From Microbacterium esteraromaticum (GTDB lineage: Bacteria; Actinomycetota; Actinomycetes; Actinomycetales; Microbacteriaceae), in the NCBI RefSeq assembly GCF_016907315.1, contig NZ_JAFBBS010000001.1, forward strand, positions 1,364,001 to 1,428,000: 64,000 bases of DNA, read 5' to 3'. A program made the translations under genes and the position numbers. Positions within the stretch are counted from its first letter, which is position 1. The number at the start of each line of letters is the position of its first letter. This document shows positions 1 through 64,000 of the stretch, in pieces. The notes beneath the pieces are model-generated. The model made no database searches and was not told the origin of the DNA. It saw nothing but the letters and a program-made list of their open reading frames with translations.

Positions 1-1
1 C

Positions 2-601
2 GCCGCGGAGTCGGGATCCGAGCCGCCGAGCATCCCGATCATCTTCCTCAAGACGCCGAACACGGTGGTCGGCCCGAACGACGACGTCACCATCCCGCGG
101 GGCAGCGAGAAGACCGACTGGGAGGTCGAGCTCGGCATCGTCATCGGTGCCCGCACCGCCTACCTCGACTCACCGGAAGAGGCCGACGCCCACATCGCCG
201 GCTTCGTGCTGGCGAATGACGTGTCGGAGCGGGACTTCCAGATGACCGTCTCCGGCGGCCAGTGGTCGAAGGGCAAGATCGCCGCGGGCTTCAACCCGAC
301 CGGCCCCTGGCTCGTGACGCCTGACGAGGTCGACGCGTCGTCGCTCGGGCTGCGCAGCTTCGTGAACGGCGAGCCGCGCCAGGACTCCAGCACGAGCGAC
401 ATGATCTTCGACGTGCGCACCATCGTGCACCACCTGTCGCAGTACGTCACTCTCGAGCCCGGTGACCTGATCCTCACCGGCACCCCGCAGGGCGTCGCCC
501 TGTCGGGCAAGTACCCCTACCTCGCGCCTGGCGACGTCGTCGAGGTCGAGATCGATGGCCTGGGCCGTCAGAAGCAGAGGTTCGTGGCATGGGAGCGTTG
601 A
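2..601 (+). CDS. Fumarylacetoacetate hydrolase (FAH) family protein, 5' truncated by window edge
   Basis: The frame is open from base 2 to the TGA at 599-601 and gives 199 visible residues; the N-terminal part of the gene lies outside the window. The FAH C-terminal catalytic fold is recognisable from a PNDDV/IPRGS stretch, a metal-ligand DWEVELGIVIG motif with two Glu, the GFVLANDVSERDFQ segment and the closing LILTGTPQGV motif. The family hydrolyses C-C bonds of 2,4-diketo acids or isomerises related compounds. The stop overlaps the following SDR by 13 bases, so the two are translationally coupled. With the SDR and the nearby fuconolactonase-like gene, a 2,4-diketo-3-deoxy-L-fuconate (or rhamnonate) hydrolase role is a reasonable inference. 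Family assignment is firm; substrate is not. Confidence 0.88.
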   Translation, partial: AAESGSEPPSIPIIFLKTPNTVVGPNDDVTIPRGSEKTDWEVELGIVIGARTAYLDSPEEADAHIAGFVLANDVSERDFQMTVSGGQWSKGKIAAGFNPTGPWLVTPDEVDASSLGLRSFVNGEPRQDSSTSDMIFDVRTIVHHLSQYVTLEPGDLILTGTPQGVALSGKYPYLAPGDVVEVEIDGLGRQKQRFVAWER

Positions 602-1344
602 GCACAGAGGGCCTCGTCGCGATCGTGACGGGCGCGGCGTCCGGCATCGGGGCGGCCATCGCGCGTCGCCTGCACGACGAGGGTGCGCAGGTCGCGGTGC
701 TCGACCGCGACATCTCCGCCGCCGCTCCCGAATTCGCCGCCTTCACGGCGGACATCGCGGATCGGGCATCCGTCGACGCGGCCGTCGCCGCGGTAGGCGA
801 GCGGTTCGGCCGCATCGACATCGTGATCAACAACGCAGGCATCGGCGCCCAGGGCGACATCACCGCGAACGACGACGACGAGTGGGCGCGGGTGCTCTCG
901 GTGAACGTCACCGGCATCGCCCGCGTCACCGGCGCCGCACTGCCGTGGCTGCGACGGTCGCCGGCCGCGGCTGTCTGCAACACGGCATCCATCGCCTCGA
1001 CCACCGGCCTGCCCCAGCGCGCGCTGTACTCGGCGTCGAAGGGCGCGGTCAGCGCCCTGACGCGTGCGATGGCCGCGGATCATCTCCGCGAGGGCATCCG
1101 GGTCAACGCCGTCAACCCCGGCACGGCCGACACTCCCTGGGTGGGGCGGCTGCTCGACTCGGCCGACGACCCCGCGGCGGAGCGCGCCGCGCTCAACGCC
1201 CGCCAGCCGCACGGCCGGCTCGTGTCGGCCGACGAGGTGGCCGGCGCCGTGCTGTACCTCGTGAGCCCGGCATCCGGGTCGACGACCGGGACGTTCATCG
1301 AGGTCGACGGCGGCATGGCATCCCTGCGCCTGCGCTCGGAGTGA
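589..1344 (+). CDS. SDR family NAD(P)-dependent oxidoreductase
   Basis: This 251-residue classical short-chain dehydrogenase has the cofactor motif TGAASGIG at residues 14-21, the NNAG structural motif at 81-84 and the catalytic set S134, Y147, K151 (YxxxK). Length is normal for the classical family. It starts at the ATG overlapping the end of the FAH-family gene, so both are one operon. In non-phosphorylative L-fucose and L-rhamnose pathways a 2-keto-3-deoxy-aldonate dehydrogenase of the SDR family acts immediately before an FAH-family hydrolase; this gene order fits that step. Substrate is inferred from neighbours only. Confidence 0.9.
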   Translation: MGALSTEGLVAIVTGAASGIGAAIARRLHDEGAQVAVLDRDISAAAPEFAAFTADIADRASVDAAVAAVGERFGRIDIVINNAGIGAQGDITANDDDEWARVLSVNVTGIARVTGAALPWLRRSPAAAVCNTASIASTTGLPQRALYSASKGAVSALTRAMAADHLREGIRVNAVNPGTADTPWVGRLLDSADDPAAERAALNARQPHGRLVSADEVAGAVLYLVSPASGSTTGTFIEVDGGMASLRLRSE

Positions 1345-1378
1345 TCCCCCCTCACAGGTGACCCTCGGGCCCGACGCT

Positions 1379-1417
1379 CAGGTCGCGACGCCGCGTAGCG
1401 GGTCGAGTCGCGACCTG
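1379..1417. repeat. Inverted repeat between convergent genes (CAGGTCGCGA family, copy 1)
   Basis: The arms CAGGTCGCGA (1379-1388) and TCGCGACCTG (1408-1417) are perfect inverted repeats around a 19-base loop. The element lies between the plus-strand SDR and the minus-strand amidohydrolase, where a bidirectional terminator would be expected. The same arm sequence recurs at 11529-11587, so it is also a member of a small repeat family. No T-tract follows the stem. Confidence 0.65.
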
Positions 1418-1433
1418 GGCGGGGAACGGCGGC

Positions 1434-2294
1434 TCAGCGGATGCCGTAGAACGCGAGCGCGTTCTCCCAGAAGAGGCCGTCTGCGTCCACGCCCCGTGAC
1501 GCGGCCCAGTCGGCAACGGTCTGCAGCCACCGCTGCCGGCTGCCGGGCACGAAGTCCCCTGCCACAGCCGACACCGGCCAGTCGCTGCCCCACATCAGCC
1601 GCTGCGGACCGAACGCCTCGAGCGCCGCGTCGAAGAACGGCGCGACCTGGGCATCCGTCCACTCCCCACCCGTCTCCGCGGGCAGACCGGACAGCTTGCA
1701 GAACACCTGCGGATGCCGGGCGAGATCGGCGATGTCCCGTGACCACTCGGCGCTCGGCCGCAGCGGTGCCTGCGCCGTGCCGAGCGCGGGCTTGCCCAGA
1801 TGGTCGAGCACGACAGGAAGCTCGGGAACGGCTGCGGCGAGCGCGGTGACATCCGACAGCTGGCTCGCCCGCACGCAGGCGTCGAAAGTCCACCCTCGGG
1901 ATGCCAGGGCGCGAGCCCCCGCGATGAATGCGGCGCTCTGCGCGAGGCCGTCCGCCTCGCCCTGCAGCAGATGACGGACCCCGACCACGCGCTCGTGCAC
2001 CGCGAGCGCATCGAGGTGCCGCTCGGTCTCGGCGCCCCGGTCGAGGCGCGCACCCGCCACCGCGGCCACGACCCCCGACTGCAGCGCGATCGAGTCGACC
2101 CAGCGCATCTCCGCCAGCTGCTGGTCCTCGACGGGGTCGGCCTGCACGAAGATGGCGACCTCTTCGTCGACGCCCGTGAGCGCGTCCTCGTCGATCTCGA
2201 TGTCTGAGAAGGTGGCGTCCAGGGGTCCGTCGAGCCAGGTGTAGTCCAGAGCGGCAGGGTCCCAGAGGTGCAGGTGTGAGTCGACGACGCGCAT
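1434..2294 (-). CDS. Amidohydrolase family protein, L-fuconolactonase-like
   Basis: The 286-residue protein begins with the metal-binding motif DSHLHLWDP (H7 and H9), contains the HLGKPA and FCKLSGL segments, and ends with the MWGSDWPVS motif carrying the catalytic Asp. This is the amidohydrolase-2 family that includes L-fuconolactonase and 2-pyrone-4,6-dicarboxylate hydrolase. Length matches the family. The start ATG has no Shine-Dalgarno but follows CAGGAT by six bases, consistent with a leaderless transcript. Convergence with the FAH-SDR pair suggests hydrolysis of a sugar lactone earlier in the same deoxy-sugar pathway. The dehydratase and sugar dehydrogenase are not visible here. Confidence 0.82.
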   Translation of the reverse strand: MRVVDSHLHLWDPAALDYTWLDGPLDATFSDIEIDEDALTGVDEEVAIFVQADPVEDQQLAEMRWVDSIALQSGVVAAVAGARLDRGAETERHLDALAVHERVVGVRHLLQGEADGLAQSAAFIAGARALASRGWTFDACVRASQLSDVTALAAAVPELPVVLDHLGKPALGTAQAPLRPSAEWSRDIADLARHPQVFCKLSGLPAETGGEWTDAQVAPFFDAALEAFGPQRLMWGSDWPVSAVAGDFVPGSRQRWLQTVADWAASRGVDADGLFWENALAFYGIR

Positions 2295-2363
2295 GCGCCC
2301 ATCCTGCCTCAGCAGGACCCACGATCGCGCGCAGACATCCGATCACTGTGGAATGATGTCGCC

Positions 2364-3044
2364 ATGGCTCTCACCGACGACGCGATCGAGAAGATCAAGG
2401 CGATGATCGTGTCGGGCGAGCTGCGCCCCGGCGACCGCCTGCCACCCGAGAAGGAGCTCGCCGAGCACCTCGGGCTCTCGCGCAATTCGCTGCGCGAGGC
2501 CGTCAAGGCGCTCGAGATCATCCGCGTGCTCGACGTGCGCCGCGGTGACGGCACCTACGTGACCAGCCTCGAACCGCATCTCCTGCTCGAGGCCATCAGC
2601 TTCGTGATCGACATGCACGACGACGACTCGCTTCTCGAGCTTTTCGCCGTGCGCCGCATGCTGGAATCGCAGGCGACGGGGATCGCCGCGCAGGCGGCCT
2701 CCGACGAGCAGTCCCGCGCCCTGATCGACGAGGTCGCGTCGATCGATGCCGAGACGGTGAGCATCGACGACCTGGTCGCGCACGATCTGCGCTTCCACAG
2801 CGACATCGTGCGCCTCACCGGCAACGGCTACCTGCTGAGCCTGGTCGAGAGCCTGAGCAGCCGCACGATCCGCGCGCGGGTGTGGCGCGGGCTCACCGAG
2901 CAGGATGCCGTCGAGCGCACCATCTCAGAGCACCGCGCCATCGCCGAGGCGATCGCGCAGCACGATTCCGCTCTCGCCACCTCGCTCGCGACCGCGCACG
3001 TCGCGGGCATCGAGCGCTGGCTGCGGCAGGCGACATCGGCGTGA
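2364..3044 (+). CDS. FadR/GntR family transcriptional regulator (FCD domain)
   Basis: The 226-residue protein has an N-terminal GntR winged helix. The conserved [20 protein letters not shown] segment leads into [13 protein letters not shown] and a beta-wing RRGDGTYV. An all-helical FCD effector-binding domain fills the rest (about residues 80-220). It is divergent from the fuconolactonase-like gene, with 69 bases between the starts, so it plausibly controls the deoxy-sugar genes. The ATG is preceded by AATGAT and six bases with no Shine-Dalgarno, which fits leaderless expression. The effector is unknown. Confidence 0.88.
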
Positions 3045-3069
3045 GCGCCGCCCGCTACGCTCGAGAACC

Positions 3070-4119
3070 ATGAGCGATTGGGTCAGTTCCGCCATCCAGG
3101 TGCTCGAAGCGGACGGCAACCGCTCGGCCGACACGCACCTGCACCTGTTTCCGCTGCCCGCGGAGTGGGGCATCGACCTGTACCTCAAGGACGAGTCGGT
3201 GCACCCGACCGGATCGCTCAAGCATCGGCTGGCGCGCTCGCTCATCCTGTACGGGCTCGTGAACGGCCTGATCGACGAGGGCACGACCCTGGTCGAGTCG
3301 TCGAGCGGGTCGACCGCCGTGTCGGAGGCGTACTTCGCCCGGATGCTCGGTCTGACCTTCATCACGGTCGTGCCGCGCTCGACCAGCCAGGAGAAGATCG
3401 ACCTCATCGAGTTCTACGGCGGCCAGTGCCACTTCGTCGAGCACGCCGACCAGATCTCGCCAGAGGCGCGCCGGCTCGCCGCCGGATGCAACGGCCACTA
3501 CCTCGACCAGTTCACGTTCGCCGAGCGGGCCACCGACTGGCGGGGCAACAACAACATCGCCGAGAGCGTGTTCAGCCAGCTGTCGCAGGAGAGGCATCCG
3601 ATCCCCCGCTGGATCGTCGTGGGCGCAGGAACCGGCGGCACGAGCGCGACGTTCGGCCGTTACGTGCGCTATCGCCGCCACGCGACCGAGGTCGCGGTCG
3701 TCGACCCTGAGGGCTCGGCCTTCTACGCCGGCTGGAAGGGCGATGCGCATGCCACGGGCCAGCCTTCGCGCATCGAGGGCATCGGCCGGCCGCGGGTCGA
3801 GCCGTCGTTCGTGCCGAGCGTGATCGACGAGATGATCCCCGTTCCCGACGCGGCGTCGGTCGCCGCCATCCGGCTGCTGCGCGAGCGCACCCTGCACTGG
3901 ACGGGCGGGTCGACCGGCACGAATCTGTACGGCGCGTTCGAGCTGATCGGGCGCATGCGCGATGCCGGCGAGACGGGCAGCGTGGTCACCCTGATCTGCG
4001 ACAGCGGCGTGCGCTACGCGCAGACGTACTACGACGACGCCTGGGTCGCCGCGCAGGGCTGGGACCTCGCTCCGCACCGCGAGCGCATGGAGCGCTTCCT
4101 CGACGGCGGCGCGTGGTGA
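3070..4119 (+). CDS. PLP-dependent cysteine synthase-family enzyme, Cds1-like
   Basis: The start chosen is the ATG at 3070 (349 residues), because the open frame upstream overlaps the FadR gene and lacks family similarity. Fold-type II PLP features are clear: HPTGSLKHR with the Schiff-base Lys at K51, the [13 protein letters not shown] substrate loop, and the [14 protein letters not shown] glycine-rich phosphate loop. The N-terminus and GGSTGTN motif resemble the mycobacterial L-cysteine desulfhydrase Cds1 group rather than CysK. The likely reaction is release of sulfide, pyruvate and ammonia from cysteine. TACGCT lies eight bases before the start. The specific activity is inferred. Confidence 0.8.
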
Positions 4120-4130
4120 ACGCGATCGTG

Positions 4131-4218
4131 CGTTCATAAATCAGGAGAGCCGGGGCGGAAGTGGCTCGGCCGGTGCGGTTGCGGCCCGAAAGCGGCCGTT
4201 CCTCCTGAGTTGTGAACG
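4131..4218. repeat. 88-bp element with terminal inverted repeats (TIR family, copy 1)
   Basis: The ends 4131-4147 and 4202-4218 are inverted repeats of 17 bp with 15 matches (consensus CGTTCACAACTCAGGAG). The interior is GC-rich with its own hairpin potential. A second element of the same total length and the same termini, but with a different interior, lies at 41861-41948. Shared ends with divergent interior suggest a MITE-like or REP-like mobile remnant rather than a terminator. The right end abuts the -10 of the next gene. Confidence 0.7.
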
Positions 4219-4220
4219 GC

Positions 4221-4226
4221 TACGCT
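4221..4226 (+). promoter_or_regulatory. Leaderless-type -10 box for the ACT protein
   Basis: TACGCT sits six bases upstream of the ATG at 4233, and no Shine-Dalgarno is present. This is the TANNNT-N6-start arrangement seen at many genes in this window. Confidence 0.55.
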
Positions 4227-4232
4227 GAGCGC

Positions 4233-4742
4233 ATGACCACGCTCATCCTCACGGTCGCGGGAGCGGATCGCCCCGGACTCGTCTCGGCCGTCGCCGATGT
4301 CGTCGCCGCCCACGGCGGCAACTGGGAGAACAGCCAGCTCGCCGAGCTCGCCGGCACCTTCGCGGGGGTCATCGAGATCTCGGTCGCCGACGACCGCGTC
4401 GACGCCCTGCGGACCGACCTCGATGCGCTCGACGGGATGCTGTCGATCACCGTGCACACGGGCGCCGACACCTCGGCGTCCGACTCGGATCAGCGCATCT
4501 CGATCAGCGTGCTCGGCAACGATCGCCCGGGCATCGTGCGCGAGATCTCGGGCGTGCTGAGCACGCACGCGCTCAGCATCGAGAACATGACCACGCAGAC
4601 CCGTGACGCGGCGATGGCCGGCGGGCGTCTGTTCGAGTCCTCGGTGACCGCGACGCTGCCGTCGTCGGCCGACCTCGATGCCCTGCGCGGCGACATCGAG
4701 CGGCTGACGCACGACCTGCAGGTCGACATCACCACGCTCTGA
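4233..4742 (+). CDS. Tandem ACT-domain protein, GcvR-like
   Basis: This 169-residue protein consists of two ACT domains, about residues 1-80 (TLILTVAGADRPGLVSAVADVVAAHGG) and 90-169 (RISISVLGNDRPGIVREISGVLSTH). The DRPGLV/DRPGIV turns are the amino-acid-binding hallmark of ACT folds. The architecture equals the glycine cleavage system repressor GcvR, which acts by binding amino acids and partner proteins rather than DNA. The ATG at 4233 is preferred over the GTG at 4212, which would read into the flanking repeat. No gcv genes are nearby, so the regulatory target is open. Confidence 0.82.
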   Translation: MTTLILTVAGADRPGLVSAVADVVAAHGGNWENSQLAELAGTFAGVIEISVADDRVDALRTDLDALDGMLSITVHTGADTSASDSDQRISISVLGNDRPGIVREISGVLSTHALSIENMTTQTRDAAMAGGRLFESSVTATLPSSADLDALRGDIERLTHDLQVDITTL

Positions 4743-4778
4743 CCATCGGCGCGGCCACCGTGTGACACAGTGGAGGCC

Positions 4779-6158
4779 ATGCTCTCCGAAAGCGTGATCT
4801 CCGCTCTCGTCGACGCCATCGGCGCCGACGCCGTCGTCACCTCTCCGGACTCGCTCGAGGCGTACCGTCGCGATCGCGCGGACGATCCGGATGCCGGCGT
4901 CCCGCTCGCCGTCGTACGGGCGTCGTCGACGGAAGACGTGCAGGCGGCCGTGCGCATCGCGGCCGGTGCGGGGATCGGGGTCGTACCGCGCGGCGCGGGC
5001 TCGGGTCTCTCCGGCGGATCGACGGCTGTCGACGGCGCGATCGTCGTCTCGCTGGAGCGGATGCGCGAGATCACGATCGACCCCACCATGCAGATGGCCG
5101 TCGTGCAGCCGGGGGCGTTCAACGCCGAGGTGAAGGCTGCGGCATCCGAGCACGGTCTCTGGTACCCGCCGGACCCGTCTTCGTGGGAGTTCTGCTCGAT
5201 CGGCGGCAACATCGCCACCAACGCCGGCGGGCTCTGCTGCGTGAAGTACGGGGTGACCACCGATTACGTGCTGGGGCTGACCGTGGTGCTCGCCGACGGC
5301 CGCGCCGTCACGCTCGGCGGCCCTCGCCTCAAGGACGTGGCGGGCCTCTCGCTCACCAAGCTCTTCGTCGGCAGCGAGGGCACCCTCGGCATCGTGACCG
5401 AGGCGGTGCTGCGGCTCGTGCCCGCTCAGCGCCAGCCCACCACGCTCGTCGCGATGTTCCCCACGGTCGCCGGCGCGATCCAGGCCGTGGTCGACATCAA
5501 GGCGGCGATGCGGCCCTCGATGCTCGAGTTCATGGATCGGGTCACGATCAACGCGGTCGAAGACGTCACTCGCATGGAGCTCGATCGCACCGCCGCGGCG
5601 ATGCTGATCGTGCAGTCCGACGAGCCCGCCGAGGTGGCCACCGCGCAGATCGAGCAGATCGAGCAGCTGTGCGGGCTGAACGGCGCCTCGGAGGTCTATG
5701 CGACGAGCGACCCCGACGAGAGTGAGGCGCTGGTCGAGGCGCGCCGTATCGCGATCCCCTGCGTCGAGAAGCGGGGGACGCTGCTGCTCGAAGACGTCGG
5801 CGCGCCGCTTCCACGCCTCGGCGACCTGCTCGAGGGCGTACGCGCGATCGCCGAGAACCGCGGCGTCGAGATCGCCGTCGTCGCGCATGCGGGCGACGGC
5901 AACACGCATCCGCTGATCGTGTTCGACCCGGCGGATGCCGATCAGAAGGCCCGCGCCGAACTCGCCTTCGGCGAGGTCATGGACCTCGCCATCGCGCTCG
6001 GCGGCACGATCACCGGCGAGCACGGCGTCGGCCGCCTCAAGCAGCCGTGGCTGGCCGACTACCTCGGCGACGACGTCCTCGAGCTGAACCTGCGCATCAA
6101 GAAGGCTCTCGACCCGCAGAACATCCTGAATCCGGGGGCGATGTTCGGCCGGCTCTGA
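4779..6158 (+). CDS. FAD-binding oxidoreductase, GlcD/D-lactate dehydrogenase type
   Basis: The 459-residue protein has an FAD_binding_4 domain in the first half (VPRGAGSGLSGGSTAVDGAIV and GSEGTLGIVTEAVLRL). The C-terminal FAD-oxidase domain carries HAGDGNTHP and GEHGVGRLK near the end. This is the glycolate oxidase GlcD / D-2-hydroxyacid dehydrogenase family, which oxidises 2-hydroxy acids to 2-keto acids. GlcE and GlcF partners are absent, so it may act alone as a D-lactate or D-2-hydroxyglutarate-type dehydrogenase. The ATG at 4779 is preferred over the in-frame GTG at 4770. Confidence 0.88.
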   Translation: MLSESVISALVDAIGADAVVTSPDSLEAYRRDRADDPDAGVPLAVVRASSTEDVQAAVRIAAGAGIGVVPRGAGSGLSGGSTAVDGAIVVSLERMREITIDPTMQMAVVQPGAFNAEVKAAASEHGLWYPPDPSSWEFCSIGGNIATNAGGLCCVKYGVTTDYVLGLTVVLADGRAVTLGGPRLKDVAGLSLTKLFVGSEGTLGIVTEAVLRLVPAQRQPTTLVAMFPTVAGAIQAVVDIKAAMRPSMLEFMDRVTINAVEDVTRMELDRTAAAMLIVQSDEPAEVATAQIEQIEQLCGLNGASEVYATSDPDESEALVEARRIAIPCVEKRGTLLLEDVGAPLPRLGDLLEGVRAIAENRGVEIAVVAHAGDGNTHPLIVFDPADADQKARAELAFGEVMDLAIALGGTITGEHGVGRLKQPWLADYLGDDVLELNLRIKKALDPQNILNPGAMFGRL

Positions 6159-6168
6159 GCATCTGTGC

Positions 6169-6849
6169 TCAGGCGCTGCCGGAGTTCTTCTTGACCCAGT
6201 ACTCGGTGTAGGCCACGTGGGCTGACGCGGCTGCCGCCGCGGCGACAGGGTCGCCCTCCCTCAGCCCGCGCAGGATCGCCCGATGGCCGGCATCGGAGTG
6301 CAGCTTGAGCTCGGCCGCGTCGTCGGGATCCGACATCCGGTACGAGCGGGAGCGCGATCTCAGCACGCCGATGAGGCTGGTCAGGGCGTCCTGGCCCGCG
6401 ACCTCGGCGATCGTCATGTGGAACTCGTGGTCGATGCGGGACTGCTCGTCGAGGTCGGCCGTCGCCTCGTTCGCGTCGAGAAGACCGTCGAGGCGGTCGA
6501 GGGTCTCCTCGTCGATCCGAGATGCGGCGAGCGCAGTGGCGTGCGGCTCGAGGGCCCGGCGCAGCTCGGTCAGCTCCAGCACCCCCTCCATCGGAAGCAG
6601 CCCGACGGTGAGCGAGAGGCTGCCGATGAGGTCGGCGGCACGGAGCTCGCTCACGTAGCTGCCCGAGCCGTGCCTCGTCTCGAGCACGCCGAGAGCGGCG
6701 AGCATCCGGATGGCCTCACGCAGCGATCCGCGCGAGACTCCGAGCTGCTCGCAGAGCTCGCCCTCGCTGGGCAGCCGGTCTCCTGGGCGCAGCGCGCTGT
6801 CGGCGATGAGCGATCGCAACCCGTGCAGGGCCGTGTCCAGTGCGCTCAT
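6169..6849 (-). CDS. FadR/GntR family transcriptional regulator
   Basis: The 226-residue protein has a GntR winged helix ([20 protein letters not shown], then SRGSLREAIRMLA and the wing RHGSGSYVS) followed by a helical FCD ligand domain. It is transcribed divergently from the class V PLP enzyme and ABC importer operon. A perfect TTGTGCAACAA palindrome in the shared region (6970-6980) fits the TNGTNNNACNA operator rule of FadR-like proteins, so local control is likely. The ligand is unknown. Confidence 0.88.
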   Translation of the reverse strand: MSALDTALHGLRSLIADSALRPGDRLPSEGELCEQLGVSRGSLREAIRMLAALGVLETRHGSGSYVSELRAADLIGSLSLTVGLLPMEGVLELTELRRALEPHATALAASRIDEETLDRLDGLLDANEATADLDEQSRIDHEFHMTIAEVAGQDALTSLIGVLRSRSRSYRMSDPDDAAELKLHSDAGHRAILRGLREGDPVAAAAAASAHVAYTEYWVKKNSGSA

Positions 6850-6969
6850 CGGTCCTCCATCGATCCGCTGGAGTGAGTATGGCGGATGCTACTCACCGTT
6901 CCAATTCGTAGGACGACTTTGTCGCATAATCGCCGCTGGCGTCGCATATTCACCCCTGGTATGGCAAAG

Positions 6970-6980
6970 TTGTGCAACAA
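6970..6980. promoter_or_regulatory. Predicted FadR-type operator
   Basis: TTGTGCAACAA is a perfect 11-bp palindrome matching the TNGTNNNACNA consensus known for FadR-subfamily regulators. It lies 23 bases upstream of the class V enzyme start and 120 bases upstream of the divergent FadR-type regulator. Binding is inferred. Confidence 0.55.
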
Positions 6981-7003
6981 GTTACCGAAACCTGCGAGGA
7001 AGC

Positions 7004-8239
7004 ATGACCACGGCAGCGCCGTTCCCCCTGATCCGGCTGAAGTCCTACGAGCGCGCCCGTGACGCATGGCCGCTCGACCCGGCGATCATCCACCTCAACC
7101 ACGGTTCCTTCGGCGCAGTGCCCACCGCGGTCGTCGAGCACCAGAACGCGCTGCGCCATCAGGCCGACCTCACCCCTGTCGGCTGGTTCCCGCGCATCGC
7201 CGAGCAGGTCCGCGAAGCCATCGAGCAGACGGCACCGTTCGTCGGAGCACGCGCCGACGACAGCGCCTTCGTGCCGAACGCCTCGGCGGCAGCCACCGTC
7301 GTGTACAACTCGCTGCGTCTCGGCGCCGGCGACGAGATCCTGGTCACCGACCACGGCTACGGCGCGGTGACCATGGGCGCGCAGCGCCTGGCCCGTCGCT
7401 TCGGGGCCGCCGTGCGCGTCGTCGAGCTGCCGCTGCTGGCATCCGACGACGAGGTGGTGCGGCGATTCTCCGACGCGATGACCGCCCACACGCGACTCAT
7501 CGTGATCGACCAGATCACCTCCCCCACCGCACGGATGCTGCCCACCCGGCGCATCGCCGATATCGCCGCCGAGCGCGGTGTGCGCACCCTCGTCGACGGC
7601 GCGCACGCACCGGGGCTCATCGCCTCGGCCGCGGAGCAGGCGGGCGGCGACTGGTGGTTCGGCAACATGCACAAGTGGCCGTGCGCCCCGCGGGGGTCGG
7701 CACTGCTGGTGACCACGGCGGCCGACCGTCAGGAGCTGTGGCCGCTGATCGACTCGTGGGGCGCACCCGAGCCGTACCCGCACCGCTTCGACACGCAGGG
7801 CACCATCGACGCGACGACGTACATCGCGACGCCGGCCGCGATCGACTTCGTCGAGAGCGAGTTCGGCTGGGACGCCGCCCGTGACGCACTGTCGGCACTC
7901 GCCGACGCCGGCGCCGAGATGATCGCCGAGGCGCTGCGCCCCTTCAGCACTCACGAACCCCTCACCCCACTGCCGTCGCCCGTCCCCTCGATGCGGCTGG
8001 TCCGGCTGCCGGACGGCCTCGGAGCGAGTCGCGAAGAGGCCGATGCGCTGCGCATGGACCTCTTCGACGAAGAAGGCGTCGAGACCGCCTTCACCAGCTT
8101 CCGCGGCATCGGCTACTTCCGCCTCTCGGCGCACCTCTACACCGAGGCATCCGACTTCGAGGCGTTCGTCGAGCGCTGCGTGCCGCAGATCCTGCGCCGC
8201 GCCGGCATCCGCGTTCCCCTCACGACCACCATCGCCTGA
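7004..8239 (+). CDS. Aminotransferase class V-fold PLP enzyme, isopenicillin N epimerase-like
   Basis: The ATG at 7004 follows a Shine-Dalgarno (AGGAAG) and gives 411 residues; the upstream open frame runs through the promoter and is not coding. The LNHGSFGAVP start motif, PLP-binding D198 in DGAHAPG and Schiff-base K224 in NMHKWPC are typical of the isopenicillin N epimerase/cysteine desulfurase-like group. The reaction may be an epimerisation, desulfurisation or aminotransfer. It is the first gene of an operon with a solute-binding protein and two permeases, so its substrate is probably the imported compound or a product of it. No beta-lactam genes are present. Confidence 0.85.
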   Translation: MTTAAPFPLIRLKSYERARDAWPLDPAIIHLNHGSFGAVPTAVVEHQNALRHQADLTPVGWFPRIAEQVREAIEQTAPFVGARADDSAFVPNASAAATVVYNSLRLGAGDEILVTDHGYGAVTMGAQRLARRFGAAVRVVELPLLASDDEVVRRFSDAMTAHTRLIVIDQITSPTARMLPTRRIADIAAERGVRTLVDGAHAPGLIASAAEQAGGDWWFGNMHKWPCAPRGSALLVTTAADRQELWPLIDSWGAPEPYPHRFDTQGTIDATTYIATPAAIDFVESEFGWDAARDALSALADAGAEMIAEALRPFSTHEPLTPLPSPVPSMRLVRLPDGLGASREEADALRMDLFDEEGVETAFTSFRGIGYFRLSAHLYTEASDFEAFVERCVPQILRRAGIRVPLTTTIA

Positions 8240-8286
8240 GCACCCCGCCCCCAGAAGATCCCCAACCCACCACAGAGAGGCACATC

Positions 8287-9594
8287 GTGAAGCACAAGAT
8301 CTTGACGACCGTCGCAGGAATCGGCACCGTCGCCGTTCTCGCCCTCACCGGATGCTCGCCGTCGGCCGGATCGGCCGACGGCAAGGTCACGCTGCAGATG
8401 GTCGAGAGCCTGACCAACCCTGCGCGCACCGAGCTGATCCGCGGACTGCTCGACGACTTCGAGAAGCAGAACCCCGACATCACGGTCAAGCTCGTCTCGC
8501 CGCCCACCGAGCAGGCCGACCAGAAGATCCAGCAGATGCTGCAGTCGGGCAAGGGCGTCGACGTGCTCGAGGTCCGAGACATCACCGTCGGCCCCTTCTC
8601 GAACAACGGCTGGCTGCGCGACCTGAGCGGCGACGTGAAGAAGTGGGACGGATGGGACGCGCTCACCGAGAACGCGCAGTCCGCGTCGGTCGCCGAGGAC
8701 GGCAAGAGCTACTTCCTGCCATACGGGTTCTACGGCCTGTCGCTGTTCTACCGCAAGGACCTCGTCGAGCAGGCAGGGTTCGACGGCCCGCCGAGCAGCT
8801 GGAAGGAGCTGCTCGAGCAGGCGTCGGCCATCCAGGATCCGTCCAAGAACATCTACGGCTACGCGTTCCGCGGCGGCCAGAACGCGAACAGCAACGTCGT
8901 CGCCGCGATCGAGGCGTACACGATCGACGACCTCGACGTCGACGACGCGTTCCTGCTGAAGAACGGCGACACCATGTTCTCGGCTCCCGAGGCGCAGGAT
9001 GCCGTCGACGATTACTTCGACCTGTTCAAGAAGGCCTCGCCGCCCTCGGCGGTGTCGTGGGGCTACCCCGAGATGGTCGCCGGCTTCACGAACGGCTCCA
9101 CCGCGTTCCTGCTGCAGGACCCCGAGGTCATCGCGACCGTGCAGGACTCCTCGCTGAAGCCCGAGCAGTGGGACACCGCTCCCCTGCTCACCGGCCCCAG
9201 CGGCAAGGCCGCGCAGCCGCTCGCCGTCGCGGGCTGGGGTGTCGCCGAGAAGAGCGCCAACAGCGAGGCGGCCGTCAAGCTCGTCGAGTTCCTCGCCTCC
9301 GAGGAGCCGGCGACCGAGTTCGCGCAGGCGAACAGCCTCGTGCCGATCGTCACCTCGGCCGCTGACGACGAGTTCTACAAGACCGGCCCGTGGACGAGCT
9401 ACGTCACGATGACCGAGAACCCCGACACCTACATCAACGTGCGCCAGCCGCGCGGTGTGAGCTGGTGGACGGAGTGGATCCAGAAGTCCGATCAGGATGT
9501 GCAGAAGGTGCTTCTCGGGAACATGACCACCGAAGAGCTGCTGACGTCCTGGGACGAGTTCTGGACGGAGAAGTACGCCGCGGAGAAGGGCTGA
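8287..9594 (+). CDS. Extracellular solute-binding lipoprotein of ABC importer (family 1)
   Basis: The GTG at 8287 follows AGAGAGG and gives 435 residues. A lipoprotein signal peptide is visible, with a basic start, a hydrophobic core and lipobox LTGC with C23. The mature protein matches the carbohydrate-type family 1 binding proteins (MalE/UgpB-like). Only 47 bases separate it from the PLP gene and five from the next permease gene, so the four genes form an operon. No ATPase gene is present; a shared MsiK-like ATPase elsewhere is usual for such actinobacterial importers. The ligand may be a sugar or a nitrogen-containing sugar derivative. Confidence 0.88.
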   Translation: MKHKILTTVAGIGTVAVLALTGCSPSAGSADGKVTLQMVESLTNPARTELIRGLLDDFEKQNPDITVKLVSPPTEQADQKIQQMLQSGKGVDVLEVRDITVGPFSNNGWLRDLSGDVKKWDGWDALTENAQSASVAEDGKSYFLPYGFYGLSLFYRKDLVEQAGFDGPPSSWKELLEQASAIQDPSKNIYGYAFRGGQNANSNVVAAIEAYTIDDLDVDDAFLLKNGDTMFSAPEAQDAVDDYFDLFKKASPPSAVSWGYPEMVAGFTNGSTAFLLQDPEVIATVQDSSLKPEQWDTAPLLTGPSGKAAQPLAVAGWGVAEKSANSEAAVKLVEFLASEEPATEFAQANSLVPIVTSAADDEFYKTGPWTSYVTMTENPDTYINVRQPRGVSWWTEWIQKSDQDVQKVLLGNMTTEELLTSWDEFWTEKYAAEKG

Positions 9595-9599
9595 TCGCC

Positions 9600-10571
9600 T
9601 TGTCCGCTCCGACCACCCGCGGCATCCGCGCGAGCCGCGGCCTCCGCGAGAGGGGCTCCGCCGGCACCACCGGCGGGGCCTCCCCCTCGCGTCGCCCGTT
9701 CCGCGCACGCCACGCGCTGACCCTTCTCGCGTTCATGGCGCCGGCGATCGTGTTCGTGTGCTGGTTCACGTACGCCCCGATGCTGCAGGGTGCCCGCATG
9801 GCGTTCCACGACTGGAACCTGTGGGACCTCACCTCGACCCCGTTCGTGGGGTTCGACAACTTCGTCACCGTCTTCCAGGATCCGGCGTTCCCGACCGTCG
9901 CATGGAACTCCGTGCTCTGGGTGGTCGGCTCGCTCGTGCCGCAGCTGGTGATCGGCTTCCTGATCGCACTCGCGCTGCGCAAGCGGTTCCGCTTCCGCGG
10001 CCTGTATCAGGCTCTCGTCTTCTTCCCCTGGGCTGTCTCGGGCTTCCTGATCGGGATGCTCTTCCGCTGGATGTTCAACGCCGAGTTCGGCGTCGTGAAC
10101 GACCTGCTCATGAAGGCGGGGCTGATCGATGCGCCGCTGCCGTGGCTGGCAGACCCGAAGCTCGCGATGTTCGCCGTGATCGTCGCCAACGTCTGGTACG
10201 GGGTCACATTCTTCGCGATCATGATCCTCGCCGCGCTGCAGTCGGTCCCCGATGACGTGCTCGAAGCCGCCAGCCTCGACGGCGCAGGCAAGGCACGCCA
10301 GCTCTTCTCGATCATCATCCCGTACATCTCGGTGACGCTGTTCCTGACCGTGCTGCTGCGCGTGATCTGGATCTTCAACTTCCCCGACATCATCTGGGCG
10401 ATGACGAGCGGCGGACCGGCGAACCAGACGCACATCATCACGACCTGGATGATCAACTACACGCAGCAGGGCAACTACGGCATCGCCAGCGCGATCGGCC
10501 TCATCGTCGTCGCATTCCTGTTCGTCTTCTGCGCGTTCTATCTCATGGCGATGCGGAAGGCTCAGCGATGA
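9600..10571 (+). CDS. ABC transporter permease, MalF-like
   Basis: The frame opens upstream inside the binding-protein gene, so the likely start is the TTG at 9600, just after that gene's stop, giving 323 residues. This start is the least certain in the operon. A first membrane segment lies near residues 38-58 and the inner-membrane component EAA loop reads EAASLDGAGKARQLFSIIIP. The product should form a heterodimer with the next permease and import the ligand delivered by the lipoprotein. Confidence 0.85.
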   Translation: MSAPTTRGIRASRGLRERGSAGTTGGASPSRRPFRARHALTLLAFMAPAIVFVCWFTYAPMLQGARMAFHDWNLWDLTSTPFVGFDNFVTVFQDPAFPTVAWNSVLWVVGSLVPQLVIGFLIALALRKRFRFRGLYQALVFFPWAVSGFLIGMLFRWMFNAEFGVVNDLLMKAGLIDAPLPWLADPKLAMFAVIVANVWYGVTFFAIMILAALQSVPDDVLEAASLDGAGKARQLFSIIIPYISVTLFLTVLLRVIWIFNFPDIIWAMTSGGPANQTHIITTWMINYTQQGNYGIASAIGLIVVAFLFVFCAFYLMAMRKAQR

Positions 10572-11491
10572 CCACCCTGACCGGCTCCACTTCGGCGCGC
10601 ACCTCGATCACCGACACGCGCCGCGTGACCGTCCCCGACCCGGCATCCGCACCCCGCGGCCCGCGCAAGGTGACCGTCGGCGGCGTGATCCGGGTCGTCG
10701 GACTCGCGCTGTGGCTCATCATCACGCTGTTCCCGCTGTACTGGATCGCGCTGACCTCGTTCAAGTCGCCTGGCACCATCAACCGCTACCCGATCGAGTA
10801 CTGGCCGAGCGAGCCGTCGCTCGAGAACTACGTCAGCCTGTTCGAGACGAGCTCGTTCGGCGTCTTCCTGGGCAACTCCGCCCTGGTGGCGGTCACGGCC
10901 GGTGCGGTGGCGACGCTCATCGCCCTGCTCAGCGCCTACGTCCTCGCGCGCTTCGAGTTCCGCGGCAAGGGACCCGTGCTGATCGCGTTCCTGCTGACAC
11001 AGATGATCCCGGCGTTCATCGCGCTCGGACCGCTGTACTCCATGATGAGCGACCTGGGTCTGGTCGACACCAAACCCGGCCTCATCCTCGTGTACATCGC
11101 GATCTGCATCCCGTTCTCGACGGTCATGCTGCGGGGCTTCTTCGAGAACGTGCCCGACGCGCTCGAAGAGGCGGCGCAGATCGACGGATGCTCCCGCCTG
11201 GGCGCACTGTTCCGCGTCCTCGTCCCGGTGATGACACCAGGCATCATCGCAGCGTTCATCTTCAACTTCGTCAACTGCTGGAACGAGCTGTTCCTGTCGG
11301 TCGTGCTGATGAACACCGATGAGAACCGCACTGTCCCGTCGGCGCTGAACGGATTCATCTCCACGTTCAACATCGACTGGGGCTCCATGTCAGCCGCGGC
11401 CGTGCTGACGATCCTCCCGACGATGCTGATGTTCGCGCTCGCGAGCCGCTGGATCGTCCAGGGACTGACCTCCGGCGCCGTCAAGGAGTGA
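10568..11491 (+). CDS. ABC transporter permease, MalG-like
   Basis: The ATG overlaps the stop of the previous permease (ATGA). The 307-residue protein has six predicted membrane segments and the EAA loop EEAAQIDGCSRLGALFRVLVP that contacts the ATPase. It ends with a cytoplasmic GLTSGAVKE tail typical of MalG-type subunits. It is the last gene of the PLP enzyme and importer operon and is followed by a strong inverted repeat. Confidence 0.9.
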   Translation: MTTLTGSTSARTSITDTRRVTVPDPASAPRGPRKVTVGGVIRVVGLALWLIITLFPLYWIALTSFKSPGTINRYPIEYWPSEPSLENYVSLFETSSFGVFLGNSALVAVTAGAVATLIALLSAYVLARFEFRGKGPVLIAFLLTQMIPAFIALGPLYSMMSDLGLVDTKPGLILVYIAICIPFSTVMLRGFFENVPDALEEAAQIDGCSRLGALFRVLVPVMTPGIIAAFIFNFVNCWNELFLSVVLMNTDENRTVPSALNGFISTFNIDWGSMSAAAVLTILPTMLMFALASRWIVQGLTSGAVKE

Positions 11492-11528
11492 CCGCTCGCG
11501 CGGACGCCCGTCTCGGGCATCCGCAGCA

Positions 11529-11587
11529 CTCAGGTCGCGATCCGCCCCGCTGTTTCACCGAGATGGCGGGACGAATCGCGACCTGAG
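11529..11587. repeat. Inverted repeat between convergent genes (CAGGTCGCGA family, copy 2)
   Basis: CTCAGGTCGCGAT (11529-11541) and ATCGCGACCTGAG (11575-11587) are perfect 13-bp arms. Weaker secondary pairing between a CCGCC run and GGCGGG lies inside. It sits between the permease gene and the minus-strand aldo/keto reductase gene, so it may end transcription from both sides. It shares its arm core with the element at 1379-1417. Confidence 0.7.
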
Positions 11588-11606
11588 CGCGTTGAGGAGT
11601 AGGGCG

Positions 11607-12620
11607 TCAGACCAGTCGCGTCTTCGGCGAGACGTCGTAGGTGTCTTCGGGGTCGGTGTTCGCCACTCCACCGAGCGCCTCGTCGATCGCCGTCATCACG
11701 TCGGCGCCGAGACGCACGCCCGAGGCCTTCACGGTCTCGGCGAGCTGCTCGGGGCGCGACGCGCCCACGAGGGCGGCGGCGACGTTCTGGTTCTGCAGCA
11801 CCCAGGCGATGGCGAGCTGCGGCATCGTGAGTCCGGCATCGGCGGCGATGGGCTTGAGCCTCTGCACCGCCTCGAGGATGTCGTCCTGCAGCAGGCGCTT
11901 GATGAAGTCGGCGCCCGAGTGCGGGTCGGTCGCGCGCGAGCCGTCGGGCACGGGCTGACCGGGGAGGTACTTGCCGCTCAGCACGCCCTGCGCCATCGGC
12001 GACCACACGATCTGCGAGATCCCGAGGCTCTCCGAGGTGGGCACGACCTTGCCCTCGATCACGCGGTGCAGCATCGAGTACTGCGGCTGGTTCGAGATCA
12101 GCTGGAAGCCCAGCTGGCGCGACAGCGCGTGACCTTCGCGCAGCTGCTCGGCCGTCCACTCCGAGACGCCGATGTACAGCGCCTTGCCCTGCCGCACGAC
12201 GTCGGCGAACGCCTGCATCGTCTCTTCGAGAGGAGTCTCGTAGTCGTAGCGGTGCGCCTGGTACAGGTCGACGTAGTCGGTGCCGAGTCGCTGCAGCGAG
12301 CCTTCGATCGACTCGAAGATGTGCTTGCGGCTGAGCCCGGTGTCGTTCGGACCCTTCGGTCCGGTCGGGAAGTAGACCTTGGTGAAGATCTCGAGGCCGG
12401 CGCGGCGCTGACCAGCGAGCGCCTTGCCGAGCACGACCTCAGCGGCCGTGTTCGCATAGGTGTCCGCGGTGTCGAACGTGGTGATGCCGGCGTCGAGTGC
12501 GGCGTGCACCGTCGCGATCGCCGCCTCGTCACCCACCTGCGACGCGTGGGTCACCCAGTTGCCGTAGGTGATCTCCGAGACCTTGAGCCCGCTGTTTCCG
12601 AGGTAGCGATAGTTGACCAT
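11607..12620 (-). CDS. Aldo/keto reductase (Kv-beta/YghZ-like)
   Basis: The 337-residue protein starts MVNYRYLGNSGLKVSEITYG and carries the AKR family landmarks: the FDTADTYANTAAE catalytic Asp/Tyr region and a DLYQAHRYD segment. A C-terminal NADPH-binding region reads VGASRPEQLAETVKASG. It resembles the YghZ/Kv-channel beta-subunit branch that reduces aldehydes and methylglyoxal with NADPH. TAGCGT is placed six bases before the ATG, a leaderless start. It is probably monocistronic. The physiological substrate is unknown. Confidence 0.88.
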   Translation of the reverse strand: MVNYRYLGNSGLKVSEITYGNWVTHASQVGDEAAIATVHAALDAGITTFDTADTYANTAAEVVLGKALAGQRRAGLEIFTKVYFPTGPKGPNDTGLSRKHIFESIEGSLQRLGTDYVDLYQAHRYDYETPLEETMQAFADVVRQGKALYIGVSEWTAEQLREGHALSRQLGFQLISNQPQYSMLHRVIEGKVVPTSESLGISQIVWSPMAQGVLSGKYLPGQPVPDGSRATDPHSGADFIKRLLQDDILEAVQRLKPIAADAGLTMPQLAIAWVLQNQNVAAALVGASRPEQLAETVKASGVRLGADVMTAIDEALGGVANTDPEDTYDVSPKTRLV

Positions 12621-12687
12621 GCACCAACGCTATCCGCGATCGGCGCGATGACGGCCAGATGAGTCGGGCCTTGACAACCGGGCGATG

Positions 12688-14280
12688 TCAGACCGAAGTG
12701 GTCTCGCGGATGTCGGCCCGGGTCATCGGCTGGGTCGGCGCCGGATCGGTCGCGACCGCCGCCGGTGACGAACCGGATGCCCGTGACGCGGCGGCAGGGG
12801 CATCCGCAGCGGTCACGATCGCCGCACGATCGCGGAAGCCCTCGGCGGTGACCCGGTCGAGGTCGACCTGCTTGCGGATATCGCGTGCGCGCTCGTAGAG
12901 CGACGGGTCGCCCCAGCTGGTGAGCACCTTCACGAGCACGGGCAGCAGCTCGATCATGAAGAACAGCGCGGCGATCAGCCAGTGCGCCCAGAAGATCGTC
13001 GGCTCCTTCTCGCCGAGGCGGTTGAGTCCGGTGATCTGACTGAGCAGGCCGATCGCGCCCGCGTTGCCCTGGGCGACCGAGTCGGCGCGCGCGTTGTATG
13101 CGGCGAGCGCCTGCTCGTAGGTCTTCTTCGCGGCGGGAAGCTGATCCTTCGCCTGCTCGCGGTTGGCCTGCTCGGATGCCGCGGTGTTGGCCTTCGCGTC
13201 GGTCTCTGCTGTCGACAGGTCGTCGTTCGCCGACCGGAGCTGCGCCGACAGCGCGTCGTAGGTCTGCTGAGCCTGGGCGAGCTGCGCCTTCGCGGCGTCG
13301 GAGCTGGAGCCCTCGCCGTTCACGCCGGTGCAGCCCGGCACGGTGCCAGCGCCCTCGCCGGTCAGCTCGCACTGGTACAGCGCACGGGCCGAGTCGATGA
13401 CCTTCTGCTGCTCGGCCATCTTGGCGGTCAGCTCGTCGACGGTCGACTTCGCGGCGCTCGTGCTCGCCGAGCCCGAGTCGGTGCCGGCGACGACGCCGGT
13501 CGCGGCCTGGTTCTCGAGGGCGGCGACGCGCTCGGTCGCCGCGTCGAGGGCCTTCTTCTCGGGGCCCTTCTCGAGGGCATCCTGGTCGGACTGCGACTGG
13601 GTGATGTTGGTGGATGCCACCTCGCGGGCGATGTCGTTGTGGAACACCTGGAGCACGAGGGGCTCGGCGACGAGGAATCCGATCAGCGCGGCCATGGCGA
13701 CACGGGGCAGCGCCAGCGCGAGCATCTTGCCGACATTGCGGGTCGACGACATCGTCGAGGTGAGGAAGCGGTCGAGGTTGAAGATGATCGCCGCCCACAC
13801 GAGCGCCAGCGGGATCGCGACCCAGATGGCGACCTGCACGCCGGTCGTCAGCGCGAACATCATCGAGATCGCCGAGACCAGCGCGGTGCCGACCAGTACG
13901 AAGAACATCTGCACGAAGCGCGGGGTCTCGCCGGGCACCCGGTCAAGGATCTCGCCCTCGGCGCCGCCGAGGATCGCCATCGTCCGCATGCGCGAACCGG
14001 GGGTGCGGGGCCGTCGCTCGCGCTTCGGCCGCGGTGCGCGCTTTGGACGACGCGACTCGGCCGGCTCGTCGGATGCTGCGGGCTCGGCTTCCTCGATCAC
14101 CGTGGTCGGGTGCGTCTCAGGAGCGTCGTCAGCGGGCTGCGCGGTCTCGGAGCCGGTGGGCTCGTACTGGCGCAGGAAATCGAGGTCTTCGTCGGTGACC
14201 GAGCCTTCGGGGGCGTCGGACTCGAACGAGATCCGCCCCTGGGAATCCATCCGGCCAGGGCGATGTGCGGAATAGGACAT
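12688..14280 (-). CDS. DUF4407 domain-containing membrane protein
   Basis: This 530-residue protein has an acidic and then basic cytoplasmic N-terminus and three membrane segments near residues 125-220. These include the DUF4407 signature IFNLDRFLTS. A long helical stretch rich in Ala, Gln, Asp and Glu follows, probably a coiled coil, with two Cys in the middle. A final membrane segment reads WLIAALFFMIELLPVLVKVL, and the tail is Pro/Ala-rich. The function is not established for the family. The start at 14280 is chosen because TACTCT lies six bases upstream; an in-frame start further upstream is possible. Confidence 0.8.
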   Translation of the reverse strand: MSYSAHRPGRMDSQGRISFESDAPEGSVTDEDLDFLRQYEPTGSETAQPADDAPETHPTTVIEEAEPAASDEPAESRRPKRAPRPKRERRPRTPGSRMRTMAILGGAEGEILDRVPGETPRFVQMFFVLVGTALVSAISMMFALTTGVQVAIWVAIPLALVWAAIIFNLDRFLTSTMSSTRNVGKMLALALPRVAMAALIGFLVAEPLVLQVFHNDIAREVASTNITQSQSDQDALEKGPEKKALDAATERVAALENQAATGVVAGTDSGSASTSAAKSTVDELTAKMAEQQKVIDSARALYQCELTGEGAGTVPGCTGVNGEGSSSDAAKAQLAQAQQTYDALSAQLRSANDDLSTAETDAKANTAASEQANREQAKDQLPAAKKTYEQALAAYNARADSVAQGNAGAIGLLSQITGLNRLGEKEPTIFWAHWLIAALFFMIELLPVLVKVLTSWGDPSLYERARDIRKQVDLDRVTAEGFRDRAAIVTAADAPAAASRASGSSPAAVATDPAPTQPMTRADIRETTSV

Positions 14281-14384
14281 CCCTCCAGAGTAGGAAACCC
14301 CGGCTGTGCGACTCCCGGACGATCCCTGCGAGCGGCTCACAGAAAAGGGTGCGGAGAGCGGTGGCGGATGCCAGGCTGGGCGTC

Positions 14385-14858
14385 ATGAAGACGCTGCTGC
14401 TGGCCCGTCACGCGAAGTCCGACTGGGGCGATCAGGCGGTGCGCGACCACGATCGCCCGCTCAACGCCCGCGGGATGCGCGACGCCCCGGCGATGGCGGC
14501 CAGGCTCGTCGGCGAAGGGGTGCCGTTGGGGCACATCGTGTCGAGCACGGCGCTTCGCGCCCGCACCACGGCCGACGAGTACGCGGCGGCGTTCCGCCTC
14601 GAGGTCGCCGACGAGCCGGCGCTGTACGCGGCGTCGGCCCGCACCATCCTGTCGGTGGCCGCGGCGCTTCCGGATGCCGTCGACGTCGCGATGCTCGTCG
14701 GCCACAACCCCGGAATGGCGGATGCTGTCGCCGAGCTCACCGGCGAGCACGTCGAGTTCCCGACGTGCGCCGTCGCGGAGTGCGCGGTGGACGTCGAGTC
14801 GTGGGCGGAGCTGATCGAGGGTTCGGGCCGCCTGGTGTCGCTGCGCACGCCCCGCTGA
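14385..14858 (+). CDS. SixA-like histidine phosphatase
   Basis: The 157-residue protein begins MKTLLLARHAKSDW, containing the RHAKS version of the histidine phosphatase RHG motif. The second catalytic His is in LVGHNPGM. Length and motifs match the SixA group that removes phosphate from phosphohistidine proteins. The start follows CAGGCT by seven bases without a Shine-Dalgarno. The gene is alone, divergent from the DUF4407 gene and convergent with rlmN. Confidence 0.86.
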   Translation: MKTLLLARHAKSDWGDQAVRDHDRPLNARGMRDAPAMAARLVGEGVPLGHIVSSTALRARTTADEYAAAFRLEVADEPALYAASARTILSVAAALPDAVDVAMLVGHNPGMADAVAELTGEHVEFPTCAVAECAVDVESWAELIEGSGRLVSLRTPR

Positions 14859-14867
14859 CCGTGATGC

Positions 14868-14952
14868 GTCCTCGCCCCCTCTGAGCGTCCTCGCCCCCTC
14901 TGGATCGCGTGATTCAGAGGGGGCGAGGACGACGAGCAGGGGCGACGACGAG
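14868..14952. repeat. Double-arm hairpin element with ATCGCGTGATT core (copy 1)
   Basis: The left arm GTCCTCGCCCCCTCTG occurs twice (14868-14883 and 14887-14902). The core GATCGCGTGATT follows at 14903-14914 and then the complementary right arm at 14915-14930, giving a 16-bp perfect stem with a choice of left arms. A related CAGGGGCGA segment follows. An element of the same plan but different arm sequence lies at 61301-61376. Position between convergent genes also suits a bidirectional terminator. Confidence 0.7.
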
Positions 14953-14953
14953 G

Positions 14954-16225
14954 TCAGACCAGCGCGGCGGCCTCGGCCTCGTCTTCGCTGGTGGCGACGA
15001 GCTGACCGCAGGCGCCGTCGATCTCCTTGCCGCGGGTGTCGCGCAGAGTGGTCGGGATGCCCGCGTCGTTGAGCCGGCGCACGAACTCGTTCTGCACGTC
15101 GACCTCGGAGGCCGTCCAGATCGAACCAGGCGTGGGGTTCAGCGGGATGGGGTTCACATGCACCCAGCCGCGGCCGCGAGAGTTCAGCTTCGAGGCGAGC
15201 AGGTCGGCGCGCCACGGGTGGTCGTTCATGTCCTTGATCAGGGCGTACTCGATCGACACGCGGCGCCCGGTCTTCTCGAAGTACTCGCGGGCGGCATCCA
15301 GCGCCTCGCCGACCTTCCAGCGCGAGTTCACCGGGATCAGCTCGTCGCGCAGCTCGTCGTCCGGCGCGTGCAGCGACAGCGCGAAGGTGACCGGGATGTC
15401 TTCATCCGCGAGCTTCTTGATCGCGGGAACCAGGCCGACGGTCGACACCGTGATTCCCCGGGCGCTCATACCGAGGCCGTCGGGCTGCGGCGCGACCATG
15501 ATGCGCACGGCGTCCATGACCCGCTTGTAGTTGGCGAGTGGCTCGCCCATGCCCATGAAGACGATGTTCGAGACGCGCTCCATCGAGTGGTCGTTCGCCT
15601 TCTTGCCGCCGAGCTCGCCGTTCGCGATGGCCCGGTTGGCGCGCACGATCTGCTCGATGATCTCGGCGGTCGACATGTTGCGGGTGAGCCCCGCCTGGCC
15701 GGTGGCGCAGAACGGGCAGTTCATGCCGCAGCCTGCCTGCGAAGAGACGCACAGCGTGATGCGGCCGGGGTAGCGCATGAGCACCGACTCGACGAGGGCG
15801 CCGTCGTGCAGACGCCACAGGAACTTGATCGTGTCGCCCTTGTCGGTCTCGAGGCGCTTCACCTCGGTCATCAGGGGCGGCAGCGTGCCGGCGACGAGCT
15901 CCTCGCGCTGAGCGGCGGGAAGGTCGGTCATATGCGCCGGGTCCGAGGTGTAGTGCGTGAAGTAGTGGGTCGACAGCTGCTTCGCGCGGAAGCCGGGCAG
16001 GCCCAGCTCCTTCACCTTCTCGACGCGCTCGGCGGGCGTCAGGTCGGCCAGGTGGACGGGCGGCTTGCCGCGCTTCGGGCTGGCGAACTGCAGGAGCGGG
16101 CGCCCCTCGGCATCCTTCTGCTGCGTCCATCCCTCGGTCGCGGGGCGCACCTGAGTGCCGCGGGCGGGCCCGGTCTTGCGCACGGGCGTGCTGCGGGAGG
16201 GCGGCGTCTTGTCGGATGCGGGCAT
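14954..16225 (-). CDS. rlmN: 23S rRNA (adenine(2503)-C(2))-methyltransferase
   Basis: The 423-residue radical-SAM enzyme has the CxxxCxxC cluster at C166, C170 and C173 ([13 protein letters not shown]). The C-terminal catalytic cysteine lies in the segment [13 protein letters not shown]. RlmN installs 2-methyladenine at A2503 of 23S rRNA and also modifies some tRNAs. The N-terminal 45 residues are a polar extension beyond the usual start of the fold. TACCCT lies six bases before the ATG, a leaderless arrangement. Recognition of the family is firm. Confidence 0.95.
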
Positions 16226-16265
16226 GAGTCAAGGGTACGGCGTACCGGCTGGGAGACTGGAGGGC

Positions 16266-17021
16266 ATGGAGATCTGGGCGTGGGCGCTGCTGGCCTTCGC
16301 GGCGCTCATCGCCGGACTCGGCAAGACAGCCCTGCCCGGCAGCTCGACCATCGCGGTGGTGATTCTGGCATCCGTCCTGCCTGCACGCACGTCGACGGCG
16401 GCGATGCTGCTGCTGTTCATCGTCGGCGACGTGTTCGCGCTCATCGCCTACCGGCGGCACGCCGACTGGCGCACTCTGCTGCGGCTCGCGCCGGCGGTCG
16501 TGGTCGGTCTGCTCGTGGGCGCGGTGTTCCTCGCGGTGAGCACCGACGGGATCGTGCGCCGCACGATCGGCGTCATCCTGCTGGCGATGATCGCGCTCAC
16601 GCTGTGGCGCCGGCATCGGGCATCGGCCCGACCGGCCGGTGCCGATGCTGAGCCCGGCGCACGGGCATCCGGTCGTATCGCCGCCGGCGGATACGGCACC
16701 CTCGCCGGATTCACGACGATGGTCGCCAACTCGGGCGGGCCCGTGATGTCGATGTACTTCCTCGCGACCCGCACCCCGGTGAAGGTGTTCCTCGGCACCT
16801 CGGCATGGTTCTTCGCGATCGTCAACCTCACCAAGGTGCCGTTCCTCGCCGGCATCGGACTGCTGACGCCCGAGGTGCTGCTGCTCGATCTCACGCTCGC
16901 GCCGATGGTCGTGATCGGTGCGCTGATCGGCATCCGCCTGGCCAGACGGATGCCGCAGCAGCTGTTCGACCGGCTCGTGATCGCACTCACGATCGCCGGA
17001 TCCGTCTATCTGCTGTTCTGA
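16266..17021 (+). CDS. TSUP (TauE/SafE) family membrane exporter
   Basis: The 251-residue protein is mostly hydrophobic, with about eight membrane segments arranged as two halves. The family landmarks are the first helix with LGKTALPGSS and the mid-protein GFTTMVANSGGPVMSMYFLATR, which matches the TSUP repeat. The family moves sulfite, sulfoacetate or related anions. The start at 16266 follows GAGACT with seven bases and is preferred to upstream codons that overlap the rlmN promoter. The substrate is unknown. Confidence 0.88.
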   Translation: MEIWAWALLAFAALIAGLGKTALPGSSTIAVVILASVLPARTSTAAMLLLFIVGDVFALIAYRRHADWRTLLRLAPAVVVGLLVGAVFLAVSTDGIVRRTIGVILLAMIALTLWRRHRASARPAGADAEPGARASGRIAAGGYGTLAGFTTMVANSGGPVMSMYFLATRTPVKVFLGTSAWFFAIVNLTKVPFLAGIGLLTPEVLLLDLTLAPMVVIGALIGIRLARRMPQQLFDRLVIALTIAGSVYLLF

Positions 17022-17033
17022 AGGAGCGCCCCC

Positions 17034-17864
17034 TCAGTCGAGGAAGATGTCGGGGAACAGCCGGTCGTCGGGGGTGCCGGGCACCGCTGCGTACTTCGAG
17101 AAGTCGGTGACGCCGTCGGCCTCGAGCACGTCCTCGACGATCAGGGTCTGACCCGTGTACTCAGCGGCGGGCTTGGTGATCACCGAGTACGCGGCATCGG
17201 CGTAGATGTCGGCCGTGCGGCTGGCCGCCATCACCCTGTCGCCGCCCAGCAGGTTCTGCACGGCGGCGGTGGCGATCGTGGTGCGTGGCCAGAGCGTGTT
17301 GGCGGCGATGCCGGCATCCGCGAACTCGGCCGCGAGCCCCAGCGTCGCCATCGTCATCCCGTACTTCGCGAGCGTGTACCCGGTGTGCGCACCCAGCCAC
17401 TTCGGCGAGATGTTCAGCGGCGGCGACAGCGACAGGATGTGCGGGTTCGCCGCCTCGCGCAGCACGGGCACGGCCGCACGGGAGAGCATGAAGGTGCCGC
17501 GCACGTTGACGTCCTGCATGAGGTCGTACTTCTTCGCGGCGAGGTCGAGCGAGCGCGAGAGATCGATGACGCTGGCGTTGTTGATGACGATGTCGATGCC
17601 GCCGAACTCGCCCTGCGTCTTCATGACGGCCTCGGTCACCTGGTCGTCGTCGCGCACGTCGCCGACGATCGGCAGCGCCTGCCCGCCGGCCGCGCGGATC
17701 GCCTCGGCGGCCGAGTGCACCGTCCCCTCCAGCTTGGGATGAGGGGTGTCGGTCTTCGCGAGCATCGCGATGTTCGCGCCGTCGGCGGCTGCGCGCAGCG
17801 CGATCGCGAGGCCGATGCCGCGGCTGCCGCCCGACATCAGGATGGTCTTTCCGGCCAGTGACAT
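17034..17864 (-). CDS. SDR family oxidoreductase, HSDL2-like
   Basis: The 276-residue protein starts at the ATG with Shine-Dalgarno AAGGGAGAG. It has the SGGSRGIG cofactor motif near residue 12, NNAS near 95, and Y and K in GYTLAKYGM. Sequence and length resemble the hydroxysteroid-dehydrogenase-like 2 group, usually annotated as SDRs of lipid metabolism. It lies downstream of a second SDR gene on the same strand, separated by 101 bases that hold a strong hairpin. The pair may handle acyl-CoA intermediates; substrate is not known. Confidence 0.87.
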   Translation of the reverse strand: MSLAGKTILMSGGSRGIGLAIALRAAADGANIAMLAKTDTPHPKLEGTVHSAAEAIRAAGGQALPIVGDVRDDDQVTEAVMKTQGEFGGIDIVINNASVIDLSRSLDLAAKKYDLMQDVNVRGTFMLSRAAVPVLREAANPHILSLSPPLNISPKWLGAHTGYTLAKYGMTMATLGLAAEFADAGIAANTLWPRTTIATAAVQNLLGGDRVMAASRTADIYADAAYSVITKPAAEYTGQTLIVEDVLEADGVTDFSKYAAVPGTPDDRLFPDIFLD

Positions 17865-17896
17865 GGTCTCTCCCTTGCTGGGTGGCGCTTTCTGCT

Positions 17897-17955
17897 TTCG
17901 AATCGCGTGAGTTGCTGTATTTCGGTCGAGATCGCCGCAATTCACGCGATTCGAA
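17897..17955 (-). repeat. 19-bp stem hairpin between two SDR genes
   Basis: Arms 17897-17915 and 17937-17955 (core TTCGAATCGCGTGA) pair over 19 bp in RNA, with a single G-U pair and a 21-base loop. The hairpin follows the stop of the upstream SDR by 11 bases and precedes the next SDR start by 33 bases. It may separate expression of the two genes or be an extragenic repeat. The stem contains the same AATCGCGTGA word as the double-arm elements at 14868 and 61301. Confidence 0.7.
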
Positions 17956-17965
17956 CCGAGGTGGT

Positions 17966-18727
17966 TTACTTCGGTGCCATGCGGATGGCGCCGTCGAGAC
18001 GGATCGTCTCGCCGTTGAGGTAGCCGTTGGCCACGATGTGCTCGACGAGCGCGGCGTACTCGTCGGGCTTGCCGAGCCGCGACGGATACGGCACCTGCTG
18101 ACCGAGCGAGTCCTGCGCGGCCTGCGGCAGGCCGGCGAGCATCGGGGTCTCCATGATGCCGGGGGCGATGGTGCAGACCCGGATGCCGTGGCGCGCGAGC
18201 TCACGGGCGATCGGCAGCGTCATCGCATGCACGCCGCCCTTCGATGCCGAGTAGGCGGGCTGGCCGATCTGGCCGTCGAACGCCGCGACGCTGGCGGTGT
18301 TGACGATGACGCCGCGGTCGCCGCCCTCGGTCGGCTCGGTCTGGGCGATCACGGCGGCGGCCTGCGAGATGACGTTGAAGGTGCCGACGAGGTTGATGCG
18401 GATGATGCGTTCGAACGCGTCGAGCTCGGCGGGGTTTCCGTCGCGGTCGAGGACCTTGGCGGGAGGGGCGATGCCGGCGCAGTTCACGACGACGCGCAGC
18501 GGGGCGACGGCATGGGCGGATGCCACGGCCGCGGCGACCTGCTCGGAGCTCGTCACGTCGGCAGGCAGGAAGAGCCCGCCGAGCTCGGCGGCGATCTCCT
18601 CGCCGGGGCAGCTCGGAAGGTCGATGATCGCGACCCGCGCTCCGGCCGCGGAGAGCCTGCGTGCGGTGGCGAGGCCGAGTCCGCTCGCGCCGCCCGTGAT
18701 GAGCGCGCCCTGTCCCGTGATCTGCAT
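17966..18727 (-). CDS. SDR family oxidoreductase, 3-hydroxyacyl-CoA dehydrogenase type 2-like
   Basis: The 253-residue protein has TGGASGLG at residues 11-18, NCAG, and the YSASK catalytic pair. The sequence, including the LPSCPGEE and PLRVVVNCAGIAPP segments, resembles HSD17B10-type 3-hydroxyacyl-CoA dehydrogenases. These oxidise L-3-hydroxyacyl-CoA with NAD during fatty acid or branched-chain amino acid breakdown. The start has Shine-Dalgarno GGAGAA upstream. It heads the two-SDR unit. The precise acyl substrate is unknown. Confidence 0.88.
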   Translation of the reverse strand: MQITGQGALITGGASGLGLATARRLSAAGARVAIIDLPSCPGEEIAAELGGLFLPADVTSSEQVAAAVASAHAVAPLRVVVNCAGIAPPAKVLDRDGNPAELDAFERIIRINLVGTFNVISQAAAVIAQTEPTEGGDRGVIVNTASVAAFDGQIGQPAYSASKGGVHAMTLPIARELARHGIRVCTIAPGIMETPMLAGLPQAAQDSLGQQVPYPSRLGKPDEYAALVEHIVANGYLNGETIRLDGAIRMAPK

Positions 18728-18774
18728 CGTGTTCTCCTTCGAACGGTTCGGCGCCGGTCGGACGTCGAATGCGA

Positions 18775-18805
18775 CTGAGTCTCAGCATACGTGGTTCTGA
18801 GTCTC
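18775..18805. promoter_or_regulatory. Possible operator: repeated CTGAGTCTC upstream of SDR gene
   Basis: CTGAGTCTC occurs at 18775-18783 and again at 18797-18805, 22 bases apart on the same face of the DNA. The first copy extends to a near-palindrome CTGAGTCTCAG. The sites lie 48-78 bases upstream of the 3-hydroxyacyl-CoA dehydrogenase-like gene. This could be a TetR-type operator, but no regulator gene is adjacent. Confidence 0.35.
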
Positions 18806-18845
18806 CCGCTGGTGCCGTGGCCGCGAGCGGGTGGATGCTGAGGAT

Positions 18846-19205
18846 ATGGAACTTCGTCGCAGACGAGCCTACGACAGCGCATCACCCGACGACGGGTTCC
18901 GCGTGCTGGTCGACCGGCTCTGGCCGAGGGGCGTCTCGAAGGAGCGCGCGGCGATCGATCTCTGGGCGAAGGACGTCGCGCCGACCACCGAGCTGCGTCG
19001 CGAATGGCACGCCCCCGGCGCCGACTTCGACGCCAGCGCCCAGCACTACCGCGCGCAGCTCGAGGGGGAATCCGCGGGTGCTCTCGCGGCCCTCGTCGAC
19101 GAGCTGCGCGGGCGTCCCGTCGTCACCCTCGTCTACGCCGTCAACGACACCGAGCGCAACCACGCGATCGTGCTCGAGGATGTGCTTCGGTCGCTTCTCG
19201 ACTGA
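18846..19205 (+). CDS. DUF488 family protein
   Basis: The 119-residue protein starts MELRRRRAYD and has the DUF488 landmarks DGFRVLVDRLWPRGVSK, the LWAKDVAPTTELRREW segment and a C-terminal LVYAVNDTERNHAIVL. Family members are small and uncharacterised. The ATG at 18846 is favoured over a GTG 15 bases upstream on the basis of family length. It stands alone between divergent and convergent neighbours. Confidence 0.82.
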   Translation: MELRRRRAYDSASPDDGFRVLVDRLWPRGVSKERAAIDLWAKDVAPTTELRREWHAPGADFDASAQHYRAQLEGESAGALAALVDELRGRPVVTLVYAVNDTERNHAIVLEDVLRSLLD

Positions 19206-19233
19206 CCCTGTCGGCACCTTGCGCGGGACCGGA

Positions 19234-20043
19234 TCAGCTCCAGACGAACCTGAAGACGCCCGAGGCGACGGCCGCGGCGATCGCGAGCACCATGATCGCG
19301 ATCCCGCCTGCCAGGGCCATGGCATCCCGCGGGTGCAGGCGCGAGGGCCGCGACCACGTGCGCTCGATCCCCGAGCCGAACCCGCGCGCCTCCATCGCCA
19401 TCGCGAGCTTCGTGCCGCGACGCACCGCGAACACCAGCAGCACGAACGCCATCGAGAAGAACCGCCTGACGGCACCGGAATCTCCCACGCCGCGCGCACG
19501 TCGAGCCAGGGCCATCGTGCGCCAGTCGTCGAGGAAGAGACCGAGCATGCGCGTACCGGCCAGCGCCCCGAGCACGAAGCGACTGGGCAGGTGCGCCACC
19601 TGCGAGAGCGCATCGCCGAGCTCGGTCGGATCCGTGCGCCCGAACAGCAGGATCGTCGGCAGCCCCAGGGCGATCACCCGCAGGGTCACCGCGATGGCCA
19701 GTGAGATCGACCCATCGCTGATCACGGCGAACCCGAACTGCCAGTACACCCTCCCCTCCGGCTCCGCGTAGAGCAGCATGCTGATGCCAGCGAGCGGCGA
19801 GAACACGATGATCGGCAGCATGCGCAGCAGCACCGTGCGCACCGGCAGGCCTGTCAGCGGCAGGCACAGCAGCTGCAGCCCGATCGCCACCAGGGCGCTC
19901 ACCGGATCGATGGACGCGAAGAGCGGCACCGACAGCACCAGCGCCAGCACGATCTTGGTGACCGGGTTGACGCCGTCGAGCCAAGCGGTGCGCTCACCCG
20001 AGCGCTCGGCCGATGCCGCCGCCGGCAGATCCATCCGACTCAT
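19234..20043 (-). CDS. ykoC: ECF transporter transmembrane component T (YkoC-like)
   Basis: The 269-residue protein has five to six membrane segments and the EcfT coupling-helix type sequences. The cytoplasmic LAGTRMLGLFLDDWRTMALARRARG segment carries the Ala-Arg-Gly motif that docks to the ATPases. Together with the upstream ATPase and S-component genes it forms a complete three-gene ECF importer. The ATG overlaps the ATPase gene stop by four bases. The gene symbol is given by order and the TPP riboswitch, which match ykoEDC for thiamin or hydroxymethylpyrimidine uptake. Confidence 0.85.
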   Translation of the reverse strand: MSRMDLPAAASAERSGERTAWLDGVNPVTKIVLALVLSVPLFASIDPVSALVAIGLQLLCLPLTGLPVRTVLLRMLPIIVFSPLAGISMLLYAEPEGRVYWQFGFAVISDGSISLAIAVTLRVIALGLPTILLFGRTDPTELGDALSQVAHLPSRFVLGALAGTRMLGLFLDDWRTMALARRARGVGDSGAVRRFFSMAFVLLVFAVRRGTKLAMAMEARGFGSGIERTWSRPSRLHPRDAMALAGGIAIMVLAIAAAVASGVFRFVWS

Positions 20044-21494
20044 CGCACGCCCATCGCGTCGAGCTCGAGACGCTGGCCGCCGAGGTGCCGGATCACCTGA
20101 TCGTCATGACTCACGGCGATCACGGTGCGACCAGCGGCGATCTCGTTCTGCAGCAGCTCGACGATGCCGATCCACCCGCGCCGATCCTGCCCGAACGTCG
20201 GCTCGTCGAGAACCATCACCTGCGGAGAGGCCGCCAGCACCGTGGCGACCGAGAGCCGGCGCTTCTGCCCGCCACTGAGCGTGAAGGGATTGGCGAGCCC
20301 GAGCGGCGCGAGCTGCAGCCGTTCCAGCAGGTCGTCGACGATCGCCTCCACTTGGCTGGCGGACATGCCCAGTGCCCGAGGTCCGACGGCGAGCTCATCG
20401 CGCAGCGTGCGGGAGAGGAACTGATGCTCGGGCTCCTGGAACACCGTGCCGATGCGCGTGAGCAGTTCGCGCGAGGTCCATTTCGATGGACGGCGTCCGC
20501 TGCGACCCGCCAGATCGGGTGCCGACTCGACGGCTCCGGCCAGTTCGGGCAGAAGTCCAGCGAGAGTGAGCGCCAGCGTTGATTTGCCCGCCCCGTTCGG
20601 CCCGGTGATGACCGTCGCCATCGCCCGCGGCACATCGAGATCGAGATGCGACTGCACCGGCGTGCGCCGATCGCGGGAGACCGACAGGTCGTGCGTCTCG
20701 AGCACGGCGTCCGTGGGCACCACCCTGCCCAGCACCGCGAGCTCCACATCGTGATGCGGCACCCACACGCCCGCATCCGCGAGCGCATCACGATGCGCGC
20801 CGAACACCTCAGCCGGAGTGCCGTCGGCGAGCAGCCCGCCGTCGGCATCCAGAACGATCACCCGTGTGAGCAGGTCGACCCAGATCTCGGTGCGGTGCTC
20901 GACGACGACCAGCGTGGCGCCAGTGTCGTCGAGCACGCGTGCCACGCTGTCGCGCACGTCACGCACGCCCTGCGGGTCGAGGTTCGCCGTCGGCTCGTCG
21001 AGCAGCAGCAGGCCAGGACGCATCGCGAGCACGCCGGCGAGCGCGAGGCGCTGCTTCTGCCCGCCCGACAGCGCTTTGGTCGGCCGGTCGAGGGGAACGT
21101 CGAGCCCCACGGCCTCCATCGCCTCGGCTACCCGCACAGGAATCTCCTCGGCAGGCACCGCGAGATTCTCACAGCCGAACGCGACATCATCGCCGACCTT
21201 CGACAGCACCACTCCGGCGTCCGGGTCCTGCAGCACGAGCCCGATGTCGCCGCGGCGGGACTCCGGTATCGCACCGTCGACCAGCAGCGAGCCGGTGCGC
21301 TCACCTTCCTCGGCGTCCCCGAGGACACCGGCGAGTGCGGCCAGCAGCGTGGACTTCCCCGCACCGGACGCGCCGAGCAGCAGCACCCGTTCGCCCGGCT
21401 CGATGGTGAGGGAGACGTCGCTGACGGCCGGGAGACGCCTTCCGGCGTACCGCCAGCCCCACCCGTTCGCGCAGACGCGAGCAGGAGCCGACAT
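20040..21494 (-). CDS. ykoD: ECF transporter ATPase with two fused ABC domains (YkoD-like)
   Basis: The start at 21494 (484 residues) is chosen because the frame upstream covers the S-component gene. The first ABC domain has Walker A GASGAGKST at 41-49 and signature LSGGQKQRL. The second, after about residue 250, has GPNGAGKSTL and LSGGQKRRL, each followed by a Walker B with LLLDEPT or VLDEPT. A single polypeptide replaces the EcfA1/A2 pair, as in YkoD. The S-component stop is two bases upstream and the T gene overlaps downstream, so the operon is tight. Confidence 0.9.
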   Translation of the reverse strand: MSAPARVCANGWGWRYAGRRLPAVSDVSLTIEPGERVLLLGASGAGKSTLLAALAGVLGDAEEGERTGSLLVDGAIPESRRGDIGLVLQDPDAGVVLSKVGDDVAFGCENLAVPAEEIPVRVAEAMEAVGLDVPLDRPTKALSGGQKQRLALAGVLAMRPGLLLLDEPTANLDPQGVRDVRDSVARVLDDTGATLVVVEHRTEIWVDLLTRVIVLDADGGLLADGTPAEVFGAHRDALADAGVWVPHHDVELAVLGRVVPTDAVLETHDLSVSRDRRTPVQSHLDLDVPRAMATVITGPNGAGKSTLALTLAGLLPELAGAVESAPDLAGRSGRRPSKWTSRELLTRIGTVFQEPEHQFLSRTLRDELAVGPRALGMSASQVEAIVDDLLERLQLAPLGLANPFTLSGGQKRRLSVATVLAASPQVMVLDEPTFGQDRRGWIGIVELLQNEIAAGRTVIAVSHDDQVIRHLGGQRLELDAMGVR

Positions 21495-21496
21495 CG

Positions 21497-22144
21497 TCAG
21501 ACCTCCTGGCGGGCTTCCCGGCCGGCGGCGAACCTGCTCAGTGCTCCCGTCGACGCGAGTGCGCGCACCAGCAGCCAGCCGACGAGACCGGCCAGCAGCG
21601 CGCCCGACACGACCAGCGTTCCCAGGTAGATCGAGTTGAACTCGACGCTCTTCAGGATGTTCGGCGACGAGCCGTAGAACAGTTCGAACACCCAGGCCGC
21701 GGCGGCGGCGCCGACACCGGCGAGCATGGCCACCGGCAGGGTGAAGCGGCGGTAGAGGAACAGCGCGAAGATGAGCTCGGCGCCGAGCCCCTGCACCAGG
21801 CCCGACAGCACGGTCGAGATGCCCCACACGTTGCCGATCAGCGCTGAGACGATCGCCGCGATCAGCTCGACCACGAGAGCGGCTCCTGGCTTGCGGATCA
21901 CCAGACCGCCGAGCACACCGCCCAGCAGCCAGATGCCGACGGCGATGCCGCCGAGACCGGGGGTGAGGGCGTCGGCCGCGCCGAACCACGCGTACCCGGC
22001 GCCGTTCCAGGCCCAGAAGATCAGGCCCGTGGCGACCCCGAGCACCGCGGCGACGACGATGTCGACGACACGCCACTTCAGCTTGCGTGCGGGCGGTGCG
22101 GTCGTCGCGTTCTCGGTGACGGAACGGTGCGTGGACGTACTCAT
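21497..22144 (-). CDS. ykoE: ECF transporter S component (YkoE-like, thiamin precursor)
   Basis: The 215-residue protein has about six membrane segments after a 30-residue polar N-terminus. The WRVVDIVVAAVLGVATGLIF start of the first helix and conserved loops resemble YkoE, the substrate-binding subunit for thiamin or its hydroxymethylpyrimidine moiety. The ATG at 22144 follows Shine-Dalgarno GGGAGGAG, which lies in the 3' end of a TPP riboswitch. Regulation by thiamin pyrophosphate is therefore direct. Family call is firm; exact ligand is inferred. Confidence 0.9.
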   Translation of the reverse strand: MSTSTHRSVTENATTAPPARKLKWRVVDIVVAAVLGVATGLIFWAWNGAGYAWFGAADALTPGLGGIAVGIWLLGGVLGGLVIRKPGAALVVELIAAIVSALIGNVWGISTVLSGLVQGLGAELIFALFLYRRFTLPVAMLAGVGAAAAAWVFELFYGSSPNILKSVEFNSIYLGTLVVSGALLAGLVGWLLVRALASTGALSRFAAGREARQEV

Positions 22145-22150
22145 ATGAAC

Positions 22151-22237
22151 TCCTCCCTGCGCCGGCATGATCCGGATCAGGTTCGACGGTCGAAGCGCTT
22201 TTCGCTTCCTCTCAGCCCGCCCGTGCGGACTCCCGTG
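22151..22237 (-). promoter_or_regulatory. TPP riboswitch (THI element)
   Basis: On the minus strand the conserved blocks appear in order: GGGAGTCC, GGGCTGAGAGG, GACCGTCGAACCTGATC, then CGGATCATGCCGGCGCAGGG. These are the pyrimidine-sensor (CTGAGA) and pyrophosphate-sensor helices of the THI-box. The 3' strand of P1 merges with the Shine-Dalgarno GGGAGGAG of the S-component gene. Ligand binding should therefore hide the ribosome site and turn uptake off when TPP is plentiful. Confidence 0.93.
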
Positions 22238-22319
22238 GTGATGGCTCCATCATAGCGCCGGTCGCGCGGCCGCGGGCCTGCGTTTCGTCCCGCGAAACAC
22301 CGGCCTGTAGCGTGGTGAG

Positions 22320-23954
22320 GTGACCCCTCCCCCAGAGTCCACGCGCCCTGTCACGCGCCGCGTCATGCGCGAGCGCACACGCGCGCGGGCCGCCCGCGCA
22401 TCCGGCGATGCCGCGACGCTGCCGAAGTTCGGCGACAGCCTCGGGCCGGAACTGGCCGCGACCAGGGATACTGACGCTGTGGATGTCGAGCGGAAAGCGC
22501 CTGCAGACGCGCCCGAGGGCGCTGTCGAGCGCGCCGATGACGCGCCTTCGGAGAGAACCATGCTCGCGACGACGGCAGGCGTCGCGGCGGGGACCTCGCC
22601 CACCGGCGGCGCGCCCCAGGCGTGGGCTGACGAAGAGCGTCCGCCGACCGCACTGACGTGGCTGGAGACGTCCGCCCTGCTCGATGAGCACCCGGCCGCA
22701 GCCGAACCCCGCCCGCTCTTCGAGGGCGCCAGGCTGACACCAGGATGGCGGCGCCCCCGCATCCTGGTCCCCCTCGGCATCGTCGCCGCACTCTGCGGCG
22801 CCTACGTCTCGACCACGCTGATGTGGCCGCTGAACCAGGTCTCCCCGACGGCGCAGGCATCCGCCGTGACGATCGCCCCCGCTCCCGCCGCCGCCGTCAC
22901 CTGGCCGGCGCAGGGCAGCGCGGCGGTGGGCATCCAGGGCATTGCACCGGTGACCTCGACTGCGTCGGCAGACGAGATCGCGAGCATCTCCAAGGTCGTC
23001 AGCGTGATGATGGTGCTCGACGAGCTGCCGCTGAAGGTGGGCGAGCAGGGACCGAGCTTCCGTTTCACCTACGCCGACTCCCGCGAGTTCTGGCGCTACC
23101 GCGAGGCGAACCAGTCGTCGCTCGACGTGCCCGTCGGCGGCAGCCTCACCGAGTACCAGATGCTGCAGGGCATCATGCTCGGCTCGGCGAACAACTACAT
23201 CGACCGCCTCTCCGACGAGCTGTGGGGTTCCGACCGGGCTTTCGCCCAGGCTTCGGCGCAGTGGCTCAGCGATCGCGGCATCGAGGGCGTGACCCTCGCC
23301 TCTCCCTCGGGGTTCGACAAGCGGAACGTCGCACCGCCCGGCGCGCTCATCCAGATCGCGGAGCTGGCGATGGCGAACCCCGTCTTCGCCGAGATCGTGG
23401 CCACCCGCACGGCCGAGATCCCAGGCGTCGGCACCGTGACCAATACCAACCAGATGCTCGATGACCCCGGAGTCGTCGGCATCAAGACAGGCACTCTTTC
23501 GCACTGGAACCTGCTCACCGCGAAGGACATCACCGTGGGCGACACGACCGTGCGGCTGTTCAGCGCCGTGCTCGGTCAGGACGATAACAAGGCGCGCCTG
23601 GCCGCGACCCGCCAGCTGCTCGCCGACGTCGAGAAGAGCCTCACCGAGCAGGCGCCGTCGGTGCCGGCGGGCACCGTGGTCGGGCACGTGAGCACCGAGT
23701 GGGGTGCCCGGGTCGACATCGTGGCCGACGCGGATACGCGGGTGCTGCTGTGGAACGGCGCTGAGGCGACCTCGTCGACCTCGTTCTCGCTGGGCGAGAA
23801 GACGAAGAAGGGCGCCGAGGTCGGCACGCTCACTGCAGAGGGTCCGCTCGACACGGCGACGACGCCGGTCTCGCTGGCCGATGACATCACGCAGCCGAGC
23901 GCCTGGTGGCGCCTGACCCACCCGCTCGAGCTCTTCGGCCTCGACAACGACTGA
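22320..23954 (+). CDS. Serine-type D-Ala-D-Ala carboxypeptidase (S11) with long cytoplasmic extension
   Basis: The GTG at 22320 is preceded by TAGCGT and six bases, a leaderless start, and gives 544 residues. About 145 polar N-terminal residues precede one membrane segment at 147-168. The extracellular part holds the penicillin-binding motifs SISK (S222 to K225), SAN (289-291) and a later KTGT. This indicates a membrane-anchored D,D-carboxypeptidase that trims peptidoglycan. The N-terminal extension, rich in Arg then Asp/Glu/Ala, is unusual for S11 enzymes and could bind a cytoplasmic partner or be disordered. Confidence 0.86.
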   Translation: MTPPPESTRPVTRRVMRERTRARAARASGDAATLPKFGDSLGPELAATRDTDAVDVERKAPADAPEGAVERADDAPSERTMLATTAGVAAGTSPTGGAPQAWADEERPPTALTWLETSALLDEHPAAAEPRPLFEGARLTPGWRRPRILVPLGIVAALCGAYVSTTLMWPLNQVSPTAQASAVTIAPAPAAAVTWPAQGSAAVGIQGIAPVTSTASADEIASISKVVSVMMVLDELPLKVGEQGPSFRFTYADSREFWRYREANQSSLDVPVGGSLTEYQMLQGIMLGSANNYIDRLSDELWGSDRAFAQASAQWLSDRGIEGVTLASPSGFDKRNVAPPGALIQIAELAMANPVFAEIVATRTAEIPGVGTVTNTNQMLDDPGVVGIKTGTLSHWNLLTAKDITVGDTTVRLFSAVLGQDDNKARLAATRQLLADVEKSLTEQAPSVPAGTVVGHVSTEWGARVDIVADADTRVLLWNGAEATSSTSFSLGEKTKKGAEVGTLTAEGPLDTATTPVSLADDITQPSAWWRLTHPLELFGLDND

Positions 23955-23975
23955 TTCTCGGGGTTGCCGCGCGAG

Positions 23976-24045
23976 TGCACCATGTCGCGCCGAGGTCACC
24001 GTGTGCCGGCGCCGGTAGGTGGTGAGTTCGGCGGAGCATGGTGCA
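23976..24045. repeat. 70-bp palindromic element downstream of S11 gene
   Basis: TGCACCATG (23976-23984) and CATGGTGCA (24037-24045) are perfect 9-bp ends. Inside, CGCCGAGGTCACC faces GGTGGTGAGTTCGGCG with imperfect pairing and a GC-rich apex. The element starts 21 bases after the S11 stop and is distinct from the terminator that follows. It has no matching copy elsewhere in this window. Confidence 0.55.
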
Positions 24046-24074
24046 TTCGGCGCCAGGACTGACCGCATGCACAC

Positions 24075-24112
24075 GCAGAGCGCTCGCCCCGGGATCGGGG
24101 CGGGCGCTCTGC
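24075..24112. terminator. Strong bidirectional terminator-like hairpin
   Basis: Arms 24075-24090 and 24097-24112 form a 16-bp GC-rich stem (start GCAGAGCG) with one G-U pair and a 6-base loop. It is centred between the S11 gene and the convergent ABC exporter gene. The T-rich run is weak, as usual in high-GC genomes. Confidence 0.7.
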
Positions 24113-24134
24113 TGCTCTGTGCGGTGCCGCGCGG

Positions 24135-26396
24135 TCAGTCGCGGCGGGGGTCGGATGCCGTGGACTCTGCGTCCTTCACGGCTTCGCCGAGCTGGTGCGC
24201 GTCGGGTGCGGCGACGACTCTCTGCTCTGCGGCTGTCTCGGCCTCCGTCTCGGCTTCGTCTTCGGCGTCTCCGGTGACGATCACGGGCACGGAGCCGGTG
24301 AGCGCCTCCTCGGCGTCGATGTCGGTCGCGGCCTGCTCGAACTGCGACTGGTACAGCCGCCAGTATGCGCCCTGCTTCGCGATCAGCTCGTCGTGGTCGC
24401 CCTGCTCGACGATGTCGCCGTGCTCCATCACGAGGATGAGGTCGGCGTCGCGGATCGTCGACAGGCGGTGAGCGATCACGAACGACGTGCGTCCTTCGCG
24501 AAGGGCTGCCATCGCCTGCTGCAGCAGCAGCTCGGTGCGGGTGTCGACGGCGCTGGTCGCCTCATCGAGGATGAGGATCGACGGCCGCGAGACGAACGCC
24601 CGTGCGATGGTGATGAGCTGTCGCTCACCCGCCGACACGTTCGAGGCGTCTTCGTCGAGCACGGTCTCGTAGCCCTCGGGCAGTGAGTGCACGAACCGGT
24701 CGACGTAGGTCGCCTCGGCGGCCGCGATGATCTGCTCGTCTGTGGCCGCATCGTTGCCGTAGCGGATGTTCTCGCGGATCGAGCCCGCGAAGAGCCACGG
24801 GTCCTGCAGCACCATGCCGGTGCGACGGCGCAGGTCGTCGCGACGCATCTCGGAGATGTCCTGACCGTCGAGCAGGATGCGACCCGAGTTCAGCTCGTAG
24901 AACCGCATGATGAGGTTCACGAGCGTCGTCTTGCCTGCACCCGTCGGCCCCACGATCGCGACCGTCTGCCCTGGTTCGACGCGGAACGAGAGGTCCTTGA
25001 TGAGCGGACGGTCCTCGCTGTACGAGAACGCGACGTGCTCGAACTCGATCACGCCCTTGCCCTCGGGCGCGGTGGGCGCGTCATCGGCATCCGGATCCTG
25101 CTCGTCAGCGTCGAGCAGGTCGAAGACCCGCTCGGCCGACGCGGTGCCCGACTGCACGACGGCGGCCATGCCGCCCAGCTCGCTGAGCGGCTGACTGAAC
25201 TGCTGCGAGTACTGGATGAACGCCTGCACGTCGCCGAGGCGCAGGTTGCCGCCGGCGACCAGCAGACCGCCGAGCACTGCGATGCCGACGTACTGCAGGT
25301 TTCCGACGAACATCATGGCGGGCATGATGATGCCCGACAGGAACTGCGCCTTGAACGCGGCCTGGAAGAGCTCTTCGTTCTCGACCTGGAAGCTCTCGAG
25401 CGCGTCCTTCTCGCGGCCGAACACCTTGACCAGCGCGTGACCGGAGAAGGCCTCTTCGACGCGGGCGTTCAGACGGCCGACCTTGCGCCACTGCTGACCG
25501 AAGGCCTTCTGCGAGCGCGGGCCGATGATGCCGAAGATGACGCCCATCAGCGGCAGGGAGACGAGTGCGACGAGCGCGAGCTGCCACGAGATCGAGAACA
25601 TCATCACGAGCACGCCGATAACGGTGAGCACGCTGGTCAGCGCGCCGGACAGCGACTGCTGCATCGTCTGCGTGATGTTGTCGATGTCGTTGGTGACGCG
25701 CGAGATCAGCTCACCGCGCTGCACCTTGTCGAAGTACGACAGCGGCAGGCGGTTGATCTTCGCCTCGACGTCTTCACGCAGGCGCCACATGGTGCGCACC
25801 ATGATGACGTTGATGACGTAGCCCTGCAGCCAGCTGAGGATCGACGCGACCACATAGATCGCCAGCACGGCGATGATGATCCAGCGCAGCCGCTCGAAGT
25901 CGACGCCGTCGCCGACGGCGAAGTCGTCCATGGCCGAGACCATGTTGGCGAACTCGTCCTGTCCGGCACCGCGCAGCGCCTCGACGACCTGGTCGCGGCT
26001 GGTGCCCCGCGGGAATCCGGGCGCTCCACCGAAGCCCTGCCCGAGCACGCTCGAGATGAAGCCCTCGTACACGACGTTGGTCGCCTCGCCGAGCACCTTC
26101 GGCGCCGCGACGGCCAGCACGACCCCGACGGCGCCGAAGAACGACACCAGCGCGAACCACCATGCCGACGGCTTGAGCAGCCCGATCATCCGTTTGAAGC
26201 TCGGCCCGAAGTTGTCGGCCTTGCCCGGTGCGGGGCCGTCGAACATGCCGCCGCCCTCGAGGCGCGCCTTCTCGGCGAGCTCGGCCTCTTCCTTCTCGGC
26301 CTCGGTCATCTCGACCTCGGCCACCGCTGTCCCCTGAGCGCGCGCGGCGAGCGCGCGCTCACGACGCGACTCCTTCTTGTCTGCGTTGCCGCTCAT
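24135..26396 (-). CDS. ABC exporter, fused permease-ATPase (second half-transporter)
   Basis: The ATG at 26396 overlaps the stop of the upstream half-transporter (ATGA) and gives 753 residues. A charged 75-residue N-terminal extension precedes six membrane segments (about 80-400). The ATPase domain that follows has Walker A GPTGAGKTTL, a SAGERQL-type signature and Walker B ILILDEATSAVD. A 60-residue acidic tail follows the ATPase. Architecture matches heterodimeric multidrug exporters such as LmrCD/BmrCD. The substrate is unknown. Much longer open frames upstream are read-through of the partner gene in another frame. Confidence 0.9.
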   Translation of the reverse strand: MSGNADKKESRRERALAARAQGTAVAEVEMTEAEKEEAELAEKARLEGGGMFDGPAPGKADNFGPSFKRMIGLLKPSAWWFALVSFFGAVGVVLAVAAPKVLGEATNVVYEGFISSVLGQGFGGAPGFPRGTSRDQVVEALRGAGQDEFANMVSAMDDFAVGDGVDFERLRWIIIAVLAIYVVASILSWLQGYVINVIMVRTMWRLREDVEAKINRLPLSYFDKVQRGELISRVTNDIDNITQTMQQSLSGALTSVLTVIGVLVMMFSISWQLALVALVSLPLMGVIFGIIGPRSQKAFGQQWRKVGRLNARVEEAFSGHALVKVFGREKDALESFQVENEELFQAAFKAQFLSGIIMPAMMFVGNLQYVGIAVLGGLLVAGGNLRLGDVQAFIQYSQQFSQPLSELGGMAAVVQSGTASAERVFDLLDADEQDPDADDAPTAPEGKGVIEFEHVAFSYSEDRPLIKDLSFRVEPGQTVAIVGPTGAGKTTLVNLIMRFYELNSGRILLDGQDISEMRRDDLRRRTGMVLQDPWLFAGSIRENIRYGNDAATDEQIIAAAEATYVDRFVHSLPEGYETVLDEDASNVSAGERQLITIARAFVSRPSILILDEATSAVDTRTELLLQQAMAALREGRTSFVIAHRLSTIRDADLILVMEHGDIVEQGDHDELIAKQGAYWRLYQSQFEQAATDIDAEEALTGSVPVIVTGDAEDEAETEAETAAEQRVVAAPDAHQLGEAVKDAESTASDPRRD

Positions 26397-28120
26397 GCGT
26401 CCACCCCCAGCTGCGACTCGACGATCTCTCGATACGTGGCGCTCGTGGCCAGCAGCTCGTCGTGCGTGCCGACACCCACGACCGCACCGTCGTCGAGCAC
26501 CACGATGCGGTCCGCATCGGTGATCGTCGAGACGCGCTGCGCGACGACGATCTTGGTGACGTCGGGCAGCTCTCTCCAGAGCGCCTGGCGCAGCCGGGCA
26601 TCCGTCGTCAGGTCGAGAGCCGAGAACGAGTCGTCGAAGATCAGGATGCGCGGCCGGTGCACGATCGCCCTGGCGATCGCGAGGCGCTGGCGCTGACCGC
26701 CCGAGACGTTCGTGCCGCCCTGAGCGATGCGCGACTCGAGCCGGTCGGGCATCGCCTCGACGAAGTCGCGACCCTGCGCGATCTCGAGGGCCGCCCACAG
26801 TTCGTCGTCGGTGGCGTCGGCGCGTCCGTAGCGGAGGTTGGATGCCACGGTGCCCGAGAAGAGGAAGGGACGCTGAGGCACCAGCCCGAGGTCCTGCCAG
26901 AGGGCGTCGAGATCGGCATCCCTCACGTCGACCCCGCCGACGCTCACCGAGCCGCCGGTCGCATCGAACAGGCGCGGGATCAGCGAGACCAGCGTGGTCT
27001 TGCCCGACCCGGTGGAGCCGATGATCGCCACCGTCTCGCCCGGCTTCGCGTCGAAGCTGATGTCGGAGAGCACGGGCACCTCGGCGCCCGGGTAGGTGAA
27101 CTCGACGTTGCGGAACGCGACGGCACCGGGCTCGGGGAACTCGGCGACGCCGTTCTCGGGGCGGCTCATCGTCGACTCGGCGTCGAGCACCTCGCCGACA
27201 CGCTCGGCCGAGACGGCGGCACGCGGGATCATCATCGCCATGAAGCTCGACATGATCACGCCCATCATGATCTGGCCGATGTACTGCATGAACGCGAAGA
27301 TCGTGCCGATCTCGGCGTTGCCCGCGTTGATCTCGACGCCACCGAACCACACGACCGCGACGATCGTGACGTTGAGCACGAGCATGAACAGCGGGAACAT
27401 CAGCACGAACAGCGAGCCGATGTTGCGACCGAGCACCATCAGGTCGGTGTTGACCTCGCGGAAGCGGCGCTCTTCGATGCGCTCGCGCACGAAGGCGCGC
27501 ACGACGCGCACACCCGTGAGCTGCTCGCGCATGATGCGGTTGACGTCGTCGAGCTTCGCCTGGTTGCGGCGGAACAGCGGCACCATGCGGCCGATGATCA
27601 GCACCGCGATGATCAGCAGCAGCGGCACCGAGACCGCGATCAGCCAGCTGAGGCCGACGTCGGTCTGGATGGCCTTGATGATGCCGCCGATCGCGAGCAG
27701 CGGGGCGGTGACGAACATCGTCGCGCCCATCATCGCGAGCATCTGCACCTGCTGCACGTCGTTCGTGTTGCGGGTGATCAGCGAGCCGGCGCCGAACTGC
27801 GACACCTCGCGCTCGGAGAAGCCGCTGACGCGCGAGAACACGTCGGCGCGCATGTCGCGCCCGGCGCTCATCGCCATCCTGGCGGCGAAGTAGGTGGCGA
27901 AGATGGAGGCGAGGATCTGGCCGAGGGAGACGAGCAGCATGAAGCCGCCGCGGCTCCAGATGTAGCCGATGTCGGCCTTCGCGACGCCGTTGTTGATGAT
28001 GTCGGCGTTGATCTCGGGCAGGTTGAGCGATGCCATGACGCTGGCGAACTGCAGCACGACGATCGTGACCAGCAGCGGCCAGTATCTCTTCAGATAGCGG
28101 ATGAGGAGTTTTCCGAGCAC
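26393..28120 (-). CDS. ABC exporter, fused permease-ATPase (first half-transporter)
   Basis: The GTG at 28120 has Shine-Dalgarno AAGGAAG nine bases upstream and gives 575 residues. Six membrane segments occupy about residues 10-310. The ATPase has Walker A GSTGSGKTTL, the signature VSGGQRQRL and Walker B ILIFDDSFSALD. In this Walker B the residue after the conserved Asp is Asp rather than Glu, as in the degenerate site of heterodimeric exporters. The partner gene follows with a 4-base overlap. This asymmetry supports a true heterodimer. Confidence 0.9.
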   Translation of the reverse strand: MLGKLLIRYLKRYWPLLVTIVVLQFASVMASLNLPEINADIINNGVAKADIGYIWSRGGFMLLVSLGQILASIFATYFAARMAMSAGRDMRADVFSRVSGFSEREVSQFGAGSLITRNTNDVQQVQMLAMMGATMFVTAPLLAIGGIIKAIQTDVGLSWLIAVSVPLLLIIAVLIIGRMVPLFRRNQAKLDDVNRIMREQLTGVRVVRAFVRERIEERRFREVNTDLMVLGRNIGSLFVLMFPLFMLVLNVTIVAVVWFGGVEINAGNAEIGTIFAFMQYIGQIMMGVIMSSFMAMMIPRAAVSAERVGEVLDAESTMSRPENGVAEFPEPGAVAFRNVEFTYPGAEVPVLSDISFDAKPGETVAIIGSTGSGKTTLVSLIPRLFDATGGSVSVGGVDVRDADLDALWQDLGLVPQRPFLFSGTVASNLRYGRADATDDELWAALEIAQGRDFVEAMPDRLESRIAQGGTNVSGGQRQRLAIARAIVHRPRILIFDDSFSALDLTTDARLRQALWRELPDVTKIVVAQRVSTITDADRIVVLDDGAVVGVGTHDELLATSATYREIVESQLGVDA

Positions 28121-28257
28121 AGGCGGACTTCCTTGTGAGAATTCGGAGGGCCGAAACGCGGCCATCAGACAGAGTGCCACGAAGCGCCGACATTCGTATC
28201 CCCCTCAAGGATGACCTTCGCTGTCAGCGGAAACAGGTGCTCGAGATGACCCCTGAA

Positions 28258-28263
28258 TAGACT
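28258..28263 (+). promoter_or_regulatory. Leaderless-type -10 box for GT4 gene
   Basis: TAGACT lies seven bases upstream of the ATG at 28271 and no Shine-Dalgarno is visible. Confidence 0.55.
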
Positions 28264-28270
28264 CGCTGTC

Positions 28271-29428
28271 ATGCCCTTCGAGAACGCCGCCCGCGTGCTG
28301 ATGGTGTGCGACTACTCGCTCAGATACCTCGGGGGCGCTCAGACCGCCTTCGTCCGACAGGCCGAGGCGCTCGCCGGCGAGGGCGCGAAGGTCGTCGTCC
28401 TGGCGCCGGACGCCGAAGCCCTGGCTGCAGAGGGCATCATCACGGTCTCCCCTCCCCGACGAGGCACGATCCCGGTGCTCGACCTCCCGCTGCTCGGCCG
28501 CGCACGAGATCTCGAGCCGCTGGTCGCCGCGACGATCCGCAGACACGGCATAGAAGCGGTCATCGTGCACTCCGAGTTCGCGCTCGCCGCCGCCGCGATA
28601 GATGTGGCGCGGCAGCTGGGCATCCCGTCGCTCCACACGGTGCACACGTTCTTCTGGCGTGCCCCTGCGGCGCTCGCGCTCTTCGCACCGGTCGTGTCCC
28701 GCGTGCACAGGGCACTCACCGGCATCCGGAGCGGCGGCCGCTTCACCGGCAGCCACCCGCTGAACAACGCCCTGCGCACCATGACCCTGCGGATCGCCGA
28801 ACGCGCTGACATCGTGCTGTCTCCGTCGAAGCATCAGGCCGTCGCGCTGCACGAGGCGGGAGCGGGGCGCGTCGAGGCGTTCTCGAACGTCGCCCAGCCG
28901 CTGCAGGTCGCCGCTGCGCCGGACGGCGGGCCGCTGCGCCTGCTATGGGTGGCGCGCTTCGCGCCCGAGAAGCGTCTCGATGTCGCGCTCGACGCCATGC
29001 GCCTCGTGGTCGAGCGGCTCGGCGAAGACCGCGTGCACCTCGACGTGGCCGGCGGCACGCACCGGCGACTGCCGGGGGTCACGTTCCACGGACCGGTTCC
29101 GGGTGAGCGCGTGGCCCAGCTGATGGATGCCGCGGATGCCGCGCTCATCACCTCGCTGGGCTTCGACAATCAGCCGATGGTCGCGCTCGAGGCGTTCGCG
29201 CACGGTCGCCCGGTGATCGTCAGCGACCCTGTGCTCGCGACGGAGTTCGGCGATGCCGCCCTCGGCACTCCGACACCGGATGCCGAAGGGCTCGCCGGCC
29301 TGATCATCCGGCTCGAGGCCGACCGCTCGCTGCTCGCCGCGCCGCGCGAGGGCGCTGTCGCCTATGCGAGCGAGCGCGTGGCATCGGCGCACGTCGCACG
29401 GCTGCTGGAGCTCGCCGCCTCGGTCTGA
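28271..29428 (+). CDS. Glycosyltransferase family 4-type protein
   Basis: The 385-residue protein has the two-Rossmann GT-B layout. The N-terminal half contains YLGGAQTAFVRQAEAL, and the C-terminal half has LLWVARFAPEKRLDVALDAM and a nucleotide-sugar binding region around SLGFDNQPMVALEAFAHGRPVIV. The Glu of the EX7E-like motif is partly retained. It has no membrane segment. It is transcribed alone, divergent from the ABC exporter pair. Donor and acceptor are unknown. Confidence 0.85.
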   Translation: MPFENAARVLMVCDYSLRYLGGAQTAFVRQAEALAGEGAKVVVLAPDAEALAAEGIITVSPPRRGTIPVLDLPLLGRARDLEPLVAATIRRHGIEAVIVHSEFALAAAAIDVARQLGIPSLHTVHTFFWRAPAALALFAPVVSRVHRALTGIRSGGRFTGSHPLNNALRTMTLRIAERADIVLSPSKHQAVALHEAGAGRVEAFSNVAQPLQVAAAPDGGPLRLLWVARFAPEKRLDVALDAMRLVVERLGEDRVHLDVAGGTHRRLPGVTFHGPVPGERVAQLMDAADAALITSLGFDNQPMVALEAFAHGRPVIVSDPVLATEFGDAALGTPTPDAEGLAGLIIRLEADRSLLAAPREGAVAYASERVASAHVARLLELAASV

Positions 29429-29456
29429 GCTACGCGCCTGCCGCCAGGCTCACGGC

Positions 29457-30515
29457 TCAGAACAGCGCCGGCTCCGGCACGTAGCTCCGCGCGGGCGCGC
29501 CCGGGTCGGCGGGCAGCTCAGCCACGGTGGCCGGCTGCCACTTCGGGTTGCGGTCCTTGTCGACCAGCTGCGCCCGGATGCCCTCGACGAGGTCCGGGTG
29601 GTGGTGACCGAACCACATCACGCGGCGGTACTCCCCCTCGAGCGCCTCGCGCACCCCGCTCATCGCGCGGGCCTCGCGCACCGCGTCGAGCGTGACGGCA
29701 AGACCGGTGGGGGCGAGCTCCTCGAGCGTGGCGAGGGCCGATGCGGCATCCGGGGCATCCGAATCCCGCAGCCGCTGCATGATCTCGCCCACCGTGTCTG
29801 CCGAGAACGCCTCGTCGATCCATCCCCGGGCAGCCGGCAGGGCCGAAGGCTCGGGCGTCTCGTCGAACAGCAGCGCCATCTCGTTCGGGGTGCCGGGGTC
29901 GGCGCGGGTCGCGAGCGCATCGCGCAGCCCGTGGAGGTTCTCGGAGGGCACGTAGTGATCCGCGAACCCCAGGTACAGGGCATCCGACGCGCTCATGCTC
30001 TGCCCGGTGAGGCCGAAGTACTCCCCCAGCCTGCCCGGTGCCCGCCCCAGCAGCCAGGTGCCGCCGACGTCGGGGGTGAAGCCGATGCGCGTCTCGGGCA
30101 TCGCCAGACGCGACCGCTCGGTCACGATGCGCACGGCGGCGTGACCGGCGAGGCCGATGCCGCCGCCCATCGTGATGCCGTCGGCGAAGACGACGACCGG
30201 CTTGGGGTACTCGGCGATCATCGCGTTCATGACGTACTCGGCGCGGAAGAAGTCGGCGATGTGCTCGGGGTGACCGCTGGTGATCGAGTCGTACAGCGCG
30301 CGCACGTCGCCTCCGGCGCACAGTCCACGGTCGCCAGCGCCGTCGATCAGCACGGTCTGCACGTCGGTGTCGTCGATCCATGCGGTGAGCGCCGCGGTGA
30401 TCTGCTCGATCATGCCGAGATCGAGAGCGTTGATCGCCCGCGGCCGGTTGAGCGTGATGCGTCCGAGCGAGCTCTCGGTGCGGGCGAGGACGGTGGCGGC
30501 TTCGGTGTCGATCAC
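29457..30515 (-). CDS. Enoyl-CoA hydratase/isomerase family, 3-hydroxyisobutyryl-CoA hydrolase-like
   Basis: The start chosen is the GTG at 30515 (352 residues) because TAGCCT lies seven bases upstream and the fold begins soon after. The crotonase core shows ITLNRPRAINALDLGM, the oxyanion segment GLCAGGDVRALY and TMGGGIGLAGHAAVR. The PETRIGFTPDVGGTWLLGR segment and length above 340 residues are typical of 3-hydroxyisobutyryl-CoA hydrolase rather than enoyl-CoA hydratase. The reaction would free 3-hydroxyisobutyrate during valine breakdown. No other valine genes are near. Confidence 0.86.
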   Translation of the reverse strand: MIDTEAATVLARTESSLGRITLNRPRAINALDLGMIEQITAALTAWIDDTDVQTVLIDGAGDRGLCAGGDVRALYDSITSGHPEHIADFFRAEYVMNAMIAEYPKPVVVFADGITMGGGIGLAGHAAVRIVTERSRLAMPETRIGFTPDVGGTWLLGRAPGRLGEYFGLTGQSMSASDALYLGFADHYVPSENLHGLRDALATRADPGTPNEMALLFDETPEPSALPAARGWIDEAFSADTVGEIMQRLRDSDAPDAASALATLEELAPTGLAVTLDAVREARAMSGVREALEGEYRRVMWFGHHHPDLVEGIRAQLVDKDRNPKWQPATVAELPADPGAPARSYVPEPALF

Positions 30516-30649
30516 GCCTGCCAGGCTACTCCGCTTCACGTTCTGCCCCCATTTGGGCACCATGATGGGCGCTTTCGGCAGGTGAAGCCACGGTTTCCGC
30601 GGATTTCCGAGAAGATGGGAGGAATTGTCCCGAAGACGAGAGGTCGACC

Positions 30650-33355
30650 ATGCCCGAAGGACAGGTGCTCGAGTTCAGCCAGGTCACGAAGCGCTTCGGC
30701 GCCGTGACCGCGGTTTCCGATCTCTCCGTGCGGGTCGAGCCGGGCGCTGTCACCGGCTTCCTCGGCCCGAACGGCGCCGGCAAGACGACCTCGCTTCGCA
30801 TCCTTCTCGGTCAGATTCGACCCACATCCGGCACCGCGACGATCGGCGGCGCGAGCTACTCCGATCTGCGCCACCCGCTGCGCACCGTCGGCGCCGTGCT
30901 CGAGGAGTCGGCCTACCGCCCGCGCCGCACCGCCAGCCGCCAGCTGCTGATCGCCGCGAAGGCGAACGGCATCCCGTCGGCCCGCGTCGACGAGGTGCTG
31001 CGCCTGGTCGGCCTGCAGGAAGACGCCGACACCCGTCTGGGCAGTTACTCGCTCGGCATGCGTCAGCGCCTCGCCGTCGCATGCGCCCTGCTGGGCGACC
31101 CGGGCGTGCTCGTGCTCGACGAGCCGGCGAACGGACTCGATCCCGAGGGCATCCGCTGGATGCGCCTGCTCATGCGCCGCCTCGCCGATGAGGGGCGCAC
31201 CGTGCTCGTCTCGTCGCATGTGCTGAGCGAGATCGAGCAGGTCGCAGACAACGTCGTCGTGCTCTCGAAGGGACGCGCCGTGCACGCGGGTCCTATCTCC
31301 GAACTCGCGGATGCCTCGGGCGGAGCCGTCGTGGTGGACGCCGAGAACCGCGCACCCCTGATCACCGCGCTCTCTGCCGCCAAGCTCGACTTCGATGTGC
31401 TGCGCTCGGGCGTCACCGTGCGCGATTCGGACTCCGCGACGGTCGGTGCGGTCGCCGCGGCGGCAGGTGTCGCCCTGACGATGCTGCAGCAGCGCGGGCC
31501 GAGCCTCGAGGAGGTCTTCCTCGATCTGGTCTACGGTCGACGCTCCGACAGCCCCCGGCTCGACACGTCAGCCAACCCGGTCGCACATGCCCCGCTGACG
31601 GCCCCTGCGATCGACGACGCGGGCGACGTCGCGCTGGTCGCCGGCGGCGTGCCGCTCGCCGGCGCCGCGGCCGTCGTGGCCGATGGCGGAATGGTCGCCG
31701 CCGCGGGCGTCGGATACGGCGCTGCGCCTCACGACGCTGCGGATGCTGCGGATGCTGCGGATGCTGCCGCGACCCCGGATTCGGCTGCCTCGGATGAGCC
31801 GCATGCCGCCGTCGGCGACGACGTGCAGGCCGAGAGCACCGACGAGCATGGCGATGCGGCCGCGACGGAAGGGCCCGGGGCTGGCGCCTCTGACGCCGAC
31901 GCCGGTGCCGATGCCGATGCCGATGCCGATGCCGATGCCGATGCCGATGGCGATGCCGATGCGATGTCGTCGGATGAGGCCCGTGCCGCTGAGCAGAGCG
32001 ATGACGATCTCGTCGACACCCTGACCGATGCCGCACCCGCGGAAGACGCCGACGAGGCCGATGACGCCGAGGGGAGCGACCAGCACGCTGAGGCGGATGC
32101 TGAGCCCGCCGACCTCACCGAGGGCGACATCGCCATCGCCGGCCTGTTCGGCGCCGCGGTTGAGGAGTCGGACGAGGACCGCGCCGACGCTCCGGACGAG
32201 CACGCGGAGCAGCAGCACGAGGGATCGACTGACGCGGTCGAGACGGCCGATCAGCACGGCGATGACGCGCACGCCGAGCAGGGCGAAGACGCGCAGGGCG
32301 ACGAGCACGCTGACGACGAGCAGGGTGACCGCGAGCGGGGCGATGAGGACCGCGATGACGCGGACGCTGACGAGGGTCGCGCCGACGAGGCGCGGACCGA
32401 CACCCAGCAGGGCGGCGCCGAGCAGGGCGACGACCTCGCGGCCGGCGAACAGCACGACGAGCACGCCGCCGACGCGCAGCACCAGGTTGAGCAGAGCCAC
32501 GCTGAGCACGGCGACGGCGCGCAGGGCCACGCTGAGCACGACGACGCCGAGCACACCGAGCAGGGCGACGCCGAGCAGGGCGACGACCTCGCGGCCGGCG
32601 AGCAGCACGACGAGCACGCCGCCGACGCGCACGCTGCGGGCGAGCACTCCCCCGAGGGCCACGACACGCAGCACGCCGATGAGCAGCAGCCGGCCCATGA
32701 GAACGACGCAGCGCCCGCGTCCCCCGAGCACGATGGCGCCGCCGACGAATCGCAGAGCCACGCGGAGCACGACGCCGAGCATGGCGACGCCGTCGCCGCG
32801 GAGCACGACGCACAGCACGACGACGACGACGCCGCGGAGCACGACGCACAGCACGACGACGCCGTCGCCGCGGAGCACGACGCGGCGGACGAGGAGTCGG
32901 CGGACGAGCATCCCGCAGCCGACGGCACTGATTCGAGCGCTGACGAGCCGTCCGACGAGACGCGCCCGCTGATCCTCCCGCTGGCGACCGAGGCCGTCAC
33001 CCTTCCGTCGGCCACCGTCGAGCCGACGTTCACCGAGCTGATCACGGGCATCCCGGCATCCGTCACCACCGAGGGTGCCGACGGCCCGACGGCGACGACC
33101 GAGGCGATCTCGATCGTGACTCCCGAACTCGCGCACGATGAGGACGAGGACGCGGTTGACGACGGTGACGACGACCCGCGACTCGCCGCGATGCGCACCT
33201 CGCTGTCGGCCGCGGCCAGCCGCTTCTTCGACGGACCCGCTCCCGACTACCCGTACAGCTCGCGCGCCGAGCGTCGTGAAGACGCCGCCGAGGCGTCGGC
33301 GAACGACGAGGGCGCCGCGCAGCACGACGACGGCGAGCGGGACGACCACAGCTGA
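30650..33355 (+). CDS. ABC-2 type ATPase fused to a 600-residue acidic, His-rich low-complexity tail
   Basis: The 901-residue protein has an N-terminal ABC ATPase with Walker A GPNGAGKT at 39-46, signature SLGMRQRL at 134-141, Walker B VLVLDEPANGLD at 153-164, H-loop H190 and the closing PSLEEVFLDLV typical of CcmA-type ATPases (to about 297). From about 300 to 780 the sequence is almost entirely Asp, Glu, Ala, His, Gln and Gly with internal repeats, then a Thr/Val/Pro segment. The end carries a less repetitive SAAASRFFDGPAPDYPYSS motif. The ATG has Shine-Dalgarno GAGAGG. No permease is adjacent on either side. The ATPase call is firm; the tail has no assigned role. Confidence 0.85.
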   Translation: MPEGQVLEFSQVTKRFGAVTAVSDLSVRVEPGAVTGFLGPNGAGKTTSLRILLGQIRPTSGTATIGGASYSDLRHPLRTVGAVLEESAYRPRRTASRQLLIAAKANGIPSARVDEVLRLVGLQEDADTRLGSYSLGMRQRLAVACALLGDPGVLVLDEPANGLDPEGIRWMRLLMRRLADEGRTVLVSSHVLSEIEQVADNVVVLSKGRAVHAGPISELADASGGAVVVDAENRAPLITALSAAKLDFDVLRSGVTVRDSDSATVGAVAAAAGVALTMLQQRGPSLEEVFLDLVYGRRSDSPRLDTSANPVAHAPLTAPAIDDAGDVALVAGGVPLAGAAAVVADGGMVAAAGVGYGAAPHDAADAADAADAAATPDSAASDEPHAAVGDDVQAESTDEHGDAAATEGPGAGASDADAGADADADADADADADGDADAMSSDEARAAEQSDDDLVDTLTDAAPAEDADEADDAEGSDQHAEADAEPADLTEGDIAIAGLFGAAVEESDEDRADAPDEHAEQQHEGSTDAVETADQHGDDAHAEQGEDAQGDEHADDEQGDRERGDEDRDDADADEGRADEARTDTQQGGAEQGDDLAAGEQHDEHAADAQHQVEQSHAEHGDGAQGHAEHDDAEHTEQGDAEQGDDLAAGEQHDEHAADAHAAGEHSPEGHDTQHADEQQPAHENDAAPASPEHDGAADESQSHAEHDAEHGDAVAAEHDAQHDDDDAAEHDAQHDDAVAAEHDAADEESADEHPAADGTDSSADEPSDETRPLILPLATEAVTLPSATVEPTFTELITGIPASVTTEGADGPTATTEAISIVTPELAHDEDEDAVDDGDDDPRLAAMRTSLSAAASRFFDGPAPDYPYSSRAERREDAAEASANDEGAAQHDDGERDDHS
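31910..31963 (+). repeat. GATGCC hexamer tandem array inside the ABC-tail gene
   Basis: Nine consecutive 6-bp units, the first six perfect GATGCC and three with one change or none, encode alternating Asp-Ala. Because the unit is six bases, gain or loss of copies keeps the reading frame. A shorter 9-bp array (GCGGATGCT type) precedes it around 31737-31766, and longer imperfect direct repeats follow at about 32418-32470 against 32571-32630. Confidence 0.85.
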
Positions 33356-33394
33356 GCACGGCGGCACTGGGCGCCGTGCTCGTCTCGCGACAGG

Positions 33395-33847
33395 TCAGAT
33401 GGTGCGCGGTCGCGGACGGATGACCGGACGCTGGCGCGACTTCTGCACCGGAACCGATCCGGTCGCGATGTCCACCACGTCTTCCGGCTGATCGGTCACC
33501 TCAAGACGCAGCGCCTGGGTGAGCGCCAGCCCGTGGCGGGTCGTGAGGATCAGCCGTTGGAACTGCGGATCGCCCTCGAGATCGATGACCACGCTCGGCT
33601 TGCGCCGGCGGATGAGCACGAAGTCGGTGGTCTCCGCGGCCTTCCACGTACCGGCGGCGAGAATGCCCGGGATGTGCGTGCCAGGGCCGGGCACGCCGCG
33701 CAGCCAGGTCCAGGCATCCTGAGTCAGCTGCACCTTGGTGATGTGATCGCGCTCGATGCGCACGTTCTCGCGATGGAAGGTCGACGCCCGCTCGATGGGC
33801 GAGAGCACGACCTCGAGCCGTGTCTGATCCAGCAGCAGGGTCACCAT
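33395..33847 (-). CDS. Uncharacterised conserved-looking protein
   Basis: I do not recognise a named family. The ATG at 33847 (150 residues) is chosen because CAGACT precedes it by six bases, the leaderless pattern. The protein is soluble, begins MVTLLLDQTRLEVVLSPIERAS, and alternates beta-like hydrophobic stretches (VVIDLEGDPQFQRLILTTRHG), which would suit a small beta-barrel such as a PH-like fold. The C-terminus is basic (SRQRPVIRPRPRTI). Upstream is a tandem repeat pair; downstream it converges with the ABC-tail gene. Function unknown. Confidence 0.7.
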   Translation of the reverse strand: MVTLLLDQTRLEVVLSPIERASTFHRENVRIERDHITKVQLTQDAWTWLRGVPGPGTHIPGILAAGTWKAAETTDFVLIRRRKPSVVIDLEGDPQFQRLILTTRHGLALTQALRLEVTDQPEDVVDIATGSVPVQKSRQRPVIRPRPRTI

Positions 33848-33931
33848 GCGTCCAGTCTGCCAGCGCGCACGGGCGACACGCGCATGACTTGCTGACAGGA
33901 CGGCAACGATCCTGTTGTGCCGAACCGCAAT

Positions 33932-34126
33932 CCGGCACGCGGGACGTCTCAGACCGAACGTCCGCACACCGGCGTGGCGCCCCACGACACGCCGCCGGAA
34001 CACTAGACGGTCCGAGACTCCCGACAGCGAACCCGGCACGCGGGACGTCTCAGACCGAACGTCCGCACACCGGCATGGCGCCCCACGACACGCCGCCGGA
34101 ACACTAGACGGTCCCAGACTCCCGAC
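33932..34126. repeat. Tandem pair of 94-bp palindromic repeats (GTCTCnGACC family)
   Basis: Two direct copies, 33932-34025 and 34033-34126, differ by two bases and are separated by 7 bp. Each has internal arms GTCTCAGACC and GGTCnGAGAC. Read on the minus strand the copies start GTCGGGAGTCTCGGACC, closely similar to the start of the 87-bp repeats near 61.7 and 62.5 kb. The pair lies just downstream of hemL; the 282-base gap holds nothing else recognisable apart from the promoter side of the next gene. Confidence 0.85.
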
Positions 34127-34129
34127 GGA

Positions 34130-35443
34130 TCAGGCGGATGCCGCGGCCGCAGCCGCCGCAGGCAGCGCCGCCTCGATGGCAGCGAGCTCGTCTTCGCCGT
34201 GCGCGGCCGTGAGGAACCACGCCTCGAAGACGCTCGGCGGCAGCGCCACGCCGTGCTCGCGCATCGAGTGGAAGAACGGCGCATACCGGAACGACTCCTG
34301 CGTCTGCGCGGTCGCATAGTCCTGCGGAGCCTCGGGGAGGAAGGCGACGCCGAACAGGTTGCCCGCCCTGGGCACGGAGTGCACGACTCCGGCATCCGTC
34401 AGCGCGGCGTCCAGCGCCACAGACAGGCGCTCGGCCGAGGCGTCGATCCGCGCGTACACCTCGGGCGTCGCGAGCCGCAGCGTTGCGATGCCGGCTGCGA
34501 CCGAGAGCGGGTTACCCGACAGGGTGCCCGCCTGGTACACGGGGCCGACCGGAGCCAGCATCTCCATGACCGCCGCGCTGCCGCCGAGGGCGGCGAGAGG
34601 CATGCCGCCGCCGATGACCTTGCCGAACGTGATGATGTCGGGAACGTACTGCTCGCCCGCCTGCTGCTGCAGGCCCCAGAACCCGGCGGGGTGCACGCGG
34701 AAGCCGGTGAGCACCTCGTCGAGGATCATCAGCGCGCCGTGCGCGTGCGCGGTGTCGGCGATGAGCTTGTTGAAGCCGGGCAGGGGCGCGACGACGCCCA
34801 TGTTCGCCGAGGCCGCCTCGACGATGACCGCGGCGATGCGCTCGCCATGCTCGGCGAAGACCGCGGCCAGGGCATCCGGGTCGTTGTAGTCGATGACCAG
34901 CGTCTGCGCGGCGATCGGCGCGGGCACTCCAGCCGAACCGGGCAGGGCGAGGGTGGCGACACCCGAGCCGGCGGCGGCGAGCAGGCCGTCGGAGTGGCCG
35001 TGGTAGTGCCCGGCGAACTTGACCAGCAGGTCGCGTCCTGTGGCGCCGCGAGCGAGCCGGATGGCGGTCATGGTCGCCTCGGTGCCCGTCGACACCAGGC
35101 GCACGCGCTCGACCGGGCGCACGTCGCCGTGCCGCACGCGATCGGCGATCAGCTGAGCCAGCTCGACCTCGCCCTCGGTGGGTGCGCCGAACGAGAGGCC
35201 GCGGGTCGCGGCATCCTGAACCGCCTGCACGACCTCGGGATGCGCATGGCCGAGCAGAGCCGGCCCCCATGACGCGACGAGGTCGAGGTACTCGTGACCG
35301 GCGGCGTCGGTCACACGGGCGCCGGTTGCGGATGCCAGGAACCGCGGCGTCCCCCCGACCGAGCCGTAGGCCCGCACGGGCGAGTTCACTCCGCCGGGGA
35401 TCACAGAGCGGGCGGTGTCGAACAGGGAGTCGTTGCGGTCCAT
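34130..35443 (-). CDS. hemL: Glutamate-1-semialdehyde 2,1-aminomutase
   Basis: The 437-residue PLP enzyme converts glutamate-1-semialdehyde to 5-aminolevulinate, the second step of C5 heme synthesis. The start [26 protein letters not shown] is diagnostic. The PLP Lys lies in [17 protein letters not shown], and the [13 protein letters not shown] segment holds the cofactor Asp. Length is normal. TAGGCT lies six bases before the ATG, so hemL probably has its own leaderless promoter besides read-through from hemB. It is the last heme gene on this strand. Confidence 0.96.
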
Positions 35444-35449
35444 GCATCC

Positions 35450-35455
35450 AGCCTA
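35450..35455 (-). promoter_or_regulatory. Leaderless-type -10 box for hemL
   Basis: On the minus strand TAGGCT is placed six bases upstream of the hemL ATG (35443) with no Shine-Dalgarno between. Confidence 0.55.
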
Positions 35456-35470
35456 CGGATACCGGCTATG

Positions 35471-35604
35471 AGCGGCTCCTCAGCCACTGGGCGGCTTCGC
35501 TCGCCCTGTTTCGACTCGATCGGCTCCGCCGCTCGCACTCAACAACCGTTCTGGCGCTGACGCGCCTCAGCGGCTCCTCAACCACTGGGCGGCTTCGCTC
35601 GCCC
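35471..35604. repeat. Duplicated 36-bp hemB 3' end in the hemB-hemL gap
   Basis: The 36 bases at 35569-35604, which hold the last 11 sense codons of hemB and the first two bases of its stop triplet as read on the minus strand, recur at 35471-35506 with one mismatch. Between the copies lies a CGACTCGATCGGCTCC segment that resembles GTTTCGACTCG-type repeats common near genes in this bacterial group. The intergenic copy is not part of a longer plausible gene. Confidence 0.75.
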
Positions 35605-36550
35605 AGTAACTGAGGACCGCATCGGCACCGGCTCGGCGGATCGACAGGAGCGACTCGAGCACCGCGGCCCGGCGGTCGATCCATCCGTTCGCGGCGGCAG
35701 CCTCGACCATCGCGTACTCGCCCGACACCTGGTACGCCCACACGGGCACGTCGACGGCGTCGCGCACCTCGCGCAGCACATCGAGGAAGCCCATGGCCGG
35801 CTTGACCATGACGATGTCGGCGCCCTCATCCTGATCGAACAGGGCCTCGCGCACACCCTCGCGGCGGTTGCCGGGATCCATCTGGTACGTGCGCCGGTCG
35901 CCCGTGAGCTGCGAGTCGACGGCCTCGCGGAACGGGCCGTAGAACGCGCTCGCGTACTTCGCCGAGTACGCGAGGATCAGGGTGTCGGAGAAGCCCTCAT
36001 CATCGAGCGCCTCGCGGATGATCGCGACCTGGCCGTCCATCATCCCGCTGAGCCCCAGCAGCTGCGAGCCGGCGCGCGCCTGAGCGAGGGCCATCGAGGC
36101 GTACCGCTCGAGGGTGGCGTCGTTGTCGACGGCGCCGTCCGACGACAGCACACCGCAGTGGCCGTGGTCGGTGAACTCGTCGAGGCAGAGATCGGTCTGC
36201 ACGACGAGCGCGTCGCCCACTTCTGCAGCCAGTGCGGCCGTCGCGACGTTGAGGATGCCGTCGGGATCGTCAGCGCCGGAGCCGATCGCATCGCGCACGG
36301 CAGGGACGCCGAAGAGCATGACTCCGCCGACGCCGGCCTCGGCCGCCTCGACCGCCGCGCGACGCAGAGAATCGAGGGAGTGCTGCACGACACCGGGCAT
36401 CGAGCCGATCGGCGCAGGGTCGGTCAGACCCTCGCGCACGAACATGGGCAGAACGAGCTGACGCGGCTCGAGCGAGGTCTCGCGCACCAGGTTGCGCACG
36501 GGCGCCGACTGGCGCAGGCGACGCAGCCGCGCCTCGGGGAAGCGGCTCAC
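35567..36550 (-). CDS. hemB: Delta-aminolevulinic acid dehydratase (porphobilinogen synthase)
   Basis: The 327-residue enzyme condenses two 5-aminolevulinate molecules to porphobilinogen. The catalytic Lys residues lie in YSAKYASAFYGPFR and MVKPAMGFLD. The metal-site segment reads DLCLDEFTDHGHCG. It keeps the first and third Cys of the zinc type but has Asp in place of the middle Cys, an intermediate between zinc and magnesium forms. The GTG start overlaps the hemD stop by four bases (GTGA), so translation is coupled. Confidence 0.95.
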   Translation of the reverse strand: MSRFPEARLRRLRQSAPVRNLVRETSLEPRQLVLPMFVREGLTDPAPIGSMPGVVQHSLDSLRRAAVEAAEAGVGGVMLFGVPAVRDAIGSGADDPDGILNVATAALAAEVGDALVVQTDLCLDEFTDHGHCGVLSSDGAVDNDATLERYASMALAQARAGSQLLGLSGMMDGQVAIIREALDDEGFSDTLILAYSAKYASAFYGPFREAVDSQLTGDRRTYQMDPGNRREGVREALFDQDEGADIVMVKPAMGFLDVLREVRDAVDVPVWAYQVSGEYAMVEAAAANGWIDRRAAVLESLLSIRRAGADAVLSYWASEAAQWLRSR

Positions 36551-37344
36551 GGCGCGAACTCGTCTGCTGCGTGAGGAAGGGTGAAGCGCGAGACCGTGTC
36601 GATCAGGGCATCCACCGTCTGCTTGTCGGCGATGGCTGTGACCGGAAGACCGGCCTTCTCGGCGTCCTTGGCCGTGCGGGGTCCGATCGCGGCGAGCATC
36701 GTCGTGTCGGGGATCTCGGGGAACTGCTCCCGCACCTGCTTGGCGACCGATCCGCTCGTGATCAGGATCGCGTTGATGCGGCCGTTCTCGACATCGCGGC
36801 GGATGCGGTCGGTGACCGGCACCCCCACCGTGCGGTACGCGACGACGCTGTCGACGTCGTGCCCGGCCTCTGTGAGCATGACCGACAGCACGGGCTTCGC
36901 GATCTCGCTGCGCAGGGTGAGGATGCGCTGCGCGTCGGGCTCGATCGAGATGATCTTCTCGGCCATGCCCGCCGCCGAGTTGTCGAGCTCGGGCATGAGC
37001 GCGACGTCGTAGCCGGCGGCCTGCAGGGCCGCGGCGGTCGTTTCGCCGACGGCGGCGACCTTGGTGCGCGACGGGATCTCGACCCGGTGCGCATAGAGCA
37101 CGTCTACCGTCGTGGCGCTGGTGATCGTCAGCCAGTCGTACTCGCCGGCCTGCAGACGGGCGAGGGCGGCGTCGAGGGCATCCTGGTCTGTTGTCGGGGC
37201 GAAGTTGATGAGCGGTGCCACCACCGGCACCGCACCGAGCGAGCGAAGGCTGGCGGCGACGCCATCACCCCAGGGGCCGCCTCTGGGCACGAGAACGCGC
37301 CAGCCGTCGAGCGGCCTTGCGGTCTTGGTATCGGAAGCAGTCAT
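36547..37344 (-). CDS. hemD: Uroporphyrinogen-III synthase
   Basis: The start at 37344 gives 265 residues, normal for HemD; upstream codons in the same frame overlap hemC. The sequence has the low-conservation two-lobed pattern of the family: GWRVLVPRGG at the N-terminus, YDWLTITSATTVDVL in the first lobe and AILITSGSVAKQVREQF in the second. It closes the ring of hydroxymethylbilane with inversion of ring D. Placement between hemC and hemB with 10-base and overlapping junctions supports the call. A hemD fused to a methyltransferase is not seen. Confidence 0.9.
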   Translation of the reverse strand: MTASDTKTARPLDGWRVLVPRGGPWGDGVAASLRSLGAVPVVAPLINFAPTTDQDALDAALARLQAGEYDWLTITSATTVDVLYAHRVEIPSRTKVAAVGETTAAALQAAGYDVALMPELDNSAAGMAEKIISIEPDAQRILTLRSEIAKPVLSVMLTEAGHDVDSVVAYRTVGVPVTDRIRRDVENGRINAILITSGSVAKQVREQFPEIPDTTMLAAIGPRTAKDAEKAGLPVTAIADKQTVDALIDTVSRFTLPHAADEFAP

Positions 37345-37354
37345 CTGATCACTC

Positions 37355-38341
37355 TCACGGAAGGAGGTCGGCCGCTCCCTGTTCGAGCAGCCGATGGGCC
37401 GCAGAGTCGCCGAGCTCACGAGCCGTGCGCATCGGGTCTGCACCATCGGCAGCATCCGCTCCGTTGCCGCTGCCGTTCCGTCGAATATACCCCCTGCTCA
37501 GGGACTCGGTGACGTCGAGACCGATCCGGCGTCCGCCGCCGGGTTCGTATACGACCGCGCGCACCCGGATGCTGTCTTCTGTGACGACCGCGTGGGCAGC
37601 CATCGGCGCCTGGCAGCCAGCCTCGAGGCCGGCGAGAACTGCGCGCTCGACCGTCACCGCGATGCGGGTCTCGAGGTGATCGAGCTGCGACAGCGCGTGC
37701 AGCAGATCGGCCGGAGCATCGGCCGTGGTCTCGACCGCCAGGGCCCCCTGACCGGGCGCGGTCGGCCATTCGGTGAGGCCGAGCGACTCACGGCGCAGCG
37801 TCGTCTCGGATCCGAGACGGGTGAGCCCCGCTGCCGCGAGGATCACTGCATCCAGCTCGCCGGACGACACCCGCTCGAGACGCGAGTCGACGTTGCCTCG
37901 GATGTCGACGACCTCGGCGTGCGGCGCCCTGCGCCGCACCTGCGCGATGCGACGAGGCGAGCCGGTGCCGACCGTGCTGCCGTGACGCAGCTCGTGCAGG
38001 GGCGTGCCGCCGCGCGTGATGACGACATCCCTGGCATCCGCCCGCCGCGGCGTCGCCGCGATGACCAGCTCGGGCGGCACGGCCGTCGGCAGATCTTTCA
38101 GCGAGTGCACGAGGATGTCGCACTCCCCCGCGATCAGCGCTTCGCGCAGGCGGTTGGCGAAGATGCCGGTGCCGCCGATCTCGGAGAGGGATGCCCGGTT
38201 CGTGTCGCCCTCGGAGACGATCGGAACGAGCTCGACGGGGCGCCCTGCGACAGCGGCGAGAGCGTCGGCCACGTGACCCGACTGCGCCTGCGCGAGAGCG
38301 CTGCGTCTGGTTCCCAGCCGGATCGGCGCGAGGGTGCTCAC
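37355..38341 (-). CDS. hemC: Hydroxymethylbilane synthase (porphobilinogen deaminase)
   Basis: The 328-residue protein polymerises four porphobilinogens. The N-terminus IRLGTRRSALAQAQSGHVADAL, the ALIAGECDILVHSLKDLPT active-site segment with its Asp, and the dipyrromethane-cofactor Cys in GLEAGCQAPMAAHA are all present. The GTG start overlaps the chdC stop (GTGA). The C-terminal domain is normal in length. Confidence 0.95.
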   Translation of the reverse strand: MSTLAPIRLGTRRSALAQAQSGHVADALAAVAGRPVELVPIVSEGDTNRASLSEIGGTGIFANRLREALIAGECDILVHSLKDLPTAVPPELVIAATPRRADARDVVITRGGTPLHELRHGSTVGTGSPRRIAQVRRRAPHAEVVDIRGNVDSRLERVSSGELDAVILAAAGLTRLGSETTLRRESLGLTEWPTAPGQGALAVETTADAPADLLHALSQLDHLETRIAVTVERAVLAGLEAGCQAPMAAHAVVTEDSIRVRAVVYEPGGGRRIGLDVTESLSRGYIRRNGSGNGADAADGADPMRTARELGDSAAHRLLEQGAADLLP

Positions 38342-39015
38342 TGCAGCACTTCTGCGATCTCGTCGAGGCGCAGGCGGCGCCCGGTGTAGAAGGGCACCTC
38401 CTCCTTCACGTAGCGACGCGCCTCGGTGTAGCGCAGGTCACGCATGAGGTCGACGAGCTCGGTCGGCGAATCCGACTCGAGCGGAAGCAGCCATTCATAG
38501 TCGCCGAGGGCGAAGGCCGCGACGGTGTTGGCGATCACGCCGGTGAACGCGGCGCCCTTGCGACCGTGGTCGGCGAGCATCTTGCGACGCTCGGACTCGT
38601 CGATCAGATACCACTCGGGCGTGCGCACGAACGGGTACAGGCAGAGCCAGTCCTTGGGCTCGACGCCGCGCAGGAAGCCGGGCACGTGCTGGCGGTTGAA
38701 CTCGGCGTCGCGATGCACGCCCATGACGTTCCACACCGGAAGCAGGTCGCGCAGCAGATCGGTGCGGCGCAGGCGGCGCAGGGCGCGCTGCAGCTCTTCG
38801 ACGGTGTCGCCGTGCAGCCAGACCATGAGGTCGGCGTCGGCCTTGAGCCCGCTGACGTCGTAGAAGCCGCGGACCGTGACACCCGAGTTCTCGATGTGGC
38901 CGACGAGAACCTCGAGTTCGGACGCGTCGGCTTCGATCGCCGGGGCTGCGGGGTTGCGACCCCACACTGCCCACAGGGTGAATCCGGACGGGTGTGCATC
39001 GAGCGTTTCGGACAT
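38338..39015 (-). CDS. chdC: Coproheme decarboxylase (chlorite dismutase-like, HemQ)
   Basis: The 225-residue protein is the peroxide-dependent enzyme that converts iron-coproporphyrin III to heme b in Gram-positive bacteria. The actinobacterial ChdC features are the dimeric ferredoxin-like repeat, the conserved YPFVRTPEWYLI segment with the radical-forming Tyr, and the GRKGAAFTGVIANT proximal region. Its presence, with cgoX and hemE, shows the coproporphyrin-dependent route. CAGACT six bases before the ATG suggests an internal leaderless promoter. Confidence 0.95.
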   Translation of the reverse strand: MSETLDAHPSGFTLWAVWGRNPAAPAIEADASELEVLVGHIENSGVTVRGFYDVSGLKADADLMVWLHGDTVEELQRALRRLRRTDLLRDLLPVWNVMGVHRDAEFNRQHVPGFLRGVEPKDWLCLYPFVRTPEWYLIDESERRKMLADHGRKGAAFTGVIANTVAAFALGDYEWLLPLESDSPTELVDLMRDLRYTEARRYVKEEVPFYTGRRLRLDEIAEVLQ

Positions 39016-39021
39016 GCTTCC

Positions 39022-39027
39022 AGTCTG
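39022..39027 (-). promoter_or_regulatory. Leaderless-type -10 box for chdC
   Basis: On the minus strand CAGACT sits six bases upstream of the chdC ATG, and the same CAGACT-N6-ATG arrangement is found at the gene starting at 33847. Confidence 0.5.
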
Positions 39028-39084
39028 CCCCTTCTCAGCGAGGGCGGCGAACCGGGGCGAGCGTCCGCCCGTGCAAGCCTCCGC

Positions 39085-39432
39085 TCAGCGAGAGATCGCG
39101 CGGGCGATCACCCACACGAGTCCGCCGACGGTCGCGGCTGCGGCGACGACAGCGGCCCCCGCACCCACCGGGTTGCGGTGCGCGAAGGCGCGAGCGCGCA
39201 CGACGCCGCGCGCCGTCGCCTTCTCGATGCGACGAGGGAAGTTGCCCCGGACCTCGATTGCCGCGAGAGCGGCGCGGAGTTCGGCACGGGCCGACTCCAC
39301 GGGGTCGACGATCCCCACCGGCACGACAGTGCGCGGCAGGGGGCTCTGCACGATGTCGGCGTTGCGTGCGAGTTCGGCGTTGCGTGCTCGCTCGTCGCGG
39401 CGTGCCACCTCGGTGTACTCAGAGTCGGTCAT
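39085..39432 (-). CDS. DUF3618-like small membrane-associated protein
   Basis: The ATG at 39432 gives 115 residues. A charged helical part (ESARAELRAALAAIE) is followed by a basic stretch and one membrane segment near the C-terminus (AAVVAAAATVGGLVWVIA). This resembles DUF3618 proteins. It overlaps the holin-X-like gene by 14 bases and belongs to a YtxH/holin-X/DUF3618 trio often found together in actinobacteria. The role is unknown, possibly envelope stress. Confidence 0.72.
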   Translation of the reverse strand: MTDSEYTEVARRDERARNAELARNADIVQSPLPRTVVPVGIVDPVESARAELRAALAAIEVRGNFPRRIEKATARGVVRARAFAHRNPVGAGAAVVAAAATVGGLVWVIARAISR

Positions 39433-39829
39433 GTTCGGGAGCTCCCTTGATGAGACGCACATCGGTGGCGACAGCCTGGCCGGGGTTCTCGCGCTTGGTC
39501 ACCTTGCGGAAGCGCGCGATGCCGAGAAGCGCGAAGATCACGATGAAGACGAGCAGGAATCCGAAGACAGCGAGGGCCGAGACCCACGCCGGCCACCACG
39601 AGCTCAGGCCGATGATGCCGAACGCCAGCAGTACGGGGATCGCCCAGAACAGCAGGAAGAGGACGATCACGAACCACAGGCTGCCGATACCGGCGTCTTT
39701 CGCGGTGCGCGAGACCCACGCCTTGGCGGCGTTGACCTCGGCGGTCACGAGATTGCGAACCAGCTCGGGCAGATCCCCGAGCAGGGTCAGCAGGCTGTCG
39801 TCGGCACGATCGCGGTATCCGCGAAGCAT
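39419..39829 (-). CDS. Phage holin family protein (actinobacterial Holin-X)
   Basis: The 136-residue protein has an amphipathic N-terminus (LPELVRNLVTAEVNAAKAWV) and two membrane segments (about 50-72 and 80-105), as in the Holin-X/DUF1469 family. Despite the family name no phage genes are near, so it is a chromosomal membrane protein. It sits three bases after the YtxH gene and overlaps the DUF3618 gene. Confidence 0.82.
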   Translation of the reverse strand: MLRGYRDRADDSLLTLLGDLPELVRNLVTAEVNAAKAWVSRTAKDAGIGSLWFVIVLFLLFWAIPVLLAFGIIGLSSWWPAWVSALAVFGFLLVFIVIFALLGIARFRKVTKRENPGQAVATDVRLIKGAPEHDRL

Positions 39830-39832
39830 CCG

Positions 39833-40231
39833 TCAGGCCTTTTTCTTGGGCGTGACGCTGTCAGACCCGACCGGCTTGGCGGGGGGCATGGTGCCGCCCG
39901 ACTTCGCGTCGTTCGAATCCTTGGCGTCGGCCACCTTCTCTGCCGCGTCCTTGGTCGCGTCGATGGCGCCGTCGAGCTTCTCGCCCGGAGTCGTGCCCGA
40001 CTTCGAGACGGCCTTGGCGACCTTGACCGCACCGGTCCAGACGGCACCGGGAACGGCGGCGGCCTGCGACTTGGCGAAGTCCTGCACGCGCGAGACCTGC
40101 TCCTGAACCGGGTCGAGGTTCCACACCTTCAACCACTGCGTCTTGATCTGCTGGTAGCGCTCGCGCCCCGCTCGACTGCCGAGGACGTAGCCTGCGCCGA
40201 GTCCGATGACGAGTCCGATCTTTCCCTTCAT
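39833..40231 (-). CDS. YtxH-like small protein
   Basis: The ATG at 40231 follows a strong Shine-Dalgarno AGGAGG. The 132-residue protein opens with MKGKIGLVIGLGAGYVLGSRAGRERYQQI, a single glycine-rich membrane segment followed by the basic SRAGRERY motif seen in YtxH-type general stress proteins. The rest is a Lys/Ala/Asp-rich soluble tail. It leads the three-gene membrane unit between cgoX and chdC. Confidence 0.8.
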   Translation of the reverse strand: MKGKIGLVIGLGAGYVLGSRAGRERYQQIKTQWLKVWNLDPVQEQVSRVQDFAKSQAAAVPGAVWTGAVKVAKAVSKSGTTPGEKLDGAIDATKDAAEKVADAKDSNDAKSGGTMPPAKPVGSDSVTPKKKA

Positions 40232-40345
40232 GAGGGCCTCCTGACGTTGGTTGCGGCCTCTTCCGCGTTCCAGGGTAACCGCATATTCCCGATTCGACAT
40301 CTGGTCTTGCGCGTGGAGCCGGATAGATGTAGCGCTCGCTCGGGT

Positions 40346-41812
40346 TCAGTCCCAGAGCAGGTCGCCGCGCAGCCTGTCGGCCTCGGCGACAGCATCCGGA
40401 ATCACCTGCGCCAGCCCCGTGCCGGCGACCCACGCGCCCACGACGGCGAGCCCAGCGACCGCCTGCACCGCGGCGCGCACGGCGGCGCGACGCTCGGTCG
40501 CGCCGATCAGCGACGTCGGCTGCGCCTGCACATGCCTGGCGCGATGGGCGGCGAGCAGCTGGTTCGGGTGCAGGGTGACGCCGAGCAGCGCGGATGCCTC
40601 TGACAGGGCGAGCGCGGCGGCCGCATCGTCGTCGAGGGCGGCCGTCGCCGCCGGCTCGCCCTGACTGCCGAACGACACCCGAACGAGGTGACGGCCGGAT
40701 GCCGCATCACGCAGCCAGTCCCATTTGGCGGTCGAGTGCGTGAGCGCCTTGGCGGTGTGGCTGCCGGGAACGGTGAGCACGCCGCTGCCGCGCGGAGCCG
40801 CGTCGAGTTCGGGCGCGTCGAGCAGCAGCGTGACGATCTCGATCTCGGGGGCGGCGCCGGCGTCCCCGAGCCCTGCGACATGTGCGTCGATGAGGCGCCG
40901 GGCCGACGGCTCGGCGGTGGCGACGACCACCCCGGTGGCGTGCAGGGAGGTCACGACCGAGGCATCCGGATTCTCGTCGGCCGGTGCCTCGATCTCGACC
41001 GTCCAGCCGTCGCCGTCGTGGTCGAGACGGGTGGCCACGGTTCCGGTCCGCACATCGGCGCCGTACGCGGTGAGGTCGGCGCGCAGCGCGTCGACCAGCC
41101 GGCTCATCCCGCCGACGAGTCCGAGCACCGCAGCGCCTGGTGCCGTTCCCTTGCGCTCGGCGGCGAGCAGGCCGACGGCTCCGCTCAGGGAGCCGATGCG
41201 GGTGAGGGCTGCGTTGAGTCCGGGGGCGGCGACGTCGGTGTCGACGTCGTCCGGGTCGGCCGAGTAGACACCGGCGGTGACGGGGGCGACGAGCCGGTCG
41301 CGTACGCGCGCGCCCATGCGCGAGCCGACGAGCTTGCCGAGGCTGCGCTCGTGTCCGACGGTCAGCGGCGGGCGAAGGCGGTCGACATAGGCGCGCCAGG
41401 CACCTCGCCAGCCGATGATGCGCCGCACGTCTTCCTGGAAGGGATTGGCCGGGATGCCGAGAAGGCTGCCGACCGGAAGCGGCGCGGCGGGGGCATCGGG
41501 GATTCCGCTGAGCCAGGCAGCGCCGCCCTGCGGTGGAATGATCGCATCCGTGAGTCCGAGTTCGTCGACCAGCGCGCGCACGTGTCCGCCGCGCGTGGCG
41601 AAGCTCTCGGCACCCACATCGACGACGATGCCGCCGAGCTCGGCCGAGCGGATGCTGCCGCCGAGCGCGTCCGAGGCTTCGAGCACCGTCACGCGCATAC
41701 CGACCTTCGCGCACTCGCGAGCGGCGACGAGGCCGCCGATCCCGCCGCCCACGACGACGATGTGCTGCTGCGCCGCGCGCGCGGCGAGTTCGGGCGAGTG
41801 CTCGGATGTCAT
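40346..41812 (-). CDS. cgoX: Coproporphyrinogen III oxidase (HemY-type flavoprotein)
   Basis: The 488-residue flavoprotein has the FAD Rossmann motif VVGGGIGGLVAARECAK and the following GGSIRSAELGG segment. A central membrane/substrate domain and the C-terminal GAWVAGTGLAQVIPDA FAD closure follow. This fold in actinobacteria oxidises coproporphyrinogen III to coproporphyrin III, here with chdC present. It is transcribed from the hemE side with an 88-bp repeat element between the two genes. Confidence 0.93.
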   Translation of the reverse strand: MTSEHSPELAARAAQQHIVVVGGGIGGLVAARECAKVGMRVTVLEASDALGGSIRSAELGGIVVDVGAESFATRGGHVRALVDELGLTDAIIPPQGGAAWLSGIPDAPAAPLPVGSLLGIPANPFQEDVRRIIGWRGAWRAYVDRLRPPLTVGHERSLGKLVGSRMGARVRDRLVAPVTAGVYSADPDDVDTDVAAPGLNAALTRIGSLSGAVGLLAAERKGTAPGAAVLGLVGGMSRLVDALRADLTAYGADVRTGTVATRLDHDGDGWTVEIEAPADENPDASVVTSLHATGVVVATAEPSARRLIDAHVAGLGDAGAAPEIEIVTLLLDAPELDAAPRGSGVLTVPGSHTAKALTHSTAKWDWLRDAASGRHLVRVSFGSQGEPAATAALDDDAAAALALSEASALLGVTLHPNQLLAAHRARHVQAQPTSLIGATERRAAVRAAVQAVAGLAVVGAWVAGTGLAQVIPDAVAEADRLRGDLLWD

Positions 41813-41860
41813 GCTGCGATTCTTCCACCGAGGCCTATGCGGCGGATGCCCACAGCTGAC

Positions 41861-41948
41861 CGTTCACAACTCAGGAGATTCCGGCTGATGAAGGCCGGCT
41901 CCGTACTGGAACCCTGCCTCCAGGCCGGTCGGCGCCTGAATTACGAAC
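41861..41948. repeat. 88-bp element with terminal inverted repeats (TIR family, copy 2)
   Basis: The left end CGTTCACAACTCAGGAG (41861-41877) matches the right-end complement of the element at 4131-4218 exactly. The right end CCTGAATTACGAAC (41935-41948) is its degenerate inverse. Total length equals copy 1 but the interior differs, containing a separate CCGGC...GCCGG stem. It lies in the hemE-cgoX gap. Confidence 0.7.
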
Positions 41949-41960
41949 ATGCGGCGAGGG

Positions 41961-42974
41961 TCAGAGCTCGCCGTGGGCCAGCTGCACGATGCGCGTCAGC
42001 TGATCGGGATCGGTCTCGGGCGGCACGCCGTGCCCGAGGTTGAGGATGTGGCCCTTGGCGCCCCGGCCGCGCGCGATCACGTCGCGCACGTGCGCTTCGA
42101 GCACGGGCCACGGCGCCTGCAGCATGGCGGGGTCGATGTTGCCCTGCACCGCGGTGTCGGGTCCGACGATCGAGATCGCCTCGTCGAGCGGCATGCGCCA
42201 GTCGACGCCGACCGCCGAGGCCGTGCCGTCGAGGCGCATGTCGGCGAGGAAGGGTCCGGTGCCGACGCCGAAGTGGATGCTCGGCAGGCCGATGCCCTCG
42301 AGCGCGGCCTTCGAGTGCTGCGCGATGTGCGCGCGGTAGTCTGCGGTGCTCAGTGAGCCGGCCCACGAGTCGAACAGCTGCACGACCGAGGCGCCGGCAT
42401 CGCGCTGGATCTCGAGGAAGCGGCGCGAGATGCGCGAGAGCCATCCGGCGAGCGCGTTCCATGCCTCAGGGTCGGCGTGCATCATGGCGCGGGCGCGGAG
42501 GTGCTCCTTCGACGGGCCGCCCTCGATCAGGTACGCGGCAAGCGTGAACGGCGCTCCGGCGAACCCGATCAGCGGAGTGTCGCCGAGCTCGGCGACGGTG
42601 AGGCGCACAGCCTCGGCGACCGCAGTGCCGTCGAGGTCGGCCGGGTCGATCTGCGTGATCTTCGCGACGTCGTCGGCCGTGCGCACCGGGTTCGCGAAAA
42701 CAGGACCGCGACCAGGTTCGATCTCGACGTCGACGCCGGCCAGGCGCAGCGGAATGACGATGTCGCTGAAGAACACCGCGGCATCGACCTTGTGCCTGCG
42801 CACGGGCTGCAGCGTGATCTCGGAAGCGAGGTCGGGGGTGAGGCAGGCGTCCAGCATGCGGGTTCCGACGCGCAGCTCGCGGTACTCGGGAAGCGACCGC
42901 CCGGCCTGACGCATGAACCAGACGGGGGTGCGCTCGGGGGTATCACCCGCGAGCGCGCGCAGCAGATCACTCAT
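41961..42974 (-). CDS. hemE: Uroporphyrinogen decarboxylase
   Basis: The start at 42974 gives 337 residues; the much longer open frame upstream runs antisense through hemA and arr and is not coding. The enzyme removes four acetate carboxyls from uroporphyrinogen III to give coproporphyrinogen III. The signatures [19 protein letters not shown] and [16 protein letters not shown] with the [10 protein letters not shown]-terminal motif are clear. It is divergent from hemA and heads the minus-strand heme cluster. Confidence 0.96.
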
Positions 42975-43042
42975 GCCGCCATCCTCGCATCGAGCGCCTA
43001 TGCACGCGCCGGGCATGGCACAGCACACCCGTGGGCGAGGAG

Positions 43043-43066
43043 CCGGGGTGCGGCAGCGCACCCCGG
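43043..43066. promoter_or_regulatory. Hairpin in the hemE-hemA divergent promoter region
   Basis: CCGGGGTGCG (43043-43052) and CGCACCCCGG (43057-43066) form a perfect 10-bp stem with a 4-base loop. It cannot be a terminator for either divergent gene. It may be an operator or a structure in the hemE leader. Confidence 0.4.
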
Positions 43067-43106
43067 GGTTAGGTCGCCCTTGGATGCCCTTCTGAAATAC
43101 CGGGCG

Positions 43107-43112
43107 TAGACT
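43107..43112 (+). promoter_or_regulatory. Leaderless-type -10 box for hemA
   Basis: TAGACT ends six bases before the GTG start of hemA at 43119; no ribosome-binding site is present. This is one of the clearest leaderless starts in the window. Confidence 0.6.
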
Positions 43113-43118
43113 TGTCGG

Positions 43119-44387
43119 GTGCTGCTCTGCGTGACGGCGAGTCACAAGACCGCCTCTTTCGAACTGCTCGAACGCCTCAGCCGCCACCCCGAGACCGTCG
43201 CCCCCAGCCTGATGGCTGCCGGCGTGCAGGGAGCCGTCGTGCTCGCCACCTGCAACCGATTCGAAGCCTACGTAGAGGCCGATGAGGTGGATTCGGAGGC
43301 GGTCATCGAGACGGTCGCGCAGGCCACTGGCATCCCCGCCGCAGATCTCTCGGGCTCGTACCAGGTCGTCGACGACCCGCACGTCGCCGAGCACCTCTTC
43401 GCGGTCGCATCCGGCCTCGAGTCGGTCGTGTCGGGCGAGGGCGAGATCGCGGGGCAGGTCCGCCGCGCCCTGAGCGGAGCCCGCGAGCAGGGCACCACCT
43501 CGCCGCAGCTCGAGCGCCTGTTCCAGCGCGCCAGCCAGGCGCAGCGCAAGGTCAAGAACGTGACGGCCCTGCATCGCGCCGGCCGCTCGCTCGTGCGTCT
43601 CTCGCTCGAGCTGGCCGACAGCCGCATCGCCGACTGGAGCGCCGAGCGCGTGCTGCTCGTCGGCACCGGCTCGTACGCCGCGGTCACTCTCGCGACGCTG
43701 CGCGAGCGCGGCGCCGTCGACATCTCGGTCTACTCCCCGTCTGGCCGGGCTGTGCCGTTCGCCAAGAAGCACGGCATCCGCCCTGTCTCGGCCGATGGCT
43801 ACGCGACCGTCGCTCAGCGCTCGTCGCTGCTGATCACCTGCACCGCGACCGAGATGGTGCTGGGGCCGGCGCAGTTCGAGCGCACGGCCGGCTCGGGTTC
43901 CGGATGCCCGGTTCCCGGGCACTCCGCCCCGCAGCTCGTCATCGATCTCGGGATGCCGCGCAACGTCGACCCCGCAGTGGCTCAGCTCGAGGGCGTCGCG
44001 CTGCTCGACCTCGAGACCATCCGCCTGCACGCTCCGCTCGAAGAGCTGCACGCGACGGATGCCGCGCGCGATGTGGTGCGCGAGGCTGCCGAGAGCTTCC
44101 ATCTCGACGGCTCGCGTCAGAGCGTGACGCCCGCGGTCGTCGCGCTGCGCACCCACATCTTCGGGCTGCTCGAGGCGGAGATCGATCGTGCCCGCCGTCG
44201 CGGTGACGAGAACGGTCTGGTCGAGCAGGCGATGCGCCACCTCGCCGGCGTGCTTCTGCACACTCCGACGACGCGGGCGCACGAGCTCGCTGCCGAGGGC
44301 CGTGCCGACGAGTTCCACGCCGCACTCGAGACCCTGTACGGCCTGAGCGCCGACTCTGCCAGCGCGTCGGACGCCGCGACCGCCTGA
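43119..44387 (+). CDS. hemA: Glutamyl-tRNA reductase
   Basis: The 422-residue enzyme reduces glutamyl-tRNA to glutamate-1-semialdehyde, the committed C5 step. The nucleophile Cys lies in [14 protein letters not shown], the [17 protein letters not shown] segment follows, and the Rossmann domain contains [13 protein letters not shown]. The GTG start is leaderless. The gene is divergent from hemE, so the whole heme set is controlled from one 144-bp region. Confidence 0.96.
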
Positions 44388-44408
44388 TCCGGCCCCACCT
44401 GGGCATCC

Positions 44409-44560
44409 GGTCTCGCGCTGCGGTCTCGCGCCGCAGTCTCGCGCTGCACGCGTCGCGCTGCAGTCTCGCGCTGCACGCTTCGCGCGGCAATGTGCACTTC
44501 CCGCGGATCGGATCCGCGGATTCATCCGCGCGAAGCGCACAACTCCGCGCGAAGCGCACA
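44409..44560. repeat. Iteron-like repeat region upstream of arr
   Basis: About six imperfect 13-14 bp units of the GTCTCGCGCTGC type fill 44409-44487. A palindrome CCGCGGATC-G-GATCCGCGG (44501-44519) and two direct 17-bp copies of TCCGCGCGAAGCGCACA (44525-44541 and 44544-44560) follow. This 198-base gap between hemA and arr contains no gene that I can support. It may be a regulator-binding array or decayed repeats. Confidence 0.65.
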
Positions 44561-44585
44561 CCGAACCCGGTGCGACACTGGGTGC

Positions 44586-44999
44586 ATGGCTCTCGACGAC
44601 GGCCCCTTCTTCCACGGCACCACCGCTGCGCTGCAGCCAGGGGACCTGCTCACGGCAGGCTTCCCCTCGAACTACCGACCAGAGATCGTGATGAACCACG
44701 TGTACTTCACGGCGCTGCGCGACGGAGCGGGACTTGCGGCCGAGCTGGCCGCAGAACTGGCATCCGGCGAAGCCGAGCCGCACGTGTACCGCATCGAGCC
44801 GACGGGCGAGTTCGAGAACGACCCGAACGTCACCGACAAGAAGTTCCCCGGCAACCCGACCCGCTCGTACCGCACCGCCCGTCCGCTGCGGGTCGTGGAA
44901 GAGGTGCACGACTGGACGCGACTGTCGCCGGGTGACCTGCAGTCCTGGCGCGAGCGACTGACGACGCTGCGCGACAGCCGGGCCGAGATCATCAACTAG
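44586..44999 (+). CDS. arr: NAD(+)-rifampin ADP-ribosyltransferase
   Basis: The 137-residue protein matches the Arr family in length and motifs. These are [15 protein letters not shown] with H10, HVYFTAL with Y40, [14 protein letters not shown], and the near-invariant [14 protein letters not shown]. Arr transfers ADP-ribose from NAD to the C23 hydroxyl of rifamycins and so inactivates them. GACACT lies six bases before the ATG, a leaderless start. No integron, transposon or other resistance gene is near, so it is likely intrinsic. Recognition of the family is strong. Confidence 0.92.
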
Positions 45000-45027
45000 C
45001 GACGCGGGCCTCTGCGAAACTGGACGC

Positions 45028-45603
45028 ATGGCCCTTCACATCACCGGAGACACCGCCGCCGACGACCTGCTCACGAACAACCCGCTCGCTCTGCTGGTGG
45101 GCATGCTGCTCGACCAGCAGGTTCCCATGGAGACCGCCTTCGCCGGTCCGCTCAAGATCGAGCAGCGCACAGGAGCGGCCGACGCCGCCGCCATCGCGAG
45201 CATGGATCCGGATGCCTTTCTCGAGGCGTTCACGCAGACGCCGGCCGTTCACCGTTTCCCCGGCTCGATGGCCACGCGGGTGCAGACGCTCTGCCAGACG
45301 CTGGTCGACGAGTGGGGCGGGGATGCGTCCGCTCTGTGGACGTCGGGTGACCCCGATGGCCGTGAGGTGCTCACGCGCCTGAAGAAGCTGCCCGGGTTCG
45401 GCGAGCAGAAGGCGAAGATCTTCCTGGCTCTGCTGGGCAAGCAGTACGGCTTCACCGGCGCGGGGTGGCGCGAGGCATCCGCTCCCTACGGCGAGGAGAA
45501 CGCGTACCGCAGCGTCGCCGATATCGTCTCGCCCGAGTCGCTGACCAAGGTACGCGAGCACAAGAAGGCGATGAAGGCGGCCGCCAAGGCGGCGAAGGAG
45601 TGA
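45028..45603 (+). CDS. HhH-GPD-type base excision repair protein
   Basis: The 191-residue protein has the helix-hairpin-helix DNA-binding element [20 protein letters not shown] near residues 115-135 and an upstream helical domain starting [19 protein letters not shown]. It resembles short actinobacterial HhH-GPD family members often labelled Fe-S cluster-free glycosylases. The basic, Ala/Lys-rich tail may bind DNA. GAAACT with six bases to the ATG suggests a leaderless start. The following gene overlaps (GTGA). The lesion is unknown. Confidence 0.83.
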
Positions 45604-46025
45604 AGCCGACCGGCGACGACGTCGCTGGCCTGATCGCTCGATCGGCTCCGGCGATCCGGCGGCGGGATGCCGAGACCCTGACCGCCCTGATGCAGGAGAT
45701 CTCGGGGCGCGACCCCGTGGTGTGGGGCACGATCATCGGCTTCGGCCAGGTGCACTACCGGTACCCCACCGGAACCGAAGGAGACACCGGACTGCTCGCC
45801 TTCGCTCCGCGCACGGCGGCGACGACGATCTACCTGCTCGACGGCGTCGACGCGCACGCCGACGCGCTGGCGCAGCTGGGCCCGCACACCTCGGGCGCCG
45901 GATGCCTGTACATCAAGGATCTCGAGCAGATCGACCTCGACGTGCTGCGGGGCGTCCTGACCAGGTCGCTCGCCTGGGCTGAAGCGGGCGGCAGCGAAGG
46001 GATTCAGCTCACCGTCGTGAGCTGA
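45600..46025 (+). CDS. DUF1801 domain-containing protein
   Basis: The GTG at 45600 overlaps the previous stop and has Shine-Dalgarno GAAGGA; the open frame upstream is inside the HhH-GPD gene. The 141-residue protein has the DUF1801 pattern GRDPVVWGTIIGFGQVHYRYPTGTEGDT and a C-terminal CLYIKDLEQIDLDVLRGVL. The family is a small alpha/beta fold without a defined role. It is coupled to the repair-like gene. Confidence 0.85.
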   Translation: MKPTGDDVAGLIARSAPAIRRRDAETLTALMQEISGRDPVVWGTIIGFGQVHYRYPTGTEGDTGLLAFAPRTAATTIYLLDGVDAHADALAQLGPHTSGAGCLYIKDLEQIDLDVLRGVLTRSLAWAEAGGSEGIQLTVVS

Positions 46026-46064
46026 GCGTCGACCTCCCTGCGCCGCCGTCAGCCCGCCGGAGGC

Positions 46065-46538
46065 TCAGCCGCGGGCGACGCGCTCGGCCTCTTTCGCGGC
46101 CACGATCTTGCGCAGGCCCGAGCTCGAGAAACGGTGGTTGCGGCTGTTGAAGTACAGCTCGATGCCGGCCTCTTCGCAGTAGCTGCGGCCGGTGAAGTCG
46201 CGGTCCTCGTACTCGTCGCCGACGATGCGCACGTCGAGCTTGAACGAGCGCAGGATGTCTTCCAGGTCCTGCTCGGTCGAATACGGGACGATCTCGTCGA
46301 CGTACTCGCAGCCCCGCAGCTGGATGTAGCGCTCGACGACCGTCTGGGTCGGAGCGTTCTTCTCGGGGCGGTCGAGCGTGGGGTCCATCTGCAGACCGCA
46401 GATGAGGTAGTCGCACTGCCGCTTCGCTTCGGCGAGCATCATGATGTGCCCGGCGTGCAGCAGGTCGAAGGTGGAGAAGGTGATCCCCACCCGCGGCCCG
46501 GGGTTGTAGTCCTGGTGCTTCTTGACGGTCTCGCTCAT
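46065..46538 (-). CDS. Cytidylyltransferase family protein (TagD-like)
   Basis: The start at 46538 follows GGAAGGA; the long frame upstream is antisense to coding sense in the GH20 gene. The 157-residue protein has the nucleotidyltransferase HxGH motif in FDLLHAGHIMML and an ending NSRNHRFSSSGLRK in place of the usual RTEGISTT loop. Glycerol-3-phosphate cytidylyltransferases (TagD) have this length. The product CDP-glycerol or a CDP-alditol would serve cell-wall polymers. The gene lies apart from other wall genes. Confidence 0.83.
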   Translation of the reverse strand: MSETVKKHQDYNPGPRVGITFSTFDLLHAGHIMMLAEAKRQCDYLICGLQMDPTLDRPEKNAPTQTVVERYIQLRGCEYVDEIVPYSTEQDLEDILRSFKLDVRIVGDEYEDRDFTGRSYCEEAGIELYFNSRNHRFSSSGLRKIVAAKEAERVARG

Positions 46539-46567
46539 GGCGTCCTTCCGTATGGCTTCAGATGATT

Positions 46568-48040
46568 CTATGGGGACGCAACCCGGGTAACCGCCGTGCC
46601 GACGGCGTCGTCCAGCCGCGAGAACTCCTCCAGGGTGAGCCGGGAGCCGCCGTTCCAGCCGCGTTCGGCCATGGCGCGCAGCGGCCCGCGCACACCGGCG
46701 GCGACCTCGGCCGGAGTCTGTGCACCGGGGTCGTCCGCCCACATCGCGAACGAGCAGCCTCGCAGTTGGGGCGGGTATGGCTGCGTGATCTCCTGCCGCT
46801 TCCGGCCATGCGGTGACGAGTCCGGCAGCGATGGGAACAGGCCCGGATGCCAGTCTGCCTCCCAGACGCGCATCGCGGTCGGGTACCGGTAGCCGGCGTT
46901 CTCGCCGAGCACGTAGTAGAACACCGCGTCGCTGACGTTCACGACCGAGTGGCCGGCCGCCAGCGCATCCGCCAGCGGGCGCATCTGAGCGTGCCAGTTC
47001 GTCCACCATGTCAGCTCGACCCCGGGGTCGAGCCGCACGCACGACCCCCGCAGCATCCCGTCGTTCCAGACGCGCGTCGTGAACCCCCGCCGGCGCAGGT
47101 GGGCCGCCATCTCGTTGACGAATCCGGTGAGCAGGTCGAATCCGCTGGCTCCGGAGCCGTGCCGCGCGATGGCCGCCGCGGCGAGCGCGGGGTGATCGTC
47201 GATGCGGGCGAAGTCGACGAACTCGTCGCCGCCGAGATTCCACCGCGTGCTGTGGGGGAAATGCGCGACCATGTCGTCGATGAGAGCACGGGCGAAGTCG
47301 ACCGCCTCGCCGCGGGTGATGTCGAGCGCGTTCTCGCTGCGCACGAGCGCGTAGGGGTCGCTGGAGGCGGGCATCCGCAGCTCCGGATGCCGGTTCAGCA
47401 CCCACCCGAGGTGTCCGGGCATGTCGAGGGAGGGGACGACGTCGATGTGGAGCGACCGGGCGGTCTCGACGATGCGCCGCGCTTCGTGCGCGGTGATGTG
47501 GTCGGGCGAGACCACTTCGGGGAAGGCGTCGGAGGCCAGCCGGAACCCCTCGTTCTCGGAGAAGTGCCATTGCAGCACGTTCACGCCGACGTCGGCGGCG
47601 TCGTGCAGCAGAGCGATGATCCAGTCGGCCGGATAGTGCTTGCGGGCCGCGTCGAGGTGGATGCCTCGTTCGGAGACCGCGGGCGCGCTCTCGACGCGGC
47701 CGTGCGGCACGTGTTCTTGCGCGCGCAGGTTGTGCAGCAGCTGCCGGGCTGCGCGGAAGGCGCCGGCCGCCGTCCGCGCCTCGATGACGATGTCGTCGCC
47801 CACGTCGATCGCGAACGCCTCGCGCGAGGGCCGGGTGGTCGACTCGCGCAGAGCGATGCGCGACCCCTCCCCCGGCGGGATGCCGAGGTCGGCGAACTCC
47901 TGCTGCAGGCGGGCGGCCTCGTCGGCGAACTCGGGACCGTCAGCCTGCACGGTCGCCGAGGCCGGACGCCAGCATCCGCCCGCGGGCACGAAGCGGGACG
48001 GCTGCGGCAGCGCGAGCCACGCCGCAGCCGTCCCGGTCAT
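46568..48040 (-). CDS. Beta-N-acetylhexosaminidase (GH20)
   Basis: The 490-residue enzyme has an N-terminal GH20b-like region and a TIM barrel with QWHFSENEGFRL and the catalytic pair D272-E273 in WNLGGDEFVDF. The family removes terminal GlcNAc or GalNAc by substrate-assisted catalysis. No signal peptide is visible, so it should act in the cytoplasm on imported fragments. The start has Shine-Dalgarno GGGAGA. It is the distal gene of the N-glycan cluster. Confidence 0.9.
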   Translation of the reverse strand: MTGTAAAWLALPQPSRFVPAGGCWRPASATVQADGPEFADEAARLQQEFADLGIPPGEGSRIALRESTTRPSREAFAIDVGDDIVIEARTAAGAFRAARQLLHNLRAQEHVPHGRVESAPAVSERGIHLDAARKHYPADWIIALLHDAADVGVNVLQWHFSENEGFRLASDAFPEVVSPDHITAHEARRIVETARSLHIDVVPSLDMPGHLGWVLNRHPELRMPASSDPYALVRSENALDITRGEAVDFARALIDDMVAHFPHSTRWNLGGDEFVDFARIDDHPALAAAAIARHGSGASGFDLLTGFVNEMAAHLRRRGFTTRVWNDGMLRGSCVRLDPGVELTWWTNWHAQMRPLADALAAGHSVVNVSDAVFYYVLGENAGYRYPTAMRVWEADWHPGLFPSLPDSSPHGRKRQEITQPYPPQLRGCSFAMWADDPGAQTPAEVAAGVRGPLRAMAERGWNGGSRLTLEEFSRLDDAVGTAVTRVASP

Positions 48041-48065
48041 GTGTTCTCCCGTTCTGCCGCTGTGA

Positions 48066-49268
48066 TCAGCGGCAGGCCGGCACGGCGTACGGCTCGACGA
48101 GATCGAGCGTGCCGTCGGGCCCGGTCACGCTGACGGTCAGCTCGCCGTCGGCGGCCGCGCCGCGCTTCGCCTGCTGCACGACGGTGCGGCTCTCACCGCC
48201 GGCGATGCCGCTCACCGTGCGTGTTCCGACCGACGAGGCGACCGTCGCGCTGAGCTCCGCATCGTCGGCGCTGTCGATGCGCACCTTCAGCTTCACGTCA
48301 CCGCCGGCGCAGGTGGCCTGCACCTCGAGGTCGACGTCGTACCACGGGGCGCGGTAGGCGGTGGCGTGACCGGTGAGGATCTCGGTGATCTTCGACAGGT
48401 ACGCCGAATGATCGCCGGCGGTGAGGTTGTACGTCACGTAGACGCCGTAGCCCTCGTCGACGGTTCGCTGGGCCAGAGCGGTCGCGCGATCGACGCTGGT
48501 GCTGGTCAGGTCGACGGCGGCGGCGCCGAACTGGTCCTTGGTCATCCCCGGCACCTGCGGCGGGTTCCACGCACCGTAGTACGGGTTCCACGAGTAGTCG
48601 AGATTCTCGCTCGCGCCGGTGCCCTCCCAGTCGGTGAGGTCGTACGACGGACCGATGTTGTAGAGCGTGATCAGCTTGTCGGGGCCGAGGCGATCGCGCA
48701 GCTCGTCGAGCAGGTAGGCGAACGAGGTGGGGTTCGGCTGAGCGGTGCCGTTGTTGCCGTAGCCCGACCACTCGTCGTCGAAGTCGATGCCGTCGAGGCC
48801 GTAGGTCTCGACCGCATCGGCGAGCTGGTCGGCGAACGCCGCGGCGCTCTCGCGCGAGGTGAAGTTCGCGAATCCCGCGCCCTGGTGGTTGCCGAGCACC
48901 GAGAGCAGCACCTTGGTGCCTCGTTCCTGCAGCGGGCGGATCTGCGTGTCCGCCTGCTCGAGCGTCTCGGTCACGCGCTCGTTGAGGTGCAGGTACGCCT
49001 GCTGCGAGTCGACGTCGTAGTTGATGTTGGCGGCGAAGATCATCGCCATGTCGAACGCGGGCCGGTCGGTGCCTTCGAGCGTGTAGTCGGCGACGTTGGC
49101 CATGTCGTTGCTGTTGACCTCGACGTAGACGACGCGCTTCGGGTCGTCTACGTCGTGTGGCGCGGTCGGCGCGGCGGATGCCGCCGCGGGCACGGTCAGG
49201 CCTGCGATGGCCAGGCCGATGGCTGCGACGGCGGCGATGCCGGCGCGGCGGGGAGCTGAGGACTGCAT
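48066..49268 (-). CDS. Secreted endo-beta-N-acetylglucosaminidase, EndoH-type (GH18)
   Basis: The 400-residue protein has a clear signal peptide (about residues 1-33, ending AASA). The GH18 active-site motif LDGIDFDDEW carries D159, D162, D164 and E166, in the DxxDxDxE order with the FDDE form typical of EndoH and related endoglycosidases. These cleave the GlcNAc-GlcNAc bond in the core of high-mannose N-glycans. From about 310 a separate beta-rich module with two Cys may bind sugar. It is the only exported hydrolase in the cluster, so it probably releases glycans outside the cell. Confidence 0.92.
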   Translation of the reverse strand: MQSSAPRRAGIAAVAAIGLAIAGLTVPAAASAAPTAPHDVDDPKRVVYVEVNSNDMANVADYTLEGTDRPAFDMAMIFAANINYDVDSQQAYLHLNERVTETLEQADTQIRPLQERGTKVLLSVLGNHQGAGFANFTSRESAAAFADQLADAVETYGLDGIDFDDEWSGYGNNGTAQPNPTSFAYLLDELRDRLGPDKLITLYNIGPSYDLTDWEGTGASENLDYSWNPYYGAWNPPQVPGMTKDQFGAAAVDLTSTSVDRATALAQRTVDEGYGVYVTYNLTAGDHSAYLSKITEILTGHATAYRAPWYDVDLEVQATCAGGDVKLKVRIDSADDAELSATVASSVGTRTVSGIAGGESRTVVQQAKRGAAADGELTVSVTGPDGTLDLVEPYAVPACR

Positions 49269-49269
49269 G

Positions 49270-52200
49270 TCATTCCTTCCGATCTGCTTCTTCGAATTCC
49301 GGTGGGGATGCCAGATCGAACAGCTCGATCTGACGCAGGGTGAGGGCGCTCGCCGTGGCGTGCACCCTCAGCATTCGGGCGGTGACGGGTTCCGCGAACG
49401 TGAAGGGGGTGGTGCGGTCGGCGGGCAGCGGCTCGCGATGCGTGGTCGCGATGTCGCGCCACGTGCGGCCGTCGTCGCTTGCCTGCCAGACCCAGTGGCC
49501 GTCGACCATGGGGTCGCCGGCGGTGAGGGTGACGTCGGTGACGGTGCGCGGCGCATCGAAGGCCCAGCCGGCGTCGGTGACGGCGAGCGCCTCGGCACCG
49601 GCATCGTCGAACAGCGCCGCGTGGGCTGCGTCGAGCGGCTCGCCGTGAGCGGCGGTGAGATCCGGATGCCGTTCCGCCGCCTGCGCGTCGGCATCCCACA
49701 GCCCGCTTCGCGCCGCCTCACCGGGGTCGGCGGTGAAGAACAGCTCGAGCAGGCGATCGCCGCGGAGGGCGTCGACCGAGAGCGTCGCGTTCTCGAGCGG
49801 TGCGGCGTCGAGGGTCGCGGACGCCAGGTATCGGGCATCCGGATCCGGGCGATGCGACACGACCCGCAGACGCGAGCCGTCGGCTCGGCGCAGGGTGATG
49901 TCGTCGAACAGCGGGCAGCCGAGGCGCAGCTCGCCGGAGGCGAGCTCGAGCGGATACAGCCCGACGGCGGCCCACAGCCACCACATGCTCATCTCGCCGT
50001 TGTCTTCGTCGCCCGGAAAGCCCTGACCGATCATGGCGCCCGCGAACAGGCGTCCGGCGAGCTCGTTCGCGAGGGCGCCTGCCTGCCACGGGCGGTCGCC
50101 GTGCACGTGCATCCACGGGATGTGATGCGCGGGCTGGTTCGAGATCGCGCACATGCCGCTGCGCTGGGCGCGTGCCTCGCGCTGCTCATGGATCACGGTG
50201 CCGTAGCTGCCACCGAAGGCCTCGTCACCCGTCTCGGGCTCGGCGAAGAGGCGGTCGAGGTGCGCGCGCAGAGGCGCGCGGCCGCCGTGCAGAGCCGCGA
50301 GGCCTGCGCCGTCGTGCACGGCGCTGACCGACATTCCCCATGCGTTGGTCTCGACGTTGTCGCCGCCCCAGACGCGCGGGTCGAACTCGTCGGCGAATCG
50401 GCCGGAGCGGTCGCGGCCGCGGAAGAATCCGGATGCCGGGTCGAACAGCACGCGGTACGACAGCGCCCTGTTGCCGAAGTAGCGTGCGTAGGCGGCGTAG
50501 CGGGCACTGTCGGTGTTCGAATCGCAGGACGTGCCGGTATTCGGCCCGCCGGGCGACCGGGTGAGCGATTCGACACCGGCGAGCCGGCGCGCGAAGCGTG
50601 CGATGCCCGCGTCGGACATCGCGTTCTCGAGGCTCCAGCTCATGCCCTCGGGCACGTCACGGCTGACGTAGCCGGCGAACCGTCCGCGGGCGATGCCCTT
50701 GCGGCCCTTGCGGGGGTCGTCGCTCGGCTCGCAGGCGTTGCGCCAGGCCGTCTCGAACGCGGCCCGCTCGTCGAACGAGATGCCCCACCGCTCGGCGTCG
50801 GCGAAGATCTGGTCGCTGGAGGTGCCGACCATCGAGTCGACGTAGCCGGGCGCGCTCCACCGTGCCATCCATCCGCCGCGTGCCGCCTGCTGCAGCAGAC
50901 CGTCGAGCATGCGTCCGGCCCGCGGGGCGTCGAACAGCGCTAGCGCCGGCCAGGCGGTGCGATAGGTGTCCCAGTAACCGTTGTTCACGAACAGCTCGCC
51001 GTCGGCGATCGGTGCACCGGTCGCGTCTTCGCCATGTTCGGCGGCCGGCACGGTCGGATCGGCGAACTGCAGCCGAGGCTGCTCGGGCGAGCCGACGTTC
51101 TCGGCGGTCGTGTTCGGGTACAGGTGCAGGCGATACAGCGCAGAGGCGATCTGCGCCTGGGCCTCATCATCGGCGAGGCCGCGGAACGGCCGATCCTCGG
51201 GGTCGAGGTCGGGGATCTCGACGGCGCCGAGCAGCGTGTTCCACTCATCGCGCAGATCGTCGCGCAGGCTGTCGAATCCCCGTGCCGGCGGCAGCTCCTC
51301 GGCCAGCGCCCGCCGGGCCTGCTCGATCGAGAGGAACGACTGCGCGACGCGCAGCTCGAGGCCACCGGCCGCGCTCAGCACAGCGGATGCTCCGGTCTCG
51401 GTCAGCTCAGCGGCGGCTTGCCCGCCGACGACGCTGCCCGCGAAGTACGCGCGGGGCGGGTTGCCCCAATCGGCGGAGCCCTCGGGCGTCCAGCCGTCGA
51501 AGGTTCCGTCGGGGTGGATGGTGACGCGGCCCTCACCGTCGGGCGACCCCACCGCGAAGCCGACGGTGGTGCGCGGGTCGTCGGCGAGCAGCCGGAACGC
51601 GCCGCCGTGCGATGTCGCGGTCATCTCGGCCATGCCGCCGCCGACAAGCTCGGCCCGATACACGTGCGGCCGGGCGTGCTCGGTGCCGGGGGCGATGCGC
51701 AGCAGCACGTGGCCCGCGTCGTCGGCCGCGCCCACGAACGGCCGCAGCTGCAGCACGCCGCGGTCGCCGATCCAGGGGCTCGGCTGATGGGAGAACTGCA
51801 GCGCGGCGAGCGGCCGCCCGCGGGCGTCGTCGTGCACCGACCAGCGGTACGGCCACCGGGTGTCGGCCACCTGCGTGGCGGGGGTGAGGAAGCAGAAGCC
51901 GTGCGGCACGGCGGTGATCGGGATCGTGTTTCCCCGCGAGAAGCGATCGCCCGAGTGGCTGCCGCGGCGGGTGTCGACGCGATCGGCCGCCGTGAGGTCG
52001 CGGCCGGACACGGTCGGGGGCGCCAGGGCATCCGTCGTGCTGCCCAGCACGAGCTCGACGAAGCCCTCCACGATCTGCTCGCCGTCGTCGGAGCCTGCGG
52101 CGAGCGCCGGTGCGCCCAGCACCACCTCGACGCGAGCGACCCACCCCGCCCAAGGCTCGAGCGACACCGAATCGGCGTTCCACTGCTCGGGCATCGACCA

Positions 52201-52554
52201 CGCCGCCGCGAACTGCGCCTCGGCCGTCAGGCCGAAGCCGTAGCGATCGCGCACCATCGGATGCTCGCTGAGACGCTCCTCCGGCGTGCCGGCCGCGCGC
52301 TCGAACACGACGTCGACGGTCACGGCGAGCGCCGAGTGCGGGGCGTGCACGGCATCGGGACCATCCGCGTAGAACGCCCAGTGCAGCACGGCATCCGGAG
52401 CCACCTCGAACGCGCCGGGCAGCGGCACCCGCTGCACACCGGCGGCGGGGTCGAAGCGGAACGCGTGCACCTGCCCGCCGAGCACGCCGGCGAGAGGCCG
52501 GGATGACGGCGGGTCCGCAGGACCGTCCGCCCTCCTCAGCTCGGCCGAGGTCAT
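49270..52554 (-). CDS. GH92 alpha-mannosidase with C-terminal F5/8C-like domain
   Basis: The start at 52554 overlaps the permease stop (ATGA) and gives 1094 residues, longer than usual for GH92. The family marks WDTYRTAWPALALF, GTSSDQIFADAE and the calcium/catalytic GFPGDEDNGEMSMWWLWAA are present in the middle. The C-terminal 130 residues (WVWQASDDGRTWRDI to LRQIELFDL) resemble an F5/8 type C or CBM32-like module. No signal peptide is visible. GH92 enzymes remove alpha-1,2- and related mannose units by an inverting, calcium-dependent mechanism. Presence in the same operon as the importer supports intracellular use on imported oligomannose. Confidence 0.9.
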   Translation of the reverse strand: MTSAELRRADGPADPPSSRPLAGVLGGQVHAFRFDPAAGVQRVPLPGAFEVAPDAVLHWAFYADGPDAVHAPHSALAVTVDVVFERAAGTPEERLSEHPMVRDRYGFGLTAEAQFAAAWSMPEQWNADSVSLEPWAGWVARVEVVLGAPALAAGSDDGEQIVEGFVELVLGSTTDALAPPTVSGRDLTAADRVDTRRGSHSGDRFSRGNTIPITAVPHGFCFLTPATQVADTRWPYRWSVHDDARGRPLAALQFSHQPSPWIGDRGVLQLRPFVGAADDAGHVLLRIAPGTEHARPHVYRAELVGGGMAEMTATSHGGAFRLLADDPRTTVGFAVGSPDGEGRVTIHPDGTFDGWTPEGSADWGNPPRAYFAGSVVGGQAAAELTETGASAVLSAAGGLELRVAQSFLSIEQARRALAEELPPARGFDSLRDDLRDEWNTLLGAVEIPDLDPEDRPFRGLADDEAQAQIASALYRLHLYPNTTAENVGSPEQPRLQFADPTVPAAEHGEDATGAPIADGELFVNNGYWDTYRTAWPALALFDAPRAGRMLDGLLQQAARGGWMARWSAPGYVDSMVGTSSDQIFADAERWGISFDERAAFETAWRNACEPSDDPRKGRKGIARGRFAGYVSRDVPEGMSWSLENAMSDAGIARFARRLAGVESLTRSPGGPNTGTSCDSNTDSARYAAYARYFGNRALSYRVLFDPASGFFRGRDRSGRFADEFDPRVWGGDNVETNAWGMSVSAVHDGAGLAALHGGRAPLRAHLDRLFAEPETGDEAFGGSYGTVIHEQREARAQRSGMCAISNQPAHHIPWMHVHGDRPWQAGALANELAGRLFAGAMIGQGFPGDEDNGEMSMWWLWAAVGLYPLELASGELRLGCPLFDDITLRRADGSRLRVVSHRPDPDARYLASATLDAAPLENATLSVDALRGDRLLELFFTADPGEAARSGLWDADAQAAERHPDLTAAHGEPLDAAHAALFDDAGAEALAVTDAGWAFDAPRTVTDVTLTAGDPMVDGHWVWQASDDGRTWRDIATTHREPLPADRTTPFTFAEPVTARMLRVHATASALTLRQIELFDLASPPEFEEADRKE

Positions 52555-53477
52555 CCCTTGACCGCTCCCTCTTGCACTCCCTGGAAGAAGAAGCGCTGCA
52601 TGACGGAGAACAGCACGATGATCGGAATCAGGGCGACCATGGTGCCCGCCGCGATCATGCGCGGGTCGGGCGAGAAGTTGCCGTTCAGGTACGCCATGCC
52701 GACTGTCAGCGTGTACTTGCTCGGGTCGGTGAGCACCATCAGCGGCCACAGGTAGTCGTCCCACTGGCCGATGAAGGTGAAGATCGCGACGACGCTCGCC
52801 ATGCCCTTCACGTTGGGCCAGACGATGTGCCGGATGCGCTGCCAGGTGGTGGCGCCGTCGACGGTTGCGGCGTCGAGCACGTCCTGCGGGATCATGCGGC
52901 AGGCGGTGGCGATCAGCAGCACGTTCATCGCGCCGATCGCGCCCGGCAGGAAGACGCCCCACAGCGAGTTGGCGAGGCCGAGCGAGTTGATCGTGAGCAG
53001 GTTGGCCGTCACGGTCACCTCACCGGGCAGCAGCATGGTCGAGACCAGGATGCCCAGGGCGATGTACTTGCCGCGGAACTTCATGCACGCGAGGGCGTAT
53101 CCGCCGAACAGCGAGAGCACAACGTTGGTGATGACCGAGCCGACAGCGACGAGCAGCGAGTGCCAGGCGTAGGTGTACACCGGGATCAGGTCGGTGACCT
53201 TGATGTAGTTCTCGATGGTCGGGTCGGTGGGGATGAAGTTCGGCGGGAAGGTGTAGAGGTCGTCGGCCGGACCCTTGAACGAGGTCGACAGCTGCCAGAC
53301 GAACGGTCCGATGACGAGCAGCAGGACCATGGTGAGCAGCACGTACCGGCCGATCAGGCCGCCGATGGTGGGCTTGCTGAAGTCGCCCGACCCCTTCCGG
53401 CGGAACCGGCGGTCCGGGCGCAGCTGCTGGGGCTGGGTCTGCTCGGGGGACGCGGGGAGATCCTGCAGGACGCTCAT
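52551..53477 (-). CDS. ABC sugar transporter permease, MalG-like
   Basis: The start at 53477 overlaps the stop of the previous permease (ATGA), giving 308 residues with six membrane segments. The EAA-type loop reads DAATVDGATTWQRIRHIVWPNVKG, and the C-terminus FFFQGVQEGAVKG is typical. It serves the importer headed by the solute-binding gene at 55.7 kb and is followed directly by the GH92 gene, which supports uptake of mannose-containing oligosaccharides. Confidence 0.9.
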   Translation of the reverse strand: MSVLQDLPASPEQTQPQQLRPDRRFRRKGSGDFSKPTIGGLIGRYVLLTMVLLLVIGPFVWQLSTSFKGPADDLYTFPPNFIPTDPTIENYIKVTDLIPVYTYAWHSLLVAVGSVITNVVLSLFGGYALACMKFRGKYIALGILVSTMLLPGEVTVTANLLTINSLGLANSLWGVFLPGAIGAMNVLLIATACRMIPQDVLDAATVDGATTWQRIRHIVWPNVKGMASVVAIFTFIGQWDDYLWPLMVLTDPSKYTLTVGMAYLNGNFSPDPRMIAAGTMVALIPIIVLFSVMQRFFFQGVQEGAVKG

Positions 53478-54361
53478 GCCGGCACCTTCGCCTTCTTCTC
53501 GCGGTTCATCAGGGCGATCGCGACCAGCGGGATCAGCGTCAGCAGGAACAGGGCGACGCTGATCGCGGCGGCGTAGCCGAGGTTGCCGTTCAGGCCCGAG
53601 CCGACCTGGCGGATCAGCATGACGATCGACATGTTGTAGCCGCCGGGGCCTCCCGTGCCGTTCGAGAGCACGTCGAGCTCGGTGAACACGCGCATCGCCG
53701 AGACGGCGACGAGCACCGAGATCAGCAGCATCGCGCCCCGCACGCTCGGGATGGTGACGCTGACGAAGCGGCGGAAGCTGCCGGCCCCGTCGAGCATGGC
53801 CGCCTCGTGCAGATCCTTGCCGACGTTGCCGAGCGCGGCGAGGTACACGACCATGTAGTAGCCGAGGCCCTTCCATACGGTGAGCAGGATCGAGACGCCG
53901 AGCATCCACCACCGGTCGACCAGGAAGGCGACGGGCTGGTCTGTGACGCCCATCCACTGCAGGCCCTCGTTGATGATGCCGCGGCTGTCGAACAGCCACC
54001 CCCAGATGAGCGCGACGACCACGACCGAAGCGATCACCGGGAAGTAGTACGTCGTGCGGAAGAGCGCGATCCCGGGGATGTTCTTCTCGACCAGCAGGGC
54101 GAGCAGCAGCGGCAGGATCGTCAGCAGCGGCACGCAGACGACCACGTAGATGAGGCACGTGACCAGCGCGTAGCGGAACTGCTCGTCGGTCAGCAGGCGC
54201 TCGTAGTGCTCGAACCCCACCGGCTGCACGGGTTGCAGGGGCCGCGCGTCGGTGAAGCTGAGCACGACCGTGTTGAGGAACGGCCAGAGCGAGAACACCA
54301 GCACCCAGATGACGGCGGGCGCCAGGAGCAGCCAGGGTGTGAACCACCTGTGCGACTTCAT
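53474..54361 (-). CDS. ABC sugar transporter permease, MalF-like
   Basis: The 295-residue protein has six membrane segments, with the first near residues 10-32 (WLLLAPAVIWVLVFSLWPFL). The EAA loop is EAAMLDGAGSFRRFVSVTIPSVRG. It pairs with the next permease, whose start overlaps its stop. A 78-base gap separates it from the binding-protein gene. Confidence 0.9.
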   Translation of the reverse strand: MKSHRWFTPWLLLAPAVIWVLVFSLWPFLNTVVLSFTDARPLQPVQPVGFEHYERLLTDEQFRYALVTCLIYVVVCVPLLTILPLLLALLVEKNIPGIALFRTTYYFPVIASVVVVALIWGWLFDSRGIINEGLQWMGVTDQPVAFLVDRWWMLGVSILLTVWKGLGYYMVVYLAALGNVGKDLHEAAMLDGAGSFRRFVSVTIPSVRGAMLLISVLVAVSAMRVFTELDVLSNGTGGPGGYNMSIVMLIRQVGSGLNGNLGYAAAISVALFLLTLIPLVAIALMNREKKAKVPA

Positions 54362-54439
54362 GTGTGCTGCCTTTCGTCGGTGCGTATGCCGGGTGCTGGT
54401 GTTCTGCGCTTGTGTCGGTCGTCGATCAGACGCGGTGCG

Positions 54440-55738
54440 TCACTGATCGATGCGGTTGTCGTTGGCGTACTTGACGATCTTGTCGAGCGTCTCCTTGGCC
54501 GGAGCGTCGCCGCGGATCGCGAGCGCCATCTGCTGGTTGAGGTAGTCGGTCATGCCGCCGGTCCACTGGAACGGCGTCGCCTCGGCGTTCGGGATCGCGT
54601 CGAACATGACCTTCATCGCCTGCGCCTGCGCCGGGTCGAGGTCACCCTCGACGGCGCTGACGACCTCATCGGCGCCCTCTGCAGTGCCGGGTGCGAAGCC
54701 GACCGCGATCTTCACGAACTCGACCTGGTTCTTCTGGTTGGTGACGAACTCGGCGAACGCGAGAGCGGCGGCCTTGTTGTCGGAGTCGGCGGCGACGTTC
54801 ACGCCCTGCACGAACAGCGGCGGGATGCCGGGGCGCGGCGTCGCGACAGTGGTCTCGAGCAGCGACGGAGCCTTGGTGCGCAGGTCGCCGGCGAAACCAG
54901 AGCCTCCGGTCGAGTACGCGACCTTCTCCTGCAGGTACATCTCGGCGTTGCCGCCGTAGCTGCCGGTCAGCGACTCGGGCGGCATGGCACCGGCCTTGTA
55001 CGCGTCGGCGTACTGCTGCACGATCTCGACCGCCTCGGGGGTGTTGAAGATGAACGTGCCGTCGTCGTCCATGATGTCGATGTCGGCAGACACGAAGGTG
55101 TCGAGCCCGGGCATCGACGAGACGAGCTTGACCTTGCCATTCGAGTCGGCGGCGACCTTCTTGGCGAGCTCGAGCCATGCGTCGGTCGAGGTGGGCAGAT
55201 CGGCTTCCTTCACTCCGACCTCGCCGAGCTGCTTCATGTTCCACCACGACTCATCGCTGCCGAGGTACCAGGGCAGGCCGTAGGTGCCGTCGACGCCGGT
55301 GAAGTTGCTGTACGCGTCCCAGCCACCCTCGTTGTACTTGTCTTCGAGCTCGGGATCGGCCTCGTCGAGGTCGAGCAGCTTGCCGGCCTTGACCAGCGGG
55401 AACGCGATGTCGGGCGGCAGGTTGAGCACGTCGGGCAGCGTGTTCGAGTTCGCCTGGCTGAGGATCTTGTCCTGATAGCCGTCGCCGGGCTGGTCGAGCC
55501 ACTCGACCTTGACCTTGGGGTGCTCCTTCTCGAAGTCCTTGATCAGCGCCTCGAAGTACGGCGTGAACTTCTCGTTCTTCAGCGACCAGGTCTGGAACTG
55601 GATCTCGCCGCTCAGCTCGCCCTTCGTGTCGACCGCTCCGCCGTCTCCTGGTGCGGGAGCGGCGCCGCCCGTGCAGCCCGCGAGGGCCAGCGCGGTCACC
55701 GCGGCGAGTCCGGTAGCGAGAGTCGTTCTGATCCTCAT
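54440..55738 (-). CDS. Extracellular sugar-binding lipoprotein of ABC importer
   Basis: The ATG at 55738 follows Shine-Dalgarno AAGGAG and gives 432 residues. The lipoprotein signal ends at LALAGC with C22. The mature part is a family 1 solute-binding protein with aromatic residues ([20 protein letters not shown]) suited to stacking on sugar rings. It is the first gene of the minus-strand part of the N-glycan operon, 56 bases from a predicted LacI operator. The likely ligand is a high-mannose oligosaccharide released by the GH18 enzyme. Confidence 0.9.
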
Positions 55739-55793
55739 GGACGTTCTCCTTCGAAGTGGTCCGGGATGTTCGCCCCTTCGGGTGGCATCCTCA

Positions 55794-55809
55794 ACTAAAC
55801 CGTTATAGT
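55794..55809. promoter_or_regulatory. Predicted LacI operator (site 1)
   Basis: ACTAAACCGTTATAGT is a 16-bp near-palindrome with the central CG typical of LacI-family sites, with six of eight half-site positions matching. It overlaps a TATAGT -10-like box for the rightward GH5-like gene and lies in the divergent promoter region with the binding-protein gene. It matches site 2 at 13 of 16 positions. Confidence 0.7.
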
Positions 55810-55878
55810 GTCCATAGCATTGCACATGACGGGCGCCCCGTCCAGCGAGACCGTGATCCATCCAACGAAAGGACAGCG

Positions 55879-57177
55879 ATGTCCGCGCCATCCCCCGCCG
55901 CGCCCCTTCGCTTCGGCGCGAACTACACGCCGTCGACGAACTGGATGCATTCCTGGCTCTCGCTGAACCTCGACGACGTGCGTCGCGACTTCGACGGGCT
56001 CGCCCGCCTCGGGCTCGACCACGTGCGCATCTTCCCGCTCTGGACGGTGCTGCAGCCCAACCGCTCGCTGATCCGCGCCGAGGCCGTCGCCGACGTGCGC
56101 GCGGTCGTCGATGCGGGGGCCGAGTTCGGTCTCGATGTGAGCGTCGACGTCATCCAGGGACACCTGTCGAGCTTCGACTTCATCCCCTCGTGGCTCTACA
56201 CGTGGCACGACAAGAACATGTTCACGCACCCCGACGCGCTCAGCGGCCAGGTGGCGCTGGTCGAGCGTCTGGGCGAGGCGCTCGACGGGGCGAAGAACTT
56301 CCTCGGGTTCACGACGGGCAACGAGACCAACCAGTTCTCGGCATCCGTGCATCCCTCCCCGTGGCCGGTGACGACCGCCGAGGCGGCGAACTGGATCACC
56401 ACCCTCCTCGATGCGGCCGACCGCACCGCCCCCGGCCGCGAGCACGTGCACAGCGAGTACGACGCCGCCTGGTACCTCGACGGCCACGGCTTCACCCCGG
56501 CCCTCGCCGCGCGCCTGGGCGCGATGACGACCGTGCACTCGTGGATCTTCAACGGCACCGCGCAGCGCTATGGCGGCAGATCACAGGCATCCGACCGCCA
56601 TGCCGAGTACATGATCGAGGTGTCGCGCGCGTTCGCGACCGACCCTCACCGCAGCACCTGGCTGCAGGAGGTCGGCGCCCCGTCGAACTGCCTCGCCGAC
56701 GACGAGACGCCCGGGTTCCTCGAAGCGACCGTGCGCAACGCCGCCCGCACCGAGAACCTGTGGGGCGTCACCTGGTGGTGCTCGCACGACGTCAGCCGCA
56801 GCCTCGTCGACTTCCCCGAGCTGGAGTACTCGCTCGGCCTGATCGACCAGTCGGGCGCAGCCAAGCCCATCGGCCGGCGATACGCCGAGATCATCCCCGA
56901 GCTGCGCGAGCGCGGCCCCCACGTGCCTCGATCGGTGGGGATCGTGATCGAGGTCGACGCCGACGACACTCCCGTCAGCCGCGGAGCTCTCGCACCAGGC
57001 GGACCGATCTTCGCTGCGTGGGTGCAGGCGTGCGAGAGCGGGGTGGATGCCGCGTTCGTCACGTCGAGGACCGCGGCGGATGCTGCAGCACTGGCCTCAC
57101 GCGGGATCACGGAGCTCGTGCATCCCGACCTGTCGAAGCCCGTCGCAACCTACTCGTCGAACAACACCGTCGTCTGA
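55879..57177 (+). CDS. GH5-like glycoside hydrolase, candidate core beta-mannosidase
   Basis: The ATG at 55879 has Shine-Dalgarno AAAGGA and gives 432 residues; no signal peptide is present. Clan GH-A marks are the acid/base N148-E149 in [11 protein letters not shown] and the nucleophile E264 in [11 protein letters not shown]. The overall length and sequence recall GH5_18-type enzymes of bifidobacteria that cleave Man-beta-1,4-GlcNAc left from N-glycan cores. This would be the product after alpha-mannosidase action and would complete the pathway with GH20. The subfamily is inferred from memory and context, not from a search. Confidence 0.78.
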
Positions 57178-57193
57178 CGGGCGGGGCGCGCGC

Positions 57194-58219
57194 TCAACCC
57201 TGAGGGCGACCGGTGCTCTCGCGCACCGTCAGCGTCGGCACGGGGCCCATGCGGTCGGGCAGCACCTCGGAGGCGTCGAGCTGCTCGAGCAGGAAGTCGG
57301 CCGCCCGCTCCCCCAGCAGGAACGTGTCTCGCGTGAGACAGGTTATCGAGGGATGCACGAGGCCGGTGACGATCGAGTCGTCGAACGACGCCAGCGACAG
57401 CTCGCCGGGCACCCGCACGCCCATCTCCTGCGTGACCCGGAGGCCTGCGATCGCCATCATGTCGTTGTCGAACACGACGGCGGTGGGCAGCTCGGCCCGG
57501 CTCAGCAGCGAGCGCATGACGGTCGAGACCTGCGAAGGCGAGTAGTCGGTCTCGACGACTTCGCCGCGCACTCCGCGCGCGGACATCGCGTCGAGCACTC
57601 CCCGGCGCAGGCGCACGTGCTCGTGCGCGGCCGCACCGGAGATGTAGACAATGTGCCGATGGCCGAGGCGGGCGAGATACCCGAACACCGTCTCGGCGGC
57701 AGCCGAGTCGTCGAGCCAGAGCGTCGCGTGCTCGCCGTCGGGCGACGGCTGTCCGCCGATGGTGATCGACGGCAGACCCAGCGTGCGCAGCAGTTCGGGG
57801 CGCGGGTCGTCGACGCGCGGATCGAGCACGAGCACGCCGTCGACCTGATTCGCCCTCCGCCACCGGCGGTACGTGTCGAGCTCCTCCTCGAGCGTGGGTA
57901 CGACGACCAGCTGCATACCGATGCGCCGGGCCGCGAGCGACGACTGCACGCCGGCGATGAGATCTGTGAAGAACGCCTCTGTGCCGAGGGTGCGCGCCGG
58001 ACGGTTGACGGCGAAGCCGATGACCCCGGCGTGTGCACCGACGAGGGCGCGCGCAGTCGAGCTCGGGCGCCAGTCGTGCTGGTCGGCGATCGCGAGGATG
58101 CGCTGCCTGGTCTCTTCGCTCACACCCGGACGCCCGTTGAGGGCGAAGGACACCGCGCCAGGAGACACACCCGCCTGCCTCGCGATGTCCGCGATGGTGA
58201 CACGCTTGGACCGTGGCAT
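57194..58219 (-). CDS. LacI family transcriptional regulator
   Basis: The 341-residue protein has the LacI HTH (VTIADIARQAGVSPGAVSFALNGRPGVSEETRQRI) at residues 7-41. A periplasmic-binding-protein-like ligand domain ends GERAADFLLEQLD. TACGGT is placed six bases upstream of the ATG, a leaderless start. It lies between the GH5-like and GH38 genes, and two matching palindromes flank it at 55794 and 58231, so it likely represses the glycan genes and its own synthesis. The inducer may be a mannose-containing sugar. Confidence 0.92.
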   Translation of the reverse strand: MPRSKRVTIADIARQAGVSPGAVSFALNGRPGVSEETRQRILAIADQHDWRPSSTARALVGAHAGVIGFAVNRPARTLGTEAFFTDLIAGVQSSLAARRIGMQLVVVPTLEEELDTYRRWRRANQVDGVLVLDPRVDDPRPELLRTLGLPSITIGGQPSPDGEHATLWLDDSAAAETVFGYLARLGHRHIVYISGAAAHEHVRLRRGVLDAMSARGVRGEVVETDYSPSQVSTVMRSLLSRAELPTAVVFDNDMMAIAGLRVTQEMGVRVPGELSLASFDDSIVTGLVHPSITCLTRDTFLLGERAADFLLEQLDASEVLPDRMGPVPTLTVRESTGRPQG

Positions 58220-58230
58220 AGACTCACCGT

Positions 58231-58246
58231 ACTAGATCGTTTTAGT
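58231..58246. promoter_or_regulatory. Predicted LacI operator (site 2)
   Basis: ACTAGATCGTTTTAGT is a 16-bp near-palindrome with central CG, 11 bases upstream of the LacI start and 65 upstream of the GH38 start. It overlaps the region where both promoters should lie. Together with site 1 it gives the consensus ACTANANCGNTNTAGT. Confidence 0.72.
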
Positions 58247-58311
58247 TGCGATCGTCCCCTGGGCCCCCACGGCCGATCGCCCTCATTCTCCCACCGCGAA
58301 GGAGCGCCCCC

Positions 58312-61287
58312 GTGCACGAAGAGACCTCGCTCACCGTCGGACGCGTGAACCGCGTGCTGCTCGAACGAGTCCGGCCGGCGGTGCACTCCGCTCGCGTGCC
58401 GCTCGAGATCACCGCGCATCAGCTGCCCGGCGAGCCGATCAGCCCGGCCGAGGGCCTCGCCCTCGACTTCCAGCCCTTCGAAGCCGGCACCATGTGGGGC
58501 CCGGCCTGGGGCACCACCTGGTTCCGCCTGCGCGGACAGGTGCCCGCCGAATGGGCCGGCCGCAAGGTCGAGGCGCTGATCGACCTCGGCTTCGACATCA
58601 ACATGACCGGCTTCCAGTGCGAGGCGCTCGCGTACCGCCCCGACGGCACCCCGATCAAGAGCATCAACCCGCGCAATCAGTGGCTTCCGGTCGACGTCGC
58701 ATCCGGCGGAGCCGTCGAGTTCTATCTCGAAGGCGCCTCGAACCCCGTGCTGCTCGACTACCACCCCTTCCTCCCCACGCAGGAGGGCGACATCCGCACC
58801 TCCTCACCCGAGCCGCTGTACCGCGTGCGCCACATGGATCTCGCCGTCTTCGAGCCCGAGGTCTTCGATCTCTCCCTGGACCTCGAGGTGCTCATCGAGC
58901 TGCAGGCCGAGCTGCCCGAGACCAGCCCGCGTCGCATGCGCATCCTGCAGGCGCTCGACAACGCCCTCGATGCCCTCGACCTGCAGCGCATCGTCGAGAC
59001 CGCACCCGACGCCCGTGCCCAGCTGGTCGACGTGCTCGCCTCGCCGGCCGACGCCAGTGCGCACCGCATCGCGGCCATCGGCCACGCGCACATCGACTCG
59101 GCGTGGCTGTGGCCGGTGCGCGAAACGATCCGCAAGGTCGCCCGCACCACCTCATCGATGACCACCCTGATCGACGAGCAGCCCGACTTCCTCTACGGCA
59201 TGTCGAGCGCGCAGCAGTACGCCTGGATCAAGGAGCACCGCCCCGAGGTCTTCGAACGAGTGCGCGATGCCGTCAAGGCAGGCCGGTTCCTGCCGCTCGG
59301 CGGCATGTGGGTCGAGTCCGACACGGTCATGCCCACCGGCGAGTCGCTCGTGCGTCAGTTCTCGCACGGCCAGCGCTTCTTCGAGCGGGAGTTCGGCATC
59401 CGGTCGAAGGGCGTCTGGCTGCCTGACAGCTTCGGCTACTCCCCTGCGCTGCCGCAGCTGATGCGCCGTGCCGGATTCGAGTGGTTCTTCACGCAGAAGA
59501 TCTCGTGGAACCAGCGCAACGTCTTCCCCCACCACAGCTTCCTGTGGGAGGGCATCGACGGCTCGCGCATGTTCACGCACTTCCCGCCGATGGACACCTA
59601 CAACTCGCAGCTGAGCGGCATGGAGGTCGCGAAGGCCTCCCGCCAGTTCAAGGAGAACCGCGTCGCGACCATGTCGATCGCGCCCGTCGGCTGGGGCGAC
59701 GGCGGTGGCGGCACGACCCGCGAGATGACGGGCAAGGCCCAGCGCATGGCGTCGCTCGAGGGTGCAGCGCAGGTCGAGTGGAAGCATCCGGATGCCTTCT
59801 TCGACGACGCCAAGGCCGAGTTGACCGACCCGGCCGTCTGGGTCGGCGAGCTGTACCTCGAGCTGCACCGCGGCACGCTCACCAGCCAGCACGCGACCAA
59901 GGCGCTGCACCGCTGGGCCGAGCAGGCGCTGATCGAGGCCGAGCTGTGGGCGGCGACGGCCGCCGTGCAGCTCGGCGCCGAGTACCCGCACGACGAGCTC
60001 GACCGGCTGTGGCAGCTCGTGCTGCTGCACGAGTTCCACGACATCCTGCCCGGAACGTCGATCGCGTGGGTGCATCGCGAGGCGGTCGAGGTGCTGTCGG
60101 GTGTGCTGGCGGATGCCCGCGACCTGGCATCCATGGCACGCGCGGCACTTGCCGGCGACGGAGAGCGCGAGCTGGTGTTCGACCGGATGACAGCGGGCGC
60201 ATCGGCCGCTGTCGCGGCGGGCGCATCGGCGACCCTCTCGGACGGCGAGAACGGCTCGTTCGTGCTGTCGAACGACCTCGTCACCGTCACCGTGTCGGCC
60301 GAGGGACTGATCACCTCGGCCGTCGACGAGGCCACCGGCCGCGAGACGATTCCGGCGGGCAAGCCGGCGAACCTGTTCCAGCTGCACCAGGACTTCCCGA
60401 ACATGTGGGATGCGTGGGACATCGACCGGTACTACAAGAACCGCGTCGACGATCTCACGGCGGTCTCGTCGATCGAGGCGTCGATGGTCGACGGCGCCGC
60501 CGTCGTGGTCGTGAAGCGCCAGTTCTCGGCATCCGCTCTCACGCAGACGATCAGCCTGTGCCCGGGCTCCCGCACGGTCTCGCTGCGCAACGACATCGAC
60601 TGGCATGAGACCGAGAAGCTGCTCAAGCTCGCCTTCCCGCTCGACATCTTCGCGCGGGAGACGCTGGCCGAGACGCAGTTCGGCTTCCAGCGACGCGTCA
60701 CGCACGTGAACACGAGCTGGGAGGCGGCGAAGTTCGAGACCTCGATGCACCGCTTCGTGCTCGCGCAGGAAGACGACGGCTTCGGCGCCGCGCTCATCAA
60801 CGACTCGATCTACGGTTACGACACCTCGCGTGATGTCGACGGCGACGACGTCACGACGACCGTGCGCCTGTCGCTGCTGCGCGCCCCCCGGTTCCCCGAT
60901 CCCGACACCGACCACGGCCGTCACCAGATCGAGGTCGGACTGGTGGTCGGAGCGGATGCCGAGATCGCGACGGCAGAGGGCATCCGTCTCAACGCTCCGG
61001 CGACCGTCGTGCGCGGCGGTCAGGACGTGCAGCCGCTCGTCTCCGTCAGCGGCAAGGGCATCGTGCTCTCGTCGGTGAAGCTGGCCGACGACCGCTCGGG
61101 CGACGTGATCGTGCGCGTCTACGAGGCGCTGGGCCGTCGCACGACCGGGTCGCTGACCGTCGGGTTCCCGCACTCCGAGATCCGCGAGGTCTCGCTGATC
61201 GAAGACGAGCTCGACGACGCCCGCACGGGTGGCGAACTCGTGCTCAAGCCCTTCGAGGTGCGCACCCTGCGCATCGCGCGCTCCTGA
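58312..61287 (+). CDS. Alpha-mannosidase (GH38)
   Basis: The GTG at 58312 has Shine-Dalgarno GAAGGAG and gives 991 residues. The GH38 zinc ligands are in GHAHIDSAWLW (H260, D262) and HEFHDILPGTS, and the nucleophile D372 is in VWLPDSFGYSPALPQ. The C-terminal beta domains are full length. There is no signal peptide, so it works inside the cell on imported oligomannose, cleaving alpha-1,2, 1,3 or 1,6 links. It is transcribed divergently from the LacI gene under operator site 2. Confidence 0.94.
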   Translation: MHEETSLTVGRVNRVLLERVRPAVHSARVPLEITAHQLPGEPISPAEGLALDFQPFEAGTMWGPAWGTTWFRLRGQVPAEWAGRKVEALIDLGFDINMTGFQCEALAYRPDGTPIKSINPRNQWLPVDVASGGAVEFYLEGASNPVLLDYHPFLPTQEGDIRTSSPEPLYRVRHMDLAVFEPEVFDLSLDLEVLIELQAELPETSPRRMRILQALDNALDALDLQRIVETAPDARAQLVDVLASPADASAHRIAAIGHAHIDSAWLWPVRETIRKVARTTSSMTTLIDEQPDFLYGMSSAQQYAWIKEHRPEVFERVRDAVKAGRFLPLGGMWVESDTVMPTGESLVRQFSHGQRFFEREFGIRSKGVWLPDSFGYSPALPQLMRRAGFEWFFTQKISWNQRNVFPHHSFLWEGIDGSRMFTHFPPMDTYNSQLSGMEVAKASRQFKENRVATMSIAPVGWGDGGGGTTREMTGKAQRMASLEGAAQVEWKHPDAFFDDAKAELTDPAVWVGELYLELHRGTLTSQHATKALHRWAEQALIEAELWAATAAVQLGAEYPHDELDRLWQLVLLHEFHDILPGTSIAWVHREAVEVLSGVLADARDLASMARAALAGDGERELVFDRMTAGASAAVAAGASATLSDGENGSFVLSNDLVTVTVSAEGLITSAVDEATGRETIPAGKPANLFQLHQDFPNMWDAWDIDRYYKNRVDDLTAVSSIEASMVDGAAVVVVKRQFSASALTQTISLCPGSRTVSLRNDIDWHETEKLLKLAFPLDIFARETLAETQFGFQRRVTHVNTSWEAAKFETSMHRFVLAQEDDGFGAALINDSIYGYDTSRDVDGDDVTTTVRLSLLRAPRFPDPDTDHGRHQIEVGLVVGADAEIATAEGIRLNAPATVVRGGQDVQPLVSVSGKGIVLSSVKLADDRSGDVIVRVYEALGRRTTGSLTVGFPHSEIREVSLIEDELDDARTGGELVLKPFEVRTLRIARS

Positions 61288-61300
61288 GCCGGGGCGGTTC

Positions 61301-61376
61301 GTCGCCGCCCCTGCTGAGCGTCGCCGCCCCTGCTGAATCGCGTGATTCGGCAGGGGCGGCGGCGTTTCACAGGGGC
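61301..61376. repeat. Double-arm hairpin element with ATCGCGTGATTC core (copy 2)
   Basis: GTCGCCGCCCCTGCTGA occurs at 61301-61317 and 61320-61336, followed by ATCGCGTGATTC at 61337-61348. A complementary right arm (about 61350-61363) and a trailing CAGGGGCGA segment follow. The layout duplicates the element at 14868-14952 while the arm sequence differs, with matching changes on both sides of the stem. It follows the GH38 stop by 13 bases. Confidence 0.7.
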
Positions 61377-61520
61377 GAGGTCAGGTGGTCGCGGCGACAG
61401 AGTCGGGGATTAACGCGCTGCAAAGATTCTCTGTTCTTTCGTGCATGTTCGGCCGCAAGAGTGGGAATCGATGTCGGATGCTGGATTCAACCCCCAGACA
61501 TCCGCGCGAAGGAGCCTCAC

Positions 61521-61625
61521 ATGGACCGCGAGAACGACATCATCGACACCGACGCCCTGCTGCACATCGGCCGCCCGTACTGGTTCGACCGTCACCCGTC
61601 GCAGGCCGAAGGCGAAGACTTCTGA
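61521..61625 (+). CDS. Small 34-residue protein gene with strong Shine-Dalgarno
   Basis: The ATG at 61521 is preceded by GAAGGAG at 61508-61514 with a six-base spacer, and the frame ends TGA at 61623-61625. The predicted peptide begins MDRENDIIDTDALLHIGRPY and ends EGEDF. It is acidic overall, with one Trp and two His, and has no signal peptide or membrane segment. A hairpin terminator follows 17 bases after the stop. I do not recognise a family. A free-standing small protein or a RiPP-type precursor are both open. Confidence 0.6.
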   Translation: MDRENDIIDTDALLHIGRPYWFDRHPSQAEGEDF

Positions 61626-61641
61626 TCACACGCTGATCTGG

Positions 61642-61684
61642 CGGACGGGCCCCTCAGGATCATGGCGATCCGGAGGGGTCCGTT
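61642..61684 (+). terminator. Terminator hairpin of the small gene
   Basis: Arms around ACGGGCCCCTCAGGATC (61645-61661) and GATCCGGAGGGGTCCGT (61667-61683) pair at 15 of 17 positions, with one G-U and one mismatch, followed by a short TTT. Confidence 0.65.
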
Positions 61685-61694
61685 TGCGTCCGGC

Positions 61695-61890
61695 GTCGGA
61701 TTTCTCGGACCATTCGGTTCGCACACGGCGCGGCGGATGCTGACACGCCGCAGCACGGGCATCCGGCCCGGAGTTCCGACCGGCGCCCCCGGCGCGCGCC
61801 CGGGTCGGAAGCCTCGGACCGTTCGGCCCCCGCACGGCGCGGCGGATGCTGACACGCCGCGGCACGAGCATCCGGCCCGGCAGTTCCGAC
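61695..61890. repeat. Tandem pair of 87-bp palindromic repeats (copies A and B)
   Basis: Copy A (61695-61780) and copy B (61804-61890) start GTCGGA and end TTCCGAC. Both share GTCGGA..CTCGGACC..TTCGG..GCACGGCGCGGCGGATGCTGACACGCCGC in scattered blocks. They lie between convergent genes, the small 34-codon gene and the membrane-protein gene. The region holds no other coding signal. Confidence 0.85.
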
Positions 61891-61907
61891 CGGCTCGCAT
61901 GCGCGAC

Positions 61908-62342
61908 TCAGCGCATCGCCGCGTGCACCCAGATGACAAGCCAGCCCAGCAGGAGGAACAGCAGCGCCACGCCCGCGAGCAGACGCTGCACCGGAGTGGA
62001 CCGCCGCCAACGGGACCACGCGATGACGACGGCGACGAGGCACACCACCGTGCCGGCCACGGCGACGAGCGTGACGGTCTGGCCGGTCTGCACGGTGATC
62101 GTGCCACCTGTTGTGGCGTCGTACACGCATGCACGACCGATCGGGAGGAACGTGACGTCGGCTGCGAACCGGGGCATCTCGCCGGTCATGACCGCGTTCT
62201 CGGGCACGCTGCGAAGGCACGCACCGTCGATCTCACGAGAGTTCCCGTACTGCGAGAGCACGGCGACCCAGATGGCGGCCTGTCCGACGAAGGCCAGAAT
62301 GATCAGCCAGGCGGTGTGCACCCTCTGTGTCGCCCGTGTCAT
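61908..62342 (-). CDS. Small integral membrane protein, unknown function
   Basis: The ATG at 62342 gives 144 residues with three membrane segments (about 11-30, 91-109 and 119-140). An outside loop of about 60 residues contains two Cys (C42, C72) that may form a disulfide. No family is recognised. The open frame continues upstream into repeat sequence, so the internal start is preferred. The gene is bracketed on both sides by tandem pairs of the same 87-bp repeat. Confidence 0.7.
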   Translation of the reverse strand: MTRATQRVHTAWLIILAFVGQAAIWVAVLSQYGNSREIDGACLRSVPENAVMTGEMPRFAADVTFLPIGRACVYDATTGGTITVQTGQTVTLVAVAGTVVCLVAVVIAWSRWRRSTPVQRLLAGVALLFLLLGWLVIWVHAAMR

Positions 62343-62406
62343 CCGGCCAGTGTTCCACAGCGTCGCTGTGAGGTCAGCGCATCGTCGATGTCGCTCGCGG
62401 TCTGAC

Positions 62407-62617
62407 GTCGGAAGTCTCGGACCATTCGGTCTGCGGGCGGCGTGCCGGATGCTGACGCGCCGCGCCGCGAGCATCCGGGCTGGTAATTCCGACAGCCCCG
62501 GAGCCCAGCGGAGTCAGTGAACGGCCGGCTGTCGGAAGTCCCGGGCCATCCGGTGCGCGCACGGCGCGGCGGATGCTGACACGCCGCGCCACGAGCATCC
62601 GGTCTGGCACTTCCGAC
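62407..62617. repeat. Tandem pair of 87-bp palindromic repeats (copies C and D)
   Basis: Copy C (62407-62493) and copy D (62531-62617) have the same ends and core as copies A and B and the same orientation. An extra right-end fragment CAGTTCCGACC follows at about 62630-62640. With the G-rich tract and terminator, these account for the 412-base gap between the membrane-protein gene and glyS. Confidence 0.85.
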
Positions 62618-62647
62618 GGTCGCGTCCGGCAGTTCCGACCGGCCTGA

Positions 62648-62700
62648 CAACCCAACCCGACCGACCCGACCCAACCCACCCCAACCCACCCCCGCCCCGC
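62648..62700 (-). other. Strand-asymmetric G-rich tract, predicted G-quadruplex
   Basis: The plus strand is C and A runs (CCCAACCC type). The minus strand, which is the sense strand of glyS, therefore carries about ten GGG or longer runs separated by 1-3 bases. This satisfies simple G-quadruplex rules in DNA and in the glyS 3' RNA. Confidence 0.65.
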
Positions 62701-62709
62701 ACACGACGA

Positions 62710-62739
62710 AGCCCCGATTCACCGCGGTGAATCGGGGCT
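62710..62739 (-). terminator. Perfect 30-bp palindrome, glyS terminator-like
   Basis: Positions 62710-62739 read the same on both strands (AGCCCCGATTCACC then GCGG then the complement), giving a 13-14 bp stem. It starts 16 bases after the glyS stop. It is followed not by T residues but by the G-rich tract at 62648-62700. Confidence 0.75.
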
Positions 62740-62754
62740 CCGCGGAGACAGGCC

Positions 62755-64000
62755 TCAGGCGCCGCGCAGGCGCTCAGCCAGGTAGGCCTCGAGGTTGTCG
62801 AGCGGCACGCGCTCCTGACCCATGGTGTCGCGGTCGCGCACGGTGACGGCGCGATCGTCGAGCGAGTCGAAGTCGACCGTCACGCAGAACGGGGTGCCGA
62901 CCTCGTCCTGGCGGCGGTAGCGGCGGCCGATGGCGCCGGCGTCGTCGAAGTCGATGGTCCAGTTGCCGCGCAGCGTGTCGGCCACCTCGCGGGCGAGCGG
63001 CGAGAGGCGCTCGTTGCGCGACAGCGGCAGCACGGCGACCTTGATGGGCGCGAGGCGCGGGTCGAGCTTGAGTACGGTGCGCGTGTCGGTGCCGCCCTTG
63101 GCGTTGGGCACCTCTTCCTCTTCGTACGCGTCGACGAGGAAGGCCATCATGGCGCGGGTGAGTCCGAACGACGGCTCGATCACGTAAGGCGTGTAGCGCT
63201 CTCCGGATGCCTGGTCGAAGTACGTCAGCGACTGGCCGGAAGCCTCGCTGTGCGACGACAGGTCGTAGTCGGTGCGGTTGGCGACACCCATCAGCTCGCC
63301 CCACTCCGAGCCCTGGAAGCCGAAGCGGTACTCGACGTCGATGGTGCCGGCCGAGTAGTGCGCGCGGTCGTCTTCGGGGACGTCGTACTGACGGATGTTC
63401 TCGGGGTCGATGCCGAGGTCGATGAACCAGTTCCAGCACGCCTCGACCCAGTGGTCGAACCATTCCTTGGCTTCGGCGGGCGGCACGAAGTACTCGATCT
63501 CCATCTGCTCGAACTCGCGGGTGCGGAAGATGAAGTTTCCGGGGGTGATCTCGTTGCGGAACGCCTTGCCGACCTGGCCGATGCCGAACGGCGGCTTCTT
63601 GCGCGAGGCGGTGAGCACGTTCGAGAAGTTCACGAAGATGCCCTGCGCGGTCTCGGGACGCATGTAGTGCAGGCCCGACTCGTCGTCGACGACGCCGAGA
63701 TAGGTCTTCACGAGACCCGAGAACGACTTCGGCTCGGTCCACTTGCCGCGGGTGCCGCAGTCGGGGCAGACGATGTCGGCCAGGCCGTTCTCGGGCTGGC
63801 GGCCCTTCTTGGCGACGAACGCCTCGACGAGGTGGTCTTCACGGTGGCGCTTGTGGCACTGCAGGCACTCGACGAGCGGGTCGCTGAAGGTCGCGACGTG
63901 GCCCGACGCCTCCCACACGCGCTTGGGCAGGATGATCGACGAGTCGAGGCCGACCATGTCGCCGCGTCCGCGCACGAACGTCTGCCACCACTGGCGACGG
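62755..64000 (-). CDS. glyS: Glycyl-tRNA synthetase (alpha2 type), N-terminus beyond window
   Basis: The frame is open to the window edge and encodes the C-terminal part of the eukaryote/archaea-like dimeric enzyme used in actinobacteria. The class II motifs [12 protein letters not shown], the zinc-binding [14 protein letters not shown] and [11 protein letters not shown] segments, [39 protein letters not shown] and [14 protein letters not shown] are all present. It charges tRNA-Gly. Transcription runs leftward to the palindromic terminator. The start lies outside the window. Confidence 0.95.

Follow-up and report, generated by a model that had tools for sequence, protein, structure and literature searches.

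Four described systems for the use of N-glycans come closest to the locus analysed here. In the actinobacterium Cutibacterium acnes 266, locus 1 encodes GH38, GH5_18, GH20 and GH18 enzymes together with a solute-binding protein (SBP), permeases and a regulator; trimming takes place in the cytoplasm, and the GH5_18 enzyme was proven to act on Man-GlcNAc (PMC6160142). In Bifidobacterium longum (work of Cordeiro et al., as described by the review PMC10154615), an endoglycosidase acts outside the cell without prior trimming, its product is imported, and GH38 enzymes and a GH5_18 beta-mannosidase act inside; three GH38 genes and a GH125 gene share one operon. The system of Streptococcus pneumoniae consists of EndoD, SpGH92, the NgtS-P1-P2 importer, GH38, GH125 and GH20C (PMC5215778). 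There, a GH85 is found in place of a GH18, GH92 acts before the endoglycosidase, the genes lie in several loci (PMC5215778), and, according to PMC6160142, the system has no candidate for cleavage of the Man-GlcNAc bond. Finally, the high-mannose PUL of Bacteroides thetaiotaomicron has a GH18 of the EndoH/BT3987 group and a PUL-type import of the Bacteroidetes (PMC11180146, PMC10154615).

The stretch analysed here, hereafter the window, comprises 64,000 nucleotides of the genome of Microbacterium esteraromaticum, a single contig of 3.24 Mb. An earlier note on this DNA had described a high-mannose N-glycan utilisation locus, and sequence searches found all the genes it had named, at positions 46568-61287. 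The locus resembles C. acnes locus 1, but its GH18 is exported, whereas the C. acnes enzyme, nearest to EndoT, is given no secretion signal, and it has a GH92, a family absent from the text on C. acnes (PMC6160142). Its regulator is a LacI, whose operators could be mapped. Where B. longum has three GH38 and a GH125, the window has one GH38 and a GH92 (PMC10154615). With S. pneumoniae it shares an endoglycosidase, an importer without its own ATPase, exo-mannosidases and a GH20 (PMC5215778), and with B. thetaiotaomicron the type of GH18, although import is entrusted to an ABC importer (PMC11180146, PMC10154615). Such gene sets are already known, and the new element is comparative, namely a proposed modular exchange between two versions of the locus, A and B. 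Judged from its sequence, the window locus is very probably a regulon for the utilisation of high-mannose and hybrid N-glycans.

On the minus strand, an operon runs in the order SBP, permease 1, permease 2, GH92, GH18, GH20, with 4-base overlaps between the two permeases and between permease 2 and GH92, a gap of 1 base between GH92 and GH18, and one of 25 bases between GH18 and GH20. GH5_18 diverges from this operon, and downstream of it the LacI gene, on the minus strand, diverges from GH38. Among the best 80 of 579 loci, that of M. arabinogalactanolyticum (L066) has the gene order of the window and the same two flanking genes. One flank (46065-46520, minus strand) is a cytidylyltransferase-like gene (CTP_transf_like, 47.5 bits), relatives of which lie near GH5_18 in 10 of the 80 named loci (again the best 80 of 579), with 7 of the 10 placed between GH5_18 and LacI. 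Farther out, at 41961-45029 (minus strand), is a frame of 1022 aa with a uroporphyrinogen decarboxylase domain confined to its last third; it is probably an overlong open reading frame.

Enzymes, importer and proposed pathway

In the proposed pathway, the exported GH18 would act outside the cell, and the SBP and the two permeases would import its product whole, with energy from a shared ATPase whose gene lies elsewhere. In the cytoplasm, GH92 would take off alpha-1,2-mannose and GH38 alpha-1,3- and alpha-1,6-mannose, GH20 would trim antennary GlcNAc from hybrid glycans, and GH5_18 would cleave the leftover Man-beta-1,4-GlcNAc; the freed sugars would enter Man-6-P and GlcNAc-6-P metabolism. A single LacI repressor would hold both arms via two operators, to be released by an imported sugar. 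We infer all substrates in this scheme, as well as the SBP ligand, the ATPase partner, the repression and the inducer. The enzyme families and the topology given by the earlier note, endoglycosidase outside and exo-enzymes inside, are supported by the sequence, the topology having been judged by eye: only the GH18 (signal peptide) and the SBP (lipobox) appeared to exit the cytoplasm, GH92, GH38, GH5 and GH20 having no signal peptide.

The GH18 (48066-49268, minus strand) scored 379 bits, as a whole-domain match, against the NCBIfam EndoH equivalog NF045482 (cut-off 300). Its domain aligned end to end with EndoH (1edt, 313 bits), and its motif DGIDFDDE pairs with DGVDFDDE of EndoH (the DGxDxDxE catalytic motif). 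To the eye, a signal peptide was present, and a hydrophobic leader was seen on the GH18 of 18 out of 18 relatives. EndoH, EndoF1, BT3987 and others, grouped by their glycan-binding loops, act on high-mannose and hybrid glycans; another loop group holds EndoS2, EndoE and EndoBI, EndoS2 cleaving all three glycan classes and EndoS complex glycans only (PMC8374693). A role in chitin use was rejected for the window GH18, because it belongs to the EndoH equivalog, its nearest solved structure is EndoH, and it is the only PF00704 match in the whole genome, a count that would miss any EndoS-type GH18 protein elsewhere in the genome, since such proteins match PF23916 and not PF00704. Past the EndoH domain, about 95 further residues follow at the C-terminus (48066-48360, minus strand); matches extended to query residue 398 or 399 in 8 of 53 other EndoH-bearing genomes and were shorter in the rest.

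The GH92 (49270-52554, minus strand; PF07971, 306 bits) is the only one in the whole genome. Its start was placed at ATG 52554, which overlaps the stop of permease 2, and GTG 52962 was rejected. Of the relatives, 15 of 19, that is all those whose start was visible, also began without a signal peptide (by eye). GH92 is part of the high-mannose PUL of B. thetaiotaomicron as well, and that PUL is not known to have an ABC importer or a GH5_18. In NnGH92, Glu944 and Asp1058 are catalytic, and Trp477, His996 and Glu997 line the +1 site (PMC10167667); upon alignment to the alpha-1,2-mannosidase 7nsn, W477, H996, E997, E944 and D1058 were all matched in the window GH92. A GH92 from Microbacterium (strain M-90) is mentioned in PMC10167667, and the family also occurs in Subtercola, which belongs to the same bacterial family as Microbacterium (PMC10303725).

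That the locus feeds mainly on alpha-mannan and mannoprotein oligosaccharides of fungi or yeasts, with N-glycan cores as a side substrate, is unlikely. Enzymes of the NnGH92 kind do act on yeast mannan (PMC10167667), and the window GH92 contains a weak F5/8-type (CBM32-like) stretch, below cut-off, but the EndoH-type GH18 and the GH5_18 both act at the GlcNAc end of N-glycans, the GH92 lacks a signal peptide here and in the relatives in view (by eye), and no endo-mannanase of family GH76 or GH99 was found among the identified genes of the locus.

The GH38 (58312-61287, plus strand) is a predicted cytoplasmic, Ams1-like alpha-mannosidase. It carries PF01074 (304 bits), PF07748 and PF09261, so that the N-terminal, middle and C-terminal domains are all covered, and it matched the alpha-mannosidase 7ufr, an enzyme of B. 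longum, with 825 bits over residues 10-965 of 991, and Ams1 with 464-520 bits. The start was set at GTG 58312; TTG 58246 was rejected because it overlaps operator 2.

The GH5-like protein (55879-57177, plus strand, start at 55879) gave no match in a Pfam scan. Its solved relatives were GH5_18 enzymes, including 7lr7, BlMan5B and 6gvb of C. acnes; those named as GH5_18 scored from 479 bits downward, and the best relative (9y4v, up to 714 bits) is named just "glycosyl hydrolase". Two GH5_18 glutamates, E148 and E263 in the numbering of the aligned sequence, were unchanged in 13 of 13 sequences. In the C. acnes GH5_18, which splits Man-GlcNAc, the acid/base and the nucleophile are Glu140 and Glu259 (PMC6160142). 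The protein is thus predicted to be an exo-beta-1,4-mannosidase acting on Man-beta-1,4-GlcNAc. Taken together, the catalytic residues fit a pathway for high-mannose (and hybrid) N-glycans, and the high-mannose reading proposed in the earlier note is supported by the sequence.

The step assigned to GH20 (46568-48040, minus strand; PF00728, 117 bits), the last gene of the operon, calls for refinement: GH20 is not needed for the high-mannose products of EndoH. Hybrid glycans are also cut by EndoH (PMC8374693), and as their alpha-1,3 arm is of the complex kind, they would give the GH20 of the window a substrate. Its presence would thus fit either hybrid glycans or a carry-over from the locus in its other version.

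The closest solved structures of this GH20 were three lacto-N-biosidases (135-158 bits, the next match being at 76 bits), as expected of an enzyme acting on Gal-beta-1,3-GlcNAc antennae, such as those of plant complex glycans. Lacto-N-biosidases typically have an open -2 site, without the pocket Arg. In the window GH20, R133, H210, D272 and E273, presumably the exo-pocket with the catalytic Asp-Glu pair and the pocket Arg, were kept in 18 of 18 aligned sequences, GGDE included. In addition, the segments LDAAR and HFSENEGFRL align with an exo-hexosaminidase (3rcn), and the three lacto-N-biosidases diverge from them, which weakens a plain lacto-N-biosidase identity; with R133 invariant, such an activity appears improbable.

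A second alternative, possible but rather doubtful, is that GH20 splits the chitobiose core (GlcNAc2) and not antennary GlcNAc, in which case the locus would also take glycans with an intact core. Chitobiose splitting was proposed for the C. acnes GH20 (PMC6160142), and the presence of a GH20 in just 5 of 15 long loci of clade A (see below) suggests that high-mannose EndoH products do not need it. Against this role, EndoH products bear one GlcNAc, and GH20 tracks clade B, in which 10 of 14 long loci have an EndoS-type endoglycosidase, which we infer to leave one GlcNAc. Removal of antennary GlcNAc from hybrid glycans is the role retained in the pathway. In one clade-A locus (L080:12453-13880), the GH20 is oddly placed between LacI and GH38, directly behind the operator on the LacI side.

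The SBP (54440-55738, minus strand; PF01547, 92.5 bits) has the lipobox LALAGC and is accompanied by two BPD_transp_1 permeases, permease 1 (53474-54361, minus strand; PF00528, 41.2 bits) and permease 2 (52551-53477, minus strand; PF00528, 48.6 bits). No ATPase gene was found in the 46568-61287 locus; the genome has one MalK-type ATPase with an OB domain, outside the locus, at a distance of about 0.56 Mb. NgtS of S. pneumoniae, the one solved Man5GlcNAc-binding SBP found for comparison, is represented by structures 5SUO, 5SWA and 5SWB (PMC5215778). These were absent from the 18 solved-structure hits of the window SBP, which is thus not recognisably NgtS by sequence. As for the fate of the sugars, manA is present in the genome, above cut-off; a nagA-like gene (224.3 bits) fell just under its cut-off of 225.65 and a nagB-like gene (232.5 bits) just under that of 236.9, and these two lie about 7 kb from each other.

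Operators of the LacI regulator

The LacI-family regulator (57194-58219, minus strand) carries PF00356 and PF13377, and the palindromic operator pattern ACTANANCGNTNTAGT has exactly two perfect matches in the 3.24 Mb genome. Operator 1, ACTAAACCGTTATAGT (55794-55809), lies between the divergent SBP and GH5_18 genes, and operator 2, ACTAGATCGTTTTAGT (58231-58246), between the divergent LacI and GH38 genes. The reversed pattern, used as a control, had no match genome-wide, and none of 100 shuffles of the window contained two matches with up to 1 mismatch.

The exact pattern recurred in 11 of 20 regions of the family. Over 35 importer-bearing loci of clades A and B, the window included and L046 left out, a search allowing up to 1 mismatch gave 72 operator-like sites, and 71 of them lay close to where a match to a locus gene begins, at most 320 bases upstream of it or 30 bases within it; the reversed pattern gave no match in the 660 kb of these loci. 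The SBP had a site in front of it in 16 of the 18 loci of clade A and in all 17 of clade B. Loci with rearranged genes are less uniform. Sixteen clade-A loci have a GH18; in 11 of them this gene is on the strand opposite GH92, apart from the importer operon, and a site precedes it in 7 of these 11. Of 7 loci in which GH38 lies behind the import operon, L057 and L065 have a separate site for it; in the other loci (L058, L064, L067, L073 and L088) it has none, and may be read from the import operon.

The sites support the existence of one regulon, and repression by LacI is the predicted mode of action. Control of the whole locus by one LacI, claimed earlier, is thus supported by operators shared by both arms and kept with the genes. 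The question of whether the two arms are regulated together is also largely answered, with 71 of 72 sites at starts of locus genes and none for the reversed pattern.

Occurrence in the genus and beyond

The earlier note had considered such a locus less expected in an actinobacterium, and this view was not supported. EndoH relatives were present in 54 of 366 genomes of a genus sample (taken as Microbacterium), a GH38 match was found near GH5_18 in 37 of 41 loci of Streptomyces and other genera (L092-L132, among the best 80 of 579), and the C. acnes locus is published (PMC6160142). In a sample of 398 genomes of the family, GH5_18 relatives were detected in 23, the genome of the window included, and GH38 was within the same 20 kb in 13 of 20 fetched GH5_18 regions, a set that omits G203, G257 and the second copies in G031 and G214. 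The nearest named GH5_18 relatives, among the best 80 of 579 loci, were from Microbacterium species.

In the genus sample, an SBP of at least 60% identity was present in 57 of 366 genomes, of which 48 also had EndoH; among the other 309 genomes, EndoH was found in 6 (Fisher test, p = 5e-44, not corrected for kinship). Five of 33 genomes with an SBP of 40-60% identity had EndoH, and the one inspected (G164) was of a third kind, C; G559 had EndoH without an SBP match. EndoH was missing from 9 of the 57 close-SBP genomes, and in two of these 9 the SBP match was cut short. Partial close SBPs without EndoH were seen at G618:C1:3099913-3100761 and G506:C1:2381462-2382238, and are possible cassette remnants. 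Given these EndoH and SBP frequencies and the identical gene order in L066, the locus is ordinary for the genus. In the 41 named loci L092-L132 (among the best 80 of 579), no EndoH or GH92 match was found within the fetched stretch.

Two importer clades and a proposed cassette exchange

The SBP tree separated clade A, which includes the window (98, starred branch), from clade B (100, starred branch). Both share a core made of GH5_18, LacI, GH38 and the operators. Gene content was compared in 29 long loci, a set that excludes L046 and the short contigs L056, L068, L074, L077, L084, L088 and L090, six of which are A or B rows. All 15 long clade-A loci had an EndoH-type GH18 and a GH92, 5 had a GH20 and none an EndoS-type GH18. 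Of the 14 long clade-B loci, none had EndoH or GH92, 10 had an EndoS-type GH18, 13 a GH20 and 6 a sulfatase. When short contigs and L046 were included, clade-A loci had GH18 in 16 of 19, GH92 in 17 of 19 and GH20 in 5 of 19 cases; the 20 kb of L046 itself hold a clade-A SBP but no EndoH or GH92. The search for EndoS-type GH18 covered the fetched loci, three of them by HMM scan and the others by tblastn matches, with L046 tallied among "other" in the latter. The three scanned clade-B endoglycosidases matched PF23916 (EndoS barrel) with 287-293 bits and the EndoBI model with 185-186 bits, below its cut-off of 900. Four long clade-B loci (L033, L053, L067 and L072) had no EndoS-type GH18 within the stretch in view. 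A fucosidase match was found in 5 of all 17 clade-B loci. The clade C loci L043-L045, as well as L042, are outside the A and B counts, and L055, L059, L068-L071 and L087, which are of the Microbacterium group and have GH5_18 but no importer match, carry no A or B label.

A simple mutual exclusion of EndoH and GH20 was dropped once clade-B loci were found to hold an EndoS-type GH18. Combined with the loop groups of GH18 enzymes (PMC8374693), the gene content of the clades suggests that clade A serves high-mannose and clade B complex N-glycans. Some loci have peculiarities: in L053 (12928-15938), GH38 is in two reading frames and looks broken or affected by a sequencing error; L059 (Microbacterium sp. 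69-10 MAG) retains the core genes, with GH38 split in two, and part of a GH20, lacks an importer, and may be in decay or misassembled; in L067 (11795-15021), a fucose-isomerase-like gene and an FGGY kinase adjoin the clade-B locus.

On quick trees, from which L087 was excluded, and with L046 outside the label counts, the A/B label needed a single change for the SBP, 6 changes for GH5 and 8 for GH38, the groups having been named after the SBP clades were seen. This difference between the importer tree and the core trees suggests an exchange of cassettes. That clades A and B are vertically inherited lineages is a reading we find very unlikely: it agrees with the large set of clade-A loci around M. 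oxydans, which stays together on the SBP tree as on the GH5 tree, but not with the excess of label changes on the core trees, nor with the GH5 tree, where clade A as a single clade was rejected (AU test, p = 2.4e-60). Moreover, the sister of the window GH5 (90%) is that of L032, a clade-B locus of the same genus, which sits at the chromosomal site of the window, beside GlyRS and the cytidylyltransferase gene. Independent A/B pairs numbered 3 on starred branches and 6 on all branches; EndoH and GH92 agreed with the clade in all 3 pairs of starred branches, too few for significance. The clade-B loci L058 and L073 of Arthrobacter (Micrococcaceae) fall within Microbacterium on the SBP tree as well as on the GH5 tree, which suggests transfer of the whole locus between families.

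We therefore lean, with some reserve, towards a locus whose release-and-import half is an exchangeable cassette on a fixed core, swaps switching it between high-mannose and complex N-glycans, and in which the window results from a recent exchange of A on B. The scope of this cassette reading is Microbacterium plus the two Arthrobacter loci nested among them. Cassette A would comprise the EndoH-type GH18, GH92 and importer A, and cassette B an EndoS/EndoBI-type GH18, GH20 and importer B, with sulfatases and a fucosidase in some loci; the fixed core would be GH5_18, LacI, GH38 and the operator. One repressor would retain control across swaps because each unit that arrives brings its operator along or gains one. 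The exchange in the window would have kept a GH20, adding hybrid glycans to the diet; the GH20 tree, with poor support, did not separate arrival with cassette A from retention of the gene of a B ancestor. In open-access literature, searched in several cases through the top of longer lists and judged from entries and the opening lines of abstracts, no report of an N-glycan locus or of cassette exchange in Microbacterium was found.

This pathway has been investigated chiefly in pathogens and in bacteria of the gut, and the locus adds a genetically compact case from a genus that belongs to neither group of models. If confirmed, the alternation of A and B would be a natural experiment in which a locus changes its substrate class without rewiring of its regulator. 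Matched pairs of transporter and endoglycosidase for the two main classes of N-glycans are a further offering.
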